64,000 nucleotides of DNA. Source: Selaginella tamariscina. Lineage: Eukaryota > Streptophyta > Lycopodiopsida > Selaginellales > Selaginellaceae. Shown piece by piece: positions 1 through 64,000 of this stretch. A program made the position numbers and the translations under genes. The stretch spans positions 310,001-374,000 of the forward strand of contig PUQB01000210.1 of assembly GCA_003024785.1 (NCBI GenBank), given 5' to 3'. Each line of letters opens with the position of its first letter. The first letter of the stretch is position 1. A model generated the notes under the pieces. That model was given only the letters and a program-made list of their open reading frames with translations. It was not told the DNA's origin and did no database searches.

Positions 1-311
1 TTAAACACTTCATTATATTACATAGTGAAAACATACTTGCGTGTACTGCGGTGTGGTCTGTGTGAGAGAGAGAGGGAGAGAGAGATCTATTAGTTTTCCA
101 CATATATAAGTTATCTCTGTGTGCAACAAGTGATCATATGAATGTGATATATATACATATCATAAATACTCAAGTATAAACCTTACAAATAGCCGTACAC
201 TAATATATATATATACACAACTGGTTTTGTTTACAGATATGCATAACCTATCCTCTCTTTCAAGTTCTTTCTACCATAGAAATGTATGCACTTGCATATT
301 TATATATTCAT

Positions 312-1189
312 TTTTATTATCAATATAAATACCTGAGAATGGTAATGTATCCCTTTATGGAGAGAATCCAATTTCACCAGTTTTCCACCTGTAATTATGC
401 CATTTTCCTTCTCCAGTATTTGTACAGGCCTTGAGAAAACACATGTTTAATCGCACGCACACACACATACAAAAGTGTACATGCATACATGTCTTTTACA
501 TGTATTAAAACAGCATAATGTACACAGCTCTCTTTCTGTCTCTCTGTCTCCCTCTCACAACGCACACGCACGCGTGCACACACACACACACGTTATACAT
601 ACCTTGAGTGTTGCGAGAAACGTCCGAGCATCTGGTGTGAAACCATTATGTTGCATGTGATAAAATAATGTAAAAACATGCTCAGAATCTCCATTATCTG
701 CATATCCCAGAAGTAAAGTATTCCAAACAGTTGTGTCTACCTGAAAGCAAAAAGCATAACATTAACTAATAAAATCAAATAAATTTAGTAACTTAACTCA
801 TCTTAATAGATAAACTAAACTGCATAAACTATTACTTTATATCCTTTAGTCTTGTTAAAGACGTGATGAGCTTCTATCATGCTTCCGCATTTTGCATACA
901 TGTTGATCAGTGAACTTGAAATGTAAATATCCGGGTTTTCACCTGGTTAACATAGATATAACTGATATATAGAAATTATATGTGTGTAGGAGAGAGTACC
1001 TTCCAAGAAATCACAAATATGTTTATGGATTATCCTTCCTGTGTCTAAGTCCCTTAACCTGCTACATGCCTTGAGTGCAAAACATGTGTTTTCACCATCG
1101 TTAAACTTGTAAGGACTATGTAGTGAACTCCTATATATAAGCTTCTGAAATTGTTTATATAGGCAGTGGCATGCTAATCTACTCCTCAT
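312..1189 (-). CDS. PLS-class pentatricopeptide repeat (PPR) protein, partial
   Basis: PPR proteins bind organellar RNA and usually act in mitochondria or chloroplasts in RNA editing, splicing or stability. I read exons at 1000-1189, 836-942 and 603-740, joined by introns with GT-AG ends (943-999 is only 57 nt). The joined frame stays open and gives the L-type motif FALKACSRLRDLDTGRIIHKH, then LINMYAKCGSMIEAHHVFNK, then an S/P-type stretch starting VWNTLLLGYADNG. These are textbook PLS repeats. A fourth exon starts near 429 (ag|GCCTGTACA). Its in-phase frame stops early, near 355, while the +1 frame continues as an L-like repeat (LVKLDSLHKGIHYHSQ) to about 312. So the gene either carries a one-base break here or is decaying. 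The rest would lie left of the window. The start at 1189 opens the longest consistent frame; no targeting peptide is obvious. The family is certain; an intact product is doubtful. Confidence 0.75.
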
Positions 1190-2005
1190 AAGTTAGTGAG
1201 TCCATACTTTTACATCTGTTTTCTTCTTTTATAACCACCTCGGCTCCTGCAAATCAGCTTGTGTGTGTGTGCGGTTCACGTACAAACTTATATTCGTATA
1301 TATACAAAAATGTTTAGAGAACAAATACATGTGTATATACTAAGTATATAAACATGTTTTTTTATGCAATATTGAACTCATTTTGTAATAATTTATATAG
1401 AATGTGCATATATTTCAGTTAATTAAGCTTATAAGATAAAAAGAAGAACTTACAGTATGTGAATCGATGCGATAAAATTCCACAGCATTTTGTATCTAAT
1501 CCCTAAATATGAACCCTAAAATAATATTTAAACAATTATATATTTAATAATATCTTATGTGTAGGTAATAACGTTGTTATATGTAACATTGCTCTCAAAA
1601 ATACATTAAACTTTAGTATATTTTGAAGTAGAAAACGATTATTTCACAATTAGAATATTCTAGTTATTGAAGAGGATATCCTAGAAATATTATTGACATT
1701 AAACAATAAATATATGCTTAATTTATTTTAGATAATGGGATTTAAATATAATTTATTAAGTAAATAAATCTATAAGATAGTTTAATAAATGACCCTCTAT
1801 CTCGCTAAGTTTAAGTTATATTACCATGTCTTGTACTATCCTTATATATAGCATGGAATGCAATTAATAGAGTGTATATTAATTAATAATAAGGTTCTGG
1901 TTTGGTGGCAAAAAACTTTGTCCCTTATTATTGAATTAAATTATAATAATCATAATTCTATAATCATAATCATTTATTAGAATATTCTATAAATGATCCG
2001 TACAA
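1190..2005. other. AT-rich intergenic region between divergent PPR and F-box genes
   Basis: No coding signal is seen. This is the shared upstream region of two divergent genes, so it should hold both promoters. It contains TG/TA-rich runs near 1260-1330. It also contains a dispersed repeat at about 1626-1760 that recurs near 11,510 (listed separately). Confidence 0.5.
1626..1760. repeat. Dispersed repeat, copy A (same orientation as 11,510-11,640)
   Basis: The stretch that includes GATTAGAATATTCTAGTT-like sequence and TTGAAGAGGATAT is shared, with few differences, with 11,510-11,600. The similarity continues more weakly through ACATTAAACAATAA and GGGATT-AAAT. No long terminal repeats are seen, so a small non-autonomous element is likely. 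Confidence 0.6.
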
Positions 2006-3494
2006 ATGAGTCTGATGGTTTTAGGGCTACAAGAGAAAATGCAGAAGGCAGTGTGTTATGGCGATGGCGATGGCGGTTTGGTAGACGGCGTGCTGCAACT
2101 AATCTTCTGTAAGTTGCCTTTCTCATCTCTGCCTGTAGCTGCCGCAGTGTGCCGGCGGTGGTACGATCTAATCTTTGGGGAGAAAGCACTCAATTTCATG
2201 GATCAATACGATGCGAGTTGTGTACCACAGTTCTGGGTTGTTGTGCATCTCCTCCACGCCACTGATGAACCTGGTGAGGACAATGCAAACGCACTCCTGT
2301 TGTTCGATACTCAGTTTCAGAGATGGGTCCAATTCGAACTAGCTGTTCCACGCCCAAATATCCAGTAAGTATTGATGTGTGTGTATTATATGTACGTGTT
2401 ACAAACATATGTATGAAACAGTTACCAAATTCGCGCTGGTTCAACTGGATTACTGTGCTTTCTTGAGTGTAATGTCCGTACACTGGAGTCATGCTTGCAA
2501 GTTTGCAATCCAGTGAAGAACTTGTGGAAGAGAGTGCAATGGGGCGCTTTTATGAGGACTCCACTTGCGGGTGTAGTAGATGGTCGTGCTATCTTCTTTG
2601 TCAATGACCAGCCACACACATATGATATCTCTTCGGGTGCTCTTCTTTCAGTTGGCAACAAGGTAAATCGTTGTGCGCGCGCGGGTGTGTCTGCGAGAGA
2701 GAGACAGATGTTTCGCTAAGCTTGTGTATACGTATGTGGACATGCATGGAAAATGGAGAGAGAGAGAGATGTTTCATTAAGCTTGTATATACGTATGTGC
2801 ATATACATGGAAAATGCCGAGATTCTGTTTGAAGGGCCGGAGGGAATACGGTGTCCACACCCGGTATCCAGCAATCCGTTATGTGGATTCCTAAAGGGGC
2901 AAAACGGATTGGAGGCCGTCGTGACTTACGACATAGAGGCGGATTCATGGAGCGTTTTGGAGTTTGAAGAGCTTGAAGAGTTGCTCAAAGGGGATGATTC
3001 CACTGCCGAACTGTTCTACTTTCCAGGAGGGAAACTGTTCCTGATTGATGTTACCGGAGATGAAGAAGACTGGCTGGCTGTGTGGAGATTGAACACCAGC
3101 CGGAAGCCATGCAGGTGAACATAGATATAATCTAATCTTATTCATAAGATATGTGATGTGTAGGTGGGAGGAGGTTTCTCGGAGGCATGTGGAGGACATG
3201 GTCGATGAGGCAACAGATAACTTTGGTATCTTCTCTATACTGTGTATATACATTGTGTGTATGTGTGTTGCATATTAAAACAGGATATGTGCAGAGTTTT
3301 CAAGTGATTCGAAGAGCCATATATGGATAGTTGGCATTGGGTGCACGGAGATGCTTAACTACAACATTGATACGGATCAATGGACGGTGTACCCGGGCTA
3401 TGATATACCAGATGAGTTTAATGATTTTAACGCAGTAGAGATTGTTGCTCATTCTGCTTGCTGCACTTTAAGTTTCAGGGATCTGTTAGCCTGA
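2006..3494 (+). CDS. F-box protein with kelch/galactose-oxidase-like C-terminus
   Basis: This is a likely substrate receptor of an SCF E3 ubiquitin ligase. Five exons are read at 2006-2364, 2422-2662, 2822-3114, 3164-3225 and 3295-3494. All introns have GT-AG ends, and the summed coding length (1155 nt) is an exact multiple of three, giving 384 residues. Residues about 27-60 (LVDGVLQLIFCKLPFSSLPV...CRRWYDLI) form the F-box, which binds SKP1. The rest has repeated hydrophobic-acidic segments with W and Y (for example LLLFDTQFQRWVQF, VVTYDIEADSWSVLEF, MLNYNIDTDQWTVY) typical of degenerate kelch blades. ATG 2006 was chosen as the first in-frame start; an ATG at 2039 is an alternative. A (CT)n(TA)n tract follows the stop at 3586-3630. 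A related, broken copy lies at 42.3-43.3 kb on the other strand. The substrate is unknown. Confidence 0.85.
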
Positions 3495-3585
3495 TACTAT
3501 TAGTGTCCAGCTTTGCACTTCAGTTTAATCAGACAGTTTCTGTGGTTGTGTTTGCGCCCACTACGTTCGATATACAGAACGAGAA

Positions 3586-3629
<44 letters not shown>

Positions 3630-4069
3630 TATATAAATGAGAGAACTATCAAAGAGATAGTGACCAACTGGTGATTAAAAGCTGCAGTGAAGTGGGGATT
3701 TATTAAAGAAATCCGTCACCCTAAACCCTAAACCCTAAACCCTAAACCCTTTTTGGATAGCTTAATTCTAAACGTGATTATAAAGATTCCTTTTCATCCA
3801 ACTCATTCTCTACAGCTATACTTAAAGATGGTATTATCCACTCATTCTCTACAGCTATACTTAAAGATGGTATTATCCACTCAATAGAAATTATTGCTTA
3901 TACATCATAAACAAACTTAAAAAATGTTAATGTTGTAGTGACTTTATAGACTGCCATATAAGCGTAAAGAATCTCGAGAAATCTTTTTCATGTTTTCCTT
4001 TAAGACATTTTATTTATATTTATTTATACTAGAACAATAAGGTTTGGATTTCTTACACTCTTATTCTAA
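3495..4069. repeat. Repeat-rich 3' flank: (CT)n(TA)n, telomere-type repeat and 39-bp duplication
   Basis: This holds a compound microsatellite (about 3586-3630), four to five copies of CCCTAAA (about 3718-3750), and a tandem duplication of about 39 bp beginning ACTCATTCTCTACAGC (about 3800-3880). No gene is seen. Confidence 0.7.
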
Positions 4070-5110
4070 GGTTTGAATTTTCTTATTAACAAAATGTTTT
4101 CCTTTGTCATTAATTATTTCTTTAAGAATTCCATACTGCATTATAACAATTTTATAAACGATACATGCCATGCTACATACATCAACTTTGTTCATGGGTT
4201 TTTTTTTACCCATTTAATTATATATATCATTACTAATATATATTTCTTTCGTAGTCATAAGATATATAGGATTTATAAAATTTATAAGATTAAAATGATT
4301 CCAATAAGAGAACTAAATTATAAGATTAGATTTGTTTCTTTTAAGATAATTGTGTACATTAACACTTATCACATCTCTTACAAAACTCACTTATATCTTT
4401 CCATAATGTCAACCATAGCATGCCAGTCTATAAATATTTTCTTGATTGTTATCACTTCTATAAAATGTCTTTCTACTAAACCCAATGAGCCTCTTTTGGG
4501 ACATTCAAAACCTCAAACAATTTTACACAACGTCTTGATATTTTATCAACACACATTATCTTAATACTTCATCAACACACATTTTCTTATACTTTATTAA
4601 TATACATTATCTTAATACTTTATCAACATCCATCTTATAAAGTTTTCCTCCTATTAATCATAATCATTATATGAAAAGCTTTTTCTTATCTCATCTTATA
4701 GGAACGTGGAACCATTTATGTTAATAAATATATTTTAAAGTCATCCATCCATATAAGTGGATTAGGCGATCATCATGTTCATACTACCTACTTAGTATGT
4801 GTTATTTAAAAGTCATATTCCTATAATAGTAAAAACCATTTAATTAAATTTCTTATCAAAACTAGTTTATTTAAAAAATGTAATAAAACTTTATAATCTA
4901 TAAATATTTTAACGTTATTAATTAATAAATAATATCGAAACTTTTGAATGGCATAAACCATTCTTAAAGCTTTTTTTTAATAATAATATAGTTTACCTTT
5001 GCAAAGGATAACCTACAACTTACATAATCAATTTTTTTTATTATCCTGCATTTGCATAAGGAACATCTTTTATTACCATATTTTGAAGCTCATTTGGGAC
5101 TTAACAATAT
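4070..5110 (-). pseudogene. Decayed Ty3/gypsy retrotransposon remnant (RNase H and integrase)
   Basis: Read on the minus strand in drifting frames, the order is RNase H then integrase. At about 4830-5000 there is KKALRMVYAIQKFRYYLL followed by KVLLHFLNKLVLIRNLIKW, which matches the Ty3 RNase H end. At about 4370-4500 lies the HHCC zinc-binding region, ending WLTLWKDISEFCKRCDKC. At about 4075-4160 is GILKEIINDKGKHFVNK, the integrase core segment around the second catalytic Asp. Stops and frameshifts are frequent and the sequence is very AT-rich, consistent with an old silenced copy. No LTRs were recognised. The plus-strand open frame over this stretch is an antisense artefact. Confidence 0.65.
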
Positions 5111-6099
5111 AAATGCACATTATAACTAAAATGGGCATGTATATAGTCCCATTTCTTAATAATTAACATTTTCTAATATTAAAAGAATATTCTTTAAAAT
5201 AATATATCTTCAACGAAAGAATAATTTTTAGAATGTATGTTTAAAGATAAAATATTCTTTAAACATTTATTTTTGTAATTGACCCTTTAATAAGTTATAA
5301 CATTTGTGGACCAAAAATTGATAACATTATAAAAGTAAAAGATATTAAGTTATATAATATATTATATTTAAGATTGTATGGGCCTAATATAAAAGTTATT
5401 AAAGAGGAGGTACATTATATAGATATTTATGTTGTTATTAAAATATTAATAATTAAATATAACATTAATTAAAAATTTGTACTAGTAATAATATATATAT
5501 ACAAAATCCTATATAGTTAATCTTCTATATTTTTTTTTAATAAATTTATATAGTTAAGAAACAATTTGGTACTATTATTAAAGAATTTATTATAATTATG
5601 AATATTAATATATTATATTTTATAATTTTGTAATTACTTTAAGCTTCAGAAAACATATCTTCTCTTGTAATTTTATTAATCGTGACTTTATCAATGCTTT
5701 TTGACATTCACCCATATTGAATAGATTTAACATTTATAAAACATGCTGGGTCTTTTTGATTAAGAAACCATGTTTTCTTTAAGCATCCATTATACCTTTT
5801 GTTCTTCTTCTCATTTTCTTTTTTTGTGGTTTAAATCCACCATATTGTTTTTTATGATAACTTTAAGTGTGTTAATAATTTGACCAATCTAAATAGGCTA
5901 GTTATATGACACATATGGAGTAATGAGGATAATCATTAGTTTTTGAAGATCCTTGCAGCAATCAAACTATGGTTTAAGTTTGTCCAATAAAGTATGGGGT
6001 TTGCACTTCTACATCATTACTAGTTTTATATTGTTTATGCTCATTAATGTCATTTCAATCTCCTCTCGCCACCTTGTTTTAGGCCAAAAGGGTGTTATA
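5111..6099. other. AT-rich intergenic sequence
   Basis: No gene is recognised. The start (AACTAAAATGGGCATG near 5115) resembles the ends of the AT-rich elements at 40,958 and 51,069, so part of this may be a related non-autonomous element. Confidence 0.4.
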
Positions 6100-8110
6100 A
6101 TTTTATACTTATGACAACAAGCCCTTTTAAACCTCGAACAACAGTCTCTCAATTTCCAACCATATGTTTATATAATTCTGAGTAACCAGTTGCCTTATTA
6201 AACTTCTTTGGTTAAACCCATGTCACATATTTTTAATGCCATAAATAATAAACTCTTGTTCATTGAGTTGGGCATTCAATAGAATAGGGTTTGGTTGTCC
6301 TTCTAGGAGAAGTGGCTTTACATCCTCTCCACTTTTGAAAAGCATTAAGCCCACCACTCTTGTTCTAATGGCCATAACTTGTACTGTATAATAGGTATAC
6401 CATCTTTTATAGAGAAAAAAAAAATAATTGTAGTGGCACAAGGTGAACAGTTAAAATATACTCCTTAAGAAACTTTTTAAAGTTTGGCACCTTAGTCACA
6501 AGCAAAGCACAATTTTTTTTAGAGATGTAATTTTCAAAAAGATCCATCATATGTAATAAGGTAAGTGCACTTATCCTTTTTGTATAGTTGGAGACCTTAT
6601 TAAAGAATGCATCAATATTGACCAACCAATGTGATTATCTCAAACACACCTTTAGCAACAAGCATTGACAAGTATGCTAGCATATCTAGAAAATAAAAGT
6701 ATGAGCTTGAGAAACCCTTAACTAAAATGATTTACCTATTTTGTTGTCGCCTACACAATTATCCATCTGTAAAAGCAGATGACGAGAAAGCTTTTTGATG
6801 TTAAGGACACATATACACTATGTGAGCTACATCACAAGGCCATCTGTTTTTGTGCAGGCTGTTGACAGTGCTTTTTATATTCCCAAGTAGCCTCAAGTGT
6901 AGTCGTGTTATGAAAGTATTATATAAAGGTTGAAGATGTTGTTTTCATTTTAAGATTACCTATAGAACTTGTTTATGAGTGGGCTTTAAGGTTTCTGAAA
7001 CACATGGCCAACGACTCAATAGTGAAATTGGAGTTGTTAGACTAATGTGGAAGTAAAAAGTGTTTATATGTTTCACAACCGTGTCTATGTGTTAGCACGC
7101 ATGTCAATGAAATTGAAAGTTTTGTGACATTTCCAAGGCACTTTAATGTTGCAAATAACTTTTGAATGTTGGTCTTTGAATGATCCATCTTGTTGTGGAT
7201 TAAGCACATGTATTCTAACGGGCGTGACACAGAAAGCATGCGATGTGCATAGTACTAAGACCTGTAAGTTTGTTGTACAATCATGTGGGCCTTCATCTTC
7301 TTTTGAATGGCAATGATCTCCACAAGGTTTTTGCACAAGCCTCTGAAGTTTTTAATGATGTACAAGTGTCACACTTGGAAAAGCTAGAGTGTTTTGCAAT
7401 CTTCACATTCTTAAAACGAATATTTTATATGTCGTTGAAGGTACTAGTGTAGATTGTTTGAAGCCTCATCAAAATGAGGCACTTGTTTACACGTTCACAC
7501 AGCTTCAACTGAGTGAAGATTAAAGGCAAAACCTCTAGATTTTCCCTGACCCTTGCATTTGTGATATGACATCTGTGAGGCATCCTATCTGCATTTGCTT
7601 CCACAAAAGTCTTAAGTATTTCTATGGCTGTCATAATGTGAAAGTGGGTTTTGACTAGGCGAGTGTTCCCATGTACTAAGGTGCACGCTCCATTTAGCCA
7701 CTCATCCCTCCAGCAATAGAACGTGGTCTTCAGGATCTCGTATATAGTGTACCAAGTTTTGAAGCAAATGGACACCTTAGTAAATATCATGGATGTACTA
7801 TGATAACATGTGTCTAAGGCCATTCCATTAATACACCCACCTCCCAACCTCGATCTTATGAAGAAAGAGAATCACCTCATCCATCATAATAGGCAAGCCA
7901 TCATCTTATGAATTCGTATTAATATTTGTTTGTGACTTTACATTCTCTGTGTCAGTGTTGACTTCATTCATATTCCACAATACATGAGGACCTTTTTTAA
8001 ATTCCATTCTAGAAACCTCAACATGCTTGCAAATGGTGTTCACCCATATGTACACACAAGACACTTAAGCAATATTGTGACATGATACATTATCATCTCA
8101 ACTTTCACAG
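6100..8110 (-). pseudogene. Decayed transposase-like gene, second copy of the 61.97-64 kb gene
   Basis: The minus strand is colinear with the gene at 61,973-64,000. Matching blocks run from NMFNTRNKVYLIRKNEIVG (near 8190) through NGACTLVHGNTRLVKTHF and ILKTFVEANADRMPHRC (about 7590-7700), EYMCLIHNKMDHSKT (near 7170) and the region before the D-N-ENKN motif (near 6770). Because the other copy runs off the window, this one also shows the C-terminal part: IDAFFNKVSNYTKRISALTL and VPNFKKFLKEYI at 6450-6625. These segments match what I recall of a family whose members carry D-N-x-x-E-N-K-N and D-I-D-x-x-F motifs (I believe Pfam DUF7869). Multiple stops and frame changes show it is dead. The expected GHTHED residues before IDAFF are lost. 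Confidence 0.7.
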
Positions 8111-8364
8111 TTCCAATGCCAACTATCTCATTTTTCCGAATAAGATATACTTTATTTCTAGTATTAAACATATTGTGATGCACATAAATAATTGTGTCAT
8201 TTATAATATTTGTTTTTGCAATATGCAATATGTAATAAAATCTAAATCAAGGGTGCTTAATATATATGTATGTGCAATGACATATAATAATGTATAGAGA
8301 TAAATTCTTATGTTTAATTAATACAAGTAATAGTGGAATTAATTTCACCACCCTTTTCTTACCT

Positions 8365-8535
8365 TTTAAAATGATGAGCGGGATTAATCCTTCTCATAAC
8401 TCTCTTTAATAAAAAAAAAAGGTGGCAGGATTAATCCTTGTTTACAACTCTCTTTCACAAGGAAAAGGTTGGCGAGATTAACCCCGCCCTCAACTTTTTC
8501 GGATAGAGAAGAGGTGGTAAGATTAATCAAGAGGT
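8365..8535. repeat. Degenerate array of GGGATTAATCCC-type palindromes (4 units)
   Basis: Four decayed units are visible: GAGCGGGATTAATCC near 8377, GGCAGGATTAATCC near 8424, GGCGAGATTAACCCCGCC near 8472 and GTAAGATTAATC near 8515. They are about 45 bp apart. The array lies just upstream of the 5' end of the transposase-like pseudogene, the same relative position as the intact array at 61.0-61.8 kb. Confidence 0.75.
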
Positions 8536-9649
8536 GACTAAAGGTATTATCCTTCCTTTAAACGCGAATGATGCATTACAAAAACCAAAAGGCACAAGCT
8601 AATAAAAACCATTTTATAATGATCATTAGGAGCAACGTATACTTAAATGGTGAGTTGAATATCCGTTTTATATTTTTGAGTTTTTTTTCTATAAACATAA
8701 TAATTTAAAAAAGATAAAATTTGGTATCCATTTTTAATATCAAAATGTGATTTTAAACTTGAAATTTCGGTTATATATGGAAGAATTTGTAATTATTTTT
8801 CTTGTTTATGTTAATTTTTAATTTATCCTTATACTCAAGTGACACACACGCACGCACGCCAAAAGCATTGTGACTGCAACTTCCATATGGGAAAGCTCGT
8901 GAGTGGGATACTAAGAGTTTGTTAATTTTACTGGGATTATATGTTATATGTATACATGGAATATATAGAAATACGTTACTATAGCCGAAGTATTTCTATA
9001 ATATTAGAATCAAAAACTACATTATTCAAATATTACTTAACTGAGAATACCGCCTGCACCGAACATGCTACCGGAGATGTGACATCTCCATCACATTCCC
9101 TATGTATTGTACCTACATCCATAAGACCATATGTACGGTGTTTCTAACAGTACAGGCTGCGTTTAGTATAATGCACACACGTGATAGCTATATACGATTA
9201 CAAAGCTCGTGTTATGTACATTATACTCTCTCCTCTCGTATGGGTGTGGTATACAGTATACTTGTATGCTTCATGTAGGATGTCTTTCTATTCTAGCGCG
9301 GTATCAGAACTACACGTTTATGAATATATGATATAGTATAGTTAAACATAAGTATTCTTATATTCCGACAGCTTGGGGTTTATATTGTCCAGCTTTGCAT
9401 AGAAAAAGCATACAGATAAATAAATAAATAACGTATGATATGTATCTATACACGATTTGTAGCCAGTTTTATCTTGTTTTAACACGGTTTTATTACATTT
9501 TATCAATTTTATTTTATATGATTAAAAGGAATATACCTTATAATCGTACAAATTAGGGCTCTTCAAACGGTCACGGTACGATATACATTTTAGGGCATCA
9601 AACGGCATTTTATTCAGAACAAACAGGGAAGCTCTAGGGCGTAGAAATC
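8536..9649. other. Intergenic region and probable IST1 promoter
   Basis: This is AT-rich with no convincing coding frame. The part nearest 9650 should contain the promoter and 5' UTR of the IST1-like gene. A short CACACG/CACGCACG run occurs near 8845. No other structure was recognised. Confidence 0.35.
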
Positions 9650-11370
9650 ATGGTGGGCAAGAGCTTTAAATCTTCAAAATGGTAATAAATATGCAATTCT
9701 ATGATGGATTTATGTATTTATTTTACAAAATTTCACATTTATATTGTATATTTATTTGTCCCAGCAAGACGATGCTCAAGCTTGCAGTGTCACGAATTAA
9801 GCTTCTGAGAAACAAACGGGACATTCAAGTTAAGCAAATGCGACGGGATATTGCACAGCTCCTCGGAACAGGGCAGGAGCCCAGTGCAAGGATTAGGGTA
9901 TATTCGTATGTGTATATGTCTATGTACATTAATGTGAATGTGTATACACACACAGGCAAGAAATAAGAATACCCATTTCCCAAGTGTTGAAAATTTCTTA
10001 AACAATCGCAGGTCGAGCATGTCATCCGAGAGCAGAACATAATGGATGCGTATGACATGGTGGAGCTCTTTGCCGAACTGATTGTCGTCCGTATGCCAGT
10101 CATAGACGGCCAAAAGTAAGTGGGTACGCACATGTGTATCAGTATATGCTTCTTAAACACACATATGTATGTATAGATTTTTTGAACAGGACTTGTCCAG
10201 CTGATCTCAAGGAGGCGGTAGCAAGCTTGATATTTGCAGCCGCTAGATGTGCAGATTTGCCCGAATTAGCAGATATTAAGTCGTGCTTTGCCCTTAAGTA
10301 TGGCAAGGAATTTGTAGCTGGTGCTGCTGACCTAAGGCCCAACTGTGGTGTTAGCCGACGGGTAATATATACGTCTCTCTCTATATATACCTTATCCATA
10401 CACACATGCATATGCTCTAATAGACACAAATATCGGCATGCGTACATATGTAAATAGTTTTTTCTTAATAATATAATGTGGTTTTATTATCAGATAATAG
10501 AGAAAATGTCGGTCAAGGCACCGTCTGGAGAGACAAAACTGAAGGTGTTAAAGGAGATAGCTGCAGAATATAGAATTTCATGGGATCCTGCCGATACAGA
10601 AGCAGAACTTCTCAAGCAACCAGAGGACCTACTTGTAAGTTCGTGTATGTGTGCACGTATACATATGTATGAACGCACACACACACACTGTTTCTGTTTC
10701 AGGACGGACCTCTCAAATTCACGTCAGCAACGGGACTGCCTCGTAATCGAACACCTGAAATCTACGCCAAACAGCTGCACGATTCTCCAAAATATACCAA
10801 GCAACAGGCTATGAATATCCTCTACCAGCTTCAGGATATGTAAAAGTAACAGCTTTGAATATCCCTCGGCCAACTTCAGAATATCCCAGAGAACGAACAG
10901 CGACGGCATATTGCAAGCAGAAATCAGGTGATTACAAAGACGTTGTTGAAGCTGCTCAAGCTGCTGCAGATTCTGCAGAACAAGCAGCTGCACATGCCCG
11001 AACTGTTGCCACTCTAGCTACAAGGCAGGTTCTTCAGGGGCTCTCTGAGAAGATTCTAAGTGGTGCCCCGCACGATGAGGAGATCAGCCCGAGGTAACCA
11101 CTAGTGCGTGTGCGTGTGCGCATACATGCCCATGTGTGTGCGTACATGCCCCTGCGTGTGTGTGCGTGTGGGTGTGAGAGAGAGAGGTGCGTACGCACAC
11201 ACACACAAGTGGTACTTTATACTATTATAAACAGGTACAAACTGAAGGACTACTTGGATGGGTGCATAGCAGATGATGGTAGAAACCATGTGAACAAGGA
11301 CGCCCCTAATTATGATGATTATGACGACGACTTGGTTGCTCGTTTCCAGGCTCTCAAGACTAGACGGTAG
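9650..11370 (+). CDS. IST1-family ESCRT-III-associated protein
   Basis: IST1 proteins bind ESCRT-III and VPS4 and regulate multivesicular body sorting at endosomes. Exons read are 9650-9681, 9765-9897, 10012-10115, 10190-10361, 10494-10634, 10703-11093 and 11235-11370, all with GT-AG ends and matching phases for exons 1-5. The IST1 domain is clear: KTMLKLAVSRIKLLRNKRD, VKQMRRDIAQLL, then VEHVIREQNIMDAYDMVELF, then CPADLKEAVASLIFAAARCA and IIEKMSVKAPSGETKLKVL. After the domain comes DGPLKFTSATGLP. The C-terminal part is Ala-rich (DVVEAAQAAADSAEQAAAHA) and ends with an acidic Asp/Tyr tail. One anomaly: inside exon 6 the frame entering at 10703 stops at about 10,843, while the downstream reading (from about 10,775) is in another frame. 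This is either a one-base error, a real indel, or an implausibly short 32-nt intron (10,742-10,773). Confidence 0.85.
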
Positions 11371-11990
11371 CTTTCTTTGACCAGCATTGACCCATGGTTT
11401 GACTAACTTAACTAGGACTAATCCTCAAACTTTAAGTGAATGATAATCTTTATGCATATACTTGTATGTCTATGTGTATGTATGTATGATTGCTAATCAG
11501 ATAAACGGAAGTAGAAACGATTATTTCACGATTAGAATATTCTAGTTATTGAAGAGGATATGTTAAGAGTAATATCGACATTAAACAATAAGTATAATTT
11601 ATCTAACACGGGATTAAATTTAAGATATAAAATCCTCATAACACAAGCATATATTACACACACACAGAAATAAAAACACATACATTATCTTTACTTATAC
11701 ATCGTCTTTCACTATAACAAACTCACACACACCTATATGTGTGTACCTATATCATATATATATATATATATATATAAATTGAGAGAGAGTACAGTGGTAC
11801 AGAAGCACCTTATTTTCCATAAACACCTCACATGAACTTTAACCACTAAAACTCTCCATAAACTTTCCATTTAAACTATGTACAGTAAAATTAAACCTAT
11901 TCACTCCCTTTATAAGGCAGCAAAGTTACTTTTCCTCTATTTTATTTTAAACCTTATTAGGTTTCTCCTCTGTTTTCAGGGATTTTGGAT
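11371..11990. other. Intergenic region with dispersed repeat copy B and microsatellites
   Basis: The second copy of the 1626-1760 repeat lies at about 11,510-11,640. (CA)n and (TA)n runs follow, to 11,780. No gene is seen until the pseudogene start at 11,991. Confidence 0.55.
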
Positions 11991-12759
11991 ATGGCTACAA
12001 TTAATTTGCTGAGGCGCCAGATGGGGAGAAGTATGAAGGTGGCCAGATTTTGTAGCTCTTTGAGGGATGATTCTGGTCCAATCTTCAATAATAAAATACC
12101 AATGTCATTCTATCCAGAGGCAAGATTTTAAGGTAATATTGCATAATCACATCTCTCTCTATATATTACATACATATATGGCTGTGTTACTAACCAATGT
12201 ATATGTAATAAGAATACAGCAATTTGGAAGATACACAAGAAATTTCCAGATGATACTGCATATTCATTATATATTCATTATCTCTGTATATATACGAGTA
12301 TGACAAAGGATTTACATTATTATAAATTATTGCATATATCACGTCAAGATAATATTTTATGTATATGAGATAATAGTAGTTAGGATGCTTGTAATATATA
12401 TTTATCTCTCTCTCTATGTATATATCTGTTGTACCGTATTGTAATATAACAACGGAACACACACGCCTATGTATATATATGTTCTTATGTATACATTACG
12501 TTACATTATAGGTAGTTTCCAGGATCAGAAGGAGTTCCAAATGTTCTTGGAAAAGGCAAATGGTTGGGGCACGCACAGATGAACCCAATTGTATAACAAG
12601 TAAGCTATGTGAGCTCGACCCAAGCGGTCCATGTTCTTGTCGATGAAAATACTAATGAAGTACTCGAAGAAGCTGGCTAAGGAGAAGGCCGAGATGACTA
12701 ATTGCCCCACAGATATGTTCAAATTCGTTGATAAAGATTATCAAACTGATGATGACTAA
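11991..12759 (+). pseudogene. Pseudogene of the adjacent small mitochondrial-type protein gene
   Basis: This is an inverted, decayed paralogue of the minus-strand gene at 12,914-13,740. The first exon (11,991 to about 12,131) gives MATINLLRRQMGRSMKVARF, similar in style to the N-terminus of the neighbour. After an intron-like stretch ending TTATAG near 12,511, the second part gives FQDQKEFQMFLEKANGWG, matching FQDQKEFEKMLDKASAFG. It then gives KLCELDPSG, matching ELCELDPKK, and after frame changes YSKKLAKEKAEM and DYQTDDD, matching YTKKLAAEEAER and YDSDDD. Stops at about 12,582 and later, plus at least two frame changes, break it. The proline run of the parent is missing. Confidence 0.8.
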
Positions 12760-12913
12760 CGAGGTATTTAAGTATGTGATTTTGTAGTTATATGTGCTTT
12801 ATTACTTTTCATTCACATTAATTTCCCATTATTTTCAGTTAATGACAGATGTATGCAATAAATATGCCTTGTACCGTAATAAGAGAAGAAGAGAAACATT
12901 GCCCGAGGTAAAA

Positions 12914-13102
12914 CTAGTCATCATCTGAATCATATCTACCATACTTGTTCCTGTTGAGCATGTCCATGAAATCTGGAGGATAACCACTACGCTCAGCCTC
13001 TTCAGCCGCTAGCTTCTTTGTATACTTGAGTGCCGCTTTCATATCCACCACCACGTAAACCTATACACATTTTAAACCCTCTTAGTCGTATTGATGCGTG
13101 TG

Positions 13103-13163
<61 letters not shown>

Positions 13164-13740
13164 GCACATTAGATATATAAAAGAAACTCTAACATACTCC
13201 ATACATGTTTAATATGAGCATCTCTCTCTCATGATACATAAATACATACACTACATACACACACATACGTATATAAAATTTACCTTCTTTGGGTCCAATT
13301 CGCAGAGTTCACGAGTAATATTCCCCGGCTCGTCAGGGAGCATAACTCCAAATGCGCTGGCTTTATCAAGCATCTTTTCAAACTCCTTTTGGTCCTGGAA
13401 CTTAAGCTGCATAGATCTTCCCAGACAAACCAGATTGAGGGGCACATTTAAATTGTCAAAGCTGGGCTTTGGAGGAGGAGGAGGAGGAGGTGGAGGCGGC
13501 GGTGGTATATACTCAGCTGGTGGTGTATACTCCTCATTATACACTGGTTCTACACATGAACAAATCTGCTTAATTACTATGCATATGTATATTGCATACG
13601 CTACCCCGTACATAAATCGGATACATAAATTACACACCTTGTGGGAATGTGCCACCGGTACCGCTGCAGAATCCGGCTCTCAGCCTTCCCACAGCCGCCA
13701 TAGCCTGCCAACGCATCACGCTCCTCGCAAGAGCCGCCAT
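12914..13740 (-). CDS. Small Pro-run protein, probably mitochondrial, unknown function
   Basis: Three exons are read at 13638-13740, 13284-13549 and 12914-13060. Phases match and the total of 516 nt gives 171 residues. The N-terminus (MAALARSVMRWQAMAAVGRL) is rich in Arg and Ala with no acidic residues for over 30 positions, as in a mitochondrial presequence. It is followed by YTPPAEYIPP and an unbroken run of about a dozen prolines, then a compact conserved-looking domain with FQDQKEFEKMLDKASAFGVM, ITRELCELDPKK and VYVVVDMKAALKYTKKLA. The tail is short and acidic (YDSDDD). The second intron carries a (GT)n(GA)n microsatellite (sequence 13,106-13,162). I do not recognise the family. A decayed inverted copy lies immediately downstream in tail-to-tail orientation, so the domain borders shared by both are probably functional. 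Confidence 0.75.
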
Positions 13741-14059
13741 AGCTCATAAACCCTAGCTAAACCCAGCCAACGTCCGGATTCGAACTTTTAACCACAAATA
13801 TAAGATAACTAATAACAATGGGCACTTCCGCACCAGCAGTTAAGTTCTTGATACTCCAAACACTTCTGCATCGCACGTAGTTAACTTGTTAAATGCTTCT
13901 GCACCACCTTTATCATCAACTTAGTTAACCTGCTTAACGAGCCTATGCTCCGCTCTTGTATTAAAGTTAATAATAAAATCCAAATTTAAATTCAAATAAA
14001 TTGAAACATGAAATAAAATTAATTATCCTTGTTGCTAGCCACTTGTAAGGCCAACCTTT
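13741..14059. other. Upstream region of the small mitochondrial-type gene
   Basis: No coding signal is seen. The sequence immediately upstream of 13,740 contains AAACCCTAGC-like telobox sequence (AAACCCTA at 13,748), common near transcription starts of plant housekeeping genes. Confidence 0.35.
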
Positions 14060-15060
14060 TCTGCAAGTCCTATGCTCCAACCAAGGACTCCCTTCCTAAA
14101 TCTTCTTCTTCATTTTGAAACTCTTCACCCATCAATTCTGCTTCATTAACTTCATTATGACATGCTTCCCATTCCTCTAATTCATGTCTTACATTCCATC
14201 TCCAATGTGTAATAGAAAGTTGTAAAGAACAAGGCAAGCTAAAACAACCTAGACATTCACACACACACATAGACATAGACACGTATATATATACTTATTT
14301 GGTTTCAATATTTACCTTTTGAGCATATTGAAGATGCATTTGCAACTTTACATTTAAAATTTAAAATCGTTCCTTCAACAAACAAAAGGCTTGCTTTAAT
14401 TTGAGTTCGTCTCTTGTAGTGATCTTGGTTAAAGGTCTTCTCAATTACACTTTGGTTGCCTAATGGATAGGGATGACAAACTTCTCTATTAGTAAATATC
14501 CCTTGTCTACATGTAAGTAAGGCTTCACATCTTAACCTTCAACTCAGAACATAGGGATATGAGCACTTCCCAATTTATAATTCTTCGGTAAAGATGCGAA
14601 TGATGTAGTATTTTAGCATCATGAATTGAACTTACTTAATGTTTACAATTATAAATTTAATTAAGTTTGAAATTGTTGATATGAAACTATCACAAATGGC
14701 CTAAACTACGACAAAGTAATTTTATTTTCGATCGAAGTAGTCCATACCATGTATCCCTAGTGGCTTGATAATTTCTATCTCTGTGCAGTATATTGCTCTA
14801 ACAATGTTTGAAAGTCCACACACGTCTTTAAAGTTGGTTGCAACCTATTGTACTTCTTCCACAATTTCTAGAAATTGGATGAAATGTCAGAATGCCTCCC
14901 AGATAGCCCCACATGTCTCCAAAGCAAACTCACTCACTGTGCTTTGACTCACTCCAAACATCTCATAAATACTAACCACATCAACTCCTCGCACTAACTT
15001 ATAAATTGTAACTGCAACTTTTGATTTGTGCTAGAATAATTGTTTCATAGTTGATGTCTC
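14060..15060 (-). pseudogene. Decayed PIF/Harbinger DDE transposase
   Basis: On the minus strand the order matches HARBI1-like transposases. CGLSNIVRAIYCTEIEIIKP, then GMDYFDRK...NYFVVV...AICDSF (14,680-14,820), corresponds to the region around the first catalytic Asp and the YYNRKG.Y..N.QAICD block. CHPYPLGNQSVIEKTFNQDH then KRRTQIKASLLFVEG (14,380-14,480) corresponds to the FN..H...R..VE.AFG.LK block. The first catalytic Asp is replaced (RAIYCT where GAIDGT is expected), and several stops interrupt the frames. Target-site and terminal repeats were not found. Confidence 0.6.
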
Positions 15061-15489
15061 TTATTTGAATGCGTAGAGAAAATTGTGATGGTTATATGCT
15101 CTAAAGTTTCACGCTTCATTCAAAATAAGATAAATCATTGTCGTAGTAGTCTAAAAGGAAACAATCAAATCAAGTGTACAATCTTGGTTTCACCCACCAC
15201 ATCACCAAAGGATTACATAATTGCAAGCCTATTAAGTTAAGAACTTAAAGAACCTATTAAAGCTGAAAACTCACCAACTTCCTCGTTCTTGCACATCAAA
15301 ATTTGGATGACATGTTGCTCATTAGCCTCATTTTCATTTAGGAGTTGGTGAATGCATTATATTCTAAAATGGTTTTTTGAAAAGTTGTTTGAGCAACAAT
15401 TAAAAAGACTTTTAATGGGTCATTGAAAGCTAAATGAAAATTGTTAATGCAACTTGATAAAGGTAGAATATTAGGAGCATAGGACATAC
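15061..15489. other. AT-rich spacer
   Basis: Nothing is recognised between the Harbinger remnant and the putative LTR of the old Ty3 element. Confidence 0.3.
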
Positions 15490-15966
15490 TGTGGAGAGAA
15501 TAAGGGTAGGAAGATTCGTAATAAGTATGAAAGGAAAGGCTGTGAAAAAGGAAAATCCTTACCGAAAGGAAAAAGGGAATAAGGAAAAGGAAAAGGAAGT
15601 CTCGGAAGGAAAAGAACGATGTGGCAAAGAAGAGTAGTAGTTAAGGCAAGGAAGGGGTTTCCACAAGAAGTTCCAGCATGAGAGAGAGAGAGAGAATCTC
15701 CACACTTTGTTCTCTTGTATGTTAGAAATGAAGGTGCATATTATAAGATCTTGTGTGTGTGATATGTATACTTTCAATGAATGGATCTAACAAGGCAATA
15801 GTCAAAATCCATTATTGCCCTTGACTTTAGAGACCAGTCATTGTGGCATTGAGGGAAGGTGATTTGATATGTTAAGAGTTAAGAGAAGGAGAGTGTATAG
15901 CCTTTCTTAATGGTTGAAAGAAAGGAAACGGTTAGATAAAAAACGGTGAGGTTTTTTTAATTAACA
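15490..15966 (+). mobile_element. Putative 5' LTR of the older Ty3 element
   Basis: The segment starts TGTGGAGAGAATAAGG and ends TTAATTAACA, so it has TG...CA ends. It is followed at once by TTTGGCGACCACAGAGGG, which has the TGGCGACC form of a retrotransposon tRNA primer-binding site. A gag-like region follows. No matching 3' LTR was identified in the window, so the assignment rests on position and ends. Confidence 0.45.
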
Positions 15967-18073
15967 TTTGGCGACCACAGAGGGATTTTTGCCATTGTAG
16001 TGTTAGCATTTATTGAGAAAAGAGGTTAAAGTGACAGAATTTTCATTTTGAAAATGGCTCAGAAGGTGTAGAGCCAAATGTGTATAAAAGAAGGAATGAA
16101 TGGAACCTTGGAGAAACCATTGTCTTGATCCAGCATTAACTGATCAGATAACCAAAGGCAGACCAATAGAGTGGCTGCCCAATAACAACCTGAATCTGAC
16201 GAGAATAGATGTCAAAATATTCTTGGGAAAATAGTAAAGGATATTGCCGAAATAATACAGAAATCTGAGGCTGACCCAGAAAATTGGGCAGTATCAAACA
16301 ACTGGTTTAAAGGAGACTGTGAGAGGAAGGGAAGAAGTGTATGTTCATATATCGAGATTGCAAGGAGAAGGATCTCCTGAGAACTCCTTGAGAGGAAGTG
16401 AGGAAGATGTAAGAGTAAGTACACTAGAGCGAAGGATTATTTCAAATATGGTACTTTTCTCGGGAATGTTTGGGGCTATGGTGATGTATCCCACATTTTC
16501 TACAGGAAAGAAAGAGAATTCAAAAAATTTACAACAGTTTGAAGAGGTAATAAAATTAAGGTGATGGATGCAAAAAACTGCTTATATTTTCACATACATT
16601 GAAAGGAAATGCCTCTAATTGGTATTATGATTTAAAAAGGAAGTCAGAGAGATTATCAGAAGGTTATTAATGCTTTTAAGGAATATTTCAGAAAGGAGGA
16701 ATTGCCTAAGGAACATTTAAGAAGTTAAACTATCCTTCAAGGAAAAAAAAAAGATAAATGAATATACACACCGTTTTAAGAAACATAAGAAAAAAAAGGC
16801 ATATGTAAAGATGGATGCCTTATTGCAATGGTATAAGCAAGGGTTGCTAAAAATATAGAGATTTAGCACTCACTATAAAAAAGATAAGAGGATTATTAAT
16901 CAATTAAAAATATATAAAAGAAGAGAAAGCAATAGAAAAGATTGCAGAAGGAAATTGAAAATATAAAAGAAAGAAGAATCCTCTGATGAAGAGGAAGAGG
17001 AAGCTGATGTAGTAAAGGTTCGTAAATATTTAATAATGAGAAAGCATTAGCTCAAATGATGAAAACCTTAAAGGGAATAACAGTTAAGGAAAAGATAAAG
17101 GCAAAGGTATGGTGCACTAAATGTAATAATCCTAGCCATATAGTGGAGGAATGTAAATTGCAACTGCTTACATGCCAAATATGTGGAAAGGAAGGACATG
17201 TAGCTCAGAATTTCAGACATTTCCTAAACTAGAATGTGGCTCATATCAAGAGAGAAAGGAGAATAGATGAACATCCACCTCCTAAAAGGTTCCCACCTAA
17301 TAGGAACCGAGGGAATGATAAGAATGATAATGTTATTCTTTATGAGAATAGAAATAATAATTATATTGCAAAAGTCTTATTAGAATAGGAACTTTAGATA
17401 TTATGAGAGAAGGAATTATGTTCCTTACGAAAACAGAGAGAACATGTATTACGGAGAAAGAAATGGTCCATATAATGGACGATAGAAGGATAGATCTTAT
17501 AGAGAAAGAAATGACAAATAATATAGAGGAGAAGAAAGACCTTATCAAGGTCAAAGAGGTAGAAATGATCAATATAATCAGACAAGTGATAGACAAGGAC
17601 CACAGAGTAGGAATTTTCCTTCTCAAGTTTGTTACACATGTGGTGAAATAGGATACCTCTTTAGGGAATGTCCTAGGCGGAATGGACAACCTCCTACTTC
17701 CACCATGATGACTAATGTGCAGCCTACAATACGGCTAATTCAAATAGAAGAGGGAAAAAATGAGTATCCAATAGTTGCAAGGGCAATTACAGCTCTTCAA
17801 AGGAGTGAGAAGCAATATTCTTGTTATGGAGAAGGAGAGATAGATACTATTTCCTAACAAAATGAAGGGCTTGTTACAGGAAAATGTAAATAATCAGGAA
17901 CAAAATCCTAACCAAAAAGGGCAGACTGATAACGAATTAGATGATTCCATGATAGGTCCTATAGACAAAGTAAACAAGGTTTTTCATTGTTACCATTACA
18001 TGATAAACATGTATCACCAATCTATAAATCAGGAGGTAAAAGTTATGCTTGGACAGTTGATACATGTAGCTCT
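15967..18073 (+). pseudogene. Older Ty3 element, gag region (5' part, interrupted at 18,074)
   Basis: Gag-like traits are scattered over several frames. At 16,600-16,950 there is a sequence resembling a gag core (KVINAFKEYFRKEELPKEHL, then INEYTHRFKKH). At 17,105-17,225 are two CCHC-type knuckles, CTKCNNPSHIVEEC and CQICGKEGHVAQNF (last Cys lost). At about 17,630-17,680 is a third, CYTCGEIGYLFREC, in which His is replaced by Tyr. The composition is purine-rich and Lys-rich. Stops and frameshifts make it non-functional. The element resumes at 24,193 after the inserted chromodomain retrotransposon. Confidence 0.65.
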
Positions 18074-18677
18074 TGTCACAACCCGATAGAGGATACAGAA
18101 TTCCGGATACAGGATATGGGTTGCAGGACTTTCCTACAGGATTCCGGATACAGGATATGATTGCAGGATATTCCTACAGGATATGCCACAGGATATGCCT
18201 AGAGGATAAGGGACATGTGGACTCATCTTAGCCTCTGCATGCATGCAGTCACTTTGCATGCATGCAACCACTTTTAGCACTCATGCCTAGATTAGCTCTT
18301 GGAGTTGTGAGCATAAAAGCTCCGACCTAATTGTTGTACAATCAGTTACTATCAACACCAGTCTTACTACGATCAATCTCGTCTTGTCTTGTTTTGTCTT
18401 TTTCCTGTCCTGCTCCTGTCTCGTTCCTTTCCTGTCCTGCTCCTGGATCCTGTCCTGCTCTGTCTTGTTCTCGGATCCTGTCTGTTTCTGTCTTGTTCCT
18501 GGATCCTGTCCTGCGCTTCCTGTCTTGCTCCCGGATCCTATCCTGATCCTGTCTTGCTCCTAGATCCGTCCTGTTCCTATTCCTAGTTCCTGTCCTGCTC
18601 TCGGTCCTGTTCCTGAGTCAAGCCTTCCTGTCCTTGGAATCCTGTTCTCTTCCTGGTTCCTGGATCGTGGCTTGACA
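18074..18677 (+). repeat. 5' LTR of the chromodomain Ty3 element
   Basis: This 604-bp LTR runs from TGTCACAACCCGATA to CGTGGCTTGACA and has short inverted ends (TGTCA...TGACA). It matches 23,624-24,192 along its length with substitutions and small indels, so the insertion is not recent. A TATA-like CATAAAAG lies at about 18,312. The predicted RNA start follows near CAGTTACTATCAA (18,343). The 3' third is a C/T-rich stretch of repeated CCTGTCCTGCTCCTGGATC-like words. Confidence 0.9.
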
Positions 18678-18679
18678 GT

Positions 18680-18692
18680 TTGATAGTAACTG
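18680..18692 (+). promoter_or_regulatory. Predicted self-complementary primer-binding site
   Basis: Two bases after the 5' LTR, TTGATAGTAACTG is the exact reverse complement of CAGTTACTATCAA inside the LTR (18,343-18,355, repeated in the 3' LTR at 23,891-23,903). That LTR site is about 25-30 bp downstream of the TATA-like box, where the RNA 5' end should be. No tRNA-iMet site (TGGTATCAGAG) is present here. This is the geometry of self-primed Tf1/sushi-type elements. Confidence 0.7.
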
Positions 18693-18766
18693 CTTTCATA
18701 GCTCTCGTTTTCCAGCTACTTTTTTCTTGATTCTTTTTTCGTTTTCCTCCTTTTTCTTTCTAGATC

Positions 18767-19737
18767 ATGGCTGATTTTGAGCGCTTTCAACGCGAGCACC
18801 AAATGTTGCTTCATGAGCTGGCCACTTTGCGCCAAGTGGTCACCGATCTGCAAGGTTCCACCAATGCGGCACATGCAGCTGCTGATGCATCCTCCAAGGC
18901 TGCTGCGCAGGCTCTCTCCCAGGCATCGGTGGTTCCCTCTTCATCGAACTTTTCTTCGGAGCCGAAGGTTAGCATGCCAGAGAAGTTCAGTGGCAATCGT
19001 GCCGATTTCCAAGGTTTCCTGAATCAGATCCGGCTCTTGATCCGTATGCAACCACGCGCTACTCGACTGATGCTCAAAAGGTGGGTCTTTTGGCATCCTT
19101 ACTAAGTGGATCTCCACGGGCTTGGGTTGCCCTTGCTGGAGCGTGACGACCCATTGATGGAAGACTTTGAAGGTTTCGTGGCTGCCTTTGAAGCCTGTTT
19201 TGGAGATCCTGATAAGTACCGTTCGCATGCACGAAGTTACGGAAGCTCACTCAAGGATCCCGACCAGCTTCCGTCTATGCATCCGAATTTCAGCAACTTT
19301 GCACGAACATTCCATGGGACGAGACTGCATTGATCGAACACTTCCGTTTTGGGTTGAGGGATGACGTGAAGGACCTTCTCCTTACGTTACCGGATGCCCA
19401 AACATTAGCGGAGATCATGCAACAAGCTGTTCGTTGCGACAACCGTTTGTTCGAGCGGTCAGGAAAGATCCCGTCACAGTTCCTGCAAACCAATCCTGCA
19501 GCTGTGGTACATGTTCCTGCACCACCTTCTGGAGTAGTTCCTATGGAGGTTGAGAAATCCAAGCGTGGCTCTCTTTCCGCTGCTGAGAAGCAACGTCGTC
19601 GCAGTGAGAACCTGTGCTTGTATTGTGGTGGAGCAGGACACAAGGTGGCAGATTGTCCTATTAAAGCCAGGAACTTCAAGACGCGTGAAGTTGAAGCTGA
19701 AGTTCAGTCGGAAAACTCCAATGTCCACTTCGTCTAG
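18767..19737 (+). CDS. Gag polyprotein of the chromodomain Ty3 element (frame-broken)
   Basis: This encodes the structural capsid protein of the retrotransposon. ATG 18,767 starts MADFERFQREHQMLLHELAT, a coiled-coil-like N-terminus, followed by an Ala/Ser linker and KVSMPEKFSGNRADFQGFL, a classic Ty3 gag entry. The frame breaks near 19,050 and again near 19,230-19,310. It resumes with IEHFRFGLRDDVKDLLLTLP and ends with one zinc knuckle, CLYCGGAGHKVADC, near 19,615-19,660. Length and order are normal for the family, but at least two frame changes mean it is not translated intact. Confidence 0.8.
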
Positions 19738-19789
19738 GAGCCGCGAAGTTGGACGTAGGTGCAGGCTCCATTGGTGCTGCTCATACCAT

Positions 19790-22700
19790 CCATCACTTAA
19801 GTTTCCTGTACACATTCATCTTAATAATCGAGAGCTCATGGAGTTTGCCTTGTTAGACACTGGTGCAAATGCATGCTTCATGGATGACATTTTGCAACTC
19901 AACATGGCATTTCGGTGGTGAAGTTGAAGCGTGCAGTTCCTGTAGAGGTGGCCGATGGGCGTCTAATTGCTTCTGGCGCAGTTACCCATGCTACCGAACC
20001 TCTTTCCTGGCACATTCAACTGTTCAATTTCCTTCAACTTGATCAAGACTCGGTCGACTCCCATCATTTTGGGCATGCCATGGTTCGTTGTTGCAAATCC
20101 GCAGATCGACTGGAGGTCTAGGACGCTCACGTTTTCCTCTCCGACAGCTAGGATCAATCCTGTACCTTCCTGTGTGCAGGATACATCCTTAGTATCTGAG
20201 GCAGTACAAGCTACAGGATTGACCGTGCCTGTTCCTGTACCAGTGTTGAAGACTCCTCCTCGACAGGATTCACCTCATGTCAGTTCCTCAGCACATCCGC
20301 AGGCTCTCTCCACTCCTGTAAGTTTGGTTCCTGTACAGGGTTCTTCCAATCCTGTATCAGTGTCGAAGGTTCCTCCTCAACAGGATCCACCTCCTGTTGA
20401 TTCGTCAGCACATTCGCAGGCTTTCCCACTCCTGCGCAACCACGGACTCCTGTACAGGATTCTTCCAATCCTGTACACTCGTCAACATCCACACAGGTTT
20501 TTCCAATCCTGCCTCTTTCTGTTACCTGCTTCTGTTCCACCCCCCAAGATCCTTCCTCTTTTTCAGTCACAGCTCCCTCCTTCTCCTCTCCGAGTTCTTA
20601 CCACTACCATGCATGAACTCGCCACTGATCCTGCTCCTTTCCACCTTTTTGCCTTTCAAGTAACTCCTACGTCCTCTTCTACCTTTCCTGTATCCGACTC
20701 TCCTGTTTTTCAATCTCTCTCCTTCTCCTTCTCCTCCTTCTCCTTCTCCTCCTTCTTCTACCATCCAAGTACCACGACTTTTGACAAGCACAAGGCTGCA
20801 GTTCTTCCTGTTCACAGGTCCTACGACTGTCCTATTGATCTTGCGGAAGGAAAGACTCCACCGTTCGGACCGATTTATGCATTGTCACCCACAGAGTTGG
20901 AGGTTCTTCGTCAGTACATCGAGGACAACTTGGCATCCGGCTTCATTCGTCACTCAAAGTCCCCTGCAGGAGCCTATCTTCTTTGTCAAGAAGAAGGATG
21001 GGAGTTTACGTTTGGTTGTGGACTACAGGGGTTTGAATCAAGTCACCATTCGGAATCGGTACCCGTTGCCATTGATCCCGGAACTTCTCGATCGGCTGCG
21101 AGGAGCAAAGGTGTTCACGAAGATCGACTTACGAGGGGCCTACAACCTTGTACGGATTCGTCGGCGATGAGTGGAAGACTGCCTTTCGTACAAGGTATGG
21201 ACACTTCGAGTACACGGTGATGCCTTTCGGCCTTACCAATGCCCCAGCCGTGTTCCAACACATGGTGAACGACATCTTTCGTGACTTCTTGGACCAGTTT
21301 GTGGTGATCTACCTCGACGACATTTTGATTTTCTCCAAGGACCAGGCGGCACATGACAAGCATGTACGATTAGTTCTACAGCGGCTTCGCGAGCATGGCC
21401 TGTATGCGAAGTTGGAGAAGTGTTTTTTCGATAGGGATTCTGTGGAGTTCTTGGGCTACATCGTCTCTCCTGCTGGCGTTTCCATGGACATGCACAAGGT
21501 GAAGACCATCGTGGAGTGGGAGAGGCCCAAGTCTGTACGAGATGTACAATGTTTCCTTGGCTTTGCAAACTTCTACAGGCGGTTCATACAGGACTTCTCC
21601 AAGCGTGTACTTCCACTCACGGAACTCACCAAGCGCACAGGGTTTTCTCTTGGTCCGACAAGGCGGAACATGCATTCACAACACTCAAGGACGCCTTCAC
21701 GACAGCTCCGATTTTAGCACATCCTGACCCTTCTCGTCCTTTTTCGTTGAAGCAGATGCCTCGGATTTTGCAGTAGGATCCGTCCTATCACAAGTTGGAA
21801 GACAAGTTGCTTCATCCTATAGCTTTCACTCTCGTAAGTTCCTGTGGAGATAATTACGAGATTCATGACAAGAACTAAGGCCATTGTGGATTCGTTCGAG
21901 GAGTGGCGGCATTTCCTGGAAAGTGCTGCGCATCCTGTACAAGTTCTTACGGATCACAAGAACTTGAAGTATTTCCAAACGGCTCGAGTTCTCAGTCGCG
22001 ACAGGCTAGGCCCGGTTTTCGGAATGGCAAGGCGGACGCATTGTCTAGGCGCTCTTACCTTGCACCAAGCCCGGGCGATCCTGCATTTGACTGTCAAAGG
22101 CAAGTGTTGTTGGGTCCTAATCGATTCCGGCTTGCGGCACTGCAGGTTCATCAGGCTCCAGTAAATTCAACACTCCTATAAGACGTCCGTTTGCAGTTGG
22201 CTACAGACGACTTGGCAAAGAATGTGTTCTCACACATTCATCCTGACGTTGCAAGTTCCTCTTCCTCCAGTTCCCGTCCAGACTACAACCTGTTCACCAT
22301 ACAGGATGGACTCCTGTACCGGGAAGGTCTCCTGTACGTTCCTGTTGTTTCAGGACAGGATTGTCATGATACCCTGGCTACAGACATTTTGGTGTGGCCA
22401 AGACAGTGGAGTTGGTGACTCGCAACTATTGGTGGCCTGGGTTGCGAGTTTTGTAAAGAGGTTTGTACGGAGTTGTGACACTTGTAATAGGTCGAAGATG
22501 CCTCATCATGCACCCTCTGGTCTTCTTCGTCCTCTTCCTGTTCCTTCTGCTCCTTGGAGATCCATTTTATGGATTTCCTCACAGATCTTCCTCCTTCTCG
22601 TGGATTCGATGCAGTTCTTGTGGTGGTCTCATTTCCTACCCTGCAACAAGACAGCTACAGGTCAGACAACTGCCGAGTTGGTGATCCATGAGGTGTTCCG

Positions 22701-23560
22701 ACATCATGGTCTTCCTGAGAGCATTGTTTCCGATGAGGTCCACAATTCATGTCCAAGTTTTGGCGAGAGCTTCTTCGGAGTCTACAGGTTAAAGCGGATC
22801 TTTTTTAGGATATCATCCACAAACCGATGGGCAGTCCGAACGCACAATTCAGACCTTGGAACAGTATCTTGTTGCTTCATCAGTTACCAACAGACAATTG
22901 GTTGGACCTTCTTCCAATGGCAAAGTTTGCCTACAACAACTCCGTTCACGCATCTACAGGACAGACACCTTTCTTTGCTCTTACAGCCACCATCCACGTT
23001 TTGACTTTGCTCCTCCCGCTTCTCCTTCTTCCGCTCCTGCAGTACAGGATCGTCTCAGCATCTTCGTCAGGTACAGGATGATCTCCAGGTTCATCTTCAG
23101 CAGGCACAGGAACGATACAAGCATCATGCTGATGCTCATCGTCAGCCGGCACCTGCATACAAGATTGGTGATCTCGTGTGGCTTCTTCGTCGACACATTC
23201 GCACCAACATGCCTTCTTTTAAGTTGATTTTTAACGATTGGGCCCTTACAGGATCGTGGCAGAGGTAAATCCTGTAGCTTTCCGACTCGAGTTACCATCC
23301 ACGGTAAAACTTATCCTGTGTTTCACACCTCCTTGTTGGAGCCGTATCATCCTTCTTCTCTTCCCGGTCGTGTTTCTTCTCCTCCCCTCCTGTGGTCATT
23401 GACACTGAACCTGAGTACGAAGTTGTAGCCATCCTTGATTCTCGTCTTCATCGCCGCCAACTCCAATACTTGGTGGATTGGAAAGGGTATTTGCCTATTG
23501 ATTGCACTTGGGAATCTGCATCAACTTACTCCATGCTTCTTCCAAGGTTGCTGCCTTCCA
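19790..23560 (+). pseudogene. Pol of the chromodomain Ty3 element: protease, RT, RNase H, integrase, chromodomain
   Basis: Domains occur in the Ty3 order over several frames. They are an aspartic protease with LLDTGANACFMD (near 19,850), a Pro/Ser-rich linker (20,160-20,800), and reverse transcriptase with [31 protein letters not shown] and the catalytic YLDDILIF (near 21,310). RNase H follows, ending [15 protein letters not shown] (near 21,940). The integrase has a CDTCNRSK zinc region (near 22,480) and a core with [20 protein letters not shown] (near 22,815). The chromodomain reads [25 protein letters not shown] (quoted in part; 23,415-23,495), placing it among chromoviruses. Multiple frame changes show it is defective. 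Catalytic residues of RT and protease are still present. Confidence 0.9.
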
Positions 23561-23605
23561 TCGGCATTATCCTGCTAAACCAGGTCCCAAGACTCGTAGA
23601 ACTCG

Positions 23606-23623
23606 TTTTTAGGGAGGAGGTGT
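23606..23623 (+). promoter_or_regulatory. Polypurine tract of the chromodomain Ty3 element
   Basis: AGGGAGGAGG lies immediately before the 3' LTR (TGTCACGACC at 23,624), in the position of a plus-strand primer. Confidence 0.7.
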
Positions 23624-24192
23624 TGTCACGACCCGATACATGATACAAAATTCCGGATACAAGTACAGGATTCCGGATACATGATACGGTTGTAGGATAT
23701 TCCTACAGGATATGTCACAGGATATGCCTAGAGGATAAGGGACATGTGGACTCATCTTAGCCTTTACATGCATGCAGTCACTTTGCATGCATGCAGTCAC
23801 TTTGCATGTATGCAACCACTTTTAGCACTCATGCCTAGATTAACTCTTGGAGTTGTGAGCATAAAAGCTTCGACCTAATTGTTGTACAATCAGTTACTAT
23901 CAACACCAATCTTACTACGATCAATCTCGTCTTGTCTTGTTCTTGTCTTATTTCCTGTCTCGCTCCTGTTTCCTGTCCTGGTCCTGGATCCTGTCCTGCT
24001 TCTGTCTTGTTCCCGGATCCTGTCTTGTTTCTGTTTTGTTCCTGGATCTTGTCCTGCGCCTTCCTGTCTTGCTCCTGGATCCGTCCTGTTCCTATTCCTA
24101 GTTCCTGTCCTGCTCTCAGTCCAGCTCCTGAGTCAAGCCTTCCTATCCTTGGAATCCTGTTCTCTTCCTGGTTCCTGGATCGTGGCTTGACA
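23624..24192 (+). repeat. 3' LTR of the chromodomain Ty3 element
   Basis: This 569-bp LTR has TGTCACGACC...GGCTTGACA ends. Compared with the 5' LTR it carries an extra copy of a GTCACTTTGCATGCATGCA unit and lacks one TACAGGATTCCGGA-type unit near its start. The flanking pentamers (GCTCT left, ACTCC right) agree only in part, so no clean target-site duplication survives. Confidence 0.9.
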
Positions 24193-25085
24193 ACTCCTTA
24201 CATTAGAAATTAAATATTGAATGCATTAAGTCTAGTTCAATAAACATCACCTTCGAATGAAGGATATACAGTTTGTAAAATGGATAAGGAATTACTGTAT
24301 GAAAGTGATTATGATGGACAAGTTCCTTGCATCACAATATATGTGGATAGGAATAAGTTAAAGAGAGTGTTAATAGATGGAGGTTCATGTGTGAATTTTA
24401 TTGAAGAGGGTGAATGTAAAAAGATGGGTTTAGGACCAATCCAGCTTGCCCCATTTAACCTTAAAATGGCACAAAGTGTAAAGCCACTAAGCATAGTGAA
24501 AGCAGTCAACATATCCGTTAAAAGACTTAAATTCAAAATATCCTTAACAGTTCTACGAATAAAAGGATAAGACACAACATATACTATTTGCTAGGCCGAC
24601 CTTGGCTTAAGATTGCCCAAGTTATGTAAGATTGGGGCTCAGGAGAAATGACAATAGGTGATATGAAGGTGGATATCTATACTTATTCTAAGAGATATCT
24701 AGTAAAGAAGGACAGACCAATTGCATGAAATGATATGATTGGATGCAGGGTTTGGATGATCAGGAGGAGGAGAAAATTTTAAAGACATATCCTGATTTGG
24801 AGGCCCTTGTATAAATCGATTTATATGCAATTGTGAAGGAAAAAAAGAAAATCTCCCAAAAGGAATAGGGAGAGGATCAATTAGGGATAGACTTATAAAT
24901 TTTTTCCTACAACCCTTATTAATGAATTTACAGGAACAACTTGCAGATTATACTTATAATGATCCTTTAAAGCAAGTCAATATAGGAACAGAAAAGGAAC
25001 ATAAGGTGTTGACTGTTTTGCAACAAGGAAAGTTAAACACATTTCATACTTACAATAATTACTTCTTAAGATGGATTAGTGTGTG
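24193..25085 (+). pseudogene. Older Ty3 element, protease region (3' part after the insertion)
   Basis: An open stretch at 24,280-24,570 gives DGQVPCITIYVDRNKLKRVL, then IDGGSCVNFIEEGECKKMGL, a retroviral-type aspartic protease in which the active site reads D-G-G. It is followed out of frame by YYLLGRPWLKIAQV and DWGSGEMTIGDMKVDIYTY, the usual distal part of such proteases. Stops are frequent afterwards, and no reverse transcriptase was recognised before 25,085. Together with 15,967-18,073 it forms one element split by the younger insertion. Confidence 0.65.
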
Positions 25086-25500
25086 AAATTCTTTATCTTG
25101 ATAAGCTTTTGCAATACAATTTAACATGTCATATTAAGAACTAATCATGATAAAACAAATCGTCTTCTCTTAGTTATACTGTATATATGAAATTAACATA
25201 TTCGCATTCTAATTATTAAATTTAAATATTCAACTAATATATTTATTCGAAGTTTTAAAGTTTAAAATGAATTAGTAAAATAAAAAACCCTGATTTTATA
25301 TATGAATAGCGAATTCAAATTCAATTATTGATAGATAGAGAGAGAGAGAGTTAAAGTTATAAATGTATACTTATATAATGTGGTTTAAAATCTTATAAAT
25401 TGGTTTTAAAATATTAAATCAATCTTGCCAATCCGTATAAGTTTTAAACTTACGTGTGTGTGTGCGTGTGCGCGCAATTATATAAATGAACATAAGAACC
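25086..25500. other. AT-rich spacer upstream of the O-fucosyltransferase gene
   Basis: Contains a short (GA)n run near 25,340 and a TGTGTGCGTGTGCGCGC run near 25,455. No coding signal is seen. The promoter of the downstream gene probably lies here. Confidence 0.35.
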
Positions 25501-25513
25501 CTAAAACAGAGTG

Positions 25514-25610
25514 CTGTGAAGGATGCAAGGAGGCCGCTCACGATTTTAGGGTTTTAGCTTTGAAGGATGCAAGGAGGCCGCTCACGATTTTAGGGTTTTA
25601 GCTTTGAAGG

Positions 25611-25640
<30 letters not shown>
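25514..25640 (+). repeat. Triplicated 44-bp leader segment with two upstream mini-frames
   Basis: A 44-bp unit containing GGATGCAAGGAGGCCGCTCA occurs three times, with ATGs at 25,523, 25,567 and 25,611. The first two copies read MQGGRSRF and then stop (TAG at 25,547 and 25,591). The third continues into the O-fucosyltransferase frame as MQGGRSRL. Confidence 0.85.
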
Positions 25641-28740
<3,100 letters not shown>

Positions 28741-30150
28741 CCAGGTCGGTTTTGTTTAACTTAGTTATATTATAAATGTTTACAGTTTTGTTTAACTTAG
28801 TTATATTATAAATTTGTTTACAGTTATTGTAAGACTTAAGAAGATTGACAAAATGAGTACATTTTTAAACATGTTCGTTATGAAGAAAAAAGAAAATCTG
28901 TTCAGTAATAAGGACTTAATTGGAATTGAAACAAAATAAAAAAAATAAGATATACATTAATTTAATATATAGTGTATACACGGTTAAGAATTTATTGATG
29001 TATTTCCGAAGCATTTGGGATCGCACACATCTTTTGTTTTATTGTGTGTGTGGTAAACCATCGTTTTTAACACAATGAATTTGATAAACTTTCGATAATG
29101 TTTAATGTACACAAATTTGATGCATATAAATTAATACTAAGATTATATAAAAGGATATTCATGCAGTTTTCAAATTATAAATCTCAAATTTATAAATAGT
29201 TTATATATAAATATAAACACAAAAGCATATGCATATATATATATATATAGTATTAGTGGTAATTAATTAAAATCTAATTAATTGATAACACTAAAAATCC
29301 TGAAGGTCTTTTTCATTTATATTCTTTAAATGCATATAAAATCATTAAATAATTAACTTAATTAATTGGAGGGGGGACCTACCCTCTATATATATATATA
29401 TATATATTATATATTATAAAAGAGAATTAAGAAATAAGATATAGCTTTGTATAAAGCATCTACATTAAGACAATCAAGACCTCCGAAAAGAAAATAAAAT
29501 AAAAAGAAATCCGTGGAATAATTAATTTCATCAAATGCCCGAATTGGGTATAAGCAGTTAACATGGCAGTCCCCGAGATCGACACAATGGACCCACGGAC
29601 TGCCATGCTAGCTGCATAGATCCAAGGCGTGCATCAACAATGCCCTAACACATGAACCCTAAACCCTAATCATGCGGCTGTTAAACACATAATCACTTTA
29701 AAACTTTAATTTTAAAATCGTTACCTTAATAATTAAAGTTATATACGGAGTTAATTTTATAATTAGGATAATTTATTATTGATTTATAAAATAATTTAAA
29801 TATGATTAGGACTATACCTTTTACTTATATATATAAACTTTGATGTTTATCCTTAGTTTTATATAAACTTTAATGTATATCCTTTTCTTTGTGTTCTTAC
29901 TATATATGTCTATATGTTGTTTGGGTCCTTACAGCACAGTTACATTTTAAATGTAATTTAAATTAAAATTATATATATATAATTTAACTGGTTTAGGGTT
30001 TAGGGTTTATACAATGTTTTGTCAATATTCGGTTGAAGATTACCACAATGGAGCATTTATTAATAAAGTATGATGCTAAACTATGAGATTCACGTCAATT
30101 TTGTCCTCTTATTACATAATAAAAAGCTTACACTTGATATAATCATTAAG
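28741..30150. other. AT-rich intergenic region with tandem duplication, hairpin and telomere-type repeat
   Basis: A segment of about 37 bp containing GTTTTGTTTAACTTAGTT is duplicated right after the stop (28,748-28,825). A perfect 11-bp inverted repeat lies at 29,562-29,607. Short TTTAGGG repeats lie at about 29,994-30,008. No gene was recognised. Confidence 0.5.
29562..29607. other. Perfect 11-bp inverted repeat (possible hairpin)
   Basis: CATGGCAGTCC (29,562-29,572) and GGACTGCCATG (29,597-29,607) are exact reverse complements separated by 24 bp, in an otherwise AT-rich region. It does not fold as a tRNA and no family is recognised. Confidence 0.5.
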
Positions 30151-30560
30151 ATGAAGTTTTTGATAGTCATAATCATTTGTATATTATCTATTGTAAATGC
30201 TCAAGATTCTCCTTCTCCATCTCCATCTCCTTCAATTAATTTAACTCCATCTCCGCTAAATAATTTAACACCAAAACTTCAGTTACTTCAAGTGCATCTC
30301 CGTTAAATGAATTAACACCAAGTTTACCTCCATCTCAGTTACCTTCAAGTGCATCTCCATCTCCTTTAAATAATTTAACTCCATCTCCGTTAAATCATTT
30401 AACACCACAGCTAATTGGATTTGGCAAAGGGACAGTTGCATCTGCTATTGCCATGGGAACAGTTTTCTGTGGAGGTATTTCATGGTTTTGCTATATAAAA
30501 AGCAAGAACAAGTCAAGATACAGGGGATATAAGAAGCCAGATGATGATCATATTTTATAA
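30151..30560 (+). CDS. Small secreted/membrane proline-rich (AGP-like) protein, one frame break
   Basis: This resembles an arabinogalactan-type cell-wall protein. ATG 30,151 opens a clear signal peptide (MKFLIVIIICILSIVNAQ). A low-complexity region of Ser-Pro and Leu-Thr-Pro repeats follows (DSPSPSPSPS, then NLTPSPLNNLTP). The first frame stops at 30,306. A one-base change at the AAAA run near 30,275 moves to a frame that stays open to 30,560. That frame continues the same repeats (SSASPLNELTPSLPPS), then a hydrophobic segment (TVASAIAMGTVFCGGISWFC) and a basic then acidic tail (YIKSKNKSRYRGYKK, PDDDHIL). The hydrophobic segment looks like a membrane anchor. Because both halves carry the same repeat, I read this as one gene of about 135 residues with either a recent indel or a homopolymer consensus error. 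Confidence 0.6.
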
Positions 30561-31552
30561 ATTGAAGTTTTATAATGTATTTATATATAATAATAATAAT
30601 AATGTGTGTGTGTTATAATATAAATTTGAAAAAAATCCACACATCATTTTAAATTTTAAAAGGAAATTTCTATATTTACAATTGACCCGTTTTTCTTAAT
30701 TCCTCAGTTGTCAAACGTACTGTGAAATAAAAATTAAATTATCTATAAATAATATCTCTATAATAATAAATAAATGTAGAAATGCTTTAAATCAAATTAA
30801 TGAATTATATAGATTTAAATAAATACCTTTTATTTGTAAACATTATTAAATAATAAACGGATCAAGCATTTAAATAGAAATTAATTTGATTCATCGCTTT
30901 AAATTGAATTAATAATTTAAATGATTTAAATAAATATCTCATATGTCCCAAAACATCTATTATTTAAATAATGTCATAAGTTTGTCGCAAGATTAATTGT
31001 GGATTTTTTTTAAAAAATGGAAATAAGTAACACGTTTTTTTTTAAGTATAGAAAATAAATAATTGAAATATCTAAAAATTAGATTATCTTAGTCTATATA
31101 TATATATATATATATATAAATCTCTATATCTATAAATAATGCTTTAAATTAAATTAATGGATTAAATAAATTCAAATAAATTATTTATTTATTTATGAAA
31201 ATAATAAACGGAAAAAACATTTAAATAAAAATTAATCATGATTGATTACTTTAAATTAAATTAATGAAATTTTCTTTACTAAATTAATGGATATATAAAA
31301 AATTCAGAATCATAACTCATAAATTCAATAATAATAAGAATTACTACTAAGAATTAGAAACCATCGAAATGCACTTTTCTAGATTAACCGTAAAAAATGG
31401 AAATAAGTAAACCGTGTTTTAAAGTATAAACCATGTATTATATAAATCAATCTTCTGCTTTACAAAGCATATCCCGTAGCCAACAGGCTCTAAACTAGTA
31501 AAAATGGCAATAACAAAGAAGGGAGAAAAAAAAGGGTAAAAAGGGAAAAGAA
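30561..31552. other. AT-rich intergenic region
   Basis: This is simple A/T-rich sequence with repeated TTTAAATTAAATTAATG-like words (near 30,785, 30,898, 31,140 and 31,250). No coding signal is seen. The part nearest 31,553 is the 3' flank of the GAUT gene. Confidence 0.4.
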
Positions 31553-34509
31553 TCAATGTATGTTGCACTGTTGAACATAAGCATGCCCATAATTTACATA
31601 TCTCTCCCACAACGGTTTGTATCTACTCATAGCGAGCTTTAACCATGGCTTCATATTGCCATTAAAATGCACCACATACGCGCTGTCTATTTGCTGTGCG
31701 TCTATATTCGGATCGTATCCCAGTCCCAACACATGTAGTCTCCTGTCCAGTGGCTCCGTTAGTCCGTAAACGTGAGTAAACCAGGTGGCAGTGTCCCCAG
31801 CTTCCACAGTGTCCTGTCCACGTTCTGTTCTTGCCAATAGTGATACCTGCATGTATACATTAGATAGATAGATATATATATATATATACATATAGCTGTA
31901 TGTGTGTGTGTGTGTGCTAGAGAGAGAGACAGAGTATGCATAACATGTATGAACACAATAACACTGCAAAATCTGTAGTGTGAATGTGTGGAACAGAATA
32001 ACAATATGAGACAAAGCTTGATTGCTGCATAAGCCGGGGGGGGGGGGGGGCGGCGCTACAAAGATGATTCTAATAAGCTTTTATCCATCTTTAGCGCGCA
32101 CACACAAAATAATACACATACAACACATACTGATGAAGGAAACTACGTAGATACACATAAGTTGTATCTGAATAACATTTATTATATACAATATATTGCT
32201 TATAAACCTGCTTAAATAAGAAAACATCCACATACTAATTTAAATACAGAACAAGGATAAATACAGCCGCTATATGTATATAATGGAATATGGGCTAACT
32301 ATATGTATTGAATTGCTACTAATATGTACGAGAACACAAAAATATATATATCAGCCAGTAACATTGGCTGTCTCTGCATTTGTCTATTACATAAGCGTAG
32401 CAAACAGAGTATATATAATGATAATGCATAATACCTGCTAGTAACGTTAACCTCCTTCCAAGCAACAAGATCGAAGACGTTCATCCCAAAGGCCCATCCA
32501 CAAGCATCAGGGTCGAAATTCGCCTTAATCTTCGGATGAGAAAAGTTCAAATACTTGTAGTACCGATGAAAGTTGTCTAAACACGTCTCCACAGCACCAT
32601 TAACGTTCCCGTGTAAATCAATCTTAAACAGTGAGGTCAAGTCCTTCTGAACGACTACATCGTCGTCCAGAAACACCACCTTCTTGAGCTCCGGGTAAAC
32701 CTCGGGTATGTAAAACCTCAGATGGTTTAACATTGAGAGGTACTTAGGGTTCCGGAACTTAACTGCGCTCCTGCTCTCCTGCCCCGACTTGAAGTAGTAG
32801 CTCTAAAGCTTGACTTATGGAGATACAAGTGTGAAAACACGGAGTTTACAACTACGTATTTATTGTTAACTATATTGTTTGATATAACATCACATCACAC
32901 ACACACATACACAGCGATTACCAAACTAATAAGCATCTCAACTCATAGCAACTATATAGTTCATATAGCACGTGTGTGTATGTGTGTGTGAGAGAGATAG
33001 AGATGATCGTAGCAAAGCATAAAACGCTGTAAATGCACATAGTTATTTGAAACAATGTAATTATAAATATGCAAAAAATACAACTTACTTGTGTTTCAGC
33101 ATCTTGCAGTTGCTTGAGAACGGGCACATAAGAAGCATTCAACCAAGTAAAAGTGTCAATGTTTTGAACCTCAATAGTGGCACCTTTGAAGTCATTGGTT
33201 GCAAGCCATACACGCATTGCACCAAAGTTGACAGAGTCGGTAACAATGTGAAACACCAGCTCTCGAGGATGCTTTGAGTTTACCACCGTTGAATTTACCA
33301 CCACTGATGTCCCAAGTATGTTGTCTGAGAACACCACAAAGTGGTAAAGCCGGTTGTCGATCAAAGCTGGTAAATCTTGATCTTTATATCTATCTGCATA
33401 ACCGTAACATCATATAACACACATATCACATATATGTATAGTGTAAATCATACATATGTTAGTCTGATAATTTAGTACCTTGAGTTCGTGTTTCGGCCCA
33501 TTCAAGAGTTAACTGCATACCGAAGCAGTAGAGGCTCTTAGGAACAGCTTCAGCAGCTAACTGTCCAAATGTCGTGCTTTGTACGGCTGCGTTGCTTGCA
33601 CGTTCTTCCAAAGCTTGAATTTGTGCCTTAAACTGCACACAATTAATGCATAGGAAATCAATTCCGTTGTAAACACTACTATACACATGATCTTTACAGC
33701 CCGTGGTATATTATTACGTCAATACTAATAATACAAACCACTTACATAGCAAATATATCAGTTTAAAAACTACAGCTTGTAGCTTTATGTAAGTCATACT
33801 GACAATATAAATACACATTCTAAATAAGGGATGTTTGTATCAACATGTGTATGTGTATGTACAATCAACACATATCAACACGAAAATGCCAACCAATATA
33901 AACACATCTCTAATATCTAAGATCATATATGTGTATACCTTCATTATCACAGTTGCAATGTCGTAGTGAAGTTCTCGAGCTTGAAATATCAACGAGGCCA
34001 TCTGCTTCATTACAGGCTCAGCTTCTTCTGAGGAAATGGGGGTGGTTCGAGTTGCTGCTTGAGATAAGAGTAATTGACAGGCCTTTATCTGTATTTAAGC
34101 AATAACATATCCATATATGTATGTGTGTGTAGCATAGATTAATATGTACCTGTGAGCTGAGATCCCACGCCAATTGTAAGTTGTTTTTTTCTTTTGCAAT
34201 TACTAAGTAAGCCTTTGCTAATACCATCTGGTCCCCAAGCTGCCTTGCGTAAGAATGTACATCCAGAAGCTCTTCTGTTATATTAAGGGACTCCCCTGCT
34301 GTCCATGGTGCTTCTTTAAACTGCAAAAAAGTAGCTTTGATCTCAAAAACGCAACTATTATGAGAGAAACAGGTAATCCTTACCAATGAAGGTTGCCGGG
34401 ACAAGGCAAAGAATGCAATCAGCATGAGACCCAGCAGCCCAATAGTAAGAAGAATAGATACTAGTGAAAATCTCCTTCTACGACGAATGTCGTATGCCCG
34501 CCGCCTCAT
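31553..34509 (-). CDS. Galacturonosyltransferase (GAUT) family glycosyltransferase, one frame break
   Basis: This is a GT8 enzyme of the GAUT family, which builds homogalacturonan pectin in the Golgi. Exons read on the minus strand are 34384-34509, 34150-34320, 33939-34088, 33479-33632, 33089-33393, 32435-32802 and 31553-31846, with phases matching through exon 6. The start gives a basic N-terminus, then a membrane anchor (FSLVSILLTIGLLGLMLIAF). Catalytic features are VVFLDDDVVVQKDL (the DxD metal site), NFDPDACGWAFGMNVFDL, YHYWQEQN...LWKLGTLPPGLLTF and VVHFNGNMKPWLK. Exons 6 and 7 join exactly as in the family (VNVTSR|YHYWQEQN). In exon 7 one base appears to be missing between LLTF and YGLTEPLDRR, at the AAA run near 31,768. 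This breaks an otherwise perfect gene of about 522 residues. The poly-G run at 32,036-32,050 is in intron 6. Confidence 0.9.
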
Positions 34510-35052
34510 TGTAGCTCAAAGAATCATCCCTACTCCTAATCTGTTGCCCTAGAAACTAGAATTCTGACCCTAAACAGTAAAGAATCCTTGCAAAAGAGCA
34601 AATATGCGCCCCTCTGTGAAGCGCGTACCTTGTGAAGGATCCAGAAGCTCCCGCAGCTCAGATCTGCCGATTCTTGAGCCTCCGAAGAAATGCAAGAATC
34701 ATCGATCGATCCACAGCCGCCCCGATCTCTCCCATCGATCTCATCTTGCGCTTATTACTGCTCGATTACCTATTAAAGTGGCCTATTATGGATCAATCCT
34801 TCCCAAAACCAGGGCGAATGCCGACCGTTGATTGACGAAAATGAATCGTAACTGTCGGATTCCGGTCCGCGTACCATATCCGTTAGATCTCTCGTTATAC
34901 GTGCAATACGAGCAGGTGTTGAAAAACGAAAACTTGGAAAATTTTAAGTATTAACAGGGTATCTAAAAAGAAATATCCATGAGTATCTAGAAGGAATATC
35001 CAAATCAATGTATTTGTATAATTACCTATGAACTATATATCGTGGAGATAAA
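34510..35052. promoter_or_regulatory. Promoter/5' UTR region of the GAUT gene
   Basis: A locally GC-richer island (about 34,600-34,870) lies upstream of the GAUT start and abuts the 3' end of the PHD gene transcribed in the same direction. An open frame on the plus strand here has no family resemblance and is treated as chance. No specific elements were identified. Confidence 0.35.
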
Positions 35053-38051
<2,999 letters not shown>

Positions 38052-40100
38052 AATTCACTAACTGCGGAAAAAGTATACTAATGATCTATCACATATTTAA
38101 TACGAGGAGCATACAACACAGAACCTAAATTGGCAAACAATACGCATCAAAGAGCATGTTATGGCAATGACCTATATGCGTCAGTCACATCTACACATGC
38201 ATATGCGTGTGCCTGTATAGGAACATATGCATGAGTTGATCTATAAAATACATATAACAACAAAATGAGTTAGTAGATTGAGAAGGATTATAAAAGAATT
38301 GCGCTTACCGCAAGGCACCTTCATCTGCGCGTATAGTGACCTATCCCTAGGCAGAGTATCCTGTATATGTAATTATATATGAGGCATTTAAGGGAAACTG
38401 TTAATATACCGAGTGTTCTAAGAATTCAACAGCAAGTCCGCCTACATCGGCGGCAATTGATGTATCTTCATAAGAACTACACCCAGAGAAGTGTGTGTGT
38501 GTGTGTAGTTATAGCTATGTGTGTCTTTTCTGAGCTAAAACACTGTGTATTGTATATGTATGCAACACTTGGATTGAAATTATCCTTTAGGGCGTTCTCT
38601 ATTGGGCTTCTGTTATTACCTAATTCAATGTCAAAATACGCTTACCGGCAGGAGCAAGCCCTCCGTGTACCTATCCCTAGGAACAACCTAACATAATGAA
38701 ACGTATATAATAATTTTATACTGTTAAGTATTCTCTCTATATATATATATATACAAACAGCACGCCGCAAGATAAAGCCGGCTTACCGGAAAAAGCTTGA
38801 AATGGAGAAGAATCTGAACAATATCAATTTAGCAGTCTGGGTATGTAAAAGCACATCCCAATCTTGAAATGGAGAGGAATCTGCACAATATCAATTTAGC
38901 AACACATCACACACATACACACACAAACACGTTCTAATTTATATTTATGTGAACCCAGTTCTGTCTTTATAAACGAAAGTCAACACATACACACGCACAG
39001 AGACACACAGATAGAAGCTCAAATGCTCCTTGTAACGAAAAAAATAACTTAAAGCAGAATATTTATTTATCACACGCACGCACGCACAAAAATTCATATT
39101 ATGTTAATCTTTGACGCATCACATACACACACAAACACAATGTATATGCATATATGACAACAGAAAGAGGCTTCAATAAGGTAGAAAAAAATCATATTAT
39201 ATATATACTTTATGTCCTAAACACCGAAATTCTATCACGTCCACATCATACACACAATGTATATTTATATATTGATTGCATTTGAGTGATTCTTCATACC
39301 GAAAAAGTTCAGATGCCTTGTAGCGAGATAATCCAGAGGAATCTGCAATTTACACACACACACACTTATTTTGCATACTTAAATATACAACAGCTTATCT
39401 CACAATGCAGAGAACACAATGTATCTGTATATGTATAGATCAGAGAGAGAGAGAAAGCAGTGTGATTTGAAGCTTGGGGATAGCAAGGTAGTGCAAAGGA
39501 ATCTGCTGTATAATATTTAGCAATCTTCACAACATACACACATACAAATTTCTTAAACACATACGAAATTCGAAATACACACGCATGCACACAGAATGCG
39601 TATATACCGTACGAGCTTAGGAAGCTAAATAAGAAAAAATACATGAATGCAACCTGACTAAAGCACTGATCCGACAAGCATTTTATATATATATAATATA
39701 TATAGACACACACACACACCCTTCCGCTACATGTACATACAAACAGATATTGATATCTTTCATTGGTGAACCAAATAACTTTAAATCATTTAAAGCTAAA
39801 TCGCTCATAACCCATCTAAATAAGTCACCGCCCTAAAATATAATAAAATAAATCGAAAAAACCCGTAATTAAATGTCAAATAATCCATAAAACAATTTAG
39901 AATTTCTTTTAAAAAAATGGATTAAGACCAATACACTTACCATAAAAAGAAGCTCAAAGACGCCCTAGCGACCTATCCCTAGTTACCAAAATCTGCAAAA
40001 TGTCATAGATATATTTTACAATGTGGGCGCACTAAACTACTAACTATGATTTTACCTCTTCTCGAGAACTAGCGCCTCAATCAACCTACAACATTTCATA
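38052..40100 (-). promoter_or_regulatory. Upstream exon-like segments and intronic repeats of the PHD gene
   Basis: On the minus strand at least five short non-coding segments each end in a splice-donor-like site. They lie near 38,309-38,365 (CTTGCG|GTAAGC), 38,645-38,685 (CTGCCG|GTAAGC), 38,788-38,835 (TTTCCG|GTAAGC), 39,299-39,350 (TTTTCG|GTATGA) and 39,942-39,995 (TTTATG|GTAAGT). Three share the core CTAGGGATAGGT. Others share ATTC-TCT-CATTTCAAG or GCAGATTCC-type starts. They look like duplicated alternative 5' UTR exons. CA-rich runs separate them. No coding frame is supported. Confidence 0.5.
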
Positions 40101-40957
40101 TATGCATGAACTCCGTACACGTGTCCCGTCCGTACCGTCTGCACTCTGTTTAGGGTTAGGGCACATCTGGACAGTCGCCGGCATATTCTTCACATTATGG
40201 ATAAATACATACATATTTGTTATAATTCACGTTATATGAGATTGGATTTTAGGGAATCTGCACGTCTCACGTGTTATCCTATATAAATCAGTATATTTTA
40301 ATGTTAAGCGATAAGCTGAGATATAAACTATTCAACTAAGGTATATTCTTAAATATAATTTTAATTACTTGAGTTAAAACTGAAATTATTATAATACCAA
40401 ATTCGATAAGATATTGCATCATTAGTGTCTAAATCTCCTTATTAACAACATTAAATGTTATTAATATATTTGAACTTTTTGAACTTTTATATGATTACCA
40501 TTTTTCCAAGCAAAATACCCAATATCGGAGTATATCCTTTAATTGTCCTTATTAAAATTTATAAATTATTATTCTTAAATTTTAAATTTTTATGATTATC
40601 ATTAAAGAACCTTAAATTAAAATTAACATAAACTTTATTTGAAATATATATGCCTATTAATATTAAAATTCTCAAACAATTGAGTGTAAAGCCACTAATA
40701 TGTAAGGTTTATTATTAAGAAGGATAAATTAATAACTTGTTATTGCTATTATATATTAGAAAAATTATGTAATTAATTCATTAGCATTAGTGTACCTCTA
40801 ATACTTTTCAAATGCTCATTAGTCACAAATTATAAGTCATATTACAAAAAAAACATTTGCATATTCTATACAATTGCACACTCCATACACATATGAACGA
40901 GTACACAAATAGTCATCCTCTAACTACACTTATTTATAATAATAATACATATGAACA
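40101..40957. other. AT-rich intergenic region
   Basis: Nothing is recognised apart from a GTTTAGGGTTAGGG-like telomere-type fragment near 40,148. Confidence 0.35.
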
Positions 40958-41249
40958 TTGTAATTAAAATGGGAATGATACATAAAAATGAAATATAAAA
41001 AAAATTATTAATTAATACTTACGTATTAATTATTAATATTTTAAACATACATTTTAAAGAGTATTATTTCTTTAAATATAAATTATTCTAAACATTATTT
41101 CTTTATATTAAAAAATGATTAAAATTATTAATTATTAAGAAAATAAAACTATAAACATTCCCATTTTATATTAAAAAATATTAATTAAATAATTAAAATT
41201 ATTAATTATTAAAAAAATAAAACTATATACATTCCCATTTTAATTACAA
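40958..41249. mobile_element. MITE-like element with perfect 20-bp terminal inverted repeats
   Basis: TTGTAATTAAAATGGGAATG (40,958-40,977) and its exact reverse complement (41,230-41,249) bound an AT-rich 292-bp segment with no coding capacity. The 3' half contains a duplicated block ending CATTCCCATTTTA (about 41,116-41,167 and 41,190-41,240). Similar ends occur near 5,115 and 51,069. A target-site duplication was not clear. Confidence 0.7.
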
Positions 41250-42255
41250 CGTTGGTACCTACGTCTACCCATCCTAGTAATACTACGTATTTAAAAATAA
41301 GTAAATACATTCTTTCACGATGTAATACATTGGCTATATATTCATGCTGCATGTTTTGTGTGTATATATATATGTTAATTTTGCCTGCCAAACAATAAAC
41401 GTTTATGTTACGTAGCTCTAATAAGACATTTAGGCTGGTAATGCACAATATATATAAACTAAAAGATTTGAATAAAAATGAATAATATATTTATAACGTG
41501 AGTGTAATATATTTTTATGTACACCTATCACTTAAAAAATTTTAAGTATGTAAAATATATACATATTTTATAATGTATCTTTAAAATGCATGAACTTCTA
41601 CGGTTAAGTGCGATTATTATAGATCGACCAAAAATAAAGGAGAGAGGCCTTAGTGCAAATCATAAATAAAATATGAAAAAAATAATCTATTTCATTAGTA
41701 TTTAATCATGTATAATTTTGGATTTATTATTTTCTGGTTTAGTACGAATTGTAACGATATTAAATCATTTATAGATTAAATATTAATATATACATATGTA
41801 AACATATATAAAGAAGTTTCTTAAAAAACCCTCAACAACATACTAAATGTATGTATATGCATTTATATATACACAAGAATAATTTATATATGCCTATATA
41901 TGTGATCTACTTATTTATAAATATGTTAAAATATTAAATATAAAGCTCACTAATATGTACTGTATATACAATAAATTTAAAATATAAATACAACCACGTC
42001 CTAACACTTTATTAGGATCAACTTGCATACATTTCCAACGTAGACTAGTCTCTCCTTTTACTTATATATGCACTATACCCGTACAAATCACTCAATTCGA
42101 ATTATACATATTGTCAAATTCCAGAATAGAGTAATAGGAGTGCAAAACACTAATTTTGTGTATTTCTAATGTAACGTATCGTTAATAAAATGAACCAGTA
42201 TGATACAGTTTTAGAATCGTTAAAGAGGGATGATATTAAGTAAAATTTAACAATG
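41250..42255. other. AT-rich intergenic region
   Basis: No coding signal, RNA gene or clear repeat was recognised. Confidence 0.35.
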
Positions 42256-43290
42256 TTATGCCATATTTCCACGATATATTGAGTACAACGTAAAAATTAC
42301 ATACGTATGCATATGTTCATGTTGAGAAGACATATGTACGGAAAAGTGAGGTGGTACCTGCTTTAAGGTACAACGTTGTAGTTTACAATGAGTTTCTGGT
42401 CTAGCAATGTTCTCCAGACCATCTGCAACTGAGAAATATAATGACACTTACTTCCAGTAGAGATAACCTGTGGAGACTGTGACACGAGTTACCATTCCTT
42501 CTTGTCCAACACATGTTTGAACACTCCAATCCTTGTGTCATTGTCCAGGAACTTAAGTACAAACGTTCCATGATCATTACATGTCATTGTGTTCCGACAA
42601 CTTGGATATGGCACATCACCCTCGAGATTTCTCCACGAGTCCTCCTCAAAATCATATGTATAGGCTGTCGGACTGTCATAATCCCAAACCGGAACCGGGT
42701 TACTCGAGCCTGGCTTGCCCATTCCGCCCCTAGAGTCATACCTGACCCAAACACCCACTGTTGAGCTGAATATATGCACCTGCTTGAAATGTTTTTCACT
42801 TGAGTCAAAATCGAATAACAACACCTCCCATTCTGCCCTCCCTCTGTAGGCCTTGAACTTGAAGAACTACATTCGTTGCAAAATCACTAGAGTACAGAAG
42901 CCCTAATGGTAAAACATTCTTAAATCCCTGCATTAATGTCACCGGATTATAGACCATCAACGGTTTGCAACCTTTATATTAAAGACAGAATAACCCTTCT
43001 GATATCATCGATGACTCCATTAGGTACCATCCTATGGGAAATTCAATGTCGATCCTTGGGAGTGGGGAATTGTTCATTGGATCATAATTTGTTAATATGT
43101 AGCAAGGATCCAAGACTCCTTTGGAGATGCTGCATCGTGCTTGGTAAGGAAATTTTTGTCGGATAGACAGCTCTTCCATGACTTGCACACAGCTTTAGCA
43201 ACTAGTATCCATCTAATTGGCAGCTTGAAGAAAATATGCCTAAAGGGCAATTTAAAAGGGAAATCTATGATAAACAACAATCAAAAAAAG
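42256..43290 (-). pseudogene. F-box/kelch-like pseudogene
   Basis: This is a relative of the gene at 2.0-3.5 kb. On the minus strand, LPFRHIFFKLPIRWILVAKA then VCKSWKSCL (43,165-43,250) is an F-box. It is followed by an immediate stop at 43,092, after ESWILATY. The reading continues out of frame as DPMNNSPLPRIDIEFPIGWY, then VHIFSSTVGVWVRYDSRGG and TAYTYDFEEDSWRNLEGDVP (42,620-42,790). The last part resembles kelch blades. Frame changes and stops between the blocks indicate a pseudogene, although an unrecognised intron could explain one break. Confidence 0.65.
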
Positions 43291-46200
43291 AATCACCTGA
43301 AAAGATCAATACCGAGATCATCCATATGGCTATGCTAAATTACATCACCTGAAAAGATCAATACCGCAACCTGCTCCCTACCTTTAACTTCTCACGTATT
43401 GATCGGCTCTTTGAGTGGATTCTTGCCGTCAACCCAACAGTGTGCTAATCGGCTTCCTGCTAATGTCCACTGTCTTCTTGTGCTGCAGCTCCTTGGCAGC
43501 ATCGTCCACTTTGTCGACCCATCGCATCCACCCAGTCGACTATCTTCTTGCGCTGTTTAGAACTTTGCACAATGTCAATTCTATTTCTGCAACCATCCAT
43601 TTTGTTAAGACAGTGGGCTGCTTAGGTTAAAGTAATAACAATAATAACAACAATAGTAATAATAATATTTTGATTTAATGCCCACTTTGCATAACATGGA
43701 ATTAATTAGAAAACCTTAATGAAACCCTAAATAATTTATTAATTGTATTAGGCAATTTGCTTTATCAAATGGACAAGATTATATAACAATTAATATTTAC
43801 GTTATAATTATAACTAACATAGAACCATATTCTTGTAAATTTAAATTAAAAATGATGTAACATATATATAATTTATACATTTCTCACTTTTTAAGAAGTT
43901 CGTACTAAAGTATTATAAATATTAATTTATAAGTTTGTTCCTTTAAGAAGCGCTCCTACATTCTTAAAGTATAAATCATGTAAGTAAAATATTAACAAGT
44001 AACTTGTTTAATCAAGTCATAATTCTTTATTTATTATTATTTTTTGTTTATTTACTAATATATGTGAAGCATTAAGTTCATGTTATTTGTTGCTGATTTG
44101 CCTTTAGGTAAACCTGTTGGGGAGATATACTATATTTTCATTAATTTTATTATTATTATTATTGATTTTGTTTAATTATAAGTTTAAGAAATTTTAATTT
44201 TTTTTGAAATATTCAAAAATTATATTTTTACTAGCACATGCCCATCATTGTTGGACTTAATTATTTAATAATAATTAATTTTTATTAATTAATAGACTAT
44301 TATTCTTAACTTAGTAAGTTTATTCTTCAAATGAACCCTTAACCTAATTATTATCCTTAAACTGGTGAGTTTATATCAACTCATTTATTATCCTTAATTT
44401 ATTTTTAAATTATTAGGTTTGCCCATATTTAACCTTAACTGTTATTTTTAACTCAATATCCTAATAACTTAAATAGTATAATCTTTATTTTAATGAGTTT
44501 ATTATTTGAATTTAAACTATTTAACGACTCTTAACCCAGTTATCTCCTTAACCTCTTATATTTAATGACCCTTAACCTTTATTATTCTTAACTTAATAAG
44601 TTTACTTTAATCTAATGAGTTTATTCTCAAGCACCGATGAATAATACCACGTGGGTATATGATTCACATGGTTGAAACACAAACAAACACATTGAATAAA
44701 CATATTATATAAGATATTAACTTTAGTTTTTGTCAATAATAGTTTTAACTTATGACTAAATAAAATAGCAAAAAATAAATGGATGACATTATGAATATAT
44801 ATTTATTAGTATCATATAAATATTAATCTTAAATACATGAAATGTATTTATATTACCTCTTAATTTATGGGTAGTTGCAACTTACTATTAAATTAGTGGC
44901 TTCTTTAATCTTGATTAGTTTGCGCTAATGGGGTTGTGTTCTCACAAACCATTACTTTAAACTTTCAAATTACATTAGCTCGTGACTAATTTAACAACTC
45001 CCTCGTTCAATTAACATGAATAAGTTTAGGGCTCTCTATTCTTGTGACTCACTCATGTTCACACGGAGATACTCTACCTTATTCTAATTTTTAGTTTGCT
45101 ACATTATTAAAACACGACCTAGTCGAATATGGCTTCATATAAAGCTAGAAGAAATGTTTAAATGCCATAGTTTTTTACAATAAATAAAGGATTTAGATGA
45201 TAATATTGTAGATTAGGTACTTCCATGGCAAGTGGTAGTGGCTTTAAAACAGCGTAAAGAACATGTGTGGTGAGTTAAACCATGGAGTAATGTCAGAGTT
45301 TTAACCTAGATGGCTAACACATGGCAACACGTGGTCGCCAAATGGACTTCCGATGTCAATTCTTTGTGTGAGCAATATTAAGTCTTCCAAGATGACCCTA
45401 AGAGTCTGACTTAAATACATAGTTAAACAGAATACTTAAAAGTCCTACCCTAAGTCCCTTAAAATGACCATCCCCGAACCATAAAGGATATCTGAGTAAA
45501 CTTTAAGATACTATATTAGTAAACTTAAACATGCTCATGCCTTAACGTCAAAAAGGAGATGTGTCAAAGCTAAGACATCGTCACTTACCCCTTGAGGAAT
45601 CACCCTCATCCGAGAGTACAACCCTTTTAGGGCGATAAGGGGTACCCTAAACCACGATGACCAAGTCATACCTTAGATCTAGGGCTAGTACTTAGTGAGA
45701 ACATGAGTATGCGTTGTAGATGGACATAAGTGTTTTGTTAAGCAAACTCTCTAAGGTTAGGTTTGAATAACCCTAAATACATGACCTTGTGAGTGCCTCA
45801 CGAAAGGGTTCATGCTAACAAGCTTAGGTTGTTCAACCCCTTAGATCCCAATGAGAACACCTAAACCCAAAGCACACCTAGTTATGAGACCTAACCTTCC
45901 TTGAGCTTATGTTAGTGCGAGCACAAGCATGCTTATTTATTAGAGTAAAGGGCATGCCTCAGGTGTTGTATCGTGTGATGTTTAGCCCAATGTCACATCT
46001 CCATGTGACATTACCTTCCACGATGTGGGCTATCATGCCATAGCCCTTTAAGTGCCACAAATGTGACTCATAAATGTCAACTCTAGAACCCCTTAGTGAA
46101 CCCTCATGAACTGGGTAACGTGAACCTGTCAAACAAGATCCCATGCACACAGTTGGACAAGGACACAAATGTGTCTTACTTGGCCATGAGTGCTACACTT

Positions 46201-46466
46201 AACTTGACGTGGAGGAGGAGGCTGAAGACAGGCCTCAACCTCTGCCTCTTGCAACGTGCATTCCAACAAGACCTTTCATGCATGGATTTGCCAACATTAA
46301 AGGTGAGCTACCTCAAGGGTGGGACATACCCCTGTTATTTGGAAGTTAGGGCGGCACAATAGAGGGTTGTACCTTAATGACACAAGTTAAAGCTTGCATT
46401 GGCAGAAGAGCAATGAACTTAATCATGAACCGAAGAGCTCTCCTACTCATACTTTACCTTATTTAT
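43291..46466. other. Intergenic sequence, no gene recognised
   Basis: An ACCTGAAAAGATCAATACCG segment is duplicated (43,295 and 43,347). At 44,290-44,640 there are degenerate recurrences of TTATTCTTAACTTAATAAGTTTA-like words, quoted here only in consensus form. From 45,000 to 46,450 the sequence is less AT-rich and could be a decayed retrotransposon part, but no domain was recognised. Short open frames here lack family signals. Confidence 0.4.
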
Positions 46467-46900
46467 GTGACGGACCACCCCCTCCCCCCCCCCCTCTCTT
46501 TTCTTAAATGTGTAAATGGGTTGGCACGGAATTAACTAACCCATTATTTAATTAATGAGACGAGTGTTTAACTTAGCCTAAACCCTACCCAAGGGGGTGG
46601 GGGTTCTAGGGTGTGGGTTAGGACGTAACATGCCAAACTCATCTACGTTAACTAATTAACTTAACTGGAACATCAAAATTGGGGGTGGGTTTTTTAGAAG
46701 GTAAGTGCTACCTTCGCTTAAAGTTTCTTGCGATACCTAAGGACAGCCGACCGAACTACCTATAAATACCTAAGTGCACTAAGCAGGGTTGTTTCGCACT
46801 ACATCTAAGGTCCGTCAACATATTACAACAAGTAACAACAATCGACCTCCAAAATAAAGGGTCGAGTCATAGTAAAAACTATGACAAGTAATGTTTAGTT
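46467..46900. other. Possible solitary LTR or promoter-like segment
   Basis: The segment begins TGACGGACCACCCC with a long C-rich run (46,476-46,495). It contains TATA-like CTATAAATACC near 46,760 and ends near a short inverted repeat CATAGTAAAAACTATG (46,867). The TG start, a TATA box two-thirds along and no coding content suggest a solo LTR; this is weak inference. Confidence 0.25.
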
Positions 46901-47533
46901 TATTAAATTTGTTGAACATGTTTACAAGAATGATAGATTAAAATAGCTTTTTGGAATGAGGAAGGAGGCATGTCCTAAAGTTGGTATTCAATTGGATGGT
47001 CAAATTATCGACAAACATATGAAACATGTTAAAAGAAAATTGTCTATTCCAATTTCGGAAGGTGATTCATACAGGCTGGACTATATAAATTGCACAGCTT
47101 CCAGAAGGTCAAAATTAGCAATTTTGTGGCAACACCTTCCAAGCTTAATTTCAACAATGTTGACCATGTCCAAAACAATATTATTCATGAGGAAGTTGTA
47201 CATAATAAAAATTGAGTTATACGTTGATATACATAAAGTTCCATTCCTAGTTTCTTTGGTGTCGTGAAAATCAGTGTAGAGAACAAAGTTACGCAATTGG
47301 TTTAGACTTGCTCATGTAAATAGCGCCTTTGGCATTGAGGGTGACAGTAAAACTTACATGAACAATCTTTTACTATATGTATTTTCCTAGGTGCTGAGGA
47401 CAACATACTATTTCTCCTCAAGAACACATATATGAACAAATAAATGTCAACAAGTTGAAAATAATATTAACGACTAATAAATTCATTTATAGGAAATATC
47501 TTATATTCCTACACTATTGTGGTTAACATGTTT
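46901..47533. other. Unassigned sequence upstream of Ty3 element III
   Basis: An open frame at 46,956-47,267 has no recognisable motif and overlaps another on the opposite strand. It may be retrotransposon debris. Confidence 0.25.
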
Positions 47534-47743
47534 TGTTACGACCCGTATAACGAATCAAAGAATATTCCCCAGAAAGGTATAAGCTAGAATATTCTTAAAG
47601 AGCTATACCAAGATCTAAAAGAATTAAGGGCACCCTAATATTAGAAACCTTTTTGGAGATTAACATGTGGAGACTAGAAACAGCTTGGGGGAGGTCGGGT
47701 GGTTTTGTGAAGGTCTCTAGTTTGTAAGTAGTGATGCCTAACA
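47534..47743 (+). repeat. Putative 5' LTR of Ty3 element III
   Basis: The segment starts TGTTACGACCCGTATA, similar to the TGTCACGACCCGATA start of the chromodomain element LTRs. It ends GATGCCTAACA and is followed at 47,746 by TGGTATCGGAGGCAAGG, a near match to a tRNA-iMet primer-binding site. No 3' LTR was found. Confidence 0.6.
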
Positions 47744-47745
47744 AT

Positions 47746-50700
47746 TGGTATCGGAGGCAAGGTTCGAGATGAGTGCCTGGTGGATACCACCTATGTGGAG
47801 ACGTTGGACACTGAAAGGCAAATTGTCCAAGGAGAAGCAAGCCCAAGGGCAAAAGTTTCAATGGCAGCAAGGACAAGTAAATGCTTAAGAAGCTTTAGGA
47901 GATGGAGCGTGGAGAGGAGCACAAAGGAGACTTCTCTAAACCACAAGGTAAATTTCTATTTGTTCTTGCTCATTAGGTAAATTATATGGCACGGGAGGAG
48001 TCACACACACGTGCTATTATGGTGGAGGGACGACTGGTGAGTGTCTAGTGCGAGTCCTTGTGGATAGCATGAGTAGTGATAACTTTGTGTCAACAAAGTT
48101 AGTGGAGGAGTGTAGCTTGCCCACAAAAGACTGTGCCTCAATATGAATTTGAGGGCTCATCTATCACACAGAGCTATAATGCTTGTGTGGAGGAGTTACA
48201 ATTGTAGGTTGGCAAAACCTAACTGGTGGAGCTGCATGAAGACTGTGCCTCAATACAAGATTGAGGGCTCAGCTATCACATAGAGCTATAGTGCTTGTGT
48301 GGAGGAGTTACAGTTGTAGGCTAGTAAAACCCAGCTGGTGGAGCTGCACAAAGACTGTGCCTCAATACGAGATTGAGGGCTCAACTATCACATATAGTTA
48401 CAATGCTTGTGTGTAGGAGTTACAGCTGTAGGTTGGCAGAACCCAGCTGGTGGAGCTGCACGAAGATTGTGCCTCAATACGAGATTGAGGGCTTAGTTAT
48501 CACACATAGCTATAATACTTGTGTGGGAGGAGTTACAGCTGAAGGTTGGCAAAACCCAGCTGGTGGAGCTGCACGAAGATTGTGCCTTAATACGAGATTA
48601 AGGGCTTAACTATCACACAGAGCTATAGTGCTTGTGTGGAGGAGTTATAGATGTAGGTTGGCAAAACCCACCTGGTGGAGTTGCACGAAGACTGTGCCTC
48701 AATACGAGATTGAGGGCTTAGTTGTCACATAGAGCTAAATTGCTTGTGTGGGAGGAGTTACAGCTAGAAGTTGGCAAAACCTAGCTGGTGGAGACTTTCT
48801 TCTTGCGGAGCTAGTGTGTGTGGATCCTAAGATCTAGTGGAGCACCAAGCACATGAAGCTTGAGTATAGTGAAGTCAAAGACATTTGGTTTGAAACAAAT
48901 CTTAAGTCTCCAAACAAGTTCTTTTACTGTCACCTTAAGCAAAGCTGTTGTGCGAGGAGTTTGCTAACGTCTTCCCTCTCGAGCTACCTCATGGCTTACC
49001 ACATGCAAGAGGTGTAAAGCATGAGATTGTGTTGGAACAGGGTATGAAAGCCATTTACTGTAAGCCATTCCAACTGAGCCATGCTAAAGGAGCAAGAGGT
49101 TAAGAGACAAGTGATGGAGCTATTGGAATATGGCTTCATACAACTGAGCAAGTCTCCATTTGGTGCACTAGTATTGCTTGTCAGGAAGAAAGATGGCACC
49201 ATGAGGATGTGCATAGACTATAGAGCTCTCAACAAGTAAACAGTGAAGGACAGGATGCCCATGCCACGTGTGGATACTATCATGGATCATCTCGGTGGAG
49301 CCAGAGTGTTCACCAAGATAGATTTGCACAGTGGGTATTATTAGATTGTTGTGAAAAGAGGAAGATATTTACATAACTGTTTTCAACACTAGCTTTGGGC
49401 ATTTCAAGTTCACTGTTATGCCATTTGGCTTAACAAATGCCCCAGTCACATTCACTCGGTTGATGACTGAGGTGTTTGGTGACTACTTATATGACTTTGT
49501 GAAGATCTTCCTCGACAATATTCTTATTTACAATAAGAATATGAAGGAGCATGTGCAGCATTTGCAGCATTTGCGAAGAGTTCTTTAGTTGTTGAGGGAG
49601 AACAAGCTCTATACAAAGAAGAGCAAATGTGCACTTGCTCAGTATGAAGTGGAGTATTTGGGTCACATTGTGACGCCAAGTGGAGTGAAGATTGATCCAC
49701 AAAAGGTGGTAATGGTGAAGCAATGGCCAGTTCCTAGCAATGCAAAAAAGTTACGGAGTTTCTTGGGCATGGTTGGTTATTATCAGCGGCATGTTAAGGA
49801 TTATGCCAAGAAAGCTTCTCTGTTAACTAGGTTGTTGAGGAAGGACGTTCCCTTTGCATGAAGTGCTTGAGAGGAGCAGTTTCCAAGCTTTGAAACAAGC
49901 TTTGGTACGTGCACTAGTTTTATGTATTGCAGATCTCTAGTATCGTGTGATGCAAGTGGAGTGGCCATTGGAGTTGTACTTATGCAAGAGGAAAGGCCTA
50001 TTGCTTATGAGAGTCGTACTTCTTGCATAGCAACATACTCAACGTATGAGCAAGAATTACTGGCTATTGTTAATGCATTACGAATTTGGAGGCACTATCT
50101 TTATGGTGCAAGTTTCAAGGTGTTTACAAATCACAAGCCTTTGGTGTATTTGTTCACATAGAAAGAGTTGTCAATAAGCTCGTTAGATGGTTAAGCTCAT
50201 GGATTTTGGCAAATTTCTTATTGAGCATCGTGCGGGGAAGGTTAACGTGGTGGCAGATGCTTTGTCACGTGTTAAGAGAGCCACCATAGTTGGAGAATTC
50301 CAAACACGCTTATATAATGCATTAATAAGGACGGTCAATGAGTTTAGCCATGTAGTTCAACATGCTCAAGCACATTGTAATACAAAACTCCATCTTGAAA
50401 TGAAAATGGTTGCTCTAGCTATCCTTTGAGCTCGTGTATCTTCCTCGTGTGGACCATTTGATCAACCAGGTACTATATTTTCATCATGATCGCCCGGAGG
50501 TTGGTCATTTTGGGGAGAGGAAAACGTATGAGTTGATCAAGAGGAGGTTCTATTGGAGGAATATGAAAGATGATATTATAGAGTACTACAAGACTTGTGA
50601 CAAGTGTCAGCAAGTAAAGGTGCCCAGGGAGAAACCAGGTGGGCTATTAGTACCATTGCCTATTCTGGACAGGCAATGGGGCAGTATCTCTATTGACTTT

Positions 50701-51060
50701 GTCACTTAATTGCCAAGGACACAGTGGCATTGGAATGAGTCCATACTATGCTATGTTTGAACGGCATACCAAGACAGCTTTTGAGTTGGGTTTAGCAAGT
50801 AAGAAAGCTCAAGGCAACATGGATGAGAAAGCTAAAGATCTGAGTGTTGAACTTAGAAACATTCAGAGTTTGTGCAAGAAGAACTTACAAGCAGTTCAGA
50901 GCCGAGCTATCAAGTTTGTTAATGAGCACATAAGCTTCCAAGAGTTCTAGGTGGGAGATTATGTATATCTCCGAGTGGTATTTGTCACACATGTAAGGCA
51001 AAACACTGTTATGGCCTTACGGAAGGGACACAATGATAAGTTGTCTCCTAGGTACTCAGA
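47746..51060 (+). pseudogene. Ty3 element III: protease, RT, RNase H, partial integrase (decayed)
   Basis: The order is normal for Ty3. A protease-like VDSMSSDNFVSTKLVEE lies near 48,060-48,120, with the active-site Gly replaced by Met. The RT has [20 protein letters not shown] then [15 protein letters not shown] (49,130-49,240) and ARVFTKIDLHSGYY. Its catalytic box reads FLDNILIYN (near 49,510), where YxDD is expected. RNase H follows (VSCDASGVAIGVVLMQEERP, YEQELLAIVNALRIWRHYLY). The integrase zinc domain reads FHHDRPEVGHFGERKTYELI ... CDKCQQVK (50,480-50,620). The reading then jumps near 50,705 to a distal segment (GMSPYYAMFERHTKTAFELG), so most of the integrase core is deleted. The RT Asp-to-Asn change and internal stops show it is dead. 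Confidence 0.8.
48129..48801 (+). repeat. Six-unit 112-bp tandem repeat with hairpin motif inside Ty3 element III
   Basis: Units start at 48,129, 48,241, 48,353, 48,465, 48,578 and 48,690, each beginning GACTGTGCC or GATTGTGCC. Each contains a hairpin of the form CCTCAAT-5 nt-ATTGAGG. Most units also contain CAGCTGGTGGAGCTG, a second short stem. The unit length is 112-113, so the repeats cannot preserve a reading frame. They lie between the protease-like and RT-like regions. Confidence 0.92.
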
Positions 51061-51588
51061 TGTACGTTGTAACTAAAGTGGGCATGATACGTGAAAATGG
51101 GAATATAAAATAAATTACTAATTAATACTTAAGTTTTAATTATTAATTAATCATTTAATTAATATGTAATTAAGCCTTAAATATTAATTAATTAATTAAT
51201 TAATCCTTCAATAACCTTACTTAGTAAGGAATATTCCTAAAATATCTTAGAATATTCATATTATTCTAAAAATAGTTTACAAAATGAAGAAATACTATCA
51301 AACATAATTACAAATGAAATCATTTTCTTATCAACATGTTAATTTTTTATAAATACTTTCTTCTAATACAAGAAATCTCTCATTTTGTCTAAATCATCAC
51401 TCTCCGGATTAATCAAATCATTTTGGTCAATATCTTGATGTTGTTGCCACCACTTAACACTCTCACGAATGCAATTGGGAGTTGCCATCCTTGTTAATAC
51501 ATAAGATGTAATAGAAGGTCTGCATAAAGGCTCATCTAAAAATGACGTTCCTTAAGAATAATATTATAAAGCGCCCGGTTGCTATCCT
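51061..51588. other. Spacer with AT-rich element similar to the MITE-like ends
   Basis: GTAACTAAAGTGGGCATGATAC at 51,069 and the following TTAATTAATAC-rich stretch resemble the element at 40,958 and the end at 5,115. A TTAATTAATTAATTAA-type run lies near 51,185-51,205. No gene is seen. Confidence 0.4.
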
Positions 51589-52300
51589 TCATTTTATAAA
51601 ATTCAAAATCACGAGAAAGAAAAGCTTCAGGAAATGTATGATACGGTGGATACTGCTCACAAAAATTTTCGAGATTCTTCTTTCTAGGCACGTATCCAAG
51701 TAGTTCACTAGCTCATCCATGATATCGGTATCAGAATATGGATCGAAAGTGATTGGATGAATACAAGCAATGTTTTGGTTGAGCATAGCCTTCTGAGGAG
51801 AGTCGTCTACTACTAAGATATGTGCATTCTTCATTATCCTTAAGCGACTGATCTCCCCATGAGTCCCAATTATTCTTTCATTCTTGAAGAAGTATGGCTT
51901 GCTTTCCTTTCTATATTGTGAAATTCGAGAGGTTTATAACATATTCGCTGGTCAAAAATCCAATCTTTACGAATCACCTCTTCTGCAACACTACAATGTT
52001 TCTTAAGCAAATTCAACAGCGGTGTTAAGTTATGAATCTGCATGCATGACCAAATCCCCACAAGCGCACCCATCTCCTTAAGCTTTTGAAAGAGACGATC
52101 CAACCCTGGACGAAAAATAATATCATATCGAAATTTACCATGACAAGGAATGAAATCTCCTTGTTTGATTTCTTTTTTCCTATCCTCGGGCCTTTGTCGA
52201 TGAAGCAGAACACCATTGACATCCAACAACACAATATGGCCATGAGTAACATGGATAGCGTTGCCTCTTGAATACTTTGCAAATCACTTGTTTGCTCCCT
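51589..52300 (-). CDS. FCP1/NIF-like HAD-family phosphatase, frame-broken
   Basis: This is a HAD-superfamily domain of the type that dephosphorylates proteins such as the RNA polymerase II tail. On the minus strand, VLLDVNGVLLHRQRPEDRKK (near 52,225) has the nucleophile Asp, but Asn replaces the second Asp of the DxD motif. IIFRPGLDRLFQKLKEMGAL, then VGIWSCMQ, follows. Further on, WIFDQRICYKPLEF and, after a one-base frame change near 51,895, PYFFKNERIIGTHGEI are read. Then comes HILVVDDSPQKAMLNQ (the VDDSP motif) and FDPYSDTDIMDELVNYLDTC. All FCP1-like motifs are in order. The D-[IV]-N-G variant occurs in a plant subgroup I recall. The start is uncertain; upstream of 52,235 there are stops. 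Confidence 0.65.
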
Positions 52301-52971
52301 TTCACATTTATCCGTTGACTATATCGTTGCCTATCCCTTCATCATTTAATTGTACATCATCCTTACAAGATTCAGATATTGCATGCTGAAGAAATTGATT
52401 TCGGAACTGAAGCCAATAAAAATGATGATGAAAAACGAAGTGGCCCCATGGTAACGATGTTTTGAGCTGCATTATTATCCATTTCCTGCATGAACTCTGT
52501 CATTCTGACATGTGGCACAAGAAATTGTCGCCAAACCCCTCTCTTACCTCATGGCAATGCTGAAAATCCATGTTCTCAATGTTTCATTACATCTGCAAAA
52601 TGATAATTAGCTGACCTTAAAATTATCAAGGTATATTATTTACCTTGTTAATGTGTGACCCATGTTTGAACTAAAAGCTTCATTAATCCTTGAGAATTTA
52701 TTTTCTGTACAAATATAAACGAAATATACAAAAATGCCTTATGTTACACTCATTTACAACTATTCGTCACTCTAACATTCAATAATTCTTCTTCGCTATT
52801 ACCTTCTGAGTGAGAAGAAGAAGGTCTAAGCCGCTTGTGAGATGGTTCAAGATCTTCTTTTCTATTGATGTTTCCATATGTGAATGTTCTGTACTCCTCG
52901 AGATAACTTCCGGTCTAATATTGATTGAAGTTCGTCCAGACTCCGACATTGAACCAGATTCGTCTTCAGAG
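52301..52971. other. Spacer between the HAD-like and ParB-like genes
   Basis: Some minus-strand stretches (for example GPLRFSSSFLLASVPKS near 52,430) could be upstream exons of the HAD-like gene, but joining them is uncertain. Nothing else is recognised. Confidence 0.3.
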
Positions 52972-55852
52972 CTATCGCACTTCTGGAGGGAACTTTCTCA
53001 AATACTCCTTTATGGATTCGTTGGGGTACTCAGTTGAGAACCTATCTATCCACTTGTTCAGGTCCTCAACCATGGTCTTATCCTTTTCAACGGCAAACAC
53101 ACATGTATGCCGAAGGTAACACTCCTTCAAGACGGACCCCCTAGTGCAGTAGTCAAAAACCCACGCATCACTGTGAGGACCCCTGATCAAGTTGACGATG
53201 CTCCGTGCCGCTTGACTTGTAATGTTTGGATAACGTACATTGCCGAATACGTCACTCACCTATCGGTGTATCGGATGGAGGTTCAGGGCCGTTGGAGTGC
53301 AAACAGATGCCTGGCCAGTCATTTGGAAGCTTGAAATTGTTTGGCGCATTCCTAACAACCAAGTGAACAACGGTATCAATGCACTTGGGATTAGCATCGT
53401 TCATATAAAATCCTGTCCAACGATGTCTATTCTTCTTGGCGAAGGCGAAGGCAAAAGTATCGGTGACATGAGCAAGAATCAAGAAATAAATACCTGAAAA
53501 AGTAGGTATCAGTGAAGAGCGCAAGCATGAATTCAATAATAAATACCTTCTATGTATATGCTTGCACGGCTAAGTTTCTCCACCAGATCCTCTAGTGCCC
53601 TATCTGTCGAAAGATTTTTTGACACCCGCCGATCCATCACGAACAATTGAAACGGTTTCCTACAAGCAGTGATGTTACCCCATAAAGTCTCCGAATCTAA
53701 CAACAAACATCTGTAGGGCTTGTCGTGATTCGTAGCATCCTCCTTTATAAGGTTCAATTCGGTTCTCCGCTGCTGAAGGACTGCCATAAGAGAAGGCGTC
53801 ATCCCAATGTTCTCCTTTTTGGCGTTGGCGTGCAATAGATTCTTGCCTAGATCTTCCGATTGGTTCACCCATTCGACAAGCATATCATCGTTCGTCACAT
53901 GCAAATATTTGCTGACCTCTTCATATGTTGAGTCGAGGTCCAACCCAGTTTGTGGCAGTGTATTCCCAACCACTCCTTGAAATGCCTGACCGTCTTCAAC
54001 TCCATTGCCTTGAGATGAAAAGGAGAGGTTGGGCTGCTGTTATTAATTTGTAGTTTGCCATCGATCACCAAATCAGCCAAGACTTCCATCTCCTCCATCG
54101 TTGTTCCATTTAAAGGCTTCAACCATGTGAGCTTGAAATCGTTGTCTACATCCTTTGTAGATTGAACAGACTTAGCCTTCGGCGTCTTACTGGGTTTCTT
54201 TGCAGACTTTCTGAGGGCTCCCCTTCACTTGTCTGCTTCTTCTTCAGTGTTCCTTTTGAAAAGGATTCCATAATCCCCAACCATTTGGCAAAGATCCTAT
54301 CTTCGGGGCAAGAAATCAACATCATCAGAAAGGATGTTTCCTTCCCGCCCACCTGGGCAAAATCAACTGCTGCAATTTCTTCAACTCTCTGAGAAAAAAG
54401 ACAGATTAATATACCGGCGAGATAAATCCCGCCCAACAATTTGCTTACCCGGTAGTTCGCAGATTGTGTATTCCTGCAGTAGCTCTTTGTGGTCGCTCAA
54501 GAGATTCCCACACGGATCGCGTGTGTTTAAACTTCTCCCATATTTTGCTGTTGTAGTGGTTGGTGTCGGCAGCGTCCCATTCCGCCGATAACTTATGGTA
54601 CTGCTCGATTGTGAGATTCGGCTTAGCTAAAAACGCCGATCTTTTTGTCAGCTTCTCACGGGTATGCTCGGAAAGTTTTGTTGCCATCGTTCCTTTGTTG
54701 TGTTCATCGAGAAGTCGTTGGGCTGCCGTTATTGTGTGCTGGCCACTAATGATGTAGTACTTGATAGATTTTCTATTCTCCGTCTGAATCTTCATGAGTT
54801 GTTCTGGTGTTGTGATCCAGACTTTGTCAGCGCCCTTCCTTCTTTCATAGTATGGACACAAAACAGCATTATGTGGAACGGTATAAGAATTGTCGTCCTT
54901 CATCTTCTCCATGAGCTCAGCTACACGTTCCTGGTTGAGTGGCCTGTAATTGAAGTTTGGGTTGACGCTGCAATATTTAACCCTACAAGGATAAATCTTT
55001 TCATCCAACATCATTTCCTTGTGACTTATTGCAGCATGAGATGCCACAGGTGCAGCTGACAAAACGATTGATGATTTTCTTTTGCGATCCGAATCAACAT
55101 GTGTGATCCCCGACTGCAGCTGTTCTAGTGTTCTCGGCACACTCTTCCAGCTCCCGAAGCTTCCTAAGCAAATTGAACGTGATCTGTAGAGAACCTGAGA
55201 CCGAGCCACCCTCTCAATCTCCCTTATGATGTCGCTGTGTTCTTCTTCAATGTGAAGAGGGACGATTGCTCCACTTGTGGATGTTCTATATTGAAGCAAT
55301 CTCTGCTGAAAATACACCTACTCGATGAGTCTGAAGATCTTCGAAGTAGACATCTAATTGGATCCCCTCCATAGATGGGCTTTCGTTGAGCTGAAGAAGA
55401 ACTCCACGGTCAACATCATTAGTGAACACGTGAACATCATTATCCACAAGTCGACAACACCACCCGAGATTATTGTTGTAACTGGCGACCTCTGGATCCG
55501 AGAACGTGACATTGGATGGCAAGGCATATCTGTCGAGAATCGTCCAATCTGGGTTCGCAGCCTGCTTTCGGGTGCTTGACTAGCGAATCTACTTTCCATT
55601 GTTTTGCTTGTCCATGAGATGTGACAGAGGTTAATTTGACAGCAACCATGGTTGCTCCAATGCGCTTCCCATTTATCTTAAAATATGGCCAAGTTGATTC
55701 CAGAATCCCCCTGCCCATCTCTTCTCCTGCTCTCGTCTTCAATGTCACCTCAATTCCACATCTGTATACAACAGTATTTAATTCTTCAAGCACATATCCG
55801 AGTATAACAGATTTTATTTTAATTCTTACCCTGAATTTGACGACGACTCCAT
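52972..55852 (-). CDS. ParB-like domain protein with possible methyltransferase-like C-terminus (frame-broken)
   Basis: The start at 55,852 (MESSSNSG) is followed by an intron and an exon with GIEVTLKTRAGEEMGRGILE and YFKINGKRIGATMVAVKLTS. The middle (54,445-55,317) has NYRPLNQERVAELMEKMKDD and KYYIISGQHTITAAQRLL, the signature of a ParB/sulfiredoxin-type fold. The next exon begins VEEIAAVDFAQVGGKETSFL. The C-terminal half (52,972-54,120) includes YRCLLLDSETLWGNI, DTFAFAFAKKNRHRWTGFY and WVFDYCTRGSVLKECYLRHT then CVFAVEKDKTMVEDL. The last stretch resembles the S-adenosylmethionine-binding part of DNA methylases (D-x-C-x-G-S followed by an acidic residue). ParB plus methylase fusions are known in phages and bacteria, so this reading is inference. 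At least four one-base frame changes occur (near 55,560, 55,315, 54,215 and 54,010). An intron at about 54,380-54,445 contains the array palindrome. Confidence 0.65.
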
Positions 55853-56228
55853 ACTAATCACTGAATCTCCTTATTTGATTAAATCGTCCTTCTGCAAAAT
55901 AATACACTATGAATACAATTTATATAAAAACGCACAAACACTTGTCTAAACCCGAATATACAAAAATAATACACTGATAAATTCACATACACCTGAGAGA
56001 AGTGGACAGGATTAACTGTCCGAAGCTAACATTTGTGATAGTGCAAAAAACTGATAACATTTGGTTTTAGAACCACCACAAATGTGAGCTTTGGACAGTT
56101 ATACATGGTTTACTGGCTTTTACTCAAAATATTATGATAAGCAAAATATTATGATAAGATGATAAAAGTAAACAAAATGAGATATGCAACTTATATATAG
56201 TCATAAACATATATATTCACATGGAAGG
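55853..56228 (-). promoter_or_regulatory. Upstream region of the ParB-like gene with a 26-bp imperfect inverted repeat
   Basis: Arms at 56,012-56,037 (AACTGTCCGAAGCTAACATTTGTG) and 56,077-56,102 are near-perfect reverse complements separated by about 39 bp. This could form a hairpin or represent a tiny foldback element. The palindrome array starts at about 56,229. No other feature is seen. Confidence 0.5.
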
Positions 56229-57145
56229 TGCGGCGGGATTTATCTCGCCACATCTTTTATGCCTCCTAAAAGAGTGGGCGGGATTAATCTCGCCACCTTT
56301 CTGGAGGCCCTGAATGGGTGTGCGGGATTAATCCCGCCACCTTTCTCGTTCTCAGAGAGAATTGGGCAGGATTTATTTCTCACACCCCTTCAGGGGCTCC
56401 AGAAAGGCGGCGGGATTAATCCCGCCCACCATGTAAGGCATGGTGAAATTAATCCCACCACCCTTCTCAGTTCCCTCCATTGGTATTTTGTAAACCTTTC
56501 CGTCTCAGACAGAGTTAGTCGGGATTGATTCAACATACCAATGGAGGAAAAAAAGAAGGGTGGCGGGATTAATCCCGCCAATCCGCCACCGATAGAAGGT
56601 TCGGAGAGATTAATCCCGCCGCCCTCTCGTAAATCATGCGCTCACACATATATATTGGCTGCGGGATTAATCCCGCGGCATTTTGAACAGGGATGGGTGG
56701 GGGCGGGATTAATCCCGCCGCTTATATCCTGCGGAAGTGCCTGAGCGGCGGATTAATCCCGCCGCCCTCCGCGAAGGGCATGAGCGTGGGGCGGGATTAA
56801 TCCCGCCGTTCATGTCCTGCGTGAATTCCCTGGGCGGCGGATTAATCCCGCCGCCTTACGCGCAGGACATGTCATGCAGGCTCTTCGGTTAGCCTTCCGT
56901 GCAGGATCTTTCATGCAGGCTCTTCGGTTAGCCTCATGAGCGGCGAATTAATCCCGCCGCCCATCCCCTGTAAATGCCCTGTGCGGAATCCGGTGGGATT
57001 AATCCCGCCCATTAGGGCCTTCACACATGCCATTGCCGGCGAGATAAATCCCGCCGCATTCCGCGCAGGGCATGGGTGGGCGGCGGGATTAATCCCGCCG
57101 CCTTCGGTTTATCCTAGAGCGGCGGGATTAATCCCGCCGCTCGAG
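56229..57145. repeat. Palindrome array 1: about 19 units of GGCGGGATTAATCCCGCC
   Basis: Units lie near 56,231, 56,278, 56,321, 56,367, 56,409, 56,442, 56,520, 56,562, 56,607, 56,662, 56,703, 56,748, 56,791, 56,838, 56,943, 56,990, 57,039, 57,077 and 57,120. Most keep the full palindrome; some have GGATTTATCTC or GATAAATCCC variants. Spacers of about 20-30 bp are GC-rich and partly duplicated (TCATGCAGGCTCTTCGGTTA occurs twice, 56,873-56,935). The array is upstream of the divergent ParB-like gene. Open frames across it (GLIPPP or GGINPA repeats) are translation artefacts. Confidence 0.95.
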
Positions 57146-57212
57146 GCTTAGCGTGTGTGCAAGAGATAAAATTAATAAATAAAAAAATTATACAGATAAA
57201 AACACACACATA

Positions 57213-57255
<43 letters not shown>

Positions 57256-57698
57256 GTATAGGAGTGTACGTGTGTGTGCAAGAGATAGATAAATAAATAA
57301 AATTATACAGTACTGGTACACATAATATATGTGTGTTATATGTACATAGGTATATATATGTGTGTATATGTATATCGTGTGTATGCGTGTGAGCGAAACA
57401 AATAAAATCATACAGATAAACAAACACACACACACACATATATATACACAGGAGTGTGTGTGTGCGAAAGATAAAACTAATAAATAAATAAAATTATACA
57501 GATAAACACACACATATATATGTGTGTATATAGATATATAACCCATAGAGAAAGAGAGAGAGTCTGTGAATATATAAGCATATATATAAACTAGTGTTGT
57601 ATACTATTGTTAATATGCATTGATTATATATAATATGTGTGTGTGTGTGTGAAAGCAGTGTGCGTGTGTGTGGGAGAGATAGATCAATAAAAAATTAT
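57146..57698. repeat. Tandem microsatellite-rich units
   Basis: About three to four imperfect units of 100-130 bp recur. Each has AATAAATAAAATTATACAGATAAA followed by a (CA)n run and ATATATATGTGTGTATATA, in consensus form. No gene is seen; the sequence enters a run of Ns at 57,699. Confidence 0.7.
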
Positions 57699-58471
57699 NN
57701 NNNNNNNNNNNNNNNNNNNNNNNNNNNNNNNNNNNNNNNNNNNNNNNNNNNNNNNNNNNNNNNNNNNNNNNNNNNNNNNNNNNNNNNNNNNNNNNNNNNN
57801 NNNNNNNNNNNNNNNNNNNNNNNNNNNNNNNNNNNNNNNNNNNNNNNNNNNNNNNNNNNNNNNNNNNNNNNNNNNNNNNNNNNNNNNNNNNNNNNNNNNN
57901 NNNNNNNNNNNNNNNNNNNNNNNNNNNNNNNNNNNNNNNNNNNNNNNNNNNNNNNNNNNNNNNNNNNNNNNNNNNNNNNNNNNNNNNNNNNNNNNNNNNN
58001 NNNNNNNNNNNNNNNNNNNNNNNNNNNNNNNNNNNNNNNNNNNNNNNNNNNNNNNNNNNNNNNNNNNNNNNNNNNNNNNNNNNNNNNNNNNNNNNNNNNN
58101 NNNNNNNNNNNNNNNNNNNNNNNNNNNNNNNNNNNNNNNNNNNNNNNNNNNNNNNNNNNNNNNNNNNNNNNNNNNNNNNNNNNNNNNNNNNNNNNNNNNN
58201 NNNNNNNNNNNNNNNNNNNNNNNNNNNNNNNNNNNNNNNNNNNNNNNNNNNNNNNNNNNNNNNNNNNNNNNNNNNNNNNNNNNNNNNNNNNNNNNNNNNN
58301 NNNNNNNNNNNNNNNNNNNNNNNNNNNNNNNNNNNNNNNNNNNNNNNNNNNNNNNNNNNNNNNNNNNNNNNNNNNNNNNNNNNNNNNNNNNNNNNNNNNN
58401 NNNNNNNNNNNNNNNNNNNNNNNNNNNNNNNNNNNNNNNNNNNNNNNNNNNNNNNNNNNNNNNNNNNNNNN
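57699..58471. other. Assembly gap (run of N)
   Basis: The sequence is unknown here. Both edges are microsatellite-like, so the gap probably reflects unresolved simple repeats, and its true size may differ. Confidence 0.99.
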
Positions 58472-59689
58472 AATTATACGCACACTCCTATACATATATA
58501 CATACATACACACACACACACACAGATCTCACCTGTGTGGACAGCCGCCGCCGCCGATTTCACAGCCGCCGCCTCTTGAAACCCTAAGAATATACCTAAA
58601 CCCTAAAGGAATTAAATATATATATCAACCCTAATAGAATATTCCTTCTGAGAATATACTTAAACCCTAAAAAGAATAAAATATAGATTCGCCCTAAACG
58701 AATATTCTTTTATTATATTATTAGCGCGTGCGTGTGCGTGGGTGTATCACATACACCTCAAAAATATAAATCATGCAGGGATTTAACATGTGTGTGTCCA
58801 TGAGAGTGTTAAAGTTTCATGTGTATCAATACATACATACACATTGCATATATTAATACACATAATATATACATACACACGTGTATACACACAGACATAC
58901 ACACATATTACATGGGTTTAGGGTTTAGGGTTTAGGGTTTTGGATTTAGGATGGATCATGCATGGTGTGTATGTATGAGAGAAGAGAGAGTGTTGAAAAA
59001 TTATTTTTGTACACATTGCATATATTAGTACACATATATACTTACACATATTATACACAGATATACATACATAGTATATGAAGAGAGAGACAGTACATAT
59101 TATGGATCATGCATGGTGTGTATTATACACACAGACATACATACATATTAGTACATAATATTAGAGAGACCGAGTACATATTATAGATCATGCATGGTGT
59201 GTATGTTTGAGAGAAGAGAGACAGTACATATTAACATGGATCATGCATGGTGTGTATGTATGAGAGAAGACAGAAAGTACACATATATACATACAGAGTA
59301 CACATATACATACAGAGTACACATATATACATGCACACGTGTATACACACAGACATACATACATATTACATGAGTAAATTCATTGTGTTACATATTAGGG
59401 TTTAGGGTTTAGGGTTTAGGGTTTGCTCCCAACAAGCTTAATATAAATATTACACATGTAAATTCAATGTGTTACATACAGTCACACAGATTGAGTACAT
59501 ATATCATACATGCGTTGAACATGATGTTTTCAATAAAGAAGCAACCTATTTCTTCAGTTTGGTTTAGGGTTGTGCATGTGTGTGCATATGTGTTTTTGTA
59601 AGTTCTTGTAATGCGTGTGTAAATTTATGATTGTGTTTATATATGTGTGCAAAACAAACATCGAATAATTAAGAAAATAAAATTAATAA
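58472..59689. repeat. Telomere-type repeats and GATCATGCATGGTGTGTATG-bearing repeats
   Basis: Short (TTTAGGG)3-4 tracts lie at about 58,917-58,938 and 59,398-59,426, with scattered AAACCCTAA words at 58,580-58,680. A segment containing GATCATGCATGGTGTGTAT recurs near 58,952, 59,104, 59,187 and 59,233, each time followed by GAGAGA or CACACA runs. No coding signal is seen. Confidence 0.7.
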
Positions 59690-60415
59690 ACACACTAGGA
59701 ACATATTTTAAATTATACATAATAATATATGATTTTATCTAATATATAGCCATATATAGTTTTAATAATATAATTAATTTAATATTGATAAAAAGGTTTA
59801 ACATTGAAATATTCTTGAAATAATAAGAAATTAATTGAGAAAATCCCATTAATATATACAAATGTAAATTAAGTACTCAAATAATTAACTAAATTAATTA
59901 TCATAATCATGTTTAATATTGGAATATTCTTGGAATAATAAGAAAATAATAAAGAATATCCCATTAATATAAAGAAGATTAATTACTCAAGTAATTAAGG
60001 AAATGATATTAATATATATATTATTAAAACTATATATGACTATATATTAGATAAAATGATGTATTATTATGTATAATTTAAAATATGTTCATAGTGTGTA
60101 TTAATTTAATATTGATAATAAGGTTTAACACATGAATATTCTTGAAATAATAACAAATTAATTGAGAAAATCCCATTAATATATACAAATGTAGAATAAT
60201 TACTGCAATAATTAAGAACAAGACTAATTTAATTATGATAATCAGGTTTAATATTAGAATATTCTTCAAATATTAATAAAATATTAAAGAATATCCCATT
60301 GATACTAGGAAATGAAAACTAAATACTCGAGTAATTAAGAAAATAATAATAATAAACAGACTATGAATATATTTTAAATGATACATAATAATATATCAAT
60401 TTATTTATTGTATAA
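59690..60415. repeat. AT-rich repeat block with ~80-bp inverted arms (foldback-like)
   Basis: The arm at 59,690-59,771 (starting ACACACTAGGAACATATT) is a near-perfect reverse complement of 60,019-60,099. A partial third copy in direct orientation starts near 60,352. Between and beyond the arms, a unit with TTTAATATTGATAA...GAATATTCTTGAAATAATAA...GAGAAAATCCCATTAATAT recurs four times (near 59,772, 59,910, 60,105 and 60,247). Confidence 0.8.
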
Positions 60416-61018
60416 GTATATTTTATATATATATATAATATAAATATACTTGAATACTAAGAATGTAGAATATAGTCTAAAATTTCGTAATATTAAACAG
60501 CTTGAATCACTTGAATAACATTAAATGCAATTTTAAAATACTCATTGGAACTGGAGAGTATATATGTCAGAGTGTCGGATATTTGTGTCAACTCATCTTA
60601 AATTTTATTTTCTGTTCTTTTTAAAAAATTTGAATTTCTGACATATGTATTGTCGGTCTGACATGTAAATTTGAAAATGCATTTAATTTCCCACTCAAAT
60701 TCAGATCTGGTTCTTTCTCCGGCAAGGGTTTCTTCATTTCTGTATTTTTCACTCTTTAGATCTTCTTTTTTCTTCATAGTGATCATCTCAGGAGCGAGAT
60801 TAAATTGGGTGCTATTTTTATAGGAAAGCACGGCGCCTTCAGTGCTGTTTACAAGTAAGTATTATAAACAAATTTAAAAATACTTATTAAGATTCACTCT
60901 CTTACATTCTCTCTTAAAATTACAATTTAGGGGTTTAGAAATGCATTAGGATTATAATATATTCCGTTAGGGATTTATCACGTTTAAATATCCTTTTAAC
61001 TTAATATTCTAGGTTAAC
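60416..61018. other. AT-rich spacer before array 2
   Basis: No gene is recognised. The stretch at 60,640-60,850 is less AT-rich, but open frames there show no family resemblance. Confidence 0.35.
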
Positions 61019-61835
61019 CGGGCGGCGGGATTAATCCGGCCATTTCTTTTTCGCCTCTTTGAAGAAGTGGCGGGATTAATCCCGCCACCATCTCCCGGGC
61101 AATGCTTCTCCGCCACTGAAAAAGAGTGGCGGGATTAATCCCGTCGATAACCTTCTCAACTGATGAAGAGTTACCAGAATTTATTAGAAAGAGTTGTCGG
61201 CGGGATTAATCCCGCCAACCATTTTAGGAGGCAGGGAAGGGGTGGCGGGATTAATCTCGCCACCACTTCCCTGTTTTAAAGATTTGGGGACAGGATTTAT
61301 CCCGAGATCTCTTTGAAATCATAGTTTTGGAGAGAGTTATGTGCGGGTTTAATCCCGCCACCATTCCCCGTCGTAAGAATTGTGGCGGGATTAATCCCGC
61401 CTTGGACTCCCTCCGACAAGGAAGAGCCGGCGGGATTAATCCCGCCGCCTCTTCCTCCGACGAGGAAGGGAGTCCGGCGGGATTAATCCCGCCGACTCTC
61501 TCCGGCGAGGATGAGTCGGCGGGATTAATCCCGCCGGACTCCCCCCGAGAGGAAGAGGCGGCGGGATTAATCCCGTCGGACTTCCTTGGGAGGAGTCCAA
61601 GGCGGGATTAATCCCGCCGACTCTTCCGAGCTGTTGAGTCCGGCGGGATTAATCCCGCCGGACTCCCCCCGAGGAGGAAGAGGCGGCGGGATTAATCCCG
61701 CCGGCTCTTCCTTGTCGGAGGGAGTCCAAGGCGGGATTAATCCCGCCGACTCTCTCCGAAGGGTTGAGTCGGCGGCGGATTAATCCCGCCGCCGTTCCTG
61801 TCGGAGGGATCGTGGGCGGGATTAATCCGCCCATC
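61019..61835. repeat. Palindrome array 2: about 18 units of GGCGGGATTAATCCCGCC
   Basis: Units lie near 61,022, 61,068, 61,127, 61,199, 61,243, 61,290, 61,343, 61,384, 61,429, 61,474, 61,519, 61,559, 61,602, 61,641, 61,684, 61,731, 61,771 and 61,815. From 61,384 on, the spacing is regular at 39-47 bp and most cores are perfect. Spacers are GAGGAAG/CTTCCTC-rich and often themselves palindromic. Two 75-bp stretches (61,384-61,458 and 61,673-61,747) are exact reverse complements. The array ends about 140 bp before the transposase-like gene. Confidence 0.95.
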
Positions 61836-61972
61836 AGTTGTATTAATCAAACATGAGATATTATCTCTAACATAATTATGTATTATTGCATATGCATATT
61901 ATTAAGTAACCGTAATTCAGATTTCTTAAAAATATTGCATAAACAGATATCATAAATAATACAATTATTTAT

Positions 61973-64000
61973 GTGCAGGACAATATGTTTAATACTAGAG
62001 ATAAAGTATGTCTTCTTCGGAACAACGAGATAGTTGGCACTGGAACTGTGGAAGTTCGAGATAATAATGCATCATGTCACAATATTTCCCAAGATCTTGT
62101 GTGTACGTTATGGGTGAACACCATTTACAAGCATGTTGAGGTTCTGGGAATGGAATTTGAGGAGGGTTCTCCTGTATTGTGGAATTTGGATGAAGTCAAG
62201 GCTGACACAAAATATGCAGAATCACAAACAAATAGTAGCACGAGTTTACCAGATGATGGCTTGCCTGCTGTAATGGATGAGGTATTCTCTTTCTTCGTGA
62301 GATTGAAGTCGGAAGAGGCATCATCACAGCTATAAATCCAATGGAAGCAGTGTCAGAAGAGAAACTAGGGTCCGACTTCGTGGGTGTAGTTGTGACAGAG
62401 GTTTCACCTAATGGCACATTGTATCCTGGATCCCTCGTGAGGTGGCGAACATCTGAATTAAGACGGCAAGATGGTTCAACATATTCTGGGTTGGATTTCA
62501 ATAATAACAACCCGGAAGAACAACTCATATTTGAAGAGGTTCCTTGCATTGGTCCTATTGTAAGAAAAAGGCGATTCATGGGTTGTAGATCTTCCCCTGC
62601 AAGTTTCAGCAAGAGGGTAAAGATGGATCCTACATCTTCCGAAAGTGTTACGAGCATTTCCACGATTGACTGTTGCAAGAAGAAGTGTTGTCAGATGGCA
62701 GACCGGAATGAAATTACCCAATGTAGACATGTCTTTCGTATGCTCACCCAAAAGCAAAGGCATGAGTTTGTATATGCTGCACTAACTGGGTGTATTGATG
62801 GAATGGCCTCGGACACAGGTTATCAGAGTACATCCATGGTATTTAATAAGGTGGCCATCTGCTTCAAAGCTTGGTACAGTATATACGGGATCCCAAAGAC
62901 CACGTTCTACCGTCGGAGGGATGAGTGGCTAGATGGAGCGCGAACCTCAGTTCATGGGAACACTGGCTTGGTCAAAACCCGCTCTCACATCATGGCAGCC
63001 ATAGAGATACTCAAGGCTTTTGTGGAAGCAAATGCAGACAGGATGCCTCACAAATGCCGAACCACAAATGCAGGGGTCAGGGAAAATCTCAAGGTTTTAC
63101 CTTCAATCTACACTCAATTGAAACTGTGTGAACATGTGAACAAGTGCCTCAGTTTGATGGGGCTCCAAGCAATCTGCACTGGTACCTTCAACAACATATG
63201 GAATACTCATTTTAAGGATGTGGAGATTGCAAAACACTCTAGCTTTTCTAAGTGTGACACTTGTACATCATTGAAGGCTGCAGAGGCTTGTGCAAAAACC
63301 TTGGTGGAGATCACTACCATTCAAAGGAAGATGGAGGCCCACATGATTGCACAACAAACTTGTCGGTCTCAGTACTATGCACACCGCATGCTTTCTGTGT
63401 CACGCCCATCAGAGTACCTGTGCTTGATCCATGACAAGATGGATCATTCAAAGACCAGCATTCCAAAGCTCTTTGCAACACCAAAGTGCCTTGGAAATGT
63501 CATGAAACTTCCGATTTCTTTAACAGGTGTGCTAACACATGGACACGGTTGTGAGTCATATGGACACTTTTCACTTCCACATTGGTCTAGCGACTCCAAT
63601 TTCACTATTGGGTCGTTAGCCATGTGTTTCAGAAACCTTGAAGCCCACACAGACAAGTCCTATCAGTGATCTCAAAGTGAAGAAACAACACCTTCAACCT
63701 TTACATAATGCTCTCATGAACACGTCTGCACTTGAGGCTACTTGGGAATATGAGAGGCATTGTCAGCAACCTGCACAAAAAAAGATGGCCCTGTTGAGAG
63801 TTCAGGTTCAGTGGAGGGATCTAGCTCAAATAGTGTACATGTGTCCTCAACATCAAATAAGCTTCCTCGTCATTTGCTTTTACAGATGGATAATTGTGCA
63901 GGCGAGAACAAAAATAGGTAAATCATTTTACTTAAGGGTTTCTCAAGCTCATACTTACTTTTATTTTCTAGATATGTGCTAGCATACTTGTCAATGCTTG
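61973..64000 (+). CDS. Transposase-like protein with D-N-ENKN motif (partial, runs off the window)
   Basis: The frame opens after a 3' splice-like site (TTATGTGCAG) near 61,979. The first segment (to 62,335) gives CLLRNNEIVGTGTVEVR...EGSPVLWNLDEVK, which resembles a domain seen in plant En/Spm-type transposases (weak resemblance). The second (62,341-63,669, 442 residues) has paired basic and Cys-rich segments (IDCCKKKCCQM), RRRDEWLDGARTSVHGN, KCDTCTSLKAAEACAKT, LCLIHDKMDHSKT and LTGVLTHGHG. After a frame change near 63,665 come LPRHLLLQMDNCAGENKN and, across a likely intron (63,919-63,970), RYVLAYLSML. The D-M-D-H-S-K-T and D-N-C-x-G-E-N-K-N motifs mark a family with an RNase H-like transposase look (I believe DUF7869). 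The stop at 62,335, followed at once by an ATG, and the later shifts suggest early decay or unseen introns. A dead copy lies at 6.1-8.1 kb. Confidence 0.7.

Follow-up and report, generated by a model that had tools for sequence, protein, structure and literature searches.

Internal palindrome arrays beside a divergent gene pair in a high-copy Selaginella tamariscina transposon: candidate promoter-proximal binding clusters

What are two dense arrays of one 18-bp palindrome doing between two plant genes that point away from each other? The arrays lie in a 64-kb stretch of Selaginella tamariscina DNA (contig PUQB01000210.1), which we analyzed as a whole and call the window. It contains 34 sites with three or fewer mismatches to GGCGGGATTAATCCCGCC, where 0.01 would be expected by chance. 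All but two, at positions 8471 and 54416, fall within the arrays (15 left and 17 right). The first-pass annotation had described about 37 palindrome units in two arrays; the arrays were recovered, while the count proved slightly high, with 17 sites in each at four or fewer mismatches. The most common site-to-site interval is 44-45 bp (136 of 330 intervals), and the arrays are 3.9 kb apart, counting a run of 773 N. The features of the locus are as follows.

51060..64000, continuing to about 65604 beyond the window, no strand: high-copy terminal-inverted-repeat element; copies elsewhere begin and cease matching at these points
51060..51087, plus strand: left terminal inverted repeat ATGTACGTTGTAACTAAAGTGGGCATGA, with its partner at about 65577-65604, beyond the window
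51589..55853, minus strand: left gene region, spread over several frames and decayed in the window copy
51870..52232, minus strand: NIF/FCP1-like phosphatase domain (PF03031)
54416..54433, plus strand: lone degenerate site GGCGAGATAAATCCCGCC within the left gene region, at a position common to other fetched copies
54445..55317, minus strand: exon with a motif, YIISGQHTITAAQRL, that resembles ParB/Srx at the motif level only; 135 scored places in the genome
56232..57138, plus strand: left palindrome array, 17 sites with four or fewer mismatches, 6 perfect
57139..61023, no strand: AT-rich spacer between the arrays, with short TTTAGGG runs, microsatellites and the 773 N (57699-58471)
61024..61832, plus strand: right palindrome array, 17 sites with four or fewer mismatches, 10 perfect
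61985..64000, continuing beyond the window, plus strand: DUF7869 (transposase-like) gene, its frame interrupted here; 95 scored places in the genome
63918..63971, plus strand: probable intron of 54 bp within the DUF7869 gene

Each array sits at the start of a gene. The final site of the right array ends 152 bp upstream of an in-frame ATG at 61985, and the first site of the left array starts about 0.4 kb upstream of where the left gene probably begins (near 55.85 kb), in agreement with the initial description of arrays upstream of divergent genes. This arrangement recurs across the genome. Both arrays were found in all eight fetched copies that span both array positions, and all 15 two-gene pairs within 12 kb, among the best places listed, are divergent and 7.0-7.7 kb apart. 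Perfect copies of the 18-mer number 27,128 in the 300.7-Mb genome; the control gave 0. When single-mismatch sites (complete for positions 8/11, among the matches listed for other positions) were combined with the listed gene places, 35 of 41 site-gene pairs within 8 kb had the site on the upstream side of the gene, and the other six belong to one cluster on contig C21. On contig C1, as far as 2.084 Mb, 10 of 11 array loci with perfect sites carry element gene fragments, and one is an orphan cluster with no adjoining element gene. The first-pass annotation had reasoned that the arrays should accompany the two gene families, rather than being scattered at random or belonging to an ordinary satellite. 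Since sites are biased upstream and gene fragments adjoin nearly all the C1 loci, the arrays do track these families, and neither of the other two patterns holds at the sites and loci examined.

The arrays are internal parts, at fixed position, of a high-copy element with terminal inverted repeats. Five complete copies are 13.6-14.8 kb long and end in imperfect inverted repeats of about 28 bp, ATGYACGTTGTAACTAAAGTGGGCATG and ATGCAAGTTGTAACTAAAATGGGCATG; inverted repeats at sharp ends common to the copies fit a class II DNA transposon. At 11 of 11 further left ends GTTGTAACTAAA is kept while the flanks differ, and ATGTAC precedes it in 8 of the 11. In the window copy, the right repeat is partly altered. 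To look for target duplications, we used the five complete copies and six more, dropping C602, as its left end lies outside the fetched stretch. With three right boundaries allowed, duplications of at least 4 bp flank 4 of the 11 copies and duplications of at least 3 bp flank 7, with none in 4. Mispaired flanks gave such matches in 2 and 14 of 110 cases, respectively (permutation p = 0.0005 and 0.00005). We estimate that the element occupies a thousand or more loci. Its motif arrays lie in non-coding regions and are confined to it, the exceptions being the C1 orphan cluster and the single degenerate site at 54416. The perfect core is nearly confined to the element where examined, at 10 of 11 C1 array loci to 2.084 Mb.

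What do the two genes encode? The right gene matches the Pfam family DUF7869 (PF25273), with E = 2.5e-5 for the part in the window and 4.4e-27 for the following exon. Its product has eight homologues (P0001-P0008), in which the motifs HDKMD, DNxxxxNKN and HTHxDxD are shared, cysteine pairs are conserved, and a helix-turn-helix is possible (the HTH_psq match of the right gene is weak, E = 0.17). No match was found among PDB sequences. Parts of the gene show an excess of changes at third codon positions among seven copies, weaker than that in the left exon. The search thus yielded DUF7869 rather than confirmation of the proposed transposase, and the gene may be called transposase-like from its sequence, as an unproven assignment. 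The word DUF7869 is absent from the papers searched, which therefore describe no transposon family by this name.

The left region is decayed in the window; two other copies retain open frames of 603 and 630 amino acids over its first part. From strand and order, we infer that the whole region is a single gene. Its NIF/FCP1-like domain scores E = 7e-9 here and 3.1e-10 in copy L048, and the exon upstream shows an excess of third-position changes among seven copies. The GQHTxTAA motif of this exon, which we take to resemble ParB/Srx at the motif level only, underlies the label "ParB-like". Searches of Pfam, NCBIfam, PHROGs, PDB sequences, a set of 5.8 billion proteins and phage records gave nothing significant to support that label. 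The usual ParB signature, GxRR, is absent from the left protein; profile searches of the left gene detected no DNA-binding domain, and the frames scanned gave no match to ParA.

Within arrays, the core seems to be maintained rather than the whole unit, as had been supposed. In the 20 arrays with at least eight sites and at least five regular units, mean identity was 0.88 for cores and 0.55 for spacers (0.46 for shuffled spacers), and the core exceeded the spacer in all 20; choosing sites by core likeness (five or fewer mismatches) biases the core value upward. Among 369 sites, the central six bases were conserved at 97.9% and the outer twelve at 91.0%. Genome-wide, single mutants number 78 at positions 8/11, 1,646 at positions 9/10 (T to A in 95 of 100 among the matches listed) and 1,782 at positions 3/16; a mutation inherited by several copies is counted each time in all three figures, and the last figure is raised by C-to-T decay at CpG. 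Between copies, array segments gain and lose units. In the half of the right array that could be aligned among 10 copies, change rates were 0.038 for the core, 0.047 for the spacer and 0.040 for the flank. As core and spacer rates are similar, no purifying selection on individual sites is seen after insertion. We also looked for spacer inversion through recombination at the symmetric cores, and found no clear signal (13 inverted-similar and 19 direct-similar among 216 neighbor pairs).

We tentatively favor, at a little below even confidence, the explanation that the arrays are promoter-proximal binding clusters for an element-encoded protein that keeps the divergent promoters active. A dimeric, sequence-specific protein would occupy the cores in double-stranded DNA; it would most likely be the element's own product, from either the left gene or the DUF7869 gene. 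Binding would keep both promoters active against host silencing, and the element would thereby control its own expression in cis and, over its many copies, in trans. In its favor are the abundance of the perfect 18-mer, the divergent gene pairs with both arrays in place, the upstream bias of sites, the cores kept amid differing spacers, the conserved central bases, the rarity of mutants at positions 8/11, the turnover of units between copies, and the third-position excess in the left exon and, more weakly, in the DUF7869 gene. Three observations count against this explanation: the similar core and spacer rates, the lack of a DNA-binding profile match in the left gene (the right gene giving the weak HTH_psq match), and the C1 orphan cluster.

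Several other roles could produce such arrays. They might be internal sites for transposase or replication, such as a transpososome enhancer or an iteron origin, rather than transcriptional elements. A transposase-like gene and dense palindromic repeats within one mobile element would suit this role, as would the conserved cysteine pairs and possible helix-turn-helix of the DUF7869 homologues, together with the weak HTH_psq match of the right gene. However, both ends of the element are 4-5 kb away from the arrays, and neither has a site with three or fewer mismatches near it, contrary to the earlier proposal of subterminal transposase sites. Moreover, one array at each gene start fits promoters better than transposition or replication, and we consider such sites rather unlikely. 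The binding protein could instead be a host transcription factor that the element exploits, since any dimeric activator could make use of one palindrome repeated densely ahead of the two genes. The near confinement of the perfect core to the element speaks against a host factor. The plant E2F consensus is WTTSSCSS, and by inspection the 18-mer does not contain it, so the suggested E2F sites find no support; we judge a host factor to be unlikely.

If the arrays were a neutral satellite that grows by slippage, units would be gained and lost between copies and core and spacer would change at similar rates between copies, as seen in the aligned half-array. Yet homogenization should affect core and spacer equally, and it does not in any of the 20 arrays; mutants at positions 8/11 are rare genome-wide, and neither homogenization of the whole unit (0.88 versus 0.55) nor independence from genes (35 of 41 upstream among the matches listed) was found. 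A role-free satellite is improbable. By inspection, the core could form a hairpin with a 7-bp stem and a TTAA loop if present as RNA or single-stranded DNA, and compensatory cases occur at pairs 3/16 (four) and 4/15 (ten), possibly from shifted or inherited cores. However, few parts are better conserved than the putative loop, and at pair 5/14 one-sided changes outnumber compensatory ones 88 to 1 among the 369 sites, with similar numbers breaking the pairing (42) and leaving a wobble (46). The conserved inner six bases and mostly one-sided stem changes argue for a site bound by protein as double-stranded DNA, and make a hairpin very improbable. Equally hard to credit is a partition or centromere system like ParB-parS. 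It would account for the GQHTxTAA motif beside palindromic sites, and the ParB relative VirB, which spreads and relieves silencing, recognizes a palindromic site, according to the available text of PMC10653881. Against it stand the missing ParB, ParA and GxRR matches described above, and the parS reading of the arrays found no profile match.

How does the favored explanation, self-activation through promoter-proximal arrays, compare with known systems? TnpA of Spm/En binds many subterminal short repeats and affects expression of its own element. The S. tamariscina element likewise has repeated short motifs for a putative transposon-encoded protein, whereas its arrays are internal, at gene starts, rather than at the ends. 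VANDALs are MULEs, and neither VANC nor MULE proteins were found here, the scanned frames matching DUF7869 and NIF only. VANC proteins are the anti-silencing proteins of Arabidopsis VANDAL transposons (available portions of PMC5735166 and PMC10398659), and the VANC-binding arrays (PMC5735166, in part) are similar enough to displace the earlier statement that no plant system has such a layout. In these sources, as in our element, a plant transposon bears a short motif, densely arrayed in non-coding sequence that includes the region ahead of an element gene; the motif is restricted to the element family, and unit number in VANC targets changes between copies (PMC5735166, in part). The VANC21 motif, in contrast, is a 9-mer, YAGTATTAY, in a single orientation (PMC5735166 and PMC10398659, in part), unlike an 18-bp palindrome, and the VANDAL genes there are VANA, VANB and VANC rather than a DUF7869 gene and a NIF-domain gene; at the arrays of our element, protein binding and demethylation are putative. 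VirB of Shigella, a ParB-superfamily anti-silencer, loads at a palindromic site (PMC10653881, in part), and a protein at our palindromes is similarly predicted to relieve silencing of nearby genes. VirB, however, is bacterial and the available text reports no dense arrays for it, and ParB likeness here is at the motif level. The 18-mer and its 16- and 14-base pieces are absent from the paper texts searched, and the available part of the new-transposon-superfamily literature (PMC10045372) held nothing bearing on the element. The best reading is that the arrays may function analogously to those of VANC/VANDAL, with other parts and outside that family.

A broader proposal, which we regard as doubtful, is that plants would here have evolved an anti-silencing system a second time, independently. 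One of the DUF7869 transposon's own proteins, possibly that with the NIF/FCP1 domain acting on RNA polymerase II, would bind tens of thousands of palindromes and hold element promoters open, enabling the element to spread to its estimated thousand or more loci. The element itself provides a genomic home for DUF7869. If the proposal is correct, transposons would have evolved sequence-specific self-activation through motif arrays on more than one occasion, using different proteins and site geometry. Comparison could then serve to test the arms race that pits silencing against anti-silencing, and the 27,128 perfect natural sites could be used to map the specificity of one DNA-binding protein.

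The window holds 34 sites matching the 18-mer GGCGGGATTAATCCCGCC at up to three mismatches, against 0.01 expected from shuffles, and 32 of these are grouped into two arrays, at 56232-57138 and 61024-61832. With four mismatches allowed, each array contains 17 sites, 16 of the combined set being perfect. The two arrays claimed by the first-pass annotation are thus present, and the palindrome extends well beyond them: the genome it comes from (300,702,823 bases in 1391 contigs) contains 27,128 perfect copies, and the reversed control is absent from it. The literature searched contained no mention of the 18-mer. The features of the window considered here are:

19967-23004: open reading frames, which we take to read like a Ty3-type retrotransposon polyprotein
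48127-48793: tandem array of about six copies of a 112-bp unit
Left region, minus strand: middle part with the motif YIISGQHTITAAQRL, and an NIF/FCP1-like phosphatase domain
57139-61023: inter-array spacer with 773 N and short telomere-like TTTAGGG runs at 58914-58950 and 59395-59424
From ATG 61985, plus strand: right gene with a Pfam DUF7869 match

Both arrays lie within a high-copy element. Copies from contig C1 and from the window's right-hand neighbour agree closely on where matching begins, near window 51060, and where it ends, near 65604 (past the window's end). Five complete copies measure 13.6-14.8 kb. The termini form an imperfect inverted repeat of ~28 bp. At 11 of 11 further left ends GTTGTAACTAAA is kept, preceded in eight by ATGTAC, while the preceding flanks differ. 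Target duplications of at least 4 bp occur in 4 of 11 copies, compared with 2 among 110 mispaired flanks (p 0.0005 by permutation), and those of at least 3 bp in 7 of 11 versus 14 of 110 (p 0.00005); four of the 11 copies have none. Given the inverted-repeat ends and the target duplications in some copies, the element is very probably a DNA transposon.

In C1 up to 2.084 Mb, element gene fragments occur at 10 loci with perfect sites, which scales roughly to about 1,400 loci genome-wide. Dividing the 27,128 perfect sites by ~13 per element (140 sites in ~10.5 element equivalents of the fetched set) gives a rough estimate of about 2,000. One further C1 locus is an orphan array cluster (C1:2070604-2072018): the 6.8 kb examined there contains no fragment of an element gene, and a complete element lies directly to its right. 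Two copies 18.6 kb apart in C1:897001-937000 have the same right flank, which suggests a tandem segmental duplication. Beyond the window, a copy in opposite orientation (C517:378794 onward) has 97.9% identity across 4.2 kb of its right part, and its right end faces that of the window element ~3.2 kb away. Window 5128-8488 is what remains of the right half of an older copy, now inverted (~82% DNA identity), with only two degraded palindrome sites, at 8377 and 8471. Between copies, the left half (51060-56219) is ~94-96% identical (falling to 88% in a single segment of one copy) and the right half (61831-65604) 96-99%, a difference for which recombination between lineages or different constraint are possible explanations.

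The motif YIISGQHTITAAQRL resembles ParB, but none of the profile libraries searched supported ParB for the left region, and nothing in the large protein set matched the left protein. From strand and order, the part bearing this motif and the NIF/FCP1-like domain (E 3.1e-10 in another element copy) likely belong to one gene. The right gene, called transposase-like, matches DUF7869 with E 2.5e-5 in its first frame in the window, which falls short of the curated cut-off, and 4.4e-27 in the next exon; one of its eight matches in the large protein set reaches 2.3e-50. Its homologues have in common HDKMD, DNxxxxNKN and HTHxDxD motifs, whose acidic residues are candidate DDE enzyme residues, but no PDB sequence matched the protein. 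The name DUF7869 was not mentioned in the literature searched. Across seven copies, third-codon changes are in clear excess in the left exon; the excess in the DUF7869 gene is weaker and confined to parts.

Genome searches scored at least 95 places for the DUF7869 query (6403 first-look candidates) and at least 135 for the left exon (5833). Among the places listed, each of the 15 pairs no more than 12 kb apart is divergent, with a separation of 7.0-7.7 kb. The seven pairs at 12-60 kb comprise a single divergent one (15.9 kb) and six in other arrangements, a mix to be expected from neighbouring elements. Both arrays are present in 8 of 8 fetched copies spanning both positions. Among the matches listed, 41 pairs combine a site and a gene no more than 8 kb apart, and in 35 of them the site is upstream of the gene (single-mismatch sites on contigs also having a listed gene place, a site near both genes counting twice). 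Certain distances recur: 0.8-1.0 and 4.8-5.9 kb for DUF7869, and 1.3-1.6, 2.1-2.3 and 6.3-6.5 kb for the left exon. The six exceptions form a single cluster on contig C21, which lies downstream of the left exon by 5.6-5.8 kb and outside the expected element end.

The suggestion that the core rather than the whole unit is maintained agrees with identities within arrays of 0.88 for cores, a figure favoured by choosing sites for likeness to the core, 0.55 for spacers in the better orientation and 0.46 for shuffled spacers (20 of 20 arrays). Over 369 sites, the central six bases are 97.9% conserved and the outer twelve 91.0%, and palindrome pair changes are mostly one-sided. Genome-wide counts of single mutants, inherited copies included, are 1,782 for positions 3/16, 78 for 8/11 and 1,646 for 9/10, the last being T to A in 95 of 100 among the matches listed. 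The flanks of perfect cores tend to be GGC and GCC, which extends the palindrome. Of the 107 single-mismatch cores in the fetched set, 38 carry a G5-to-A or C14-to-T change. Both changes fall on the outer C of a CCG and may stem from CHG methylation decay or from a base that tolerates substitution. Taken together, these patterns are better explained by a dimeric protein that recognises double-stranded DNA than by a core acting as a hairpin, against which the one-sided changes and the well-conserved centre both speak. Over the half of the right array that can be aligned, change rates between 10 copies are 0.038 for cores, 0.047 for spacers and 0.040 for flank; such similar rates argue against selection on single sites, and we infer that sites decay neutrally once a copy has inserted, while selection acts in the line of descent of active copies.

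The first-pass annotation knew of no plant system with this layout, a claim that falls on the Arabidopsis VANDAL/VANC anti-silencing system, whose layout is similar (PMC5735166). There, VANC21 binds a 9-base motif in high-density arrays in non-coding parts of VANDAL21. Unit number in the repeat regions of VANDAL21, among them one that precedes VANA21, rises and falls from copy to copy (PMC5735166), and DNA methylation is lost through the action of VANC (PMC5735166; PMC10398659). This is the nearest described case, alike in layout and logic but different in proteins and site geometry. VirB, a bacterial ParB relative, recognises a palindrome and relieves silencing (PMC10653881), but the element's own protein resembles ParB at motif level only. 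Because one array sits at each gene start, the arrays suggest control of two promoters. With the VANC precedent, this leads us to the reading, to which we give slightly less than an even chance, that a protein encoded by the element would bind the palindrome arrays and, once bound, would activate or un-silence the element.
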